Assembly (NCBI GenBank): GCA_019096065.1
Contig: JAGUCH010000005.1
Span: 248,001-312,000, forward strand
Direction of reading: 5' to 3'
Origin: Paracyclopina nana
Taxonomy: Eukaryota; Arthropoda; Copepoda; Cyclopoida; Cyclopettidae
DNA length: 64,000 bases
Shown here: in pieces, positions 1 to 64,000 of the stretch
How positions within the stretch are numbered: the stretch's first letter is position 1
Layout of the letters: each line of letters opens with the position of its first letter
The notes under the pieces: model-generated
Told to the model about the DNA's origin: nothing
The model's input: only the letters and a program-made list of their open reading frames with translations
Databases searched by the model: none
Translations under genes and position numbers: made by a program

Positions 1-63
1 TGTAAAGTAATCAAAGTGAGTTGTACATGGAAAACTAGGTAACACATGAATATTGAAACTAAG

Positions 64-3000
64 TGAATAAATATGCCTTCAACATGTCTGACCTCAACAT
101 CAGTCTGCACCAAGCAAAAGCAGCTTTAGCCCAGGTAAGTAAAATATGGATTTGTTCCAAGTGAAGGACTGTACAATATGTGTGTAACACAGATGAGCGA
201 GGGCTGTAAACTGAAAAAACTTACCAATACCAATACAAAATAGCCTAAGATACTATGAGAAGTGGCAAATGTAATAATACGAATAAATGTATCGATACAG
301 TTAGGTAAATACAACTCTGTAGTGGCACAATTATGTTTGACGCAAAGATATTTTCAAGAGTGTTGAAGTTTCTTAATTGATGGAGAGCAACTTTACACCC
401 TTCTGGTGATGTAAAGTTGTTTACATCTGTAAAGTAATCAAACTGAATTGTGGATGAGTAACTAGGTAACACATGAATATTGAAAAAGCAAGTGGATAAA
501 AGGACATGATGTTTTCAGAGGGCTTCGGATGACCTCGATGAGGCCACGGTGGAGGCCATTCAGTACTTGGTGGCTGAGTGCAATTATGGAGGCCGAATTA
601 CAGACACTCATGATCGAAGGCTTTTAGCCACTCTCCTTCAGAGACTGGTTAACCTACAGATGGCCACTCAAGAGGGCTACCAACTGGCCAACAAGGAAGA
701 CCTGTACCCAGTGCCTGGCCAACTCAGTAGGCAAAATATTGTGGAAAAGGTCAAAAGGATGAATGTGGTGCCTCACCCTGAAGGCTTGGGGCTGTCTGAA
801 AATTCAGCCATTGTCAGAGATTTGAGAGACTCTAAGAAATTGCTTCAAGGAGTTCTACTAACTCAGCCAGGATTAGCTGACCAGGTGAAATATTTTTCTA
901 AAATGGCTCTAAAGCATGATTAGACTATGTGTCATGATACAAACTACTTAGGGTCAATATTTGAATATCTGAATATTTCAGCAAGAAAATCACCAAAACA
1001 GATTTCCCTTTTGCTATGGAAAATGCCTTAGGACTTTGTTGTCAAAACAGAGTGAGAGTTGCATGACTTCAACAAATATTGACCATAAAAAGCTGGAGAG
1101 AAAAAGCCAGTTTTCGGGCTGCATTTTAGCAGAGAAAAATAAGCTCTTGTGCAAGTTGTTGTTGCATAATTTGCCTTTCTTGACACTTTTCGCCCACGAG
1201 TCTAGACATCTTGCAACAAATATGCAACAACGCCTTTGTATGTTTCACTGCTCCAATTGAAGAACCCGAGTGCAGTTTTTCAAGTCCGAGCAAAGTGAGG
1301 AACACATATCACAATTAATAATTGAGTAGATGCACATTATTTTATGTGATTTAAGTTGCATTCAGCTGCATGTTATGGCTGATACTTTGGCAAAATGTCG
1401 ATGTGGAAAACAAATAAAAATTGTGTCCAAGAGTGACATGATTATCTTTTGATTTGTAATTATGCTTTTTTTATCATCAAATGTGAACAGTCAAGTAAAA
1501 ATGGCTTGAATTTCCTTTTTTTGCTTGAAAGTATTTGGCCAAAATATTGCATGTTATTTGGTAAAAAAGGGCCTTTGAAACTCTGTTCACCCACTCCATA
1601 AAATGTTTCATTTTATATAAAGGAAATTCAAGCAAGTTTCCAAGACTTTTTCACATTTCGGTCAAAAACTAGCCTTGTTAGCAAATGCAAGAATAATCAT
1701 ATCACACTTGTAAGCAATATTTTTTCATTCCTCACATCGATATTTTTCCAAAAGGATCAACCATAACATGCAGCTGAAGGCATGCTAAAGGCCACAAAAT
1801 TTGCAGCGCTCTTTAATATCTTAGCAACAATAATCGCTCCTCACTTTGCTCGGGCTTGAAAATTTGCACTCGGGTTCTTTAATTGAAACAACGAAACTTA
1901 CAAGGGCATTGTTGCAAATTTGTTGCAATGTGCCTAGATGTGAGTGCGATTTTCTCCAAAATAGGCTGACTTGAGTGGGCCAGACAGTCGAGACTCGACC
2001 AAAGTCATGCTTCAAAGGGTACGCAAATTGAAGGAAAAGGTGCCCCAACTGTTTGACATTGAGGACATTGCTGAGAAATTCCCAGTGAGCTATGAGAACT
2101 CACTCAACAATGTTTTGAGGCTGGAAGTGAGCCGATACAACAAATTGCTGGAGCAAATCCACCTGTCTCTCAGCCAACTGGAGAAAGCCCTCAAGGGGGA
2201 GATTGTCATGTCAGCTGACCTGGAGATGACCTATGAGAGCCTGCTGTTCAGAAACGAGCTGGCAGACACGTGGAAAACAGCTGTTTTCTACACTGAGGCC
2301 AATTTGAGGGATTTCCTCAAGGATTTGTCAAAGAGATGTGATTTCTTCAAAAAGTGGATTGATGGCAGCATTCATAACAAGTATTGGCTCAAGGCTTTCT
2401 TCCTTCCTCAGGCTTTCTTGACTGCAGTCCAACTTAACTATGCTCGCAAGCTCAAAGAGGTACAATATTCTTTATACGTTCAGAACGGACATTTTGGCCA
2501 AATGTTTGTGAGATAAATCTTTGGAAAATGCTTGCAAGCACAACTTGATTTTCTGATATGGCTTTCTTAAGCCAATTTTGGTCATAGAAACGAGCAAACG
2601 TCAATCTAAATGTGCTTGTATTTGCTGCTTTTGCGTGTCATTTTGTCCATAATGTCGCAAATTATGCACAAAGATGAGATAAATCATAAAACATTGCTAG
2701 GAAAGGTTAATGCGAATTTATGTTGTGGCCTAATTAAGCCTATTTTTGCTTTAAAAAAATAGTGATACAATCAATAGAGAAACAGGCTTGAATTTGCTAT
2801 TTTTGCCCGACATTGAAAAATTACGAGCAAATACAAAGCAAACTTTCTTGGCTGTTTCCTACATTTCTTGGCCAAAATTGGCTTTATTAAGCAACAGCAG
2901 AAAATCATGTTGTACTTTTAAGCAATTTGACGGCATTTTTTTCATCAATGTTAAGCCAAAATGTACCTTTTCCAAAATCGCTTTATTTAAACAATTGTCA

Positions 3001-3591
3001 ATTATTTTTCTTATTGATATTTTGCCAAAATATCTACCATCAAATATATAGGGCCTTTTTAGCTGAACGGATTTTCACGGAACGGATTTTTACGGAACGG
3101 AATATAACGGAACGGATTTTTGCGGACACGGATTTCAACAGATTTACCATTATTATGGCCCTTATTTGTTGCAGGTGAATGTGAAGCAAGTTCGATTTCG
3201 CGTGCATTTGTTGCCATTCGATTCGCAAAAAGGCGGCCGAGGCCGAATTGAGCGGGCCGATGGAGGCTGCGTCATTTTCGGCCTCTATTTGGAGGGCGCT
3301 GGCTGGGACGAGGCCGAAAAAAAGCTGGTGGAGGCCAAGCCGAAAATTTTCCACGAGCCTTTACCTCAAGTGCTATTAGAGCCCACAGTGGACGAAATTG
3401 AGCCAGAGCAGTTTGGTAGACCATTTGTTTACCCTTGCCCAGTGTACAGAACTCAGCTGAGAAGTGGGGAAATTCTGCCCACTGGACATTCGACAAATTA
3501 CATTTTCCAGCTCGACCTGCCAACCGATCACCCACCAGAGCACTGGATTAACCGGGGAGTGGCAGCTGTTTTGGAACTATGTGACGAATAA
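64..3591 (+). CDS. Axonemal dynein heavy chain, C-terminal part (last four exons; 5' part outside window)
   Basis: C-terminal motor and tail-end region of a dynein heavy chain, the ATPase that slides doublet microtubules in cilia and flagella. Exons fit at about 64-134, 519-884, 1965-2459 and 3175-3591, all joined in phase 0. Landmarks in order: FNMSDLNIS, then AECNYGGRITDTHDRRLL (the near-invariant CNYGGR motif), LLQGVLLTQPG, EKALKGEIVMSADLE, FFLPQAFLTAVQLNYARK, FGLYLEGAGWDEAEKKLVEA, and the terminal TGHSTNY...HWINRGVAAVLELCDE. The GHSTNY plus HWxxRGVA ending and the VLLTQ segment suggest a single-headed inner-arm type (DNAH1/3/7/12-like), which is inference. The stop codon overlaps an AATAAA at 3587-3592. 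The first acceptor (AG at 62-63) has a poor pyrimidine tract, so that boundary is weak. Introns are filled by repeats and foldback DNA described separately. Confidence 0.9.
135..518. repeat. Interspersed intronic element filling a dynein intron (copy 1)
   Basis: The whole 384-bp intron resembles 12527-12960 in the pogo-like gene, including CAGATGAG..GAGGGCTG followed by GTGAAAAAACT-like sequence near the 5' end and AAAGTTGT..ACATCT..TAATCAAACTGA near the 3' end. The last part (421-480) also matches the first 72 bases of the window, so the preceding dynein intron appears to end with another copy. Identity is moderate and was judged by eye. In both complete copies the similarity begins close to the 5' splice site. 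Confidence 0.55.
1190..1945. repeat. Long foldback (inverted repeat) filling dynein intron 885-1964
   Basis: The segment 1195-1310 (CTAGACATCTTGCAACAAAT, GAACCCGAGTGCA, CCGAGCAAAGTGAGG) is the reverse complement of 1840-1945. The inner arm 1353-1430 (CAGCTGCATGTTATGG, TTTGGCAAAATGTCGATGTG) is the reverse complement of 1735-1788. The arms are imperfect. The element ends about 20 bp before the next exon. Confidence 0.75.
2500..2960. repeat. Foldback element in dynein intron 2460-3174
   Basis: The stretch around 2530-2600 (AACTTGATTTTCTG, GCCAATTTTGGTCA) is the imperfect reverse complement of about 2865-2945. No coding content was recognised. Just downstream, 3060-3140 carries short repeats of ACGGAACGGATTTT. 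Confidence 0.6.
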
Positions 3592-3617
3592 ATTACATTA
3601 TTAAACATTAGCCATTG

Positions 3618-3760
3618 GAGGGACAAAGTTTTTCGTTAGATGGCGCTTTCTGAGCAAGTATTTTTGGTAAACTGTCGAGAGTGCTTAACTTGTCACTTGA
3701 ATACGAGCGGCAATTTGATTGGCTGATTGAAGGAGCCAAGCTAGAAACATTTTGTTTCAT
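3618..3760. repeat. Duplicated non-coding segment A (second copy 4547-4670)
   Basis: TAGATGGCGCTTTCTGAGCA and the following GTAAACTGTCGAG, ACGAGCGGCAATTTGATTGG and GGAGCCAAGCTAGAAA recur at 4557-4665 with few differences. The two copies bracket the duplicated dynein exon and a MITE. I see no gene in it. Confidence 0.75.
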
Positions 3761-3843
3761 CAGCTTAAAGCTAGAAAATTGCATACGGTTATGTGGCTTG
3801 AAAGGCTGCTATTTTGTCTGTCGATTAGGTCATTTCAATGAAG

Positions 3844-4174
3844 TTTTGGCCTCTATTCAGAGGGCGCTGGCTGGGACGATGCCGAAAAAAAGCTGGTGGA
3901 GGCCAAGCCGGATATTTTCCACGAGCGTTTACCTCAAGTGCTATTAGTGCCCACAGTGGACGAAATTGAGCCAGAGCAGTTTGGTAAACGATTTGTTTAC
4001 CCTTGCTCAGTGTACAGAACTCAGCTGAGAAGTGGGGAAATTCTGCCCACTGGACATTCGACAAATTACATTTTCCAGCTCGACCTGCCAACCGATCACC
4101 CACCAGAGCACTGGATTAACCGGGGAGTGGCAGCTGTTTTGGAACTATGTGACGAATAAATTACATTATTAAAC
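3844..4174 (+). pseudogene. Partial duplicate of the last dynein exon
   Basis: This repeats 3277-3607 at roughly 97% identity by eye, including the stop codon, the overlapping AATAAA and about 16 bp of 3' flank. The dynein frame is open throughout (GLYSEGAGWDDAEKKLVEA to the terminal LELCDE) but is preceded by an in-frame TGA and lacks the first ~100 nt of the exon and a usable phase-0 acceptor, so it is probably not translated. About ten substitutions, mostly non-synonymous, lie in the 5' half; the last ~170 bp look identical to the parent. Confidence 0.8.
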
Positions 4175-4180
4175 TATTAT

Positions 4181-4545
4181 AGCTTGTTCTCATAAAACTC
4201 AGTAAAGCAAGGCACTTTGGAAGCTCATAACTCAGTAAGTATTGAGCCGATTGGAACCAAATTTGGAGGGATTCATAAGAGCGTATTGAAGAATCTTCAT
4301 GCCAATTTTCATCCGGATCGGAGGTCTCTAAGGAGGTGGCTGATTTTTCTCCTTTGCTTAACTGATTTGCCTCACTTTCAGTAAGGCGGCCTTTGCGTCC
4401 TCCAATCCGGATGAAAATTGGCATGAAGATTCTTCAATACGCCCTTATGAATTCCTCCAAATTTGGTTCCAGTCGGAGGATTAGATGCTGAGATATAAGC
4501 GCGCAAAGTGCCTTGCTTACCTCATAGAAATGTTTATGAGAACAA
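4181..4545. mobile_element. MITE family M1, copy 1 (terminal inverted repeat AGCTTGTTCTCATAAA)
   Basis: This ~365-bp imperfect palindrome begins AGCTTGTTCTCATAAA and ends TTTATGAGAACAA. The internal halves are mutually inverted: GAAGATTCTTCAATACG mirrors CGTATTGAAGAATCTTC, and CCAAATTTGG occurs in both halves. It is homologous to 19018-19395 and 53422-53805. The 3' end appears truncated where it meets segment A. It has no coding capacity. Confidence 0.85.
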
Positions 4546-4699
4546 AGTTTTACGCTAGATGGCGCTTTCTGAGCAAGTAGTTTTCGTAAACTGTCGAGTG
4601 TGCTTAACTTGTCACATGAATACGAGCGGCAATTTGATTGGCTGATTGAAGGAGCCAAGCTAGAAAAAGTTGGTCTCATCAACTAAAAGCTCAATTTCA

Positions 4700-5540
4700 T
4701 ATTTATATCTTATTTGAATGTGCGTATAAATTGCAGAATAATCCACTGTGAAATGCAAACTTATTCAAAATTGAATTTCGCGCACTAAAATAAAGTTACA
4801 GATCTAATTTTGCACTCAGTTGAATGAAGTTGAATCACTATAATATTTTGGTAAAAAGCACCCAGGAAAAGGCTCGTGCACAGTGGATTATTTGCACTGT
4901 TGGGCGCGCATAAACATTTGAGAATTTTAACTTTTTTTCAAAGCTGACTTTTTTCAGCCTTAAATAATGAAGAAATTCAGATTCCATGTGGAAAAAATAA
5001 TGCACTGTGCAAATTAATGGATCCTTTTTTGATAGCCAAAGGTAGCAGCTGTTTTTGGAAGCTTTTTGCCAAATGAAAGGCTTTGCTTCATCAATCTTCA
5101 AGTCTGGACTTGTCATAGGCCAAACTCAAGACGATTTCTAAAATAAGAGGAAGAGCCAAATAAAAAAAAAAGGAGGAAACTAAGGCAGAAAAAAAAATAA
5201 TTAAAAAGTTGGATATGAACTAATAAGTCAAATTTCACTTTGCACATTTATTTTTGAGCAAAAAAATCACTTTAATCTAACATTCTTTGGCAAAAAAACC
5301 CGTATTTTTAAGCTGAAAACAGCCCAAAATTTGAGCCATTTTAAATTGACCTCACAAACAATCAAAACTTGTTTTCCAACATTATTTTGCATAAACCACA
5401 AATGAAAATCATGGCTTTTTGGCAGCTTTTTAATGCAGGGAGCGTTAACTGAAAAAGGAATATAAATAATAGCTGTTTCTTTTTGAAATAACGCACCCCA
5501 ATACCGTAAAGATCTCAACTCTCTACTTTAATGGGGTAAA
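4700..5540. other. Intergenic stretch with CACAGTGGATTATT elements
   Basis: No gene is supported. Outward and inward copies of the CACAGTGGATTATT motif lie at about 4740, 4880 and 5001 (reverse). The pair 4878-5010 has the form of a ~130-bp inverted-terminal element. The rest is AT-rich and unassigned. Confidence 0.5.
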
Positions 5541-5831
5541 AATATGTCACTAAAACAATGATGCGCGCGGCCAATCTGAAAACAGCCACTGTGCACCAAA
5601 GAAACTCCATAAGTTGGTGAAAGTGAGAGAAGAAGCGCGCGCTTTCTTTGGCGCCAACTCCAGCCCCAATTCAGTGCACCAAACACAGTAGTGAAAGCAA
5701 CACGTTGGCTCTCATCTAAAAGCAGCCAAAAAGTGAGCAAATTTCACACTCTAAAAAAATTCCATCATTTTTAAGAGCTGTGTACACCCCACCAGCCAAA
5801 AATGGGACTGCGCAGAAAATAATGAAAATCT

Positions 5832-8800
5832 ATGATGAGAGAGGAAACCAGCAGCAAACTTTTGGTGGCCCGAAATCAAATTGAACTTTTGGAAGCTGAC
5901 CTTTGGACTTGGAGGGCCAAATGTAAAGAGTCTGGCAAAAAGATCCCCAAGAGGTTGGTCCAAGCCAGAGCCAAATGGGCTTTCCACAAACAAGGCATTC
6001 CAGAATTCAAGGTGATGACCAATAAAACTTTTTTATTCATTTTTTAAAGCTGAAGCAAATCATAGAAAGTCATTGATAAAATTATTTCATTTCAATGACA
6101 GAAAATTATTAAGTCACTTCAAAGAAAAAAAGCATTTAGGCAATTTAATAAAAAAACAAACATATTTTGTCACTTCAGTGAAAAAAGTATTCAGTCAATT
6201 CAATAAAAAACATATTTTGTCATTTCAGTAAAAACATTACTTATAGTCACTTCAATAAAGCAAATTATATTGTCATTTCAGTGAAAAAAATTTTTATCAC
6301 AAAAAAATAATTAGTCACCTCAATGAAAAAAAAAAGTATTTAGTCAATGCAATAAAAAACCATATTTTGTCTTTTCAATAAAACAAACTATTTTGTCATT
6401 TCAATAAAAAAATATTTTATATGATGGAAAGCAATTTTCGCATGTATAATTCAGTTTACCAATTCGTCTCAGTTCATATTACTACACATATATAAAAGCT
6501 CTGACGTTTAACTTTATCAAGTGACACACATTATAAAGTATTTTATAAGGTGTGTTGCTCTTCTGTTACAATGATATTAGCCCGGTTCCAACACGGGATA
6601 TCAGCATAGTGCAGTACTGTAAACCAGTTAAGTCAGGTCGAGCTGAGCGCGCGAGCCAGCTGTGACCTGACTATGCTAAAAAGTCAAGTTACGTCTCTTG
6701 ACTATGCTGATTTTCCTTGTTGGAACCGGGCTATAGTCCAAGAAGTAAATCCGATTGCAGAAAAAAGGAGAAAAAAGGCTCTACTGGGTAAAGGCACCAG
6801 GGGCAAAGGCATTATGATAAAAGGCTCCCTGATAAAAAGCACGCTGCTTAAAGGCATAGCGGGCAAAAGCAACACTGATAAAAGGCAACTTATCTAAAAT
6901 GGCACTAAAAGAAATGGTATCACAAAATTTGTCGATTTGTTAAAAATCTGACAGCAGAAATAGCATTCTAGAAAAAAGTTATAAAGAAAAGTTGTAGCCC
7001 TAGCAAAATGAAAATCACATGCAAAAATTCAGTTTATTTGGTTAACTGAAAACGGAGAAACATGGAAGTGTAATTAAAAAAAATGCCATGTATGGGGATC
7101 GAACCCTGAACGTCAGGATTAGGAATCCAGCGCTCTACTGACTGAGCCACTGAGAACAGTTAGAAATATTGCTGTTAGAATTCCTTTTTATTCTTCTTAT
7201 GAGCTGAGCTAAGCTTAGTAGAAGAGTAGAGTCTCTATCAGAGATACCAGACAAAACTTTATCTAACAGAACATTAAGCTCCAAAAAGTACCAAATTAAA
7301 AAAGCACAAATTTTTAATTATTGATTAACGCTTTCAACTACTCTTGCCCTACTGAGGGCCTCTCAACCCAAGCCTTCAAAGTAATGGATCAGATGCTAAG
7401 TCAAGATTGCATGGTCTGGTAACTTCATTAACATTTGAAAATTACTTTCCATCATATAAAATCGTATACAGTCTGTCCCGTAGATTTCTGTACACTTTGA
7501 AATCAAAAGTTTGTGTTAAAACTTCTGGAAATACTCGACACAATGGATACTGTTGGAAAGCTTGAAACTTAAGCCATCTTTTTTAGTTTTGAGATTTTTA
7601 AAAAGTATTAATTCAAATAGATTTAGACCTCAAAATTGATAGTTACTCCAAATTCACGCCCATTTTCACTGATTTTTTTGATGAAAAGTCACTTACACAA
7701 AAAAATTATTTATTCAATTTCACATAAAATTGGTTAAACATTTGATCTTCATAAACAAAAAATCCCAAAGATGTGATGTTTAAAACACTAATTTTGAAAC
7801 TTTTTTAGTAGGCAGTGGCCTTATTGTCTTTTTTTTTACTGAAAAATATCCTTTTGAATCATCCACCTTTCTGATGAGCCAGCACAGGCTGCAAGATTTT
7901 TTTTGATGAAAAAATGTCAAAAAAATAGCCAGGATTAGCTTAGCTGAAAATTTGGTCAATGATAGCCGATTTTGGCAAATTTGCTTTTTTGGGAGAAAAA
8001 TTAAGGGTACTTCAGGAAAATTAAGTTTTCTCATTTTTTTACTTTTAATTTCTTTTATCCATTGAAGCAAAAAAAGATGGCAAAAGATTCAAGCTTTCCA
8101 ATGATATCCATTGTGTCTAATATTTCCCGAATTTGTAACACAAACTTTTGATTTCAAAGTGTACAGAAATCTACGGGACAGACTGTATATATGTAAACTA
8201 ATTATAAAACAGGCTTACAAAATATCTGAGCTCATTTTGCAAAGTAAAAATCTCGTAGCATTACTTGGCTCTTGCAAGCTCGAGCCCGCAAAAATGCCAC
8301 TCGATTTTTACTTTACAAAATTTGCTCAGCGATTTTATTAGCTTGTTTTATAAATTGTTTACATATATAAATAGATATTTCAATTCAATTAAAAAGGAGG
8401 CAAGGCTACATTTTAAAAAGTTTTTTGGTTAGAAAGAAAAAGTCATTTTTTACAGCACGTCGAAATATTTTTTAAAAACTTAGACTAAGAAAATAAAAAT
8501 AGTATTTTAGATATAAAGAAGGGAAATTAAGCTAAAAGCTGACTTCACCCCTTCTTTTTTGGGCATTAAAAAGAGCAGCAAAAAAAAGGCATGCAATGAG
8601 CCATAAATGTAATTTGTTTTCCAGCTAACTAAAAGCCATTTTACCCACTCTTACCCACCTTTCACATGCAATTTTCCGGCGTGAAATATGCACTGTAAAC
8701 CATATATAGCAGAACATGGAAATGAAGAATTATTGCCTCGAGTACTGAGTAGCTTCCAGCTTCTGGTGGGGATTATATACTAGCATATAAAAATTTCTAA

Positions 8801-11800
8801 ATAAACACAGATTCACTTTTTGCTAATGGCAATTTCATGGCTGTTTGTCTCACACACTTTCAAATTGCTTTCCTCAGCCCATAAAATACAATGAAGCTAG
8901 TTTCGATGTGAGAAGAAACAGGAAATTGATAAAGGAGCTTTCTTCCACCATTCTTGGGTGATACCGTGCGCGCCCTAATTCAGAAACTTTTAAAAAAAGG
9001 ACTCGATTTTCAAAAAAATATTCTAAGACTTTTTTTTAAAGGATGCACATGACAAAATATGCTCCATAATTAACACAAAAATAGCTAAAATAGCAAAGGC
9101 ATAGAAGTGTTTTAAAAATACATGAAATACACAAAAATTTCAATTTTCAATTTGGGAACTTTAGTATATCACTGAAATTGAGCACATTTTGGCTAAAACA
9201 AAGTAAAAATAGTAAACTTAATACAACTCAATGACTAGCAATAGTCACTTAAAAATTTTATGGTATTTTCAAAAGTTCTGAATCAGGAGGGCGCACGGTA
9301 AAACTCTTGGTGACATTGTGTTGCAGCAAGGAATTTTCACCCTCACATCTGATTACTTTCAGGCATCTGATGGCTGGTATTGGAAGTGGTTGGCAAAGTG
9401 GAAAAAGAAAAGCTTAACAAATAATGACCAAAACATGCTGAGTAAGCATGCCATCAGGTTGTCCAACAGCATTTTTTGCCAATATCAAGCAGAAAACAAC
9501 CAATCAGCTCCAGAGGTACTTTCATTGCAAAACATGACATTTTTGGCTACAAGCAAAAAAGATGCAGCCCACCTCTTAACTATGAATACATAATTGGGGT
9601 ATATTTCAGTTAGAAGTTCGAGGTGGAAAGGAACTGTGGTATTTGAGTGGTGAAGCAAATTTTTTATTTTTAAAAAGAGTAAAAAGAAGCAACATTTTTA
9701 AGAAAAAAAAAACTTTTATACAAATAAAAATACTTTTTCACAAAAAATACTTTTTTACGAAAAATCTTTTTTACAAAAAAAATACTTTTTTACGAAAAAA
9801 ATACTTTTTTACGAAAAAAATACTTTTTCACGAAATAAAAATACTTTTTTCACGAAAATAAAATACTTTTTTACGAAAAAAAACTTTTTTTTAAAAAAAA
9901 AACTTATACTTTTTTACAAAAAAGTACTTAAACTTTTTTACAAAAAAATATTTAAACTTTTTTTTTAAAAAAAATACTTAAACTTTTTTACAAAAAAATA
10001 CTTAAACTGTTTTACAAAAAAATACTTAAACTTTTTTACCAAAAAAATACTTTTTAAAAAAATACTCTTTTACAAAGAAATACTTTTAAAAAAAATACTC
10101 TTTTACAAAGAAATACTTTTTTTTTTACAAAGAAATACTTTTTTTTTTTACAAAGAAATACTTTTTTTTAAAAAAAAACACATTTTTTATGGAATAAAAC
10201 CAAATTTTTTGAAAAAAAACCCATTAATAATATTCATCCACTTAGTATTTATCTACTCTATAAACATGGTTAATTTTCAACGTACCATATTTTTTCTGGC
10301 TATAAACATATTAAAAGCATCTATGTTTAATTTGAAGGTGGCCAGTTTTCCTGGCTGAAAAGCAATACCACATAACCAAGATCCATTACTTTCCTAGGCT
10401 GAGCAATGCACAAGGGAAGAAGAAGTAATGCAAATGGAGGAAAATTTGGATGCTTCATCATCTCAAGATAAGATAATGGCTCAAATAGTTTCACCACCAT
10501 CATTCCAAGATCAACCACCACAACATCTTAATAATAGCCCAGAAGAGTCCATGGTAATGTGACCTCATTTCTCTCTACCAAAGTTAGGTTAATACACACA
10601 CACACAGCAGAAGTTGAGATCAATAAAATGCAAATTTCTTCTCAGCTCCCATTTTACTTTTCATAATGAGCTCTCACATTGCAGCAAGTGAAATAAGGCA
10701 ATTGAAAAACTGAACTGAGTTTAGACATTCAATTTTGTGTGAATCAGATTTTGGTTAAGGCCACTTTTAGGGGAATTGTTTGATAAGGCCAAAAGCACTG
10801 TGATAGTGGATGGGGACAACATTAATGTATTAGTAGCCATTAAGCTAGTTAGACAGTCTAAAAGTGTACAGAGGTATTCACTTTGCCTGGAAAGCATCCA
10901 TGCATTATTGTTTTAGCGAGAAAAAGCTCTTTTAAGCTTCTTTCACCTAACTGAGTTCAAGCTGGCCTTTTTCTGTGTGTCAATTTTTGGCAAGTACACA
11001 CAGTCACTTTTTTGAGAGAGAAAAACAAAGTTTACTCAGATAAAAATACACAGATAACTAAGAGTTAACTTAGTTTACTTAGAATAAGCAGAGTTTACTG
11101 AGTGTAAACAGAGTTTACTGAGTGTAAACAGAGTTTACTGAGAGTAAACAGAGTTTACTGAGAGTAAACATAGTTTACTGAGAGCATAAATTAGTTTACT
11201 GAGTTTTAACAGAGTAAACAGAGTTTACTGAGAGCAAACAGAGTTTACTGAGAGCAAACAGAGTTACTGAGAGCAAACAGAGTTTACTGAGAGCATAAAT
11301 TAGTTTACTGAGAGCATAACTTAGTTTACTGAGTTTTAACAGAATAAACAGAGTTTACTGAGAGTAAACAGAGTTTACTGAGAGTAAACAGAGTTTACTG
11401 AGAGCATAACTTAGTTTACTGAGAGCATAACTTAGTTTACTGAGAGCATAAATTAGTTTACTGAGAGCATAACTTAGTTTACTGAGTTTTAACAGAATAA
11501 ACAGAGTTTACTGAGAGTAAACAGAGTTTACTGAGAGTAAACAGAGTTTACTGAGAGCATAACTTAGTTTACTGAGAGCATAACTTAGTTTACTGAGTTT
11601 TAACAGAGTAAACAGAGTTTACTGAGAGCATAACTTAGTTTACTGAGAGCATAACTTAGTTTAGTGAGTTGACCGAGAATAAACAGAGTTTACCGAGAGT
11701 AAACAGAGTTTACCGAGAGTAAACAGAGTTTACCGAGAGTAAACAGAGTTTACTGAGTGTAAAACCAAGTTTTAACTAGGAGCAAAATGTATTTAAGAAA

Positions 11801-14800
11801 AAGTAACACATATTTGAATGAAAGTAAAACATAGTTTGCTCTGAAGAAAATTTTAAGCATATCATGAGCACAAAAATTGAACCAGCTTCAAGAATCTTAC
11901 TTTATAAAGCACATCTTAAGCAACCTTTCTGTAGCCCTCTAATTAGAGAAAACAAGTATGATTATCATATTGACTAGTATTTTACAAGTAGACCTCTTTA
12001 CTTAATATAATCAAGTCAGCAAAATGAGCAGCTCCAAAAATTTAAAAGTTAATTTGTCCTGCTTACCAAAATAGCTAGTATTGCTAACTAGGTGAATTTA
12101 TTTTAAAACTTGTTCTAGGTATCGAACAACATCCAATTTTGGTTGCCAGAAGAAGACAGTGAGGATGAGGGAGACCTTTTAAGCACTTTATCTTGTTCTC
12201 ATCTTTTGTCAGCTCAAGATATTTTGCCCTTGGTGATGAATGGAGGTGAAGTCAGCTTGGACCCAGTTCCCAGTGACTCCACTTTGCCAATCTCACCTAT
12301 CTTCATTTGCCCTGCTACTTCCACAGCCAATGAGACAGCTGCCTCAGATGAGCTAGATGATCCTGCAAAAAAGCAAGCCTTTCATGACCTCATTGGAGAG
12401 GATTTGGATGACATTTTGGCTGAGGTGACAACACCAGCCAAGGCAAACAGTAACATCAATGTGGTGGCCACTTTTGAGCTTCCAGATGTCAAAGACCACC
12501 AGTTTGATCATAAAGTTGATCAGCAGGTAATATTTATTTGTATCTTGGCATGGACAGCAGAACAGGGATGTAAAACAGATGAGAGAGGGCTGCACAGTGA
12601 AAAAACTGAAATGAAGTACGCTAAGCCCAGTTTGCAATCATTAATATTAACTAGGGTTTTAAAAGCACTATTTAAAATATATTTTGGAGCCAATTATTAT
12701 AATTGTTACATAACTGGCTTTTATTTAGTTTAAAAGAGTTGCGACACTTGATGAACAATTTTGTTTGTTTTCATGATATTTTGGAGTGTCGTGAAGTTTT
12801 CAGAGGGATGGAACAAATATACATATCCTTTGAGCAACACAAAGTTGTAAACATCTATGAAATAATCAAACTGAGGAATGATTGGAAAATTAAATAAACA
12901 CACTGAATGACAAGCTGTAACAAAGAAAAGGCTCGACAAACAAATATAACCAGTGTACAGCATTGCTCCATTGATGTCATTTGCAGATTTTAGCCACCAG
13001 GAAAAGTGGTGGAAAGGCAAACTTGCTTTTATTGGAGTTGACTTTACATTTATGATCTTCCTGCTTGGTTTTGTTTGCTTTGGAGAGATCTCAGGTGTGT
13101 GTGTGTGTGCAAAACTGACAAGGTCTAATGGGAAAGCCTAGGAAAGGAGAAAAAAAGACCATGAGGAAAATAGGTCAAGACTTCCTTTGCTCAATTTGAA
13201 AGACACATCCAACAAGTTGAATTACATTTTTGAAATTACACAATTCAATTTGAGAACAGCCTTTAATCAAGGCTCTTGGAAAGTCAAACATGGACAGTTT
13301 GGAAAGTTGCATCGAGCATAACCCCCCAAAAAGGAAGGAATGGATATTTGGCTCTTTTTATGGATTGTTGAATACTAAGAGCTTTAGAAAGCACAATGCT
13401 GCTGTCTCCCCACTTCTTTGCAGCCATTCACAATGTCACAAGAGCCAACCATCATATTGTGATATTGGCAAAGCCATCAAATAGAGCTCTCAGAAGCCCC
13501 ATTGTGCATTTGATGATAGAATCAGGCCTAATAAATTTGGTGCACTACTCAAATCTGGCCAGGATTCACTTTAACATAGAGGTTAACTATCTTCATAGGA
13601 ATTGGTGACAACTGGTGACTTGGCTTGGACCTCTCCTTCACCTTCTTCAGTGTGCAGCCAATTGAGTTTTAAGGAGAACTTTGAGCCAGACAATACTAAT
13701 GAAGAAGTGAAGCAAGAAGAGCAGGCTCCAGGCTCCAGTGCAGCCAGGAAAAAGTTGACAGTTATTGCCAGGCACAGGAGGCTAGGTGAAGAATCACTAA
13801 GTAGGCTTAAAGAGGAAGTGAGAAGATATGCCCTGGATCACACTTTTAAAGAGACAGCCAAAAAGTTTGGCATTCACCACTCCACAGTGTCTGGCTGGGT
13901 CAAAGCCAGGGAAAAGGTGGCCCAAAACAGCCTTAGACTCCTCAAAAACAATTCAGGTATGTTCACTACAGTCTGAACCTTGATTGATATGCTTTCGACA
14001 AATTTAGAAATAAAGTAAGCAAACACTTAATTCAAATTGCAAATCATCCAAGCCAAGTTGCTAATGAGCCAAAGTAAACAGCAGCCTTGTTTGAAGTGGT
14101 TCAATAAAAATCAGTGTGCTTAGAACAGCATATTCATCCAACTTTTCTAAATTAAAAGTTTTCAAAGCACATAACTTCACAAGGGAGGAAACTTATTTGG
14201 CAACCAAGTTATTGTGCCAACCTTGTGAAATACTATCTGAAAATCTCCAGCTTCTCTCTCAGCTCTTTGTCTGCAAACTTTTCGCCTAAATAAGGCCAGA
14301 TTAGAGAATCCAATAAAATCATAGCTGAGCTGGCCTCAGAACATTCTGAGTGAAAGCAGGCACACAAACCTAGCAGAAAGTAATCAATGGAATGGCAAAT
14401 TCCCAGAAAAAAAGCCATCAGTTTTTCATTCTCACTGATACCTTAAAATATATGTCTAAGCAGAGACATTATCTTCAATAGCTATAAGAAAATTTTTAGT
14501 GGCATTTCATCTCTCAAAGCAATTTGAATGCTGAATCAAAAATTACTACATTATCATCAAAGATTGTTGAGAGGAAGCTATTGATGCCAAAGTAAGGAAT
14601 CTATGGCATCTTAGCCTGAAAAAATGATATCTTGAACATTTTTTGCAGCCAAACAAAAAAGTTTGCCATTATTGCTAAGCAAGCATGAGTAAAGTAAGTT
14701 TGCTTTCCTTTTTTTCTGATCCTCTAAGGAGAGCCAACAAGTTCTCTTTGGACTGACAAGCAAAAACTCTCACTTTCTTCATAGCAGCAGAAAAACACTA

Positions 14801-17800
14801 GAATCTGTGAAGCTAAGACATTCTCTGTCTAATTAGAAGAGTTGCTTTTGATTCAGGGGCACTGAAAAAACAGGGGAAAAGGGACCCTTTGAACCTTCTT
14901 GTTGCAACAAAGCCATTAATGACAAAGCACTACTCACAATGACATTTTTCAGGCTTCTTTGAAGGATTTGCTGGAGCCACTTCCACAGAAGAAGAAGCAT
15001 CAGCTGCTGCTGTTGCTGAAAAAGCAGATGAAGTGTTTATCTCTTGGCTCAAATCAAACAGAGAATCTGGCATCTCTGTGACTTTGCCAAAGGTCAAAGA
15101 CAAAGTGGCTCAACTCTTTCTCACCTTTGGAACTTCCACCATTGAAAAGACTTGCAAATGGTTCTTGCTCTGGAACAACAGGTAAGCTGAAAATTTTTTT
15201 TTCTAGACCTCTTGAAAAAAATCAAGCTGCTCTAAGTCCTCTTGACAATATTTTGAAAAAACATTGGGCTGCAATTTGGAAAACATGAAGATAAGAAGCC
15301 TAGGCAAAGCTCTTCATTTTGAGCCCCTGGGGAAATCCTATTGTTACATCCTGGCCAAAATTTGCACTACTAGGTACAAGAAGAAGAACAACAACAATAA
15401 TAATAGTAGACATGGAGTGAGGCTCAGAAGAGTAATTGTAGAAAGAAGTGGCCCAACACAGTTATCTCTCTGGAGATGTCATTTGACATGCATATTGCAT
15501 GAAGAAGAAGAAGAACCACACAAAGACCTGTCAAGCACTAAGCCAACACAATCTACATACTTCACAAGGAAAATGTTGTTGTTGTAGCTGCTGCTGCTGT
15601 GGTTTGGCTGAGAGGGGAAAACCAAAATCAACATTTGCTACTTAAAAAAAAATTGCCAAAATACTTTTTACTTCACCCAAGCAGAAAATTGGGTTTGGAT
15701 GAAAGACAATTTTTTCCCATAAGACTTTTTTTAAGTTTCTGAGCTTTGAAATGAGCTGATTTAAAAAAGAAAAGTGCAGGAGATATATACAGGGATAAGA
15801 TAGTGACAAATAAATGGAGCCCTTTTTCTCCCTGTTATTTACTTAATGCTTGCCAGGCTGAAGAGTGGATGTGTGGGTTGGTGGTAGGAGAAACAACCAT
15901 TATTTGAAGCTGGTGTAGTTAAGTTTAGCACTTGAGAAAACATCAACTTGATTGCAGATTGAATGGAGAGCTATCAAGGCTAGTGTGAGAATAGCAAGGA
16001 GTTTTACTGAGAAAAAGAAGGGAAGCAAAAAAGACGATACTTTCCCCTAGTTGGCAACAAGTTTTTCTTATTACCAACTTGCACCAGTTTTCAAGCATTG
16101 AGTAAGCATATTGTGTCACCTGCATGATTCATTAGCTTTTAGTAGGTAGTAGTAACCAAATTATGTACCACTGCCAGAGTGCATTATAGTAAATTTATTG
16201 ATTGGAGCCTTGTTTCCCCTCCTGAAATTCATGTTTAAAAGACTAATCGCTTAAAGAAGCATATACTAGTTGAAAGCCTCAAGGCTGTAGGCCTTTTGTA
16301 GGTTTTGCATATTGTAAGATAGCTGTAAATCAAAGTCTTTTTAAGGCTCGAACAAAAGAAAGGTCCAAATGTATGCATAATGGACAGACACAGTTCAGTG
16401 ATTAAATCCATAATGGAGCACAATTAGGGCCAAAGTTGGGAGAGCCTAGAAAAAAGGTTCAAGATCTTTTTTGGGTTTAACTCCTCAGTGAAATTGCTGG
16501 CAAGTTTAGTCATGTCAGCTCTTGGCCTTAACATAATAAAGAATGGCCCAAAATCTCTGTAGGACCTGAGGCTTCTTCCTTTTGCAAGTTGATAATAGAG
16601 AGTGCAAAAATGCCAATGCACTTTGCTGGCTGCTGCTTCTCTGGGATCAACCAGCCAGAAAGGCAAGCTTAACAGACAGGTAGGTCTACATTTGTACAGA
16701 AATTGCTTTCAAAACACTAGCAGAGCTGGCCAAGGCTGAAAATCAAATACCAAGGGGTCTTATCTATACTTTTAACCTGAAATGAAACCATACTAATTAT
16801 TTTTTGCTTGGAGAACATGCTTTTTTTAGCTCTTGATTGAGTTTGCAGGTTTTTTTCCAGTTTTTAGGTTCTTTTTACTCTTTATAGAGGAGAGCTGGGA
16901 TTTTGGGAGCAACCTCAAGAAGGACTACAACAAGCTTTTAGATGCATAAATCTCTCTTCTTCTTCCATGAGTTCACAGTTGTCTGACCTGGAAGCAGCAG
17001 CAGCAGAAAAAAACTTTTTCTTTTGCATAATGGCCTCAAGTTTGGTTAGAAGGTGGACCTCAATTTAAGAAAGCATATGGAATGATCTTAAGACCCCAAA
17101 AAACTTCAACCTTCTTTTTGTATTTGGAAGCAAAAATAATATCTTATTTAGCTGCCTTGTGGGCAGAAAGAAGTAGTAGCAAGCCTTTTAAAGCGAAAAC
17201 AAGAAGCCATTAGCATCAAATCCTACCCTTAGCCCTCCTTGAGCTAACCAAAAACAAATGCACATTCTGCAGCCTAGATTACACAACAAATAAATGAATA
17301 TCAAGGACTCCACAAGATAAGCCCTCTTGCTGGTGAGATAAAAGCTACACATTGAGGTTACAATGCCTGCCTGAAAGTAGAAATTTGCATTATCAACTCA
17401 AGTTTAAAGCAATACCTGTCTTCTTTGAGACTTATTTAAAGATAATTAAGTCATCTTCTCTGATCTTAAATTTTTTTTCTTCATTAAGAGTATTTTTTCT
17501 GCCAAGTCAATTTTCAATCCATTTGGAGTCTTGAAACCTATTTTTAAGTAGTACCTTATTGAGGCTTTTGGCATTTGGAGCTATTTCTTGTCAAATATTT
17601 TTTTTCTGTGTCCTAAAGGGTTACAATCAATATCCTTTGTGGCTTTTTACATCATCTCACACAAATCCTTGACCTGAAAGGGAGATAGGCTGGCATGGCC
17701 CAAAGTTGAAAGTATCTCTGAGCCCCCAGAGATAACTTGTGAGCCATAAAGATGTGAAGCACTTGAAATTGATTCCTCTCCTATGGAAAATAAAGAGGCT

Positions 17801-20800
17801 GCCATTTTATGTGAGCCAATCAGAGCCATGTCAGTTTTATGCCCCTCCATTTTATGAGTTAGTAGCATGGATGTGATAAGCTTACCTTGCTGAAGATAAC
17901 AAATGATGCTCCCCCTTTTTACAGGGATTAAAGACACTGAAGGATTAAAGACTCCTCTCACTCCTATAGGAAAATGAATCAAGCTTTCTAATGAATATTT
18001 TAGAAAGCCATCTCACCTTGGAAAAAAATAGCCTTTCTCAGATGGCAATTAAGGCATTTCAAAATGAGATCAGCTTACAAAATCAGTTAAGCATTATATT
18101 TAAAGAGTTTCAAACATTGTCCTAACTCAACATGATTCAGAATTCTGTATTAGGAAAACGCACTAATTAGAAAGCATTTGTTTCAAATGAGTGTTATTTT
18201 CTACTTTAACTTTGAAAATGTTTTTTTAAAATTACCTTCCAAAAATAAGGTTGAAACATCTAAAATTAAGCTTTTCTTTGAAAAAATCATCATTAACTGT
18301 TTTGTAGGAAACTTAAAATATGATCAAAAAGGCTTTTGCAGGCAAGTTTGAAGGAAATACATTTTTGGTATTTTAGGCATGTAACCGTGGTAGTAAAAGG
18401 TGCACCTGTTGTCTTTTCACTTTCATAGTCCCTAGGGAAATGTCAAGGGAAGAAAAAGGGGCTGAAGTTCTGAGAAAAAAGTTGCTGTTTGAGCTGTAGA
18501 CAACAACAATTGATCCAAGTAAAGGAAGAAGAGGAAATTAGCATACACAAAAATGACCACCACTTTTTTTACAACTCTTATTTTCCCCAAGAAAGATGAT
18601 GATGTAATAATTATGTGAGCCCGCAGGAAAAGTGGAGATAAATTGACCAGCATGACATCATTATTGCACTGTAACAAATTGTTACCCAAGCCCAGAAATT
18701 CAGTCCAGGGAGAATTTATTGATTTTCTCCTCCTCCAAATGATCTTAATTTGAGAAAGGCTTACCTAGAAAAAAAGCAATGGAGCCCTTATGGAATAAAT
18801 TCATGGAATAAGATACCCTTAACATTAAGAAAACAATGCCTCTTTCTCAAAAAAAAAAAACCAATCCTAATTCCCTAATTCTGACAAAAAGGCCTCATTC
18901 AAACAAAAACTTACCCCCAATGCCTCATTCATGCAAAAAGGCAACTTGCTTTCAAAAACATACCCCCGATGCCTCATTGTCACAGAAAGGCATCTTTCTA
19001 ACAAAAACTTACCCATAAGCTTGTTATCATAAACATTTCTATAAGGTAAGCAAGGCACATATCTCAGCATCTACTCGTCTGATTGGAACCAAATTTGGAT
19101 GAATTCATAAGGACGTATTGAAGAATCTTCATGCCAATTTTCATCCGGATTGGAGGACGTTGAGGCCGCCTTACTGAAAGTGAGGCAAATCAGAAAAGCA
19201 AAGGAAAAAAATCAGCCACCTCCTTAGAGTTCTCCGATCCAGGTGAAAATTGGCATGAAGATAAGATTCTTCAATATGCTCTTATAAATCCCTCCAAATT
19301 TGGTTCCAATCGGCTCAATACTTACTAAGCTATGAGCTTCCAAAGTGCCTTGCTTTGCTTACCGCCTGCCTTACTGAGTTTTATGAGAACAAGCTATAAT
19401 CCCTCATCCTGACAAAAATGCCTCTTTTTCACAAACACATACCCCCAATGCCTCATTGTCATAGAAAGGCCTCTTCCTCACAAAAACAAGCCCATAATCC
19501 CTCATTATGACAAAAAGGCCTCTTTCTAACAAAAACCCAATGCCTCATTCATACAAAAAAGGTATCATTCTTTCAAAAACATACCCCCGATAACTCATTC
19601 TTTCAGAAAGGCCTCTTTCTAACAAAAACTTACCCATAATCCCTCATTCTGACAAAAAGGTCTCTTTCAAATGAAAACTTGCCCCCAATGCCTCATTCAT
19701 GCAAAAAGGCATCTTGCTTTCAAAAACATACCCCCCATGCCTCATACTTACAGAAAGGACTCTTCTTAACAAAAACATGCCCATAATCCCAGATTCTGAC
19801 AAAAACACCTCTTTCAAACGAAAACTTACCCTTGCCTCATTCATGCAAAAAGGCATCTTACTTTCAAAAACATGCCCCCCATGCCTCATTGTCATAGAAA
19901 GGGCTCTTCCTAGCAAAAACATGCCCATAATCCCTCATTCAGCCAAAAACGCCTCTTTTTCACAAACACATACCCCCAATGCCTCTTGTTGACAAAGGAG
20001 CCAACAAATAGTACATATTTTTGAGCTCTAAATTACTTGAAAGACAATTGTTTTTCAGGCGAGAAGAGAAGCAATATGTGGAGGGGATGGAGGATGAGGA
20101 GTTTTCCCGGCGGGAAACCCCCAATTTGGCCTACCCGCCCGCCTTCAAGCTGGAAGTGGCGCTGCACGCCAAAAAGTACAGCCAGTACGCGGCGGCCAAA
20201 ATTTTCAGCGTTGCCAGACGCCGGATCTTTGACTGGATGCGGCAAGTGCCCAAATTGCAGGATCTCATCGCCAAAGGACACATGAAGAAAATGACTGGGC
20301 GAGGCCCGAAAAACAGGGACATTGACCAAGCTCTTTTCGATTGGTACAGCCAAAGAAGAGCAGCGGGAGAAAGACCAAGATCATGCGAAGTAAGACTCCA
20401 CAGTGGATTATTTAGGCCGCATCCAAAAAAATATAAAACACTTGAATTTTTAAAAATGGTATTTTAAGTATATTTTCTAGGTTACTTTATTATGTGATTG
20501 CATGCGAGCAAAATTCATGAATATTCCACAGTGGATTTTTTCGGCCGCATCCAAAATAAATAAAAACCTGGAATTTTTAAAAATGGTGGGGATATTTTAA
20601 GTATATTTTCTAGGTTATTTTATTAAGTGATTGCATGCGAGTAAAATTCATGAAAATTCCACAGTGGATTATTTCGGCCGCATCAAGAAAAAACAACCGG
20701 AACTTTTAAATGGTGGGGTTATTTTAAGTATATTTTCTAGGTTACTTCATTAAATGGTTGTATGCGAGTAAAATTCATGAAAATTCCACAGTGGATTATT

Positions 20801-23800
20801 CAAGAATGTGGTTCGCTTACTTTAATATTTAGCAAAAGTTGGGCGAAATTTCCACAGTGGATTATCATTTGAAATTCTAACATTTCGCATTTATCCCATC
20901 AGCCACAGTGGATTATTGAACAGCTTAAGGCCCGCGTTAAAAAATGAGGGCACATTGAAAATGAGGGCCCATTGGAAAATTTAATCAGAATTTTTTTAAT
21001 AATAATTTTGTCAATTCGACTGGATTCAAAAATGAGGCTAAATAATCCACAGTGGTTCATCAAAGAGGATATTTTTAATTTTTAAATTCAAGGCAAAAGT
21101 GCAGTTTTTTACACTAAAAAAGTGTATTTATATGAATTATAGACGATAAGAGGGAAGCTCAAGGAGAAACCATTTACCATTGTTGCGGCATGAAAGATAG
21201 CAATTTTCCATTGTGGATGTGAGAGTTTTTGGCTTTTCTGGACGTTGCGCGGAAAAAATGATCTTCCATCTTTCAATTGTGGCACAAAAAGGAGAAACTA
21301 CTATTAATACTAGAAATACTATTTAACTAGGAAATGGAAAAAGTGCCCCAAATTATCCATTTTCCAGAATTTCATAAAACCAAAAATTCATGAAAAAAAG
21401 GGAAATATCTGACTTTTGCTAATAAATAACTAGGTGTTCAAGTGCGGAAATAATTGGAAAAAGTCTCTGATAATTTGAGCAGGCGTCTAAAATAACATTA
21501 AAACCTTTTGAAATTAGGACTCTCCTATAAAATGAACGTCTTAGCTTATAATAACAGCTGGGCGTCCGAGGCGGCGCTCCACGCACCTCGCCGCCTAGGA
21601 TGATTCGAGCGAGCGCGTACAACAGCCAAACAGTCCATAAAACCTCTAAAAATTGCCTCAAACTCAAGCAGAAAACCACCCATAACACTTAACAAATAAA
21701 AGCAAGTAGATTTACATGAAAATCTCTTCAATATGCTTCGCCGCCTCCGCGGGTCTGGTCGCTCCGCTCTCTTCACAACAATGATTAGAACGCTGTGGTT
21801 TTTCAGGTTCAATCGAGGGCTCGGGAGATTTACTGCGCTCGAGGCTACACCGATATGAAATGCTCCTACGGTTGGTTCAAAAGGTGGTCACAAAGGTTCC
21901 ACATTCAGCTGAGATACTCGTATGATGATGAGCTTTTGGAGTGGATCTTGGCCAAATTCGATGCCAACGCGCCGGTCAACCACCATGACTTGCAAAATCA
22001 CGGCCTGAGTCTGGTCAGAAAGGAAGATCCCCACTTCAAGGCTTCATCTGGTTGGGCACTAAGGTATTGCTTATTTTCTGGTGGGGAATTTTGAAAAGCA
22101 GCTGAGTACTGAATTGACAAGCAGGAAAACCTCTCTAAATTCAGATACTCAGTGATATAGATGCAATAAAAACAAGGGGCGATTTTTATTCTAGACAACT
22201 ATGGTTTTTTTGTTAGACAAAAATTGGTACAAACATGACCCTTGGGACTACAAGGAATACAATTCTAGACTTGTAATATCTGGACAAGAGCCAGTAAAAT
22301 GTGCCTTTGTACTTTTGTACTTTCTGCTATAAGAGTCATTTTCTAGTCCCCAGTCTGCAAAAATAATTGTTTAATAAAGTCGCTGACCCGGAAAAAGTAA
22401 AAGTCACTTAGTAGGAAAGTCACATTTTAAAAAAAATACATATGGTCCCACTACAATTGATCTTTAATATCTATAATAATAGCTTTCTTAGAAATTAAGT
22501 GTCTAAAGCGATAAAAAGTGAAAGTAACTTTATTTGATAAATAACTGTCGAGGAAAGTCACTTAAAGTTAACCACTACATTGTTTAGGAAATATACTTGT
22601 AGAAACGTCCTTCAATTGAAATATCACTCACTTGGTAAGTCAGCATCTAGGATTATCAAGAAGACAGAAAAGTCACTGTGTTTGAAAGTCACTGGCAGTG
22701 AAAGTCACAGACTTGGAAAGCAGTTGTGTATTAAAGTCACAGAATGGGATAGGCAGTGTCTATATTAGTCACTGACTAGGAAAGTCGGTGTCTAAGAAAG
22801 TCACAAAATCCACTAAATAGGAAAGTCTTACCTCGTTGAAAGTCATTCTCAGCAAAAATCACTAACAGTGAAAGTCACGAACGGTGAAAGTCACGAACGG
22901 TGAAAGTCACGAACGGTGAAAGTCATGAACGGTGAAAGTCACTACACCACTTTATGTCACAAACCAGGAAATTCACCATAAATAAAAGTCAAAATCAAGT
23001 ATAGGGATTATCTATGACTCTCTCTCTACTAAAGTCATTGTCAATGAGATCCAATGCCAAAGAAAGTCACTGTCAAGAAAAGTCACTGCCTATGAAAGTC
23101 ATTGCCTATGAAAGTCACTATCTATGAAATTCACTGTCCATGAAAGTCATTATCCATGAAAGTCTTTTCTTATAAAAGTTACTGACTATGAAAGTCACTG
23201 ACTAGGAAAATAGCTGTCTAAGATCCTCACTTTCTAGAAAAGCCTATAATAGCCTATGTAAGTCAGCAAAAATAACTTTCTTTGACAAGTCACTGCCAAT
23301 TTCATTAAGTCAAGGAAAGGCATATTCTAATAATAAAGTCACATTTGATGAAAGTCACTATCGGTGAATATCACCTTCAATGAAAGTCACTATTTATGAA
23401 AGTCACCTTCAATGAAAGTCACTATCAGCAAAAATCACTATCTATGAAAGTCAATATAAGCAAAAATCACAATCCATGAAAGTCACTATCCATGAATAAC
23501 ACTATCTATGAAAAAAAGTCACTATTGATGAAAGTCACTATTGATGAAAGTCACTATTGATGAAAGTCACTATCGATGAAAGTCACTATTGATGAAAGTC
23601 ACCATCAACAAAAGTCACTATTGATGAAAGTCACTATCAGAGAAAAGTCACTATTGATGAAAGTAACTATTGATGAAAGTCACCATTCAACAAAAGTCAC
23701 TATTGATGAAAGTCACCATCTGTGAAAGTCACTATCAGAGAAAATCACCATTGATGAAAGTCACAGTCAATGAAAATGACTTAAAGTCACTTTTTGTGAC

Positions 23801-26584
23801 CAAGAATTTTGCACTTTAGGTTTTGCAAGCGACACGTGGACTACCTAAGCCCCGAGTTGTCGGGTGGGGCACGATTGCCCGAGCATTTGGAGGATCGAGG
23901 CAACCGGTTCAAGTTGGTGTTGCAACAGCTCATAAAAGACCGCTGCTTGAGCGCAGGTCAAATTGGATGCATGGACCAGCTAGCCTTACACTTAAGCCCC
24001 TCTTTGAGGGACAAACGAACTGCACCAATTCTGCTCAAGCACCAAGGACTTAAGGGGGCTCAAGCAATTGTCATTTTGGCCACAACCGCAAATGGAAAAC
24101 TTTTGCCACCTTTTCTCATTCTACAGGTAAAAATCTGGACTCTAACCAACGCTTTCAAATCCTTCGCTCAACTGAATTCTGGATTTTAAAAAACTGCGCT
24201 CAACTGAATTCTGGATTTTAAAAACTGCGCTCAATTACGTTATGCCTTTTAAATATACATTCCCTATTCACAAATCCTTTGCTTAATTCAAAAATCTGCT
24301 TTCAAATCCTTTGCTCAATGAATTCTGGATTTTAAAAAAACTGCGCTCAACTGAATTCTGGACTTTAATAAACTGGGCTCAATTATATTATGCCTTTTTA
24401 AAAGACATTTAGCTTATTTCGCTGATTTGAATTTCCTATTGACAAATCATTTGCTTAATTTAAAAATCTTGCTTTCAAAATCCTTCGCTCATTTGAGTTG
24501 GGAATCTTTTAAAAGCTTCGCTCTTAACCGTTCCAGAATCAAAAGAAAAAAAAATATCATTGTATTGTTAAAATATTTTGCTAAACCAACACTGGTTAGG
24601 AGACAGTTGCTTAGATCAATTATGAACTCACTAACATTCATTTCAAAATAACGAATTCCGGATTCTAGAGTCTTCGCTCAAAACGTTGCAACCAAATGCG
24701 AATTCCGGTCTTTTCAAAGCTTTCACTCGACTCGAATCACATCTGTTAATTCCGGACCAATTGTTTCATTTAATTTGCTCACTTAACATTCGTTGAGAGG
24801 CAAATCCGGATTTCGGTAACCCTGTGAAATCCGGATTCAAAACTAAGCTTTTCTTTGGCAAAAACATAAATGGAAAGAAATGCAGATTACAATTAATGGC
24901 CCCGCCAAATCAAAAACCTTGAAACTCACTCAAAAGTGAGCGAAGCAATAATCGTTTAGCACTGAGCGAAGCGAAAACTTTCCAAATCTCTCATTCTTCG
25001 CTCACTCAAAACTCTCCGAAATCCAGCTTGAAAACCTGAAGCACACTTTCATAAACATTTGCTCTTTTCAGCTATGAGCGCAGCACAAACTTCCGTTACT
25101 TGCTTCTAAAGTGAGCGAAGCGATAACCGTTTTTAAAGCAATAAGCGAAGCGAAAACACTCGCCAAATTTCTGCTCTTCGCTCACTCTAAATTCTCCGAA
25201 ATCCAGCTTGAAAACCTGAAGCACACACTTTAATGAACCTTCGCTTTTGAGCGCCATACAAAGATCCTAGGCTCTAAAGTGAGCGAAGCGAAAACTCGCC
25301 AAATCTCTATTCTTCGCTCACTCTTAATTCTCAGAAACCCAGCTTGAAAACCTAAAGCACACTTTGATAAACCTTCGCTCTTGTCTGAGTGAGCGCAGCA
25401 CAAACATCAGTAACTTACTTCTAAAGTGAGCGAAGCGAAAACTCGCCAAATCTCTATTCTTCGCTCACTCTATATTCTCCGAAATCCAGCTTGAAAACCT
25501 GAAGCACACTCTCATAAAATTCTTGTCTGCTATGAGCGCAAACATCCGTTACTCGCTTCAAAAGTGAGCGAAGCGCGACTTTGAAATTTTTCAAAAAATG
25601 TCGTTTTTTGCAGAGCGAAGCGAAGAACAATTTGCTCCACTTACCTGACGGCGAAGTCATCATTGCCTTGCTGAATGGCGACCCCAATTCGTGTTTGAAT
25701 GAGCGAACAATCGGCCAATGGCTGAATTTGGTCTGGTTCGCTCACGTGCCGCAGTGCAGCCTTTTGCTCGCGGATTCCTTCGCTCCTCACACGGCTTCGC
25801 TCACGCAGAAAACGCTCGTTAACCGCGGAGCTTGCCTTGCCATCATTCCATCAGCTTGCTCACAAAAACTCCAGCCTTTACACCGCGGAATTATGCACAA
25901 ATTCAAGGTGATTTTTTTCCGAATATTTCCGATCAAAATTGAATTTCGCAGTTTTCGCTCACATTCGCCGAAAAACTCGCGAGTCGCGGCGCTACCAGAG
26001 GATTTCGAAAGTCGCCAAATCCCTCCTGTTTTGGCCGAAAATGAATATTTTTGGCTGGATGTGGCCATAAAAAGGGGCAGAATTATTTTTGGGTTTGATG
26101 AGCGCAAAATTCCAATTAAACTAGAGACTGAAGCAAAAAAATTGAACTTGAACGCGAAGCTTTAAAAAATGACTTGAGTTGATTTTCAGTGAAAATTCGC
26201 AACGTGCAAAAAATGGCAAAAAAGTACTAAGAGTTTTTTCATATTTTTTGTTTTAGTTCACTTTTTTGTGGGGCAGACTCTATATTTGCTTTTTCCCGCC
26301 TTTTGCAGGAATTTGTGGAATGCATGTACCTGAAAAGTTTGGAGATGTGCTCTGATGCCAAACCAGGCAATTTGGACATTGCTAATTGGGTGGATCAGGC
26401 CTACAAATCACTCAAAAATCAGCAGGTATCTCACTTTTGGGGCGAACCGAACGCCCGCCCCCCACAACAAAAAAAGGGAATTGATTCAATCAAAAAATGC
26501 ACATTTGTTTTCAATTTCCAGGATGAGATCGAAGCAAGCTTTGTTGACACTGGAATCCTCCCTAAATCCAACTACCAGCATTAA
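5832..26584 (+). CDS. POGK/pogo-class transposase-derived protein with multiple DNA-binding modules and a degenerate DDE domain
   Basis: Twelve exons with matching phases encode about 950 residues: 5832-6011, 9363-9515, 10398-10553, 12119-12526, 13599-13956, 14953-15181, 20059-20389, 21807-22063, 23820-24126, 25614-25907, 26309-26425, 26522-26584. Order: CENP-B-type HTH (~15-75), acidic linker (~112-345), psq/Brinker-like HTH (~355-405), CENP-B-type HTH (~443-500), Brinker-like HTH (~518-566), CENP-B-type HTH (~583-640), CENP-B-type HTH (~645-700), DDE domain (~735-945). POGK-type proteins normally have one Brinker-like HTH, one CENP-B HTH and one DDE. D743 (MDQ) and D847 (LLADS) align with the first two catalytic Asp; the third (family LQPLD) is H883 (LQPLH). 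Inference: a nuclear DNA-binding protein without transposase activity. Start chosen at ATG 5832, after an in-frame TGA at 5823. Splicing is unverified. Confidence 0.8.
6050..6414. repeat. Short tandem-like array, GTCATTTCAATAAAA
   Basis: Imperfect units of about 30-50 bp repeat GTCA(C/T)TTCA(A/G)TAAAA through intron 1, starting shortly after the exon 1 donor. No coding content. Confidence 0.7.
6580..6731. mobile_element. 152-bp MITE, TIR GCCCGGTTCCAACA, TA target duplication
   Basis: Terminal repeats GCCCGGTTCCAACA and TGTTGGAACCGGGC are flanked on both sides by TA. Internal arms (CAGCATAGT... and ...ACTATGCTG) also pair. It is nested inside the 6415-7461 element. Confidence 0.8.
7083..7160 (-). 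other. Degenerate tRNA-like sequence (Arg CCT-like anticodon) with pol III boxes
   Basis: Read on the minus strand, TGGCTCAGTCAGTAGAGC matches an A box and D-arm, GGTTCGATCCC is a consensus B box, the anticodon loop is TTCCTAA (CCT), and a T-run follows the 3' end like a pol III terminator. The acceptor arms do not pair and the T-stem is partial, so it is a tRNA-derived cassette rather than a functional tRNA. Confidence 0.6.
7469..8185. mobile_element. Tc1/mariner-like non-autonomous element, ~717 bp
   Basis: A near-perfect ~50-bp terminal inverted repeat begins CAGTCTGTCCCGTAGATTTC, with weaker pairing for another ~60 bp. It is flanked by TA on both sides. The CAG start and TA duplication are typical of Tc1/mariner/pogo elements. 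The 96-codon internal minus-strand frame (7780-8070) is not a recognisable transposase. Confidence 0.85.
8188..8368. mobile_element. ~180-bp hairpin element abutting the Tc1-like element
   Basis: The arms TATATATGTAAAC..ATTATAAAACA and TGTTTTATAAATTGTTTACA are inverted. The inner arms AGTAAAAATCTCG and CGATTTTTACTTT also pair. No coding capacity. Confidence 0.7.
8964..9298. mobile_element. 335-bp MITE, TIR CCGTGCGCGCCC, TA target duplication
   Basis: The left end CCGTGCGCGCCCTAATTCAG pairs with the right end CTGAATCAGGAGGGCGCACGG (one small gap). TA flanks both ends. It ends about 65 bp upstream of exon 2 of the pogo-like gene. Confidence 0.8.
9645..10200. repeat. Low-complexity array, AAAATACTTTTTTAC
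   Basis: Simple A/T-rich repeat of AAAAATACTTTTTTACG-like units within intron 2. Open frames across it are low-complexity artefacts. Confidence 0.85.
10398..12526 (+). other. Exons 3-4: acidic low-complexity linker of the pogo-like protein
   Basis: Exon 3 (10398-10553) encodes AEQCTREEEVMQMEENLD and a Gln/Pro/Ser-rich tail. Exon 4 (12119-12526) encodes an acidic Ser/Asp/Glu-rich stretch (PEEDSEDEGD, SDELDDP, EDLDDILAEV). No domain recognised; it could be an activation or interaction region. Both joints are phase 0 with good GT/AG sites. Confidence 0.65.
11036..11770. repeat. ~20-bp tandem array, CAGAGTTTACTGAGAGTAAA
   Basis: About 35 imperfect units in intron 3, with variants AGCATAACTTAGTTTACTG and GAGTTTACCGAG forming higher-order blocks. 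It is confined to this intron within the window. Confidence 0.9.
12527..12960. repeat. Interspersed intronic element, copy 2
   Basis: Starts at the exon 4 donor and matches the dynein intron 135-518: CAGATGAGAGAGGGCTG, GTGAAAAAACT, then GTTGTAAACATCT and AATAATCAAACTGA. Divergence is substantial. Confidence 0.5.
13599..15181 (+). other. Exons 5-6: psq/Brinker-like HTH followed by a second CENP-B-type HTH
   Basis: Exon 5 (13599-13956) contains LKEEVRRYALDHTFKETAKK then FGIHHSTVSGWVKAREK, a clear helix-turn-helix of psq/Brinker type. Exon 6 (14953-15181, phase 1 in, phase 2 out) encodes VFISWLKSNRESGISVTLPK..VKDKVAQLFL..CKWFLLWNNR, which follows the pattern of a CENP-B/Tc5-type HTH. The first residues of exon 7 complete it. 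A Ser/Glu/Ala-rich linker lies between them. Confidence 0.65.
15182..18830. other. Intron 6 of the pogo-like gene, 5' part
   Basis: No exon or clear repeat recognised in this 3.6-kb stretch. Short open frames here have no conserved motif. It is mixed A/T-rich DNA with small triplet runs (AAGAAGAAC, GCTGCTGCTG near 15380-15600). Confidence 0.4.
18840..19990. repeat. ~55-60-bp tandem array, CCTCATTCTGACAAAAAGGC
   Basis: Units of CCTCATTC(TG)ACA(G)AAAAGGC..TCTTTCTAACAAAAAC(T)TACCC(C)(C)AATG repeat across the 3' part of intron 6. The array is interrupted by a MITE at 19018-19395. Both strands give repeat-derived open frames. Confidence 0.85.
19018..19395. mobile_element. MITE family M1, copy 2, with readable empty site
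   Basis: Begins AGCTTGTTATCATAAAC and ends TTTATGAGAACAAGCT; internal halves inverted as in 4181-4545. It is flanked by ATA on both sides (19015-19017, 19396-19398). The uninterrupted tandem unit at about 19628-19640 reads ACCCATAATCCC, which is the pre-insertion sequence. Confidence 0.9.
20059..22063 (+). other. Exons 7-8: Brinker-like HTH, third CENP-B-type HTH, start of fourth
   Basis: Exon 7 (20059-20389): YPPAFKLEVALHAKKYSQYA..AKIFSVARRRIFDWMRQ resembles the Brinker DNA-binding domain found in POGK-like proteins, then RGPKNRDIDQALFDWYSQRR opens a CENP-B-type HTH completed in exon 8 (21807-22063) by YGWFKRWSQRFHI. Exon 8 continues with YDDELLEWILAKFD..DPHFKASSGWALR, the fourth CENP-B-type module. 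GC content is visibly higher than in the introns. Confidence 0.75.
20390..20960. repeat. ~130-bp repeat with CCACAGTGGATTATT motif
   Basis: Intron 7 begins with CCACAGTGGATTATT at 20398, eight bases after the donor, and repeats it near 20528, 20659, 20786, 20852 and 20903, with GGCCGCATC following the first three. The intervening sequence (TATTTTCTAGGTTACTTTAT, TTGCATGCGAG) is also repeated. Confidence 0.85.
22380..23795. repeat. 14-20-bp tandem array, GAAAGTCAC(TAT...)
   Basis: About 1.4 kb of intron 8 is built from (T)GAAAGTCAC with variable 4-8-bp spacers (TATCGATGAAAGTCAC, GAACGGTGAAAGTCAC). The array runs to within 35 bp of exon 9. Confidence 0.9.
23820..26584 (+). other. Exons 9-12: DDE domain with Asp-Asp-His, and C terminus
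   Basis: Exon 9 finishes the fourth CENP-B module (FCKRH) and carries GQIGCMDQLALHLSP (first Asp) and ANGKLLPPFLI (family motif GxKLPPxxI). Exon 10 has NERTIGQWLNLVW, then LLADSFAPH (second Asp) and KLQPLHRGIMHKFK, where His sits 36 residues after the second Asp at the site of the third Asp. Exons 11-12 encode the C-terminal helix region (YLKSL...ANWVDQAYKSLKNQQ, then IEASFVDTGI), matching the conserved SFxxxGI end of pogo relatives. The stop is at 26582-26584. Confidence 0.75.
24140..25600. repeat. Intron 9 repeats: CTCAACTGAATTCTGG and GTGAGCGAAGCGAAAAC units
   Basis: The first part (24140-24400) repeats GCGCTCAACTGAATTCTGGA. The second (24890-25600) has four to five ~150-bp units containing AGTGAGCGAAGCGAAAAC, TTCTTCGCTCACTC, TCCGAAATCCAGCTTGAAAA and CTGAAGCACAC. 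The array runs up to and apparently into exon 10. Confidence 0.85.
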
Positions 26585-26890
26585 AAACCAATTGACGACA
26601 ATCACTGCATTTAAAAAGCTACGAAAATTATAAAATCTAGGTGTTTGTGTGCGTGTCTTTCATCAGCCAATAGAAATTAAGCTCAATTTTTTGTGGACTC
26701 AGTTGAACGTATATTATTTATCTATCACCACACATCATAATACAAAATATTTAATGCTGAGATTTTTCTTAGAGAGCTTTAATTGGTGGTTCAATGCAAC
26801 CAAAAAGGCCAATTTCTCATGTCGATGATCCAGCAGGGCTCGATTTGGCTTCAGCAGAAAAATTGGGAGTTTTTGGGCGCATTTGAATGT

Positions 26891-28951
26891 CTACTTCCTT
26901 CTAGGGAAGGTCCTGTATTGACTGATTTGCTTCATAAGGTCCCCTGCATTTGGGGTCTTGTAGTAGCTGTTGGGGTATGAGGTTTCAACCTTGACCTTGG
27001 GGGTCATGGCAGGTACTTGGTTGTACCTTGCCAGGTACTTTGGCAGAGGATTGCCAACACCATACTTTTCATACTTTTCAAACTCATCAATCAACTCCTT
27101 GGTTTCACCAATGTCAGCCTGAAAATGCAAGAGCTCAAAAAGTACAGAACATCCCCGAAATTTTGCTGTACAATCCTAATTCATGGACTCATTTTGAAGG
27201 CTCAGTGTTTTAATGCCTAACAATCGGTACATTAATAATAAATTATTTGCTTGAGAATGTAGGATATTTGCATCCAAAAGCTGTGATTTTGAAAAGCTTG
27301 CATACTCTTTGTAGAAACCTATTTCCAATCAGTGGAAAGCCTATTATATAGAAATCCTAACTAAATGTACATTTTGCGGAAAGCCTATTAACATTTCATG
27401 GAAAGCCTTACTAGATTTTGTGGAAAGCCTATTAACATTTCATGGAAAGCCTTACTAGATTTTGTGGAAAGTCTGTTTACAATTTGTGGAAAGCCTATTT
27501 TCATTTTGTGGAAGGCTTCACAACATTTCATGGAAAGCCTTACTAGATTTTGTGGAAAGCATCACTACATTTTGTGGAAAGCCTCTTTACATTTTATTGA
27601 TTGCCTATTTACAATTCATGGAAAGCCTAGTTATATTTTGTGGAAAGCCTTCAAATCTTGTGGTAGATCTTCAAATTATTTGTTAAGTCTACCTACATTT
27701 TATGTAAAGCCTAATTTCAACTTGTATCTTAGTTTAAAATTGAAACCCACCATTTTTTTCAAGACTGTATTCATGGTAGCTTCTCCGAGGATGTTTTTCC
27801 AAAAGTCTTGGTCTTCATCAAGGTTGAGTAGGTCATCACTTGGAGCGTTGGGATCAAGCTCATTTTCCTGTTGTTGCTCTTGGATGATCTCCTTGGTGGC
27901 TTCCAAGATTGGATTGTCATTTGGCAGCATGTAGTCTGCAAATTCGCCCATCTTCTTTTCCCTTAGAAGAGCTCTGGAAAGCTCCTCTGGACGGCCACCG
28001 TAAAATCGGAAATTGGACTGCCGTGGGTTGAACCCATAGAACCCTGAATTTCCAGCGGTACGACGGTCACCACCAGAAGCTGCTCCCGTACCGCCAAAAA
28101 AGCGGAAACCGTTGCGGGTTTTAGACAAGTAAGGGTTAAGGGAGCGCCGTCCAAGGCGTGGCACATGGTTGGCCATGTGGGCGGGGCCAAACAGCCCTCC
28201 AAACTCACCGCCCATCATACCTTCACTGGGTACAGGGTCAGCCTGAATTTGCATGACAGCCAACAAAAGCCATGTCCAAACTGTGAATTTTAAATCTACT
28301 AGACGTTAATAATGGCTAAACAAGACTTATCACATGAGCTTTCCACTACATTTTGATGTTGGAAAGCACCTAATTCAAAAACTTGCTTGATTAAGCCAGT
28401 AGCTTTTCAATATTTGTGGGGAGCATCATTGGATTTCCTGGAAAGCCTACTTTCATTTTGTGGGAAGCCAAATTGCATCTCAGGGAAAACCAATTTACAT
28501 TTTGTGGAAAGCCAATATAAATCTTGAGGAGAGCCCATTTGCATTTTTGGGAAAGCCTAATAGCATGCTGTGTTATGCCTGTTTGCATTTTGTGGAAAGC
28601 CTAATTGCATCTTGTGGAAAGCCAAATTACATAATTACATTTTTGGAAATCAAAACAACATATTGCGCAAAGCCTCATTAAATTTTGTGGAAAGCATAAA
28701 TACATTTTGTGGAAAGCATAAATACATTTTGTGGGAAGCATTATTATATTTTGTGGAAAGCCTGAATGGATTTTGTGGAAAGCAAAAATACATTTTGTGG
28801 AAAGCCTGAATGGATTTTGTGGAAAGCTTTCCAATGGTTTGTGGAAATCCACAAATGAAAAGAAAATCTATATATCTTTGGAAAGTCAAAAATTGCTCTG
28901 ATCCTTCCTAGAAGTGGACAACTAAGCATAGTTACCAAACTTCCAATCCAT
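26891..28951 (-). CDS. Ecdysis-triggering-hormone-like (VPRL-amide) prohormone
   Basis: Three exons in phase: 28951-28936 (ATG, 16 nt), 28280-27751, 27118-26891; 257 residues, no Cys. Signal peptide MDWKFVWTWLLLAVMQIQA is followed at once by a 29-residue peptide (20-48) ending NHVPRL, then Gly-Arg-Arg (49-51), an amidation plus dibasic cleavage site. A C-terminal (V/I)PR(L/I)-amide peptide right after the signal peptide is the arrangement of arthropod ecdysis-triggering hormones; pyrokinins would need FxPRL. Further RR (78-79), KK (115-116) and RRK (255-257) sites bound segments with GFRFFGG and NFRFYGGR. The rest is acidic. A TATA box (CTATATAAAA, minus strand, ~29061-29070) lies ~110 bp upstream. 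Alternative: another PRX-amide precursor. Confidence 0.65.
27330..27720. repeat. ~23-bp tandem array, TTTGTGGAAAGCCT (intron 2 of hormone gene)
   Basis: About 15 units of (A)TTTTGTGGAAAGCCTA..ACA. The same repeat occupies the other intron (28340-28870), so exon 2 is bracketed. Plus-strand open frames here are repeat artefacts. Confidence 0.85.
28340..28870. repeat. ~23-bp tandem array, TTTGTGGAAAGCCT (intron 1 of hormone gene)
   Basis: Same unit as 27330-27720, about 20 copies with more variation (CATTTTGTGGAAAGC). It ends about 65 bp before the 16-nt first exon. Confidence 0.85.
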
Positions 28952-29060
28952 GATGCTAAGTGTGAAATAGGGCAAAAATTCAAGTCAAATCCTGGCTGTC
29001 TACTCTGGCCATTTCTTAAGGCTTCAACTGGAAAGGAAGTAGAGCAGCAAGGCCTACACC

Positions 29061-29070
29061 TTTTATATAG
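29061..29070 (-). promoter_or_regulatory. TATA box of the hormone gene
   Basis: Minus strand CTATATAAAAG, ~110 bp upstream of ATG 28951. It is about 300 bp from the opposing TATA box at 29365, giving a head-to-head arrangement. Confidence 0.5.
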
Positions 29071-29364
29071 CAAGTCTGAACTTGCACTGAGTTTGTCAGC
29101 TGTTAATGAGGCTACTCTTATTTCCTTGTTGGCATCACACTCAAGCCCTCATATGCCATATTGTTGTCACAGCAGATGATGTGTCAATCAAAGATTTGTT
29201 TACTTTTGGCTCCCCACTGTGCGAAGCCAGGAACTATGATATCCCACTTCCCCCTTTGGAAAATAAATTATGAAATCATTCTTCTGTGAATGACATTGTG
29301 TATTTCTAAGTGACTGTGCTGCTTTATTTCAAATTTCATTATGACTTGAGCCTTTGTTTCAGAC

Positions 29365-29372
29365 TATAAAAG
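29365..29372 (+). promoter_or_regulatory. TATA box of the secreted Cys protein gene
   Basis: TATAAAAG, 44 bp upstream of ATG 29409, the spacing expected for a TATA promoter with a very short leader. Confidence 0.7.
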
Positions 29373-29408
29373 GGCCCGAAAAGAGAGGTTTAAACATCCA
29401 GTTCCACA

Positions 29409-29822
29409 ATGAAGTTTGCCCTTGGATTTTCCCTACTTTTGGTGGCCTTTTGTCAGGCTCGTCAAAAAGTTGAAGACATTCATCAATATGAATGTGAAGA
29501 GGTGTTGAGCAAGGCCTTTGCCAGGCTGGCCTCCGAAAGCCCCAAAAAACTGGCAACATTTCTCAAATTCTATGCCCAAACCTCGTCAGCTGAAATCTGC
29601 AAAAAGATTGGCAAGCCAGAAGGAAGTCTCAAATCTTGTGAGGAATGGGATCGAATCATTGATGAATGGAGCTCAACTATCGAAGGAGGCCAAACATTTA
29701 TGTACCTCATCGGGAAATGTTGCAAGCAACATGCTTTGGATTGTTCACCCCCATTCATTCAAGAAGTTATGAAAGCATTTCAAAAACTTAATGTCAACTA
29801 TGTTTGCAATGATAAATTGTAA
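29409..29822 (+). CDS. Small secreted Cys-containing protein, unrecognised family
   Basis: Single-exon frame of 137 residues. The N terminus MKFALGFSLLLVAFCQA is a strong signal peptide. The mature part is mostly polar and probably helical, with seven Cys (ECEE, EICKK, KSCEE, KCCKQ, LDCSP, YVCND); an odd count leaves one unpaired or able to form a dimer. No dibasic processing sites suggest a hormone. The TATA box sits 44 bp upstream. The 3' flank holds a perfect GC hairpin (29896-29918). I do not recognise the family. A single exon, a signal peptide and a good promoter make it a likely real gene. Confidence 0.75.
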   Translation: MKFALGFSLLLVAFCQARQKVEDIHQYECEEVLSKAFARLASESPKKLATFLKFYAQTSSAEICKKIGKPEGSLKSCEEWDRIIDEWSSTIEGGQTFMYLIGKCCKQHALDCSPPFIQEVMKAFQKLNVNYVCNDKL

Positions 29823-29895
29823 CAAGAGGCGTCTTTTTGCAAAATATAGATAATCAAGATTATTAGTGTATTGATTCAGCTTGAATGAAGTGTGT

Positions 29896-29918
29896 GGGGC
29901 GCGCATTCGGCGCGCCCC
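29896..29918. other. Perfect 9-bp GC hairpin in the 3' flank
   Basis: GGGGCGCGC, loop ATTCG, GCGCGCCCC, 74 bp after the stop of the secreted-protein gene, in otherwise AT-rich DNA. It could be a transcript-end or stability structure. Confidence 0.6.
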
Positions 29919-30072
29919 GAAATGCATCTTTGTCTGGTTATGGTGAGTGTTTATTGGTGACCATGGCAAAGTTTTGTAATGTGTGGTTAAAAGTGCTTTT
30001 CACCAAGGTGACAATGACCAAAACTTTTCTTACTTCTTTCATTGCATTGGGTAGTCATTGAGTTTGGTCAAA

Positions 30073-33000
30073 ATGAAAGCTTTTTGGTTAATACTCATTG
30101 TTTATCATGTCTCAGCTCAAAATTTGGATACCAAATTATACGACCCAGCCAAAGGTGAATTATTATTATTTTTTCAAATATATCAGTCACTTTAAAATGA
30201 ATGATTTTAGAGCCTTTTAAGACATTGATCAAAGAGGCCAAATATATGGCTGAATTTATGGACTTTTTCATTGTGAATGGAGAAGAGCAAAGCTTGATTC
30301 CATATACCATTGGTATAAGCCTAAAACAGTTGAAAATAACATATTTTTAAAAGTGTCTTTTAGATCCTGTTTTGACTATTAAATTGGTACTGAGAGGCTT
30401 CAACTTTACTGATGTGCTTGACCCAAATGATCCAAATATCATCATGATGTAAAAACATAATTATGAAACACTAAATTAAATAAACTATTTGTTTCAAAAA
30501 TTAGGGAAAATGAGACCTTGTCAAGCAATGAAGACATTGATACTGAGCTTTTATTTAAGGATGGGGTAACTGTTACTAAAAAGAAGCTAATTATTAAGTT
30601 AAAAAATTCTTTTTAGACCATTTCAGTATTGAGCAATTACATGGATGTCAATGTGGAGAGTTTGTATAATGCTATACAAATCATGAGGATTTCTGCATTT
30701 GGCTTGCAACCACTCATTTATGCCATAATTAGTCCAGAAGCAGGTATAATTAAGTCTTCATGCAGGGCATAATTATTAGTATTAAACTTTGAATATGTTG
30801 TAATAGGGAATCTAACTGTGATGGCTGCTCATTTAAGGCGCCATTTTAGCAAGTATGAATCCTATGGAGATTTGGAGTTCACTCATGCAATGGCTCAAGG
30901 TAAGAGAGGTTGCGTGACTTTGTTTAGATTGTTGCGCGGAACAATTGAGTTTGAGCGCTTAACTTATATAACAAACCGAGCATCTTAATCTGAGGCGGCA
31001 ATCCAATTTTCTACTTTTCAAAAGTGTTCAAATAATTATGATTATAGAAATTAAATTTCATAAAAAGTCACATAAAAAAGATTTTAATCAGAGGTTTTAA
31101 GTTATGTTTATTAATATTTAAAGTCTTGTGATATAATGTGGTGGTTTTTTTTGTAATAATAATTTGCGTGAAATCTGACATGGCTGAAAAGTTTACAAGT
31201 TATCTGGGCCCAAATTATCTGACATCACTCCACCCCTGAAGCTGAACACTTCTTCGGCTCGACTCACTTTCGAGCTGGCAACTCCAGTGGCAGCTGTTGA
31301 GTGGCCGAAAAGGCATTTGCTCCAAAAGGTGAACCTTTTCCTTGAGCTTTGGAAGCAAACCAGGAGGAATTTGCCCGACCAGTAGGCCACTTCCACCAGT
31401 GTGATGACAGAGATGCCAGTGAACAAGCCCAGTGTGCCACCAATGGCAGAGATCATGTCAAAAATACTTGTGCGAAGCTCTAAGGTGATTTCTGTTATGA
31501 TTGGAGTGTCAAAAAAGAAGTTCATGATGGCAATGTCCTGCAAGATAATAATGTAACAGTGAAAGGTGGCATGTGTCACATTTTGGCCTATAGCCTTAAA
31601 GTTGGCCATATCAGAAATGTACATCAGTGTAATGCCAAGGGAAAACTTGGTGGTAGGCAAAAGTTGCCTTCATTCAATTATTTCAGTATTGGCAGCTGAA
31701 TATCAAATTGAGGCATGACAATCAAGTGTCTTTGCTTATTTTGCTAATTGCCATGAATTATATTTGTAGAAATGTGATTTAAATGACAAAATAGGAAAAT
31801 GACAACAATTCTAGTTAAAACCTAATATTTTCTGGGTAGCCATCATATTTAGGCCAAGTGGAAGATTATCCCAATGGAATAATCACTTACCTCTTCAAAC
31901 CTCTTTTCGGCTAGTTCATAGTCATGGCTCAAATTGTTGGCTAGTTTTGTTATGTTTTTGGCTACTCTGCTGCTGAAAACGTGCTGTGGATCCATTAGAT
32001 AGTTGGCCAAAATGCCTGAGGGCTCATACAGTCCCCTGCCACTGTCAAACCACCTTTGAGGCCTTGATTCTGTAGTTTGAGCATTGAAAGGCTCCCTTTG
32101 CATTGTTGAGAAAAAGTGGACCATTTCACAGTCGTTGAGGCAGTCGCACTCTTTGCGGTCAATCAGCTCATCAGAATAGCTGTGAAATGAAGGATAAGAC
32201 TTGGTCAAATCAAAAACATTTGACAATAAAAAAGTCTTCTTTTGAAAGTCTAAGCAAATAGTATTTTATGCAAAAACTGTGTAAAATCAGTGGTTTTCAA
32301 AGTAGACTAGAGCTATTGAACGATACTTTGAAACGGTTGCTCCTATTCTTTCATCATGAAAAGCAGCTCTGACAACAAATGTTGAGTAACAAAAAAGCTT
32401 GATAATTTGCTTTTAGCCTGGGTCATTGTTATGACATGACTCACCAAATTAAGCCGTTTTTGAGATATTTGGCTGAGAAAGCCTCCTTCTCCGTACCTGA
32501 ATATGAGCTTTTCGATGCAATGGTTGCCCTTGTAGGTGCACACTTCCACATCATCTTGTTTGATGTACCAGGGAGAGCATCCACAGATTTTGATCATCTT
32601 TTTTAATCTGCACTCCAATAGGCAATTGTCTTGTGAGTAGTGCTTGAAAAAGCTGAGCTTTTTGCCATCAGGGAAGTAGCAGGCTTTGTTCTTTCGATTC
32701 CATTCCTTGAAGTCATTAGAGCTCTGAAACAAAGAGATTTTAATCAAAGGCAAACCTTGGCTTCTGCCATCCTTTTCTCTTACCTTGATGACATGAATGC
32801 CATGGATGAAAAAGTTGTGCTCCCCATTAAAAGTGGGATCAGCCCAGTAGGGAACTTTGGAGGTGACTACACCAGGCAAAGTGACAAACACTTTGAACCC
32901 TTTGGTCAGATGCTCCTTTGGCAGCAATGAAGTCATTCTCTGGCTGTCTAGAACCAGCTGAAGACCCCTGTTCTTGCCACAGCCAGTCACTTTCCTCACT

Positions 33001-36000
33001 TTGATGAAATCATTGGAGGTGAAATTCCTCTTTGGGCTCTTCAGCTTTTCATTCCTGGAAAAAAAAACAAGTGGGCTTATGACCTTGTGTGTCTATTTTT
33101 GTTTGCTGTTTGCTTTCACTTACTTTGAGTGGAAATAGTCATGAAATCCTTGATCTGCGTTGTTGAAGGTGTAGCACAGTCCATACTCATTAAAAGTTGT
33201 TTGGAAGCTGTTGCAGTAGTGCTCTTGATAAGCACTCAAATAGGAGCCATCTTCAGCCTTGTTTTTGCCTCCACCACTGGCAGCTCCAAAGAAGCAGAAG
33301 GGAAAGGCAGGATTGGGCACAACCTTGACATCCTGCCCCTCAGTTGGCTCCAAGGCATGTGGAGGGTGCAGGGACATTTGCATCACCCTCAGCAAATCGG
33401 AGCCAATCTTCAAGTCATTGCTCATGATGCTCTGCCTCGACTGGATGTCCTTCAAATCTTTCACTGTCATCAGCAGAGATTTCCTAAATCTTCTAGAGCT
33501 TGTCTGGAAATGTAATTGAAAAAAAAGTCTCCTTGGATTATGTACTAATCAAGAAGAAATGAACTTTAAAGCTTTTGAGGCTGTGCAGTGCACCAAGTGT
33601 ATTGCTCACTTACAATGAAGTGTGCTGTGCAATTATGCAAGCTTAAAGAGCACTGCTTTTAAAAGTTGTAAATAAGTGGGTTGAACTTCTGGATAACGCG
33701 TCATGCTTTGCTACAGAGCACTGTGCCGCGATTAAAGAGGTGCGCGCTAGTTGAGATGTGCGGCACACTGGAATGGCTGAGTGGCGCACAAGCAAACGGT
33801 GCGGCGCACAAGCGAACGGTGCGGCGCGCTAGCGAACGGTGCGGAGCACATGCAGACGGTGCGGTGCGCAAGCGAACGGTGCGGCGCACAAGCGAACGGT
33901 GCGGTGCGCAAGGGAACGGTGCGGCGCGCTAGCGAACGGTGCGGAGCACATGCAGACGGTGCGGTGCGCAAGCGAACGGTGCGGTGCGCAAGCGAACGGT
34001 GCGGCGCACAAGCGAACGGTGCGGTGCGCAAGGGAACGGTGCGGCGCACAAGCGAGCGGTGCGACGCACAAGCAAACGGTGCGACGCACAACGAACGGCG
34101 CGGCGCACAAGCTAATGTTGCGGCGCACAAGATTCTGGCGCGCAAGTGAGCTGTTTTTTTGCGCAGGCGAGCTGTGACTTGACTGTTGCGGTGCGCACTT
34201 AACAGTCGCGCTGCTAAGCAAAACCTCGCGCGTTTTAGAAATGCGCAAAGACTAAAACATTGTCAATAAATGCCTACGGTGAATAATAATTAATGCATTT
34301 TTCCTCTTTCAAGTACTATCTCATCTTTTTGCTGAATTTGTGCTCCTTTCTGTGTCACTACTCAAAGGACTCAATTTCTATTGATCTTCTAATCAGTGAA
34401 AACAAAAAGGTTAGGAATGTGTTAGGTAATCTTCCTTTCCACTCATCCTTACAGCAAACTCTCACAAGAAAAAAGGTAGCATTTTGCAAAAAAGGCAAAT
34501 TGCACAAACATGCAATTGCAACCTCTGTACTTCACCATATAAGCTCTAATGCAAATTAGGTAATTCACCTTAGCTCTGCTAATAAAATGGTACTTTACCT
34601 TGGCTCGTTTGAACTTGTCAAATTGTTGCTCTCTGTTGGCTAACATTGCAATCAAATTGTGCAAGGGAATCTTTGCCAATTCATGATTGCTTGAAATATT
34701 CAGCCATTCTCCTGCATACAAGTTGTGGAAAATTTCCGGTGAGACGTAGTGCTTAAAAACGCTTTCTTGCAGCTCAGGGTCGTCGCCCATTTGAGTTAAA
34801 AGCATGCGGAGCAAGGTTCCCTTCCTGGTCTCCTCCTTGATGGCAGCTGATGAGACAATCATGGCCTAACAACATGATAAAAAAAGTTATTAAGATGAAT
34901 GGATTTTGGGGAGGAAAACTTGTCAAAAGGCAACAACTTTGACATTATGAGATGCTCATTAGGGATAACGAGGGCCTTATTAATGATTGTTTTCATAAAA
35001 AAAAACTTTTAAAGTTACGGCTACAAATCAATATAATGCACAAACAATAAAAAATAATTCATTAATTCTTAAAAGATCTGGTTTTAGCTAAATCAAAAAG
35101 TATTTTTTAAAAGTATATTTGAATTAAAAAAGTATTTTTGAATTAAAAAAGTATTTTTGAATTAAAAAAGTATTTTTGAATTAAAAAAGTATTTTTGAAT
35201 TAAAAAAGTATTTTAGAATTTAAAAAGTATTTTTGAATTTAAAAAGTATTTTTGAATTTAAAAAGTATTTTTGAATTTAAAAAGTATTTTTGAATTTAAA
35301 AAGTATTTTTGAATTTAAAAAGTATTTTTGAATTTAAACAGTATTTTTGATTTAAAAGAGTATTTTTGAATTAAACAAGTATTTTTGAATTAAAAAAAAA
35401 AGTATTTTTGAATTAAAAAAAAAGTATTTTTGAATTAAAAAAAAAGTATTTTTGAATTTTAAAAAAAGTATTTTCGAGTTGAAGAAAGTATTTTTAAATT
35501 GAAAATATAATTTTAAATTAAAAAATGACTTATGAACTCTGATAAATTATATTTTTACTATTTTTAAAAGCTTTCAAGAAACCTTTAATTTGTTTTTTTT
35601 CAAAAATCGTTAACTTTTGCTATCTGAAGTGTTTTTAAAATGGAACTTTTAATTTGGATAATTGATAAAAACGCACCTTGAAGTCAATGAGGAATCTGAA
35701 ATCTGCTACCAATTTGTGGCAGCCCACGGACATTTTCAGGTCGCAAATCTCGCCGCCAGAGGGCATTGCAGTCGTTTTAGCGCGTTTCTTCCACTCATCC
35801 TTATTAACGCTTCTGTTGTGAAGCGGTTTCAGCGTGAATTGGTCCAAAATGAAATTGTGATATTCATCAGGATCAGCTGAATCTCCATCGTCATCCTTCA
35901 AAAGAAACCGTTATAATAATACGATTTTAAAGAATTTCGCCGGGAGTGCATCTAGAAGTAGGCTAGGGTTGACTAAATTACTCAATTATCGTGAAAAAGC

Positions 36001-39000
36001 AATTTAAGCAAGTTTTGTCTGGAGGAAAAACTGTTGCTTAAGCAAAGGCTAGGGTTGACTAAATTAGTGCAGTAACCCGAGAATGGCAATTTGTGATCTA
36101 AACTTCTAAAGAGTTGAGCCAATTAACAAAATTGGGAAGTTTTTAAGTTGTTTTGGATAATTGGCTATGAAATTCAAACTGGGGTGCATTACTTCAAAAA
36201 GGAACTGCTATGAGCATGGTTCCTATTTGAGTTAACGACCCCTTTATTGAAAAGCTCTCTAAAAGCCACAATTTGCTTTGCAGGGATAAATTAGAAAAAT
36301 AAGTGTAGGGCTTTTTTGCACTATTTTTCAAGGTGGGCATTTTAATGGGATTATTAGCTCGCTCTCCTATTAATTAAGCAAAGCTCTGTGAAGTTAAGCA
36401 AAGCTCTTTGCAAGTGAATACCTCAGCAAATGCTAAGCGGATTGGAACCAAACTTGGTAGGATTCTTCAGTGAGACTATCTACGGCTGAGTGCCAAATTT
36501 AGTTGAGATCCGAGGCCACTATCTGGAGGCCGTTTATAATTTGAAGCAAGGCAGCTTTGCTAAACATTTAAAGTGGGAAAAAATGGCCTCCACTAATAGG
36601 CATTCAATCCGGATGAATTTTGGCATGAACAATTCTTAGGGTCTACTGAAAAATCCTACCTAGTAAGGTGCCGATCAGCTCAGAAGTTGTTGAGATATGC
36701 GCCTCCAAACTTGGTAGGTTTTGTCAATAGACCCTAAAAATTTATCATGCCAAAATTCATCCGGATTGAATGCCTATTAGTGGAACCATTTTTTCCCGCT
36801 TTAAATGTTTAGCACAGCTGCCTTGCTTCAAATTATAAACGGCCTCCAGTTGGTGGCCTCGGATCTCAACCGAATTTGGCACACAGCCGTAGATAGTCTC
36901 ACTGAAGAATCCCACCAAGTTTGGTTCCAATGGGCTAAGCAATTGCTAAGGTATTCGCTTGCAAAGAGCCTAGCTTAACTTCAAAGAGCTTTGCTCAACT
37001 AAAATGAGAGCGAGCTACTAATTCTGTTAATATGCCCAACTTGAGAAATATTGCAAAAAAAGCCCTTCGCTTATTTTTCTAATTTATCCCAGCTAAGCAA
37101 ATTGTGGCTTTTTGAGAGCTTTTCAATGTAAGGGTCCTTAACTCAAAAAGGAACCATGCTCTAATTAGTTCCTCTTTGAAGTAATGCACCCTATACTGAA
37201 AAGATCTCTGAAAGCCTAGATAGGGCTAATTTCGTTACCGGAATAAGAAACGGTTCGACGGTGGCGAAAAACCGCTTGAATTCCGGGAAATCCGGGCAAT
37301 TGTAGCAGCTGTTGCGCACGTCAAATTCGGACTCGCCGGAATTGACCAGCGACCAGGTCAAGTCGTCCTCCTCAGCTTGTTGTTGGTCGTAGATCGAGTC
37401 ACCGTTTCGAACCTTCACCAGCAGCTTGTCGCACTGCTCCAGCAGGCAATCCGACCCGGACGGTTTCGGGTGTCGAGCGTACAAAATTCGGGCCAAATCC
37501 GTGACGATGTCCTCCGTGTTCAACTGGTTGCTTTTCTCATTCAGCTGCTCTTCCATGAAACCGAACCTGCAATTTTAGGGCATAATTGAGGCGAATTCGC
37601 TCTAATTGACACCAACGTGACGCGCAGCATATTTGTAATTGGCTGTAATTAGCTTACAAATTACCCTTAATCTAATTAACCCTGCAGGATAAGCTGAAAT
37701 GAGAAAGTGATCCAAAAAAGCCAAATTTTGACATTCTTTTTAAAAAAATTCAAAATAATGTAATTTAAAATCATTTAAAAATAGTTTTTGATGGAATACA
37801 AAGAAATCCGATTCATCATGACATCTTTAAAAATAGGAAAATCTTCTTAATTTAAAGCTTTGAAAAAGCTACCCCAAAATACCTTAATTATAGGCTTAAA
37901 ATTGCCTTTTTCCAATTTACTCCATTTGATTATAAAGCTAATTGAAGAAGACAAATTAATTCATTTTTTCCTACTTGTTTTTGCCCATCAAAATCAATTA
38001 AATCAAGGCGGTTATACTATGTGAATAACTGGTATACTCTAGTATACCATAGAAAAGAGCAATACATACTTACTTACGGAATTATTATCATCATGATAAT
38101 CAGCTTTTCGTTTCGTCTAAAAATCCCATTTCCTTTTTTATTTTGTGACTGTCACTTTCACATCTTTTTTTGAATAATCATATTCATAAGATGGTAAGCT
38201 TGTAACTTAAATGCTGTATTTGGCAAAATGTGAGCATTTTTGGCCAATTCTTAGCTGTAAATGATTGTTAAAATATTGAATATTCTGTCCAGCTTTTCAA
38301 AGTGAAGTGTATATACCAATTAGCAAGTTACCTCCCATTTAAGGTCAATTATAAATTGGAGAAAGCGGATCGACTTTTAAGTCTCCATCATTTTGCATAT
38401 AAACGCCTGACATAAGATTTTTGAGACAAAATCAAGCATGAAAATTTAATTTTGAGCAAAAAAGCAGATTCTTAATAAAGGTAGTTTTACTGTGAATGTA
38501 CTCTTTTAAAAAAAGTGAATTTGCCCAAGAAATCGCTGCTCGCTCACAAGTTGATTAACCAGCTTTTTACCACTGATTAATATCACAGATACCAGCAATA
38601 ATACCATATGAAATATCCTACTTGATACAATTATGCTAAAATGATAATAATAAAAAAATAAAAAAATAATGTCGTAGAATACCATGTTTGGGAATTCAAA
38701 TTAGTGTCATAACAATAACATTGCTGTAGGGCGACCCTAGCGGTCTTTTAGGGCAACAGCTGGGATTTTCAACTGACGCTACACGAGAAAAAAAAGAGTT
38801 ACCGCAACTCAAGCAATATATATTTCATGACGCATAAATAAACACTTAAACTCAAGATGATATCAAGCATGAGTAAAATAAAAGAAACCATGTATAATAT
38901 TTAATATCTATAGCTCTATTATCTATGATTACAATTATATATCTATCTTTTACCATCTATTAATATTAAAAAAGGTGGCTAGTCTCTTGCAAACGAAACT

Positions 39001-42000
39001 TGATATTGAGCCCAGCTCCCAAGTGTTTCTTCAAGAATGTCGGTAGGTGGCGCTGGCGCGTCTTTGTTACGCTACTGATGTCTATAACTATATACTATAC
39101 CTGGTATCATCCAACGGGCAAATGGTGATTGCCGGAAAGTGGATTTCCTCGATGGATTTCTGCATAACCGAGGTGATAACCGGATGTTCTTGCCACGCTT
39201 TGAAGCTGCTGTTGATGATCCAGGTGGCGGAAGTGATACCCAGAATGACAATAAGTCCCCACAAAATCCGGGAAAAAGGCGAGCCGGACGCGATCCAGAA
39301 ATACGTGCCGTGAATCGTGGAACTGGAGCAGAATTTGGCGAACAATTCCTGAAACGGGTTAACCGAGGCCTTGCCCAAATCCTCCTCGAAATCCGTGATG
39401 CACGATTTCCGCCGGGTATCACTCAACATTGACCGGGAGCCGCCGTGTTGCCGCCGCGAAATCCGGTTAAACCGAGATTTGAACTCGTTCGCCTCGGAAT
39501 AACCGTCCAAACTCGCCGTTGTCATTGTGCCAACTGACTCTGGTATAGCTTGTATATACCACGCTGAAGCGCTGCTGAGCGGTATACTCTCATCTATGCT
39601 CATGACTGAGAGAGTGTACCGCTTAGTACGGCGTCTGGTATACTTGTTGTAAATACCAAATGGTATGGGCGGCCGTACTTGGATCGACTAGGACATACTG
39701 TCCCTGGATAGACTGCAACAGATCGTCCTTGGATAGTGGTATAGAATGGTATTACTTTAGAAGTGTTACTTGTGTTAAATTAGATATTAAAAAGGTACTT
39801 GAAAGGTCCTTAAGTGGTATACTCTCTTCTATTGCATGGTATAACCATGAGAGTGTACCGCTTTGTGCAGCATATGGTATACTGACTTATTGTAAATACC
39901 AAATGGTACGTATTTTAGAAGTGTTACCAGTGTTAAATCAGATATAAAAATGTACTTTTAAAAGAGGTCCTTAAGTGGTATACTCTGCTTCTAATGCATG
40001 GTATAACCATGAGAGAATACCGCTTTGTGCAGCGCATGGTATACTGACTTGTTGTAAATACCAAATAGTATTATTTTAGAAGCGTTACCAGTTTTAAATT
40101 AGGCATTAAAAAGGTACTTTAAATGTCCTGTAGTGGTATAATCTCCCGCTAATGCATGGTATAACCAAGAGAGTATACCGCTTTTTGCAGCATCTGGTAA
40201 ACTTGTTCTATGCAAATACCAAATGGTATTACTTTAGAAGTGTTACTTGTGTAAAATTATGTATTAAAAAGGTACTTTAAATGTCCTATAGTAATATCCC
40301 GCTAATGCATGGTATATCAAGTGAGTATGCCGCTTTGTACGGCGTCTGGTATCCTTGTTGTAAATAACAAAATGGTATTTTTTAGAAGTGTTACCTGTGT
40401 TAAATCAGGTATAAAAAAGGTACTTTAAATGTCCTATAGTGGTATAATCTCCTGCTAATGAATGTTATAACCAAGAGAGTATACCGCTTTGTGCGACATC
40501 TGGTATATTAATGCATACACCTTATGGTATAACTTTTTGAGAAACGATTATGTTTGTACCTTAATAAAAAAGGTACAACCAAGGCCTTAGGACTGGTGTG
40601 GTATACTAGCTCTCGCTCAAGAATGGTATAACTAAGAGAGTATACCACTTTATGAGGCATCTGGTATAAAATCACTCTGCCTAAGTATGGCATAATATGC
40701 AGCTGATGAACAGGGCCCAAATCGATTAGTCCTAACACTGGCGGATTAGAGTTGTTTGTACAATTGGGATGATCGTGTATTGCGCTAAAAACTCTAGTTC
40801 CACAGTGGATTATTTTCCCACATGCAGGACTTCAAGCAAAACAAATGCGGAATGCTTTTTTTAGGCAATTAAGAAAATTGATAAAATTAAACGTTCAAGC
40901 AAAATGCTGAAATGCTTACAAAAAACTTCAAAGGAAAATCTTTTCAACAATGGATAAAAATCCTCGTTTATTTTACTTTTGTGAATGCATTTCTTACAAC
41001 TGTTAATCAAATTTAGCCCAATTATCTAGCATTAAGAAAGCATAAAAAAGCTCCAACTTATTGCCTTCAGCTTAATTGTGAATAGCAAGTATGGTAGTTT
41101 GAATGATGTTTAAAGAAATGTATTTTTTTAATTTTTAAAAAGCTTAAGCAACGAGATGTAGGATTTCTGAATAATTTAATATTATTTTAAAAACGCCCTA
41201 TTCAAGTTAAAAAATGTAATGTTCCAGTTAAAACACGTAATATCCAATTAAAAAATGAAATATTCAATTTGAAAAATGTAGTATTCCTTTCAAAAAGGAA
41301 ATACTCAATTTAAAAATGAAATATTCCATTCAAAAATAAAATATTCCAAATAAAAAATGTAATGTTTCATCAGGAAAATGTATTATTCCTTAAGAAAATT
41401 TGAAATAATATTGAAAAAATGCAATACTTTGCAAGAAAAATGTAATATTCACACATAACATACTTAAGAGAAAAGTAATATTCCTTTACAGTAAAGTAAT
41501 ATTCCTTTATGGAAAGGTAATGTTCCTCTAGAGAAATGTAATATTCAATAAAAAATGTGAGACTCCTTTTAAATAACCGTAATATTCCTTTACTGAACTG
41601 TGATAATATTAAGCAAATTTAATATTCCTATGAAGGAGTGTAATATTCCATTAAAAAAGTATAATATTCATTTACATAAGAGTAATATTTCTCAAAGAAA
41701 TGTAATATTCCTTTAAAGAAATGTAATATTCCTTTAAAGAAATGTAATATTCCTTTAAAGAAATGTAATATTCCTTTAAAGAAATGGAATATTCCTTTAA
41801 AGAAATGGAATATTCCTTAAAGAAATGGAATATTTCTTTAAAGAAATGGAATATTCCTTTAAAGAAATGGAATATTCCTTTAAGGAAATGTAATACACCT
41901 TCAAAGAAAATGTATTCCCTTAACAAAATGTTGTATTCATTCAAGAAAAATATTATATTCTTCTACGTAGCATTATTAATATTTTGTGCAATCAAGTATT

Positions 42001-44458
42001 CTTTTAAGTAACAGTCCATACATTATGTAATATTTTTCCTCCTGCCTTAAAAAAATTTGTGTATTTTTCATGGGTAAACATGTGTTTATATTGACAGCAG
42101 TAATTGAATTCACCCCAATTTTCTATTTATTAGCTTTGCTAGAAAACCACAGTACACACACAAGAACACAATGCACTTCTTTGAAATCTTTTTTACAGTG
42201 TACAAACGAGTGGACAAAACTACAGTGTATGAGCTTGTATTTCAATTGTACCAAGTGAAATTTCTCCAAGGAATGAATGATCCGGATAATCTCATTCGAA
42301 GGAATACAACTGACCAAATAATGCACTTGGTAAGCAAACGGCACAGTGGACTATTCAGCCCTCATATCCAACTTCATTTTCACTACATAGAGTGTGATCC
42401 ATAAAAATGGATTTTAATCAGATTCCCACTTTTCGAAAGTACAATTTCCATTGAATCATCCTCATTTTTACGCAAGTTTAGTTTTTATTGAGTCGGACTC
42501 TAAGTTTTCAAAAGTACAATTTTTATTGAATCTTCTTCCATCTTTCAAAATTATCATTTTTGACGAATCACCCTCCTTTTTATAAAAATACGATTTTTAT
42601 TGAATCACCCTTATTTTTTCAAAATTATCATTTTTATCGAATCACCCTCCTTTTTTCAAAATTATCATTTTTATCGAGTCACCCTCAATTTTTCAATTGT
42701 TCAGTTTTTATTGAATCAGACTCTAATTTTCTAAGAGTACAATTTTTATTGTATCACCCTCATTTTTTCAAAATTATCATTTTTATCGAGTCACCCTCCT
42801 TTTTTCAAAACTATCATTTTTATTGAATCACCCTCAATTTTTCAATTGTTCAGTTTTTATTGAATCACCCTCACTTTTTCACAAGTTTAGTTTCTATTGA
42901 ATCAGGCTCCTTTTGTTAAATTCCTGGGTGGTTTTTTTTTTTTTTTTGCAGGTCAAAACAAAGTTCACGACGATTTTCGGCGAGGCTTTCTACCGCGCTG
43001 TGGTAATGGATTTTTACCCATCGGCTTCGTCTGTGATTGCACGCGTTTCCGTACTCCTTGATCCACATCCTGACAACTATTACCATTCAACCAATGTGTG
43101 GTTCTCCATAGACGGATTTATAACCCTTGGAATCTTTCCAATCATGCCAGACAACGTCTACGTAATAGGTAATTGTGCAAACAAATATAGAGGGTGATTC
43201 CCTCGATTTTTCTGTATTTATTTTTACTTTCTTTAATTTATGTATTCATTTCAATTTTTTAGGATCAGACTCTTTTTTTTCAAAACTTCCTCATTTGGAG
43301 TAGAGGATGATTCTAAAAAAAGTGAACTTTTACTCAAGAAATTGGAGAAAGTTCATTTTTAAGGCTATAAACACTCAGTTAACTTTTGTGTTACTTTTTC
43401 AGTATCAGACTTTACCTGAAAAAAATTAATGTTTGCATTTTTTTTCCAGAATCATCCATGACTATGGAAGAATTTTATCCCTACTTGAGTGGTAATCATA
43501 AAAGTTTTAAATAGCAGAACGAAAAAAGGCCTTAATTACACACTTAACAAACTTGCTTTCTCATTCGCAGACCGAAGCTATAAAAGGCCTTTAACTTCTA
43601 AAACTGATGACGAACTTTTGATGGATGTCACCATTCCAAGTTTGGCAGGTAAAACTAAAAAGGGGGGTTTTATTCTTAAAGTGTATAAAGCAAATCAGGG
43701 CATCTCTTTTGGGGTTACGCCTTAGGAGAAGAAGCGTTGCCAGACAAGGCTTTTCAAGCTTGAAACTTTTTTCTGGGAAATCACTCAGTGCAAATGTAAG
43801 CACTTTTTTTGACCACTATAAGTTTGGCGTGGGGCTGTTAATCCAAAAGAGAATTAAGATTAAGGCATCTCTTTTGGGATTGCGCCTTAGGAAAAAATGC
43901 GTTGCCAGACTGGGCCTTTCAAGCTTGAAATATATCAGCCATATGCCACTAGATTCCGAGAAATCAAACTTTTTTTTACCACTCAAAGTTTGGCAGGTAA
44001 AGCAAAGAACAGGTGGTTTTAATCCGAAAGATTATTTACCAAGCGAGGGCATCTCTTTTGGGGTTGCGCCTTAGGAGAAAAAGCGTTGCCAGACTGGGTC
44101 GTTCAAGTTTGAAACTTTTCAGTCCGGTAAAACTAAAAAATGGGGTTGTTAAACAAAAAAAGAATTAAGCAAATTACGGCATCTCTTTTGGGGTTGCGCC
44201 TTAGGAGAAAAAGCGTTGCCAGACAGGGCCTTTCAAGCGTGGAACTTTTCAGCCATATACCACTAACTTTTCTTCCGGGAAATCTTTTCTAAAGTAAACA
44301 AACTTTTTTCTTCACGCGTAGGCATCATATTTGGCATCATATTCATCACTTGCATTTTGAAGTATTTCCATTTGCTCGTGTTCAAAGTGATCAAAGAGGA
44401 AGAAGAGAAGAAATCCGAGCTGAAATTCTTCAACCTGGACAAAAGCGAACAAGAATAG
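30073..44458 (+). CDS. Type I membrane protein with possible SEA-like region; hosts a nested channel gene
   Basis: Eleven exons in matching phase: 30073-30154, 30211-30312, 30364-30448, 30505-30565, 30617-30743, 30807-30899, 42199-42329, 42952-43168, 43450-43491, 43571-43648, 44322-44458; 384 residues. Signal peptide MKAFWLILIVYHVSA, an ectodomain with four N-glycosylation sequons (NFT, NET, NLT, NTT), one transmembrane segment (GIIFGIIFITCILKYFHLLV) and a short acidic/basic cytoplasmic tail. VKTKFTTIFGEAFYRAVVMD followed by FYPSASSVIARVSVLL resembles the second half of a SEA domain; this is weak. The first six exons have tiny introns, whereas intron 6 is 11.3 kb. Joining the halves rests on an open phase-1 donor meeting a phase-1 acceptor. 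AATAAA lies at 44472. Alternatively the 3' exons belong to another gene with a start such as 34293. Confidence 0.6.
31193..39525 (-). CDS. DEG/ENaC family sodium channel (degenerin/pickpocket-type)
   Basis: Nine exons, all phases consistent: 39525-39101, 37566-37239, 35895-35677, 34865-34599, 33503-33124, 33054-32784, 32723-32497, 32179-31891, 31537-31193; 916 residues. N terminus with FCSSSTIHG (the conserved His-Gly gating motif, 72-73), TM1 (~87-107), then FPAITICP. The extracellular part includes GLCYTFN, GLQLVLD and the Cys-rich domain (CYFPDG..SFFKHYSQDNCLLECRL, ICGCSPWY, CDCLNDCE). TM2 carries IGGTLGLFTGIS with the Gly-Ile-Ser selectivity filter (843-845) and VEVAYW. It forms trimeric amiloride-type cation channels in the plasma membrane. 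It is longer than typical (500-750) because of about 270 extra residues in exons 2-4. Start taken at ATG 39525; the upstream in-frame ATG 39603 lies in tandem repeats. Confidence 0.9.
33770..34145. repeat. 20-bp GC-rich tandem array, GCGCACAAGCGAACGGTGCG
   Basis: About 18 units in the channel intron 33504-34598. The 20-bp period keeps several frames open on both strands (Arg/Ala/His-rich translations), which are artefacts. GC content is far above the surroundings. Confidence 0.9.
34293..34409 (+). CDS. Possible signal-peptide first exon (uncertain)
   Basis: ATG followed by a hydrophobic leader (MHFSSFKYYLIFLLNLCSFL) and then polar residues, ending at donor-like AAG|GTTAGG; another donor (TTAG|GTAATC) follows. 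It lies on the + strand in an intron of the channel gene. It may be a small secreted-protein exon or an alternative first exon for exons 42199-44458 (the second donor is phase 1, as needed). Chance is also possible. Confidence 0.25.
35100..35520. repeat. 19-bp tandem array, AAAGTATTTTTGAATTAAA
   Basis: About 20 units in the channel intron 34866-35676. No coding content. Confidence 0.9.
36181..37191. repeat. ~1-kb foldback element in a channel intron
   Basis: Outer ends GGGTGCATTACTTCAAA (36182) and TTTGAAGTAATGCACCC (37175-37191). Inner landmarks TTAGCTCGCTCTC (36353) and GAGAGCGAGCTA (37005), AACCAAACTTGGTAGGATTC and its mirror, and ATTCAATCCGGATGAATTTT and its mirror pair along both ~500-bp arms. 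The GGAACCAAATTTGG core is shared with M1 MITEs. It ends 48 bp short of exon 2 (37239). Confidence 0.85.
39540..40700. repeat. ~160-bp tandem array upstream of the channel gene, GGTATAC-rich
   Basis: About seven units, each with GGTATACTCTC, ATGCATGGTATAACCA, GAGAGTATACCGCTTTGTGC, CATCTGGTATAC, AATACCAAATGGTATTA and TTAAAAAGGTAC. The first unit overlaps the 5' end of channel exon 1. TGGTATACTCTAGTATACCA also occurs at about 38031 in intron 1. It may act as promoter DNA; this is inference. Confidence 0.85.
41200..41990. repeat. ~21-bp tandem array, AATGTAATATTCCTTTAAAG
   Basis: Increasingly regular towards 41700-41890, in intron 6 of the membrane-protein gene. Lys/Tyr- and Phe-rich translations on both strands are artefacts. 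Confidence 0.9.
42420..42910. repeat. ~45-bp tandem array, TTTTTATTGAATCACCCTC
   Basis: About eleven units fill intron 42330-42951 between two membrane-protein exons. Confidence 0.85.
43640..44275. repeat. ~170-bp tandem repeat including an exon end and splice donor
   Basis: Units contain GGCATCTCTTTTGGGGTTGC, GCCTTAGGAGAAAAAGCGTT, GCCAGAC and TTCAAGCTTGAAACTTTTC (43700, 43865, 44048, 44180). Parts of the exon 10 end and donor (AGTTTGGCAG|GTAAA) recur at about 43990 and, degraded, at 43825 and 44125. Confidence 0.8.
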
Positions 44459-44471
44459 TGTAATTTAACCT

Positions 44472-44477
44472 AATAAA
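44472..44477 (+). promoter_or_regulatory. Polyadenylation signal of the membrane-protein gene
   Basis: AATAAA 14 bp after the TAG stop at 44456-44458. Confidence 0.6.
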
Positions 44478-45104
44478 AAACAGCTGATTTGAGACCATGT
44501 AAATATTTGGCCACTTTGCGGAATTTGTCACTAGCGGAACTTGAGGAATGGAAATCTCGCAACCTCTCACTATTTTGGCGCGCGCAGCTTTGAACAAAGA
44601 TTATAGTCATTGACTCGGTTACTTAATAACTATAATTAAGATATTTTTTCATTATAATCAGGAATAAATGGCGAATTTCTCATTTTTTCATAAAATTAAG
44701 GCCATTTTTACCAAGTTTATGAGCTTTTTAGTGCACTTTTAACCTTATAGAGTCTGATACAAAATTAATAAAAGCAAATCAAAATGTGCAATAAAAAGCA
44801 GTTTTTCATTAAAAATAGACCGAAAATGATAAATAAACATTATTTTGCTATGTAACTGATGTTATTTTACCACTATATTATATGCATATTGTCCACTTTT
44901 CCTCTCTTTAAAAAAATGCCCCGTTCATCTGCTCACCGCACAAAAGTAACAGCAGCGACTTTAAATTTCACTTTTTAAGCTATTTTTTCCCCAAAATTGT
45001 CCTTACTAAGCAAACAACGAAAAAAAACACTTTGACATTATTCACATGGACACCTGGATAAAATGTGGACCATAGGCCAATTTCATATTATCGAAGTCAA
45101 GCTA

Positions 45105-45450
45105 AGGCAAGCTAAGCTAGGTTCTTTGAAGGCTAATATCTCAGCAAATACTGAGTGTATTGGCACCAAATTTGGTAGGATTCATCAAAATATCAACCTA
45201 TAGCTGCGTTCCAAATTTGGTCAAGTTCCGAGGCCGTTTAGAAGAGGTCATTTTTTAAGCAAAGCTAGGTATCTAGCTTGTCTTTTTAGGCAGGTAAAGT
45301 CAGCCTATGGAAGGGATCCTCAGGTTCAGCTGAAATTTGGTATGGTTGCTTATTAGGCTCTTCTTATGAATCCTACCAAATTTGGTGCCAATCGACTCAG
45401 TAGTTGCTGAGCTATTAGCCTCCAAAGTACCTTGCTTTTTTGAACTTGTC
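45105..45450. repeat. Foldback element related to M1 and the 36-kb palindrome
   Basis: The arms around GCTAATATCTCAGCAAATACTG / TAGTTGCTGAGCTATTAGCC and CACCAAATTTGGTAGGATTC / GAATCCTACCAAATTTGGTG are inverted. It shares the (C)CAAATTTGGTAGGATTC core with the elements at 4181 and 36181. Confidence 0.75.
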
Positions 45451-45689
45451 TTTGTGAAATCGGCCTCATGATAATTTTTTTTATGTACTGTAATACGATT
45501 TCCTCGTGCTATAATTCAGTTTACCGATCCGACTCAGCTCTTTTATATCACAGTTCTTTCTTAGCATTTTGGGGGATATTAAAGGCTTAACAGCCCTGGA
45601 ATCAAATTTGAGGGATTTTAAGTAATTTAATGCCCCTCATATTCCATGGAACTAATCAAAATTCCAAAGAAGTTGGAAAAAGAGAGGAT

Positions 45690-45760
45690 CATCCAAGATT
45701 CGAACCTCAGACAGTTGGATTAGCATCCCAAAGCTCTAACCACTGAGCTATGGAAACACC
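45690..45760 (-). other. Degenerate tRNA-like sequence (Ser GCT-like anticodon)
   Basis: Minus strand TAGCTCAGTGGTTAGAGC (A box/D-arm), a well-paired anticodon stem with loop ATGCTAA, and GGTTCGAAT (B box). The acceptor arms do not pair. Confidence 0.55.
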
Positions 45761-45834
45761 ATGACAATTGCATGCTATGTATAGGACTTTAACCATAATT
45801 TAAGCCAGATAAAGAAAAAAAAAATTAGTTATGG

Positions 45835-45905
45835 AATGACTGGGATTTGAACCCTAGACTCCTGAATCAAGAGCCTAGCACTCTAACCATTGTGCCATAG
45901 GAAGA
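45835..45905 (-). other. Degenerate tRNA-like sequence (Lys CTT-like)
   Basis: Minus strand TGGCACAATGGTTAGAGTGC and GGTTCAAATCCC with loop CTCTTGA. The anticodon stem is weak and the acceptor is unpaired. Confidence 0.5.
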
Positions 45906-46078
45906 TAGGGATTTTTGAAGTCTATTTAATTGCTCCGAACCCAAAGGATGCTAGCTAATGAGAGCCAGTGATATTCACATAGCAGCTAAAAACCGAGCAG
46001 TATTTTCTAGGGCATGGGGCAGCCCGGTAACTTCATTAAAACACTCAAAAATCGTATTACAGAATATAAAATTGTATA

Positions 46079-46262
46079 TTCCGAGCTGGGGCACGTAAAA
46101 CTGGGTCATTAAATAGCTGACCTCGGATTTTAAAATGGAAAAACACTCATACAATTACAGCCCTCGCAGGCTCGGGCTAGTAAAGCTGTACTCGAGTTTT
46201 CCCATTTTAAAATCCTCACTCAGCTATTTAATGACCCTACTTTACGTGCCCCAGCTCGAAAT
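46079..46262. mobile_element. ~184-bp hairpin element, arms CGAGCTGGGGCACGTAAA
   Basis: CGAGCTGGGGCACGTAAA and TTTACGTGCCCCAGCTCG are perfect inverted ends. Inner arms (TCATTAAATAGCTGA, TTTTAAAATGG) continue the pairing, leaving a short loop. Confidence 0.85.
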
Positions 46263-46760
46263 AAATAACTATTAAAATCTGCAAATTTCAGCCATTATTA
46301 TTTATTTTGTTCATTTTCTCACCCAATTGCAAAATGAGCATATTTTTACCTCAAAAATAATCCTTTCACGCTTTCAGGAATTTCAACTTTTCACATTTAT
46401 GGTTTCTTTGGTTATTGCTAAAATAATCGTAATATTGAGCAGGTGAGCGCGGCCTTTTGGTTGGCCGCCATCTTGCATTATGTGGGCATTATCTAAGAGA
46501 GGAAACTCTCGTTGGTGCTTGCCTATAATTTCGGGGAATTAATCAAATTCTAGGTCCATTCATCATTACTCACACACAGAGTATAACTAATATAGCAAAA
46601 GTAGCAGCTGAGCAGGTCCCAATAAGCATTAGTTGAACATGGTGGACCAAATAATCGAGGCTCTATGATTAGACTTCATATTTTTACTTTTACTCACTGC
46701 AGCTCAATTGAGGCCCATTAAGGGTTCACAGAGCACAAAGCCAAGAAAAAAATCCAACTT
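46263..46760. other. Intergenic, nothing recognised
   Basis: No open frame, repeat or element that I can support. Confidence 0.4.
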
Positions 46761-47230
46761 TTGTCACTGCATCAAATGTGGGCAAGACCTAAATGCCCAC
46801 CTCAAAAAGGCAAGGAAATATATGTCCAATTTATTTTTGTGCACAAAATTAGACTGATTTTTGGCTTTTTATTAGCAACAAATGAGGATTTTTTTTAAAA
46901 AATGTATATTTACACTCATCTACCCTTGGCTGAATAAAATATTTCATTTTTGTCACTACTTCAAAAGTGGGCAAGACCTAAATGCTCACCTCAAAAAGGC
47001 AAGGAAATATTGCCAATTTATTTATGTGCAGAAAATGAACATTTTGAGTCTAATGCCAAAACTGATTTTTGGCTTTTTATTAGCAAAAAATTAAGATATT
47101 TTTAAAACACAATGCATATTTACACTCATTTATCCACATTTTATTTTTGTCACTACTTCAAATGTGGGCAAGACCTAAATGCTCACCTCGAAAAGGCAAG
47201 GAAATTGTTTTGGACCAAAAAGGCTCTTTT
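46760..47230. repeat. ~185-bp repeat, three copies
   Basis: GTGGGCAAGACCTAAATGC, TCACCTC(A/G)AAAAGGCAAGGAAA and the following GATTTTTGGCT occur at about 46770, 46970 and 47165. Translations are not protein-like beyond the repeat. Confidence 0.8.
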
Positions 47231-47974
47231 CCTATTTATTTCTGCAGAAAATGAGTTATGCCAAGTGTCAACACTGATTTTTGGCTATTCATAACCAAAG
47301 AAATAGAGAAACTTGTTTTTTATAGAATCAATGCATATTTGCACCCATTAACCCTAAAATGAATAAAATGTCTCAGTTATCTCATGTATAACAAAGAAAC
47401 CTCTTTTTGCCAGAGTGATGGCTTTGCAACATCTTTAGCAAGGTCCATGTATAATAAGGAGATAGACAGACAAAGAGAGTGAGGTTTTGCTCTGAGCCAG
47501 AAGCAGTTTTTCTGTAGTTTTTGTTTCACCCCAGGCCAGAATTCAACTTTGGGGAAGAGGAATATTCCTACAGATTCGGCAATAAGACTACTGACCATGT
47601 ATTGCCCTAAGGAGAATCCTAATATGAAAACTTTTTCAATGGGTGAATTTCAAATGAGAAGAGCCCATGCTCAAAAATTGTGCGCCAAAAACCCAAAATT
47701 GTCAACAAAATGTGATGTCATGATTTGTGTGTGTGTACATATTCTGCGGTTTTGGGCATAAACAATGCTACCAAATCTCTGATTTCACAAAATAATAATC
47801 ATAATGATTGCGGTGTTTTTCCGCCGATTACCTGCTATAATCGCTCTATCTGACATATTTCTGTGCTTCCACAATGGTACACTGCTACAAAGCTTCAAAA
47901 AAGCCTACACACAAAGCGGTTGTCGCTTATACGCATGCTACTGCTTTTTTTCAATAAAATTCACTTTCCATGTT

Positions 47975-48525
47975 ATCATAACATAGATCAAGCTCGACAA
48001 CATCACTTTTGTCGAAGGCAAGGTGTTTTCAATGCGCTACATATTTCATAATTTGCTTAATGTTCATAAAGCGGCATCAAGTTTTAAAAAACCGTCTTTT
48101 ATCAATTCATTGGTGTTTAAAGAGATTTCATGACCAAAAATAATATGTTTTAATAGATTTTATTAAATTGGCTTTCCATGATACGACACCATGGATGAAG
48201 CTCATGATAGCCATCAATAAGGAATTTTAGATGATTAACAATTTACTTCATATTAACATAGAGGAACATCAAAGCTTTGATAAGAGTGGTATCACTTTGC
48301 TTGATCCATGTTTTCAATTCATGGAAAATTATTTTTACTAATACTGAACAGCGTTTAAAAGTTAAAAGGGAATAATCAATACCATAACATTAGTACCATT
48401 ATAATACCTATGAGTATTGTTGTTTCATTGAATGATGTTAAATTTATGAAGCGTATTGAAAACATCTCGCCTTCAACAAATGTGATATTGTGAAGCTGGA
48501 TCTATGTTACCAAAACATGAAAACT
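47975..48525. repeat. Inverted repeat around 48250
   Basis: ATAGATCAAGCTCGACAACATC..GAAGGCAAGGTGTTTTCAATGC (47983-48032) mirrors 48445-48515 (GCGTATTGAAAACATCTCGCC, GTGAAGCTGGATCTATGTTA). Imperfect arms, no coding content. Confidence 0.65.
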
Positions 48526-49490
48526 GAAATATATTGCTACAAAGCCAAAATTAGCGTCTTTCATTCAACCAGAAGGAAACAATGATACATACATACTTCA
48601 TTATAAAACAATGTAGTACTTTTTTTGTCAGTCAGCTGACCACAGATTGCTTTCCTCTTGTGGTCACCCATGGAATTAATCGTTTCACAAATGCAAAAAC
48701 CTTGCATAACATATGACCTTGCTTCGCTTAGCTAAAAATCTTCCTAAAAATTTGCTGAGTATGGATTTCTCACAAGGAAAAGATGATGATGATTATCTGG
48801 CACTTTAGAGCCAAATGGCAGAAAAGTGTGATGTATGGCTTGATTAAACCAGTTTGCCCCAAAGGCTTTTGGTGTTGTACAGCACCAGATAATCTCTTGC
48901 CAATGAGCTTCTTCCTTTCTTCTTTGTCTTAATAGGGCTCAACCAGTATCAAACTGAAGACTCTGTTAAAAAGGGAGTAATTTCAGTCTGCCACTAAAAC
49001 AACATGATACACTTTTAAGCAAGAAAGTGTGATAAATGGCCTGAAAGTGGTCTGAAAGCAATTTTCCAGCTGCAGATTGGAGGTTATGGTCAATAGAAGA
49101 CAAAAGTTTAAAGGAAATGGCTTCTGCCACACTTGTTAAAAAAGAGCCATTTTGCCCCTGGGCAACAATCTTATTTACCTTTTTTTTGAGGTGCAGCTAC
49201 CGAATTGACCAAAAGATGATTAGCTTTGCCTTCATTAGCTACGCCAAGATAAATAGCCATTTTCTAAATAAAGAATCATTAATTCGTTTAGTGGAGATTT
49301 CTGGGTGGTAAAAAACTCAATTAGGACTCATTAATTGAAGCGGCAGCCAAAGATTAAATGATGTTGCCACAAAGGGCAGAAATCGTGTCAAAATGAAATT
49401 GCCCCGAAAAAACTTTGCAGTGGATTAAAGACTGAAGAGTTTGCACACTACAACAAACCATCTTCTCAATCTACTTAAGAATAGTTCTTG
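48525..49490. other. Intergenic, nothing recognised
   Basis: Scattered short frames without conserved motifs. I see no splice-consistent gene. Confidence 0.4.
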
Positions 49491-50290
49491 AGCTGATATT
49501 TCTCAGTCTGCAAGCTGAGATGTCCTCCTAGTCAAGCTGAGGTTTATCCCTCTATTAGCTTTGATGTCTCAGTCTGAAAGCTGAGATGTCTCAGTCCCGC
49601 TGAGATGTCTCAGTCTGCCAGCTGAGGTGTCTCAGTCACAAAGATGAGATTTCTCAATCAGAAAGCTGAGATGTCTCAGTCTGCAAGCTGAGATGTCTCA
49701 GTCTGCAAGCTGAGATGTCTATTCAATTGGCTGCGATGTCTCAGTCAGGTAGTTGAGGTGTCTCAGTCTGCCAGCTGAGATGTCTCAGTCTGCAAGCTGA
49801 TATGTCTTTTCAATTGACTGAGAAGTCTCAGTCTGCAAGCTGAGATGTCTATTCAATTGGCTGAGATGCCTCAGTCTGCAAACTGAGATGTCTATTCAAT
49901 TGGCTGAGATGTCTCAGTCAGGCAGTTGAGGTGTCTCAGTCTGCCAGCTGAGATGTCTCAGTCTGCCAGCTGAGATGTCTCAGTCTGCAAGCTGAGATGT
50001 CTTTTCAATTGACTGAGATGTCTTTTCAATTGACTGAGATGTCTTTTCAATTGACTGAGATGTCTTTTCAATTGACTGAGATGTCTTTTCAATTGACTGA
50101 GATGTCTCAGTCGGCAAGCTGAGATGTCTCAGTCTGCCAGCTGAGATGTCTCAGTCTGCCAGCTGAGATGTCTCAGTCTGCCAGCTGAGATGTCTCAGTC
50201 TGCCAGCTGAGATGTCTCAGTCTGCCAGCTGAGATGTCTCAGTCTGCCAGCTGATATGCCTCAGTCATGGTTAGATGTCTCTGTATGTGA
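49490..50290. repeat. ~22-bp tandem array, CTGAGATGTCTCAGTCTGCC
   Basis: About 35 units with variants (TTTTCAATTGACTGAGATGT) in block order. Each unit holds the short palindrome CTGAGA..TCTCAG. Confidence 0.9.
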
Positions 50291-50853
50291 AGTCCAACTG
50301 ATGCTTTGACTCAGTGACTCAGCCTAAAAAAGTAAAAGTAGAATCTCAGTAAAAAAGCTTCAGTCTCAGCAAAAAAAGCTACAATATATCAGTTGAAAAC
50401 TGCACACTGTCAGAATACAGTGCTCATGCTGAGCACAAAATCTGTTGGTAGCTTTGATTTGACGCACTTTTCAAGTTCAAGTACATCAACTTTGTTTTGA
50501 CATCATCTAAAGAAAAGTCGTTTATTTACAACTGAGAGAGAACAATGAAAAAAAAGGAGCCATATTTGAACCTGGGCTGACCTCGGCTTCCGTTCAATGA
50601 TGCTAACAGAATTTGGACGTCCGCGGGCGGCTCTCAGCTCGCGCGCTCAGTACGGAATCCCTCCGCGCGGGCTCCGCTCCGCTCGATTTCTCTTAGAAAC
50701 AACTCACGCTGCTCTCAGGTCAATAACGAAAAAAAAGTCATTTGCTACGCACGTACTAAAGTAAATCTTTGGCCGTTAAAGATCTTTTGTTGTCCTTTTT
50801 GCCCATTATCTCATCTCACTTTGATTCTTGACAATTTCGCCATTTCCCACGCG

Positions 50854-50995
50854 CCACAGTGGATTATTCGGCCCGCATCTAAAAATGCCACTTTCAGCAT
50901 CTACACAATTCAAAGTTTTGATAAATATTTGAAAAATGGCGTTTTTTGATGGTTGTGTAGTATGCGGGGTTGAACGACGAAATAATCCACTGTGC
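50854..50995. mobile_element. ~142-bp element with CACAGTGGATTATT ends
   Basis: Left CCACAGTGGATTATTCGGCC, right CGAAATAATCCACTGTG, with inner AAAATG(C)C / GGCGTTTTT pairing. It shows that the widely dispersed CACAGTGGATTATT motif can be the terminus of a small inverted-repeat element. Confidence 0.65.
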
Positions 50996-51829
50996 ACGCT
51001 AATAATGGAGCTCGAAAAAAGAGAGTAGCGCCACTGCGTTGCATTTTTTTGCATTCGGACATAAAAACACAAAAGTTAATTTCGGAATTATTTCCCACAC
51101 TGCAATTGGCATATTTTTTGTATGCATTTGACTTTACTTTGGACAATGCTAAAATTCCGTCTTTATTTAGTACGGTTTAAATAGCAAACTTTTTTTTGCT
51201 GGAATTCCGCGAATTTTTTTCAAAAAAAAAGCTTTATTAAAAAGGGAGATAATTTGTTGGAAAATAAAATTTTCAGTGTGAAAATATGCAAAAATTAATT
51301 AAAAAACAAAAAAGTAATGGTTATTTTGGGAGAAAATTCCTATTTATAAAAAAGTTCAAGTAGCGCCACTCTTGCAAAAAGTGGCCAAAATCTGCAAAAT
51401 CCAAAAAAAACACCAATTCTCCATTTTAAATTAGATAGCAAAAAATAGGTTTTTTTAACATAAAATAATAACAAAGAAACGCCACTTTTGCAAAAAAAGT
51501 GGAAATGAAAATAAAATTGTGCACAGTGGACTTGAAACGTGATTGATTTGGAGTGAAATTTTGCCAAGTTTTCGAATTATTGTTGATGTTGTCAGTCATC
51601 CGCGCGCGGATTCAGCACAATTTTTGGAGTTTTGGTAGCATATCTGGTCCTCTTCTTCCATGGAATCGTTCACAGGATGTCGAAGGTAGTTGTTTTGTTG
51701 CACTTTGTCGATCCATCATTCCCTCGGGCCCCGCCCACAAAAAAGACTTGAGGGAAATGGAGAAAAGGCGAGACGACGAGAGATCAGTGGCGCCAACTGA
51801 CAACTCAGCCAGGAACTATTTTTTACGCG

Positions 51830-52290
51830 CTGTAAAGTGACCATCACACGTGGAATTCTGTTTCCCAATCGTTCTTTATAGTCTTTAAAGGCCGAAGTTA
51901 CTTTACGTCCCGCTAACATTTCATTGGAGACAGTGCGTGAAGTAATTAATTTGTACGGGTTGTAAAGTAATTATCACACGTGAATTTCAGTTTACCGATC
52001 AGTTTGTTCTTGTGTTTTTTCTAGGGCTGAAGTTACTTTACGTCACGCGAACATTTTATTGCGTTAAGTACTTTCATTTTTACGCGTTGTAAAGTGACAA
52101 TCACCCGTGGAACAAATAAAGTTACTTTATGTCCCATTTGCAGGAGGAATATTAGTTTACAAATAACTTCGCTCATGCTGTAAAGTGATTATCACTTGTG
52201 GAATCTAGTTTCCCAATCTCTGTTATGCTGATGAAAAAATACTCTTGAAATGCCATGAAAGCTTTTTTTGTAAAGGGGTGTAAAGTTACT
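51830..52290. repeat. ~120-bp tandem repeat, TGTAAAGTGA..ATCAC..GTGGAA
   Basis: Units begin near 51830, 51960, 52088 and 52178 with (T)TGTAAAGT(G/A)A..ATCAC(A/C)CGTGGAAT and include GTTACTTTACGTCCC. Related fragments open the window (positions 1-20 and 429-440). Confidence 0.7.
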
Positions 52291-53085
52291 TTACATACCT
52301 TTTGAAACTACTTAGTTCAATTATGCTAAAATGCGTATTAGTAACTTACAGTATATTTTTACAATGGAATTCAATGTTTTCAGTTTTACACTACATTTGG
52401 GACATAAAGTTACTTTACATCCCTCTTAACTCTACTCGCTACAATTTGTTTCTGATAAAATCAGCATATTTGCTCTTTTTGTCTTATGCTCTCCATTTTT
52501 CTGACAATTATGATGTCATTAATAATCCTTGAGGATACAAGTGTTCATAAGGGATGACATAAAGCACCTGCATTATTAGCATGCAGTGTAAAGTTGGCCA
52601 AAAATGAAGCAAAGCTCAGCAAGGCAAGTGTTTTCCCGAAAAAAAAATGATGATGTAGTTAGCATACAAATAACGGCCTTCACCTAAAAATGATTGCCAT
52701 TTTTTGCCAGAAAATAATAACAATGACAACACTGAAGAAAGGCAAAAATCATTTGTCACTGCGGCCATTTTTTCATCTCATTGTCCAACTGTCTTCGGTG
52801 TGTTGAGTAGAACAAAGCGCGGGAAAAACAAGACTGAAAATTGATGCCAGAAAATGCCTTTGTCGTGACCCATTGTCAGCATGAATTGCATCAGTGCATG
52901 GCAAAGGTTGCCCAAAAGGGCAAGCGCCCATTTTTCACATTCCCCACCAGAAAATCAAGAAAATACTCAGGCATAGACCCGCGATCTAGAGTTGTCATCC
53001 CCCCCACCAAAAAGTGAGAGCTTGACAAGAGCAGAACACAACTCAGAGCAGATGAATTGTGCTAATCAAGGGCAATGTTCATGAA
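52290..53085. other. Intergenic, nothing recognised
   Basis: No supported gene. There are GAxxAAAG-type simple patches only. Confidence 0.35.
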
Positions 53086-53089
53086 AGTC

Positions 53090-54520
53090 CTACTGACGTC
53101 AGCCCTGACGGCCAAAGTCAGCCCTGACGGCCAAAGTCAGCCCTGACTGACGGTCAAAGAAACCCATTATGGTCAAAGTCCGTACTGACGGCCAAAGTCA
53201 GCCCCGACGGCCAAAGTTAGCCCTGACGGTCAAAGAAACCAATTATGGTCAAAGTCCATACTGACAGGCAAAGTCTGGCCTGACGGCCAAAGTCAGCGCT
53301 GACGGCCAAAGTCAGCCCTAACGGCCAAAGTTAGCCCTGACGACGGCCAAAGAAACCCCTTATGGTCAATGGCCGTACTGACTCGCAAAGTCAGCACTGA
53401 CGGTCAAAGAAACCAATTATGAGCTTGTTCTCATAAAACTCAGTAAGGCAGGCGGTAAGCAAAGCAAGGCACTTTGGAAGCTCATAGCTCAGTAAGTATT
53501 GAGCCAATTGGAACCAAATTTGGAGGGATTCATAAGAGCATATTGAAGAATCTTCATGCCAATTTTCATCCGGATCGGAGAACTCTAAGGAGGTGGCTGA
53601 TTTTTCTCCTTTGCTTAACTGATTTGCCTCACTTTCAGTAAGGCGGCCTCAGCGTCCTCCAATCCGGATGAAAATTGGCATGAAGATTCTTCAATACGTC
53701 CTTATGAATTCCTCCAAATTTGGTTCCAATCAGACGAGTAGATGCTGAGATATAAGCGCGCAAAGTGCCTTGCTTACCTTATAGAAATGTTTATGAGAAC
53801 AAGCTATGGTCAAAGTCCATACTGACGGCCAAAGTCAGCCCTGACGGCCAAAGTCAGCCCTGACGGCCAAAGTCAGCCCTGACGGCCAAAGTCAGCCCTG
53901 ACGGCCAAAGTCAGCCCTGACGGCCAAAGTCAGCCCTGACGGCCAAAGTCAGCCCTGACGGCCAAAGTCAGCCCTGACGGCCAAAGTCAGCCCTGACGGC
54001 CAAAGTCAGCCCTGACGGCTAAAGTCAGCCCTGACAGCCAAAGTCAGACATGACAGCCAAAGAAACCCCTTATGGTCATAGTCCGTACTGACAGGCAAAG
54101 TCTGGCCTGACGGCCAAAGTCAGCCCTGACGGCCAATATCATCCCTGACAGACAAAGTCAGCCCTTATGGTCAAAGTCCGTACTGACAGACAAAGTCAGC
54201 CCTTATGGTCAAAGTACGTACTGACAGCCAAAGTCAGCCAATGACTCAAGTTAGCCCTAGTGTCTCAAGTCAGCCTGATGACTCAAGTCAACCCTTGCGG
54301 GCAAAGTCAAAATCAGCTGTGATGACCAAATTCAGCCCTTATGGTCAAAGTCCTTACTGACAGCCAAAGTCAGCCCTAATGACTCAAGTCAGCCCTGATA
54401 ACTATACCATCAGCCCTGATATCTGCCTTTCAGCCCTGACGGCCAATTTCGGACCTGCCAAGACCCTAGTCAGCTGACGGCCAAAGTCGACCCTGCCCTG
54501 AAAGCCATAGTCAGTCATGA
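53090..54520. repeat. 20-bp satellite-like array, GTCAGCCCTGACGGCCAAA
   Basis: Highly regular at 53815-54020 (tandem AGTCAGCCCTGACGGCCAAA), more diverged at both sides, and interrupted by a MITE at 53422-53805. Each unit contains the palindrome GTCAGCCCTGAC/GTCAGGGCTGAC. Confidence 0.9.
53422..53805. mobile_element. MITE family M1, copy 3, with readable empty site
   Basis: Starts AGCTTGTTCTCATAAA and ends TTTATGAGAACAAGCT, flanked by ATG on both sides (53419-53421, 53806-53808). Uninterrupted array sequence (CCAATTATGGTCAAAGTCC at ~53231) shows the pre-insertion site. Confidence 0.9.
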
Positions 54521-55529
54521 CAACCCAAGTTAGCCTCTAACCCTTTTCGCCCTAAACCCTTGTCAGCCCTGGTTATTTTATTGAGGTTAGAAACCTGAAT
54601 CAGCCCTGACTACCCTAAAAAGCCCCCAATTACCTATAGTTAGCAGAGAGCTAGAAATTTCTCGAATGTTGAAATATTTTGTAGGTGAAACAATGATCAA
54701 TGACAAAATGCCTTTTTTAGCAGATTTCTGTAGACATTTCTTGGTGAATGAAGACAAAAGTTCAATTCATGGCAGATTCTGGAGTGCTCGGACGTCCAAA
54801 AGGGAGCGCGCGCGTATTTGAAGTGACCATTTCTTGAAAGGACACATCCAACAAAAGAGCAGAGAATGACTCAGATTTGCCAAGACATTCTGACACCAAC
54901 AATGGGCATTAGTGTACTACTGCCATCCACCGAGTTCAAAAGACACCTTTTATGTTGTTACTAGCACATGGGAAAGTCCTTTGAAAAAGACTCAACAATT
55001 TCATTCAACAAGTCAATCTGCAATCCCAACAAGTTGAACTCACTTTTTCAAGGTGCAAGTACGCTAAATGTCATAATTGATGGCAAAATGTCGATGAGAC
55101 AAATGCATCAAAATGGCTTGAAAGCGCAATGAGATTATCTTTTGCAACGCAGTCAAGCCTTTAACAGCCAAAAAGGTGATTAAAAACCAACAGGAATTTG
55201 CTTGAATATGCTGTTTGTGCGTCATTTCTGACCAAACTATCGCAATCAAGGGATCAGGTGAACGGGGCCTTTAGGATATTATTTAAGTACGTGTATTTTC
55301 CTAGGTGGAAGCCCTCACAAGAATTTTCCCTCTTCAGCTGTGGGGGCTTGAAAAAAATGGGGTCTAATGGTTATTTTACTGACAATATTGTAGGGGAGCA
55401 TGCAATGAGAAGATGTTTGTAAATGTTGTGGCCGCCTCTCTTGGCGCCAACCTGTCCCAGAGGGATGGACCAAAACCCCAACTTTTTGGTCTCTCTTACT
55501 GCCTTTGGTACTACATCTATCACACAACA

Positions 55530-56235
55530 ACCCAAATGTTGGCTTGTCAGTCAAAAACTATTTTCCCATTGACAAATGAAGAACCATCAGAAAAATTGAT
55601 GTTTTTCACAGGACTTGTCGAAACATTCCAAGTTAGATCCTTTAAGTTTTTTTATGTTTCGATACTCATCAATAAACGCTATGTTAGGTCCTTTAAGCCT
55701 TTTAAGTTTCGATACTTATGGATAAACACTATGTTAGGTATGATTAAGATTTCTATGTTTTGATGCGAATAAATATGTTTAATATTAAAGTTATTAAAAA
55801 GGTCCTACTCATCTATGGATATACAACCCAAATGTTGGCTTATCAGTCATAAACTATTTTCCCATTGACAAATGAAGAACCATCAGAAAAATTGATGTTT
55901 TTCACAGGACTTGTCGAAACATTCCAAGTTAGATCCTATAAGTTTTTATGTTTCGATACTCATCAATAAACGCTATGTTAGGTACTCCTTTAAGCCTTTT
56001 AATCTTTGATTAGTCATTGAAAAAAAGCTATGTTAGGTACTTTAAGATTTTTATGTTTTGATGCCCATAAATATTTTTAATATTTGAATTATTAAAAAGG
56101 TCCTGCTCATCTATGAGCGTTGGCTTGTCAGTCAAAAACTATTTTCCCATTGACAAATGAAGAACCATCCGAAAAATTGATGTTTTTCACAGGACATGTC
56201 GAAAAATTCAAAATTAAGTTGCTTAAAGTTTTTAT
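55530..56235. repeat. ~290-bp tandem repeat, 2.5 copies
   Basis: CCCAAATGTTGGCTTGTCAG, CAAAAACTATTTTCCCATTG, GAAGAACCATCAGAAAAATT and TTTTTCACAGGACTTGTCG recur at about 55530, 55826 and 56121. Partial repeats of TTTTTATGTTTCGATACTCA are included. The conserved segment is open in one frame but ends quickly; no domain recognised. Confidence 0.85.
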
Positions 56236-56899
56236 GATAATTATTATGCTAGTAGAAGTGCTAAAGAGTTGGAATTAAGGCCTTGTCTACTTAGTCCATC
56301 AAAGGCGACATTTTGGCCAAAAATGACGCTTAAAAAGCAAATTCAAGCCAATTTCTATGATATTTTTTCCACACTTTTGGCCAAAATAGGCTTGACTGCG
56401 CTACAAAAGATAATCTTATTGCACTTTTAAGCCATTTTAACATATTTTTCACATCGATATTTTCCAATAATTATCGCTCATCTAAAACACCTAAAGTTCA
56501 ATTTTTCAAGTAATTCATGAAAATTTTAAGCATTTCGCATTGAAATTAAATATTATAAACTTGTTTGGTTTTGCTCTAAATTACATGGAATGTATTTTAG
56601 TCTTAGAAAAATGCTTACTTTGCCATGCATAATATCTCAGATTTCTCACTCCTACTCTCAGTGTCGTCTCAATTGGACTTGTTTAATCCAATTTAGATAA
56701 TGGCCCTCCACTAAGTGGATAATTGGCCCGACAAAGCGCATGCGCATATACTTGAGTAGACTAGACGCCGATCTTGACATGCGCATTTATACTAATGCTA
56801 CTTTTTTCTGCTTGCAATGCCAAAGTTGTAAAATATATACCGACAACAAGAATGAAAAAGTGACTCTGAGACAAAAAAAAATTCCAGTGCATTTTCAAT

Positions 56900-57475
56900 G
56901 GGGCTCTTGGTATTAATCCCTAAATACTTCTTGTCCCAAAATACACTAAAATTAGCGTATTATTTTCTTTTTTTGGTATTTAGGTATTTTAGTACTTTTG
57001 GTATTTTGCTACTGTTGTTGATTAGGTACATATGGTATTTTGAAACTACATATATTTTGGTACTTTTCATTTTTTGGTACTTTTGGTTTTTTGGTACTTT
57101 TGGTCACATTGTATTTTGAAACTATTTACTGTATTATTTAGGGACTTTTCACATTTTGGGACATTTTGTATTTTGGGACAGATTGTGTTTTGGGACTTTT
57201 TGTATTTTGGGACTTTTTGTATTTTGGAACTTTTTGTATTTTGGGACTTTTTGTATTTTGGGACTTTTTGCATTTTGGAACTTTTGGTAGCATTTTGGAG
57301 CTTTTTGTAGCATTTTGGGACATTTACAATTTCGGGACAATTACTGTTTTAGGACTTTTGTTTTTAGGTGACTGGGTGTATTTTGGGGCATTTACAATTT
57401 TGTGACTATTATTATTTGTAGAACTTTTTTTGTACGTATTTTTGGACATTCATGGCAATGCATTTGGGACATCGG
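56900..57475. repeat. 17-bp tandem array, TTTTTGTATTTTGGGAC
   Basis: About 30 units. The Lys/Ser/Asn/Pro-rich minus-strand and Phe/Leu-rich plus-strand frames are artefacts of the period. Confidence 0.9.
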
Positions 57476-58309
57476 GACATTTATCCGTTTTTTTTTAGTA
57501 TTGCACTGACTTTTGTTCAATATTCGGGATGTTAATAAAGAGGTAATACACCAACCAACCCCCGGAATTCGCCCAATTATACCACGAAATCATAAATAAA
57601 GCAAGCACCCCTATGGCTAATATTTTCTTTGCTTCAGCACAACAAAGCCACTTGTAGACCCTTGTGATCTCAATGTGTATTTATACACCAAAGTAGTTCC
57701 AGTCTAGCCACCAAATCTGTCACACAGTTAAATATGTTTCAAGTTTTTGCTTGACATTGCAATTGCGAGGCATAATTTGATTTCGTGTATTTTAGCATTT
57801 GAAGATGGGAACTTGGCCCACATTTTCATGGGCACAACATTTCATCAGCTGACAAATTGGGCCTATAATTTGGGGCTGGGGGTGAGTGACCCACCCTGTG
57901 TAATTATGCACTGATCGGCAATCAGCTTAATTACAGCCCACTTGACTTTGGTGTGAAGGTCTAGACCAACTTTCACTTTTCTATGCCAACTTTCTTGGCT
58001 GCTCTCCACAATTTGGAATAAATCACACCAGATACAGTAGCAATAAACGCCCATCTGAAATTCCCAAATGGGAAATAAACGCTTAACTAATAAAAGTAAC
58101 GCTCTTTAGATATTTAAAAGTAATAAACGTCAAAAGATATTTACACAAGTGGAATAAACGCCATCAGCAATTCCCAAATAGGAAGTAAACGCTAAACTAA
58201 TAAAAATAACGCTCTTTAGATATTAAAAATAATAAACAAAAACTAAAATTAGACAAAAAACAACTTAAACTAAAACAAGATAAAAAGAAATTAATTTTGT
58301 TTAAAAGTA

Positions 58310-58935
58310 GCGATGAAAACAAGCAAATGCAACCTTTGTTGCCAAATTGCACTCGACAAGTTTCCAACTGAAAACTTTTGTGCGGCAAGGCAGATTTTTC
58401 CAAGCTGGTAAAGGCCATGATTTGATGCGTTTCGCAAATTATGCTTGACCCTGAGCACGCTAATGTGCTCGCACACTCACATGAAGCCGCTCAGCGAAAA
58501 AACAATGTGTGTGCAAGCTAGATTTTGGATGTGTGTTGCATGATGCGTTGATCGACAGGTGGTCCCAACTGCTTTGGCAGCTCTCCAGACCAGCCAAGAA
58601 GGTCCATAAGAAAAATCATCCTGGAGCAGCACAAAGAACCTTGCCGACTCAGATCATGAGGAACAACAGACTCTGATGGACTGAGCACGCGAGCATCATC
58701 TCCAAATGGACAAAAATGAGTGCTCAGCATCATTCGGATTTCACAACAAAAGCAGCTTGTTTTTCTCAGCTGGAGCTGGCATGGAGCGTTGTGGCAAAAC
58801 AAAAGGCTCAGGGTCAAGCATCGCTTGCGATTTACATCAAATCATGGCCTTTGACAGCTTTGTTAAATCTGCCTTGCTGCACAAAAGTTTTCAGTTGGAA
58901 ACTGGCAGAGCACAATTGTTCGTCAAAGGACTTGG
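58310..58935. repeat. Inverted duplication (arms ~150-180 bp)
   Basis: 58320-58460 read in reverse (CATCAAATCATGGCCTTT, AAATCTGCCTTGC, CACAAAAGTTTTCAGTTGGA) matches 58815-58925. Each arm has a short open frame encoding (S)ALLHKSFQLET-like sequence. A captured exon is possible but unsupported. Confidence 0.75.
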
Positions 58936-58999
58936 CGTCAATGTGCTTTGATTAGCGATGATACTGGTGCTAATCGATTTAAGCCGTACTTTTTACATA

Positions 59000-60165
59000 T
59001 GTGTTATTTTTTAAGGTTTATTTGATCGACATTTTATTTGTCGTTTATTTAGTACTAATAATATGAGGCCAGCGTTAATTTTCTACAATTCTTGAAGATT
59101 CTTTTTTGATATAGGCTGAAAAAATTGATTATTACAGCTGTAGGCCATTTTCCCATCCCCAGCATCATTTTCTTACATAAAGCACATAAACCAATGGACC
59201 TACAAGATGATCTCGACTTGGCCTATAGCCCTTTAAAGTGATGTTCAACCATGACCTGGGAAGAGATTGCTTCTTCCATTTTTAAGTACTTTTGAATTAT
59301 ATTTTATAATGAAGGCGGCCATGCTGCTTTTTTTGTCCAGATCCTCAAAAAACCTTGTTTATTACTTTAAAAAAAAACAGCAATTATTGTTGTTATAACA
59401 CTACTTAGAACATTTTTTAGTGACTGCAAAGCAACACTTTTCAGTGAAAAAAGCCATATATTTCATGAATCTAAAAATTTGCAGTGATGTTTTTTAACCT
59501 TATTAAGCACCCTCAAAACTGAATTTTTTATTAAAAATTATCAAATAGTAATATAACCCCTTCAATCCTTTAAAATAGTAATTTTTGATGTTTTAGTAGT
59601 GCGCACATATTTTTTATTAGTTGCAAAACAGGTCTTTTTAGTTAAGAAAAGCGCTGTATTTCACTATGCTAAACAAATGATATTGCACTTCATTTGAAAT
59701 GTTAAAGTTAAAGCCCTGTAGATGTCGGCAGACAGAAAACAGAGAGAAAGACCGACGGCTCATTTATAAATTCTGTCGATGGTTATCGTGTCAGGTCGGT
59801 ATTTGCAAGCACCTTGTTCAACATCATTTGCTCCTATATACCAACGCGTGTTTTCACACAAAAAAGCATTAAAAATTACTGATTGTAGTAAAATATTCAT
59901 TCGCTCACACTTTGGCAATGTTCACCTGCTCTGTTATATGCGATATTTATAATAATAAATAATAATAAAAAAAATCTTTTATAAATAATCTATGTTTCAA
60001 TTAATTTAAAAGAGCGTCAAATTTTTATTTGAAAAATTATTTTTATAAAATCTTCTATGAACAATTTATATTTGAATTAAAAAGAGCGTCAATTTTTGGT
60101 TTGAAATTTTTTTGAAAAAATGACGGAAAAACTGCTAAAACAAGCCATTTACTTAAGATTTTCTT
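59000..60165. other. Intergenic, nothing recognised
   Basis: AT-rich DNA without a credible frame or strong repeat. Confidence 0.4.
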
Positions 60166-60169
60166 CCAT

Positions 60170-60735
60170 TGTCGGACCAAAATGGACCTTTTTGAGCTCT
60201 AAAAGCTAATTTCAAAACGCTTTCAAGCCATTCATAAACATTTGTCACATGGATATTTTGGCAAAATATCGACAGTGATTTTCAGCTGAACGCAGCACAT
60301 GACACGTACATGATCATCAGTAATGTGATGGAAGCAATTAAAAAAGTGACATTTTTTCAGCTTCAGACTCTATGCGAAGGGAACTTGAACAGAGCAGTAG
60401 GAATGTCACCAAAGGCGAAATTTTATTGTCTACTAGCTGAAAAAAATATGGAAACCATCTTCACTGAGCTGAGAGTCGTGGAAACGCCCTTTTCCTCCTT
60501 GGAAAATGCCTTAGAATTCGTGTGAAGTTAATATCTTTAAAACATCATTAAACAACAACGATCTAAAATAAAGATATCATGAAAAATTGGCAGGCTGCGT
60601 TCAACTGCAAAATTCTGTTGAAATTTTGCCAAAATATCCATGTGATAAATGAGTTAGAATGGCTTGAGGGTGAATTTGATTTATGTTTTGCGGCTCGAAA
60701 AGGCAAATTTTGGTCAAAAAATGCCAAGAAATCGA
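60170..60735. repeat. Foldback element with a 71-codon frame in its loop
   Basis: ACATGGATATTTTGGCAAAA (60249) and TTTTGCCAAAATATCCATGT (60625) plus CAGCTGAACGCAGC / GCTGCGTTCAACTG and the outer arms pair. The loop frame (60310-60525) has balanced composition but no recognised domain. Related sequences occur near 1400, 55080 and 56310. Confidence 0.65.
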
Positions 60736-60996
60736 TGGAAATCAGCTTGAATTTGCTATTTTGTCGTCATTTTGGCACCAAAAAAAAAATTTAAAAAATT
60801 GCTTATAATGAATTTTTGATATTTTTTATGCATGCGTCAAAATGTTCAGTTTTTGCATGGTTGTACTAAAAAAGCTGGGCTAGAATTCTAGCAAGGTTTT
60901 TATTGGCCACTTGCATAAATCTCTTTTTAGTGAAAGGTTACGACCTCACACACTCAGTATGTGTAGCCCGCGAACATCCAGTTTTCCTACTATGAG

Positions 60997-61500
60997 AGCC
61001 TGAGGCCCTGCTCATCTGCTGACAGCTGACTGGTTAATCTCACCTGATATTACATGCATTTGAAACTTAGCTAGTAAGCTGATCCATAATATCAATTTGA
61101 GTTTTTTTAAAAGTACTTTTACCTTGTTTTTTAGTGCCAAAAACAACAACAACTCCAAAAAAAGGCAAAAAACCCTGAAAAGTTGCATTTTCAAATTTTT
61201 TAAAATCTGATTTCAAAAAAAATTCTTGGCACAAAATGTCTCTTAAAAACATATCAAAAACCATCAAATCCAATTTTAGCCATGCATGCCATGCAAAAAT
61301 GGAAGCAAGTTTGAATTCCCTGCTTTGGCGCACTTTTTTAAAAAATTCAAAAAAACTACTTTTCCACCAAAAACCTTGGAAATCTGCTTTACTCTCAAGC
61401 AGAAATTCATATCAACTTCAAGCCTCGAGACTTAAGGAATATTTCGGAGGTATTTAAAAACGGATTTCGAATTTTAGGAAAAGTAGATGAGCAGGGCCCG
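60997..61500. repeat. Possible element with GGGCCCTGCTCATCT ends
   Basis: GAGGCCCTGCTCATCTGCT (61001) and AGTAGATGAGCAGGGCCC (61483) are inverted ends about 480 bp apart. GGTCCTGCTCATCTATG also occurs at about 56099. Confidence 0.5.
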
Positions 61501-63225
61501 CCGCTACAAAGTTGAAGTGGGCGCAACTCTCCGTATAACAGATTGTCCTCTAATTATACCCTCTGTCCTCGCGCTTACTAGAACAATGTGCGCGTTCGCA
61601 ACTTTGACTGCAGAAGCAGGCCACAGTGGAAAAACGCGTCATTTGTTATCACCACCACGAAAATCAGGCTTCCCAACTAGGAAATTTTTTTGGATGCTAA
61701 GCAGGTTCTGGACATGCAAAGACAAGTTTTTGCCACTACATTGAAATGTTAGAAACTGCATCAAAAACGTGTACAATTTTTTGATGTGTATTCTAACAAT
61801 TTTTTTGCTGCTCTATCCCTATCTTCTGGTTTACGGCAATTCTGCTGACATTTCTACCGGTTAGAAATCTGGCGTAAACTTGTTCATGTCACATACATGT
61901 TTTCAACAATTTTCTATATTTTTCATGAACAAGTTTACTACAGGAAATCTGTGACAATTCATGTGGATGATTGCAACAGATTTCTACCCAAAATCTGGAG
62001 ATGATGCTAATTGTCCTGAATGCATGTTTTCTTACATGAAACCAACAGTTTTTCTAACAAACCTTAATTCAAAATGTAGTAAATCTGACGATCCCTTTCT
62101 GAGCAAGAATGATCTGGAATTTTGCCGAAATCAGCTTGGAGCTGGCCATCAGCAGACATTTTGGTTGTGGCAAGCTATTTGAAAATTAAAAGTGTGCCAG
62201 TTGAACACATGATGGTTCTTCATCAATAAAAGCCTTCCAAGGCAAAGCAAGACCTTCCTGAGCTGAAGAACAGCAACCAAATACCCTTGATAGAGATAAT
62301 TTTCTAGGGAGAGTGCAAAGGTAAGGCATTACAAAATTATAAAGGAAGGAAGTCATGTGACTAAACACTTAATTTTTAAGGTTTTGACACAGGAGAGGGG
62401 CAGAAATTCATCAACCCTTAATTTGGATGACAAATTCCCCAATTCCCCACAACTAGCATCATCACAAAGCATGGACATCTACTAAGATCCCTACAAGCCT
62501 TACAAGACCTGAATTGGCAAAAATGAGAGCAAGACAATTCATTATGTTTAAATATTATGAGAATATACATATTTCCTGTAATGCAAGGCTGTAAGAGGCC
62601 AATGAGGCCACAAAGGGCAGCAAGGCCTGAATTCGCGACCTTTTTCAAGCTCCATGCAAAGACAAGTTTTCAACAAGCAAAAAAAAATAGCATCACTTTC
62701 TTAGCAAGCTTTCGAGTAAAGCTGTTGAAAACATGACAGAATGCAACTGTAGATGGGCCTCGGTCATTTTACCAAATGTAGAAGCGACATTTTTGCTGAC
62801 ATGAGTGGGTAAAGTTATCGCGATAACAATTCATTTAAAGTCAGTCTTCCTGAAGCTTGCATCTCCAGATTGGCTAACATGAATGTACCAGTATAGAAGA
62901 TGTTTGTTAAGATTTTGTAGATAAATCAGCTCGATATTCTGAACATGTCAGCATCATTCTGACCCTTAATTTTCCTAGTTGGGTTGTTATTAAAGGCATC
63001 ATAATTAATTATTTTTGGCGAGAAATTCCGCTCTGCAGAATCTTTGAGTGTGACCGGCCCAGCTTTCAGCTGATGCTTGTTCGAGGATGACAAATGTCTA
63101 TTTTAAACGTGTCATTTTAGGCTCCAGTTGCTATGATCGACGGGGCTTGAGGGATTTACATCTACTGAGCACGATGAAGCCAACAATTTTTAAAATCATG
63201 GTGACTTTCCAAATATAGAGATGTC
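61500..63225. other. Intergenic, nothing recognised
   Basis: Several short frames without motifs or splice support. Duplicated phrases (AAAGACAAGTTTT, ACATGTTTTC) only. Confidence 0.35.
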
Positions 63226-63229
63226 TAAA

Positions 63230-63720
63230 ACTGGGCATTTATATAAAGCTAGGCATTTATTTAAAGCTAGGGATTTTTGAAAAACTAGGCATTTTTTGAA
63301 AAGCCAGCTTTTTTAAAAAACTAGCCATTAACTATTGAAATCTAGCCATTATTGGAAAACTAGGCATTTTTGAAAAACTAGCCACTTTTTGAAAACTAGC
63401 CACTTTTTTTAAAACAAGCCATTTTTTGAAAACAAGCCACTTTTTTGAAAACAAGCCATTTTTTGAAAAAATAGTCATTTTTGAAAAAACTAGCCATTTT
63501 TGAAAAAACTAGCTATTTTTGGGAAAACTAGCTATTTTTGGAAACTAGCCATGTCCTTTTGAAAACTAGCCATTATTAGAAAACTAGCCATTTTGGAAAA
63601 AGTAGCGTATTTTGAAAACACACCTATATTGAAGAAACAAGCGATTTTTTAATACTAGCCATTTATCATGATAAACTAGCCCTTTTTGTCTTTTTTGAAA
63701 AAACTGCCTTTTTTATTTGC
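63230..63720. repeat. ~18-bp tandem array, AAAACTAGCCATTTTTTG
   Basis: About 25 imperfect units. No coding content. Confidence 0.9.
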
Positions 63721-63928
63721 ACATGTCATTAGGGTCAACTTTAGATGCTTTAGTTTCCAAAATGGAGCCAGTTTTTATTTTGGTCAACTGTAGATGTAGA
63801 TCAGCATGGCTGATGCCACATCCTTGTTGATGATGGAGCCAGGTGTGATGATGAGAATTTCATGACATACCATAGTGAACCGATGAGCCATTCCAAAATA
63901 TAGACTTGCAGCCATGCCAAATGACACC

Positions 63929-63948
63929 GATGGGACGCGCGTCCCATC
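63929..63948. other. Perfect 20-bp palindrome
   Basis: GATGGGACGCGCGTCCCATC is its own reverse complement, in AT-rich surroundings near the end of the window. Confidence 0.7.
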
Positions 63949-64000
63949 TACCCCAAAAACAAAACACTCTCAAAAACGCAAAAATAATGATGATAACAAA

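Follow-up and report, generated by a model that had tools for sequence, protein, structure and literature searches.

The window analysed here is a 64,000-nucleotide stretch of the genome of the copepod Paracyclopina nana. It contains, on the forward strand at 5832..26584, a gene of 12 exons that encodes a protein of 950 amino acids (Table 1). All 11 introns are GT-AG and the reading frame is open across every junction, bearing out the 12 phase-consistent exons proposed in the initial annotation, whose ends agree with the start at 5832 and the stop codon at 26582-26584. Within the protein we set the bounds of seven modules, arranged in the order CENP-B HTH, psq-type HTH, CENP-B HTH, Brinker-type HTH, two adjoining CENP-B HTHs and DDE domain.

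Table 1. Features of the locus and its surroundings, with the related locus L001 (nucleotide positions refer to the window unless C2 is named; aa, residues of the 950-aa protein)
Feature	Position	Strand	Content	Basis
Exon 1	5832..6011	+	CENP-B HTH 1, first part (5883-6011)	splice sites, Pfam, P0001 match
Exon 2	9363..9515	+	recognition-helix part of CENP-B HTH 1 (9363-9407)	Pfam, P0001 match
Exon 3	10398..10553	+	linker	splice sites and phase alone; no P0001 match
Exon 4	12119..12526	+	acidic linker with DILPL...LPISPIFI	alignment, P0001 match
Exon 5	13599..13956	+	psq-type HTH (13764-13937)	Pfam, P0001 match
Exon 6	14953..15181	+	CENP-B HTH 2 (15021-15181, completed by 20059-20068)	relatives, P0001 match
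Exon 7	20059..20389	+	Brinker-type HTH (20129-20278); start of CENP-B HTH 3 (20315-20389)	Pfam, P0001 match
Exon 8	21807..22063	+	rest of CENP-B HTH 3 (to 21914); most of CENP-B HTH 4 (21915-22063)	Pfam, P0001 match
Exon 9	23820..24126	+	end of CENP-B HTH 4 (to 23856); DDE start, first catalytic D 23974-23976	Pfam, P0001 match
Exon 10	25614..25907	+	DDE domain; second D 25773-25775, third position His 25881-25883	P0001 match
Exon 11	26309..26425	+	end of DDE domain	alignment, P0001 match
Exon 12	26522..26584	+	C-terminus and stop codon	alignment only; no P0001 match
CENP-B HTH 1	aa 18-75
Acidic linker	aa 76-354		net charge -35
psq-type HTH	aa 355-412
CENP-B HTH 2	aa 442-498
Brinker-type HTH	aa 519-568
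CENP-B HTH 3	aa 581-641		back to back with CENP-B HTH 4
CENP-B HTH 4	aa 642-703
DDE domain	aa 736-931
Dynein heavy chain	510-2513	+	C-terminal exons
Repeat copies	4176-4545, 19021-19400		inverted, about 370 bases
Intronic repeat arrays (examples)	9695-10221, 11057-11763, 19398-19996, 20397-20800, 23062-23775, 24929-25509		tandem repeats
Open frame	27700-28305	-	perhaps a neuropeptide precursor
Sodium channel	31196-33548, 39091-39687	-	DEG/ENaC-type exons
Open frames	33672-34262	both	probably tandem repeat
L001	C2:16339445-16342609	-	one psq/Brk-like HTH and one CENP-B (Tc5) HTH in a 309-aa open frame

The dynein exons lie upstream of the gene, and the sodium channel exons, probably of two genes, lie downstream. 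Also in the window is a frame that opens with a signal-like stretch and contains FRFFGG/FRFYGG motifs, for which no Pfam match was found at E up to 0.01, and a stretch open on both strands that is built from a repeated unit (VRRASERCGAHADGA-like) and is probably a tandem repeat rather than coding sequence. Tandem repeat arrays, in most cases differing in repeat unit, occur in introns 1, 2, 3, 6, 7, 8 and 9 and make up very roughly half of introns 2, 3, 8 and 9. The repeat present in two inverted copies, one of them inside intron 6, is partly palindromic and looks like a non-autonomous mobile element.

A first search with the protein matched seven proteins; Tigriopus californicus LOC131883631 matched at 41% over 97% of residues 340-950, and a profile search reached the Mormon cricket Anabrus simplex (34% over 99% of the core). 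A search started from Anabrus added proteins from Cryptotermes, Zootermopsis, two Timema, Periplaneta, Blattella and Apolygus, all annotated as uncharacterized, hypothetical or HTH CENPB-type domain-containing. The matches are patchy: among the limited candidates that the searches scored, none from a fly, beetle, bee or Daphnia was listed. We call copepod-side those rows that group with Tigriopus, or are nearer that group by identity (P0005, P0008, P0009, P0011, P0012), and insect-side those that group with the named insects (P0022 is loosely placed). The orthologues in Tigriopus and in insects (Mormon cricket, termites and stick insects) have the same module order as the window protein.

Pfam profiles run on the spliced protein support this order directly, with HTH_Tnp_Tc5 matching three stretches (E 1.2e-24), BrkDBD two (E 5.6e-7) and DDE_1 the catalytic domain (E 5.1e-7). 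The psq-type module is matched by HTH_23 at 24.8 bits (cut-off 24.6), and HTH_23 or BrkDBD fits it better than CENP-B_N, which stays below its cut-off of 21.2 both on the full protein (14.0 bits) and on a piece of it (18.9 bits). Two CENP-B modules are weak when the window protein is scanned module by module: CENP-B 1 reaches 18.3 bits, below the 22.2-bit Tc5 cut-off, and Pfam does not detect CENP-B 2 on its own. The relatives speak for both. In P0007, whose frame stops inside CENP-B 3, the only Tc5 stretch reported is CENP-B 1, at 30.6 bits against the same cut-off, and in the fragment P0014 it is CENP-B 2, at 28.3 bits. Of eight proteins scanned at E up to 0.1, P0016, P0017, P0019 and P0020 have four Tc5 stretches and the remainder three, these counts giving the position of the best stretch alone. 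Among copepod-side proteins that contain every module, the five longest (P0001-P0004 and P0006) show three stretches each at E up to 1, and the one missed is presumably CENP-B 2. The DNA-bound human CENP-B domain (1hlv) aligns marginally with the second half of the psq module plus CENP-B 2 in a profile of seven copepod-side proteins (E 0.011), and, again marginally, with CENP-B 1 of insect-side P0019 (E 0.031). Judged from these relatives, both weak modules are real. The initial annotation had described six HTH modules followed by DDE, with more than one CENP-B and one Brinker module; Pfam on the spliced protein and the orthologues together uphold that description, the orthologues supplying the case for four CENP-B modules. 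In the linker, the exon 4 motif is kept in six of the seven copepod-side rows that reach it (Tigriopus is the exception) and in the fragment P0015, and is possibly a short interaction motif.

We looked for a split between exons 1-6 and exons 7-12. As query against all 92 Mb of the genome we used the copepod-side protein P0001, encoded by a single 1129-aa frame on a contig of 4,229 bases; 13 candidates were scored. Ten of its 11 matches fall in the window, all on the forward strand and in order, from 5871 to 26485 (P0001 residues 7-1119); the eleventh is the weak match L001 (E 0.0057). Two of the ten contain stop codons where they overrun exon ends, the exons themselves being open. Since the gene here has 11 introns, the unbroken P0001 frame is most simply read as a spliced transcript. 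It is hardly credible that an N-terminal HTH protein (exons 1-6) and an adjacent POGK-like protein (exons 7-12, starting from the Met of VEGMEDEE) have been wrongly joined. Intron 6 is indeed the longest, at 4.9 kb, and exon 7 offers a plausible Met, but the single P0001 ORF holds exons of both halves, and Tigriopus P0006 and insect-side P0010, P0016, P0017, P0019 and P0020 are single proteins in which the module order is unchanged. Moreover, copepod-side rows barely vary in the sequence that spans the exon 6-7 junction (CKWFLLWNNRREEK.YVEGMED). We reject the two-gene reading on the span of the P0001 ORF and on its refutation in the relatives; by these sequence comparisons exons 1-12 form one gene, as first annotated.

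To quantify conservation, we averaged identities over the 48 pairs that six copepod-side rows form with eight insect-side rows; the average leaves out three further aligned proteins, P0021, P0023 and P0024. The mean copepod-insect identity is 0.53 for CENP-B 1, 0.35 for psq, 0.32 for CENP-B 2, 0.43 for Brinker and 0.42 for both CENP-B 3 and CENP-B 4, whereas the DDE domain, at 0.29, ranks below all six HTH modules; the linker falls to 0.13. In a family tree of 17 rows, the copepod-side rows are set apart, with the window protein and Tigriopus grouped at 100/100; cockroaches and termites fall together, stick insects and Anabrus come next, and Apolygus P0025 and P0022 are long branches without firm placement. 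Within the taxa compared, this tree fits vertical inheritance, and the sequences show constraint.

We also built a tree of individual modules with 45 sequences: the four CENP-B modules of 11 proteins out of the 17, together with L001 (61 columns, with long-branch warnings). CENP-B 2, 3 and 4 each form one group that mixes copepod-side and insect-side sequences, at 100/99, 96/89 and 98/97, respectively. The CENP-B 1 sequences are not resolved as a group, the one from Apolygus lying outside, and L001 is placed with CENP-B 4 at 99/93. Because CENP-B 2, 3 and 4 group by position rather than by species, the array predates the split between copepods and insects, and its members have not been homogenised. 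The initial annotation attributed the array to repeated internal duplication or fusion. The six-module array itself stands, but it is older than the copepod-insect split and so was not made in this species, and, given where CENP-B 1 and L001 fall, internal duplication may but need not account for all four CENP-B modules. Inspection by eye found no equal intron positions among the CENP-B modules of the kind that exon duplication would leave.

These trees bear on whether the locus is a host gene. A DDE_1 search of the genome found one place, and the single place together with the family tree makes a host gene the best reading. The BrkDBD search of the genome returned nothing at E up to 0.001 (the Brinker exon scores 22.0 bits), and among the best candidates scored, L001 is the only other pogo-type gene; its frame has no further HTH and no DDE listed at E up to 0.1. 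On C7, a weak CENP-B_N match lies in an ORF that looks by eye like a coiled coil. No inverted pair of at least 24 nt flanks the gene within 3000-30000; two inverted pairs (24 and 26 nt, 77-83%) begin in exon 1 and end beyond the gene. Low copy number, introns and the lack of flanking TIRs of at least 24 nt are features of a domesticated gene, and this locus shows all three. A mobile pogo-like element or its recent remnant could account for the retained DDE fold, the third Asp intact in most insect-side sequences and the patchy matches, but is very improbable in view of the single locus among the candidates scored in 92 Mb, the 11 introns, the lack of flanking inverted pairs of at least 24 nt, the copepod-side loss of the third catalytic residue and the agreement of the tree with the hosts. 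With the P0001 matches added to the DDE_1 place, the flanks and the tree, we reject a mobile element for this locus. Transposase origin followed by domestication, as first proposed, is thus supported by the Pfam matches (DDE_1, Tc5, BrkDBD), the single locus, the introns and the tree.

The catalytic triad differs between the two sides. In all 11 copepod-side sequences that reach it, the third residue is lost (H or L, giving DDH or DDL), while eight of nine insect-side sequences keep Asp (DDD), the exception being Apolygus, likewise DDH or DDL. The second and third positions are 35 residues apart in 14 of the 15 rows reaching the third. Because the third catalytic residue is gone, the copepod protein probably cannot cut DNA; catalysis may persist in the insect-side proteins. 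Continued nuclease activity of the insect protein, in some programmed role, would explain its retained triad and 35-residue spacing, but we consider this improbable, given the loss of the third Asp in Apolygus and throughout the copepod side, and a DDE domain that is less conserved than each of the HTH modules.

Spacing suggests how the modules may be arranged. Between anchor residues that we picked, CENP-B 2 and Brinker are 18-20 residues apart in 14 of 17 rows, CENP-B 3 and CENP-B 4 are six apart in 16 of 17, and CENP-B 4 and the first D are 42 apart in 15 of the 16 rows reaching it. In contrast, CENP-B 1 lies anywhere between 102 and 854 residues from psq, on a tether of acidic character in most rows, though with a net charge of 0 in Apolygus. 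From the near-fixed spacings we infer a rigid core (CENP-B 2-Brinker and CENP-B 3-4-DDE), with psq held more loosely and CENP-B 1 on a long tether. An AlphaFold prediction of the whole Tigriopus protein from 7 rows was too poor for use (mean pLDDT 41.9), and the core protein was folded with 23 rows in its place. Structure comparison of the predicted model indicates that the DDE fold is kept. In Foldseek, 1hlv ranked 19th (E 0.027), outside the 50 rows of the structure comparison; full-length Mos1 rows gave an rmsd near 18, with no common domain arrangement, and a viral fold library returned mainly distant transposases and integrases. A PDB sequence search using the exon 9 stretch gave no match.

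Net charge across ten proteins ranges from -4 to +2 for CENP-B 4 and from -2 to +5 for CENP-B 2. Not every module need therefore bind DNA, and these two may be structural. Taken further, the charges and the rigid blocks suggested by the spacing could mean that the protein is mostly an assembly scaffold, with several HTH modules making protein contacts and one or two (for example CENP-B 1, or Brinker with CENP-B 3) reading DNA. We regard this as unlikely: copepods and insects share every module at identities of 0.32-0.53, CENP-B 4 keeps the motif KAS.GW..RFCKRH in most rows, and net charge is a rough indicator.

We favor, with moderate confidence, the explanation that a Passer/POGK-type pogo transposase was domesticated long ago and that the protein now binds DNA sequence-specifically, its array recognising a long or multipartite site. 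The ancestor would have carried a Brinker-type and a CENP-B HTH and a DD35D-type catalytic domain; expansion of its DNA-binding part to six HTH modules would have preceded the divergence of copepods and insects, the array being retained since. The protein would then most likely act as a chromatin or transcription factor, its site being read by CENP-B 1 on the long acidic tether together with psq, CENP-B 2, Brinker and CENP-B 3-4. It might sit on one composite site while CENP-B 1 grips a second, and the DDE fold may be retained as a body or assembly surface, probably without DNA cutting in the copepod form. DNA binding by each module, the composite site and the regulatory role are inferred from sequence. 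Bridging of several sites and a silencing role, both raised in the initial annotation, are further possibilities. A broader proposal, which we advance only tentatively, is a pancrustacean-wide architectural protein with six HTH modules that reads a long composite site or clamps several (for example, in satellite or heterochromatin DNA), arising from a domestication separate from and much older than that of vertebrate CENP-B, and catalytically capable in insects but cutting-dead in copepods.

The gene is probably an old, still unstudied DNA-binding regulator. No account of a six-HTH architecture was found in the titles, abstract openings and passages of the openly licensed literature; the nearest mention, in passages of PMC12752085, is a cockroach transcript labelled pogk with BrkDBD, DDE_1, HTH_Tnp_Tc5 and KRAB. 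Six DNA-binding modules stand against one or two in each of the 12 vertebrate pogo-derived genes tabulated in PMC7386202, as excerpted. The order of the array is common to copepods and insects and each HTH module is more conserved than the catalytic domain. The family offers a natural test of how HTH arrays evolve and of the purpose that a long composite reader serves. With the third catalytic residue kept in insects and lost in copepods, the two groups make a natural comparison.

It is instructive to compare the gene with known systems. Drosophila Pipsqueak is likewise a regulator with tandem pogo-type HTH modules, but these are psq modules only, accompanied by a BTB domain, and it is not known to have a CENP-B HTH array or DDE. 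L001, in the same genome, shares one psq/Brk-like and one Tc5 HTH, but differs in its short frame and in the absence of further listed domains. CENP-B, and domesticates with CENP-B_N plus Tc5 such as TIGD and JRK, resemble the protein in the pairing of a psq-type with a CENP-B HTH, in the marginal 1hlv alignment and in the degenerate triad of the copepod side; they differ in that the psq-type module here favors HTH_23 or BrkDBD over CENP-B_N, and in that four CENP-B modules are present and no CENP-B dimerisation domain is listed. According to passages of PMC7386202, POGZ is also Passer-derived and long, with CENP-B HTH, DDE and DD35D, but has zinc fingers and one Tc5 motif. In the same passages, Passer and POGK combine BrkDBD with HTH_Tnp_Tc5, and both motifs lie upstream of DDE_1 in the window protein and its orthologues as well; the 35-residue spacing of most rows is that of the Passer DD35D (PMC8472432, in part), although the DDD triad itself stands in the eight insect-side rows alone. 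The differences are six HTH modules rather than two and, relative to POGK, no KRAB among the 10 Pfam families listed for the window protein at E up to 10, and H or L on the copepod side where POGK is DN35D (PMC7386202, in part). By motif set and spacing, the nearest known kinds appear to be the Passer transposases and POGK.
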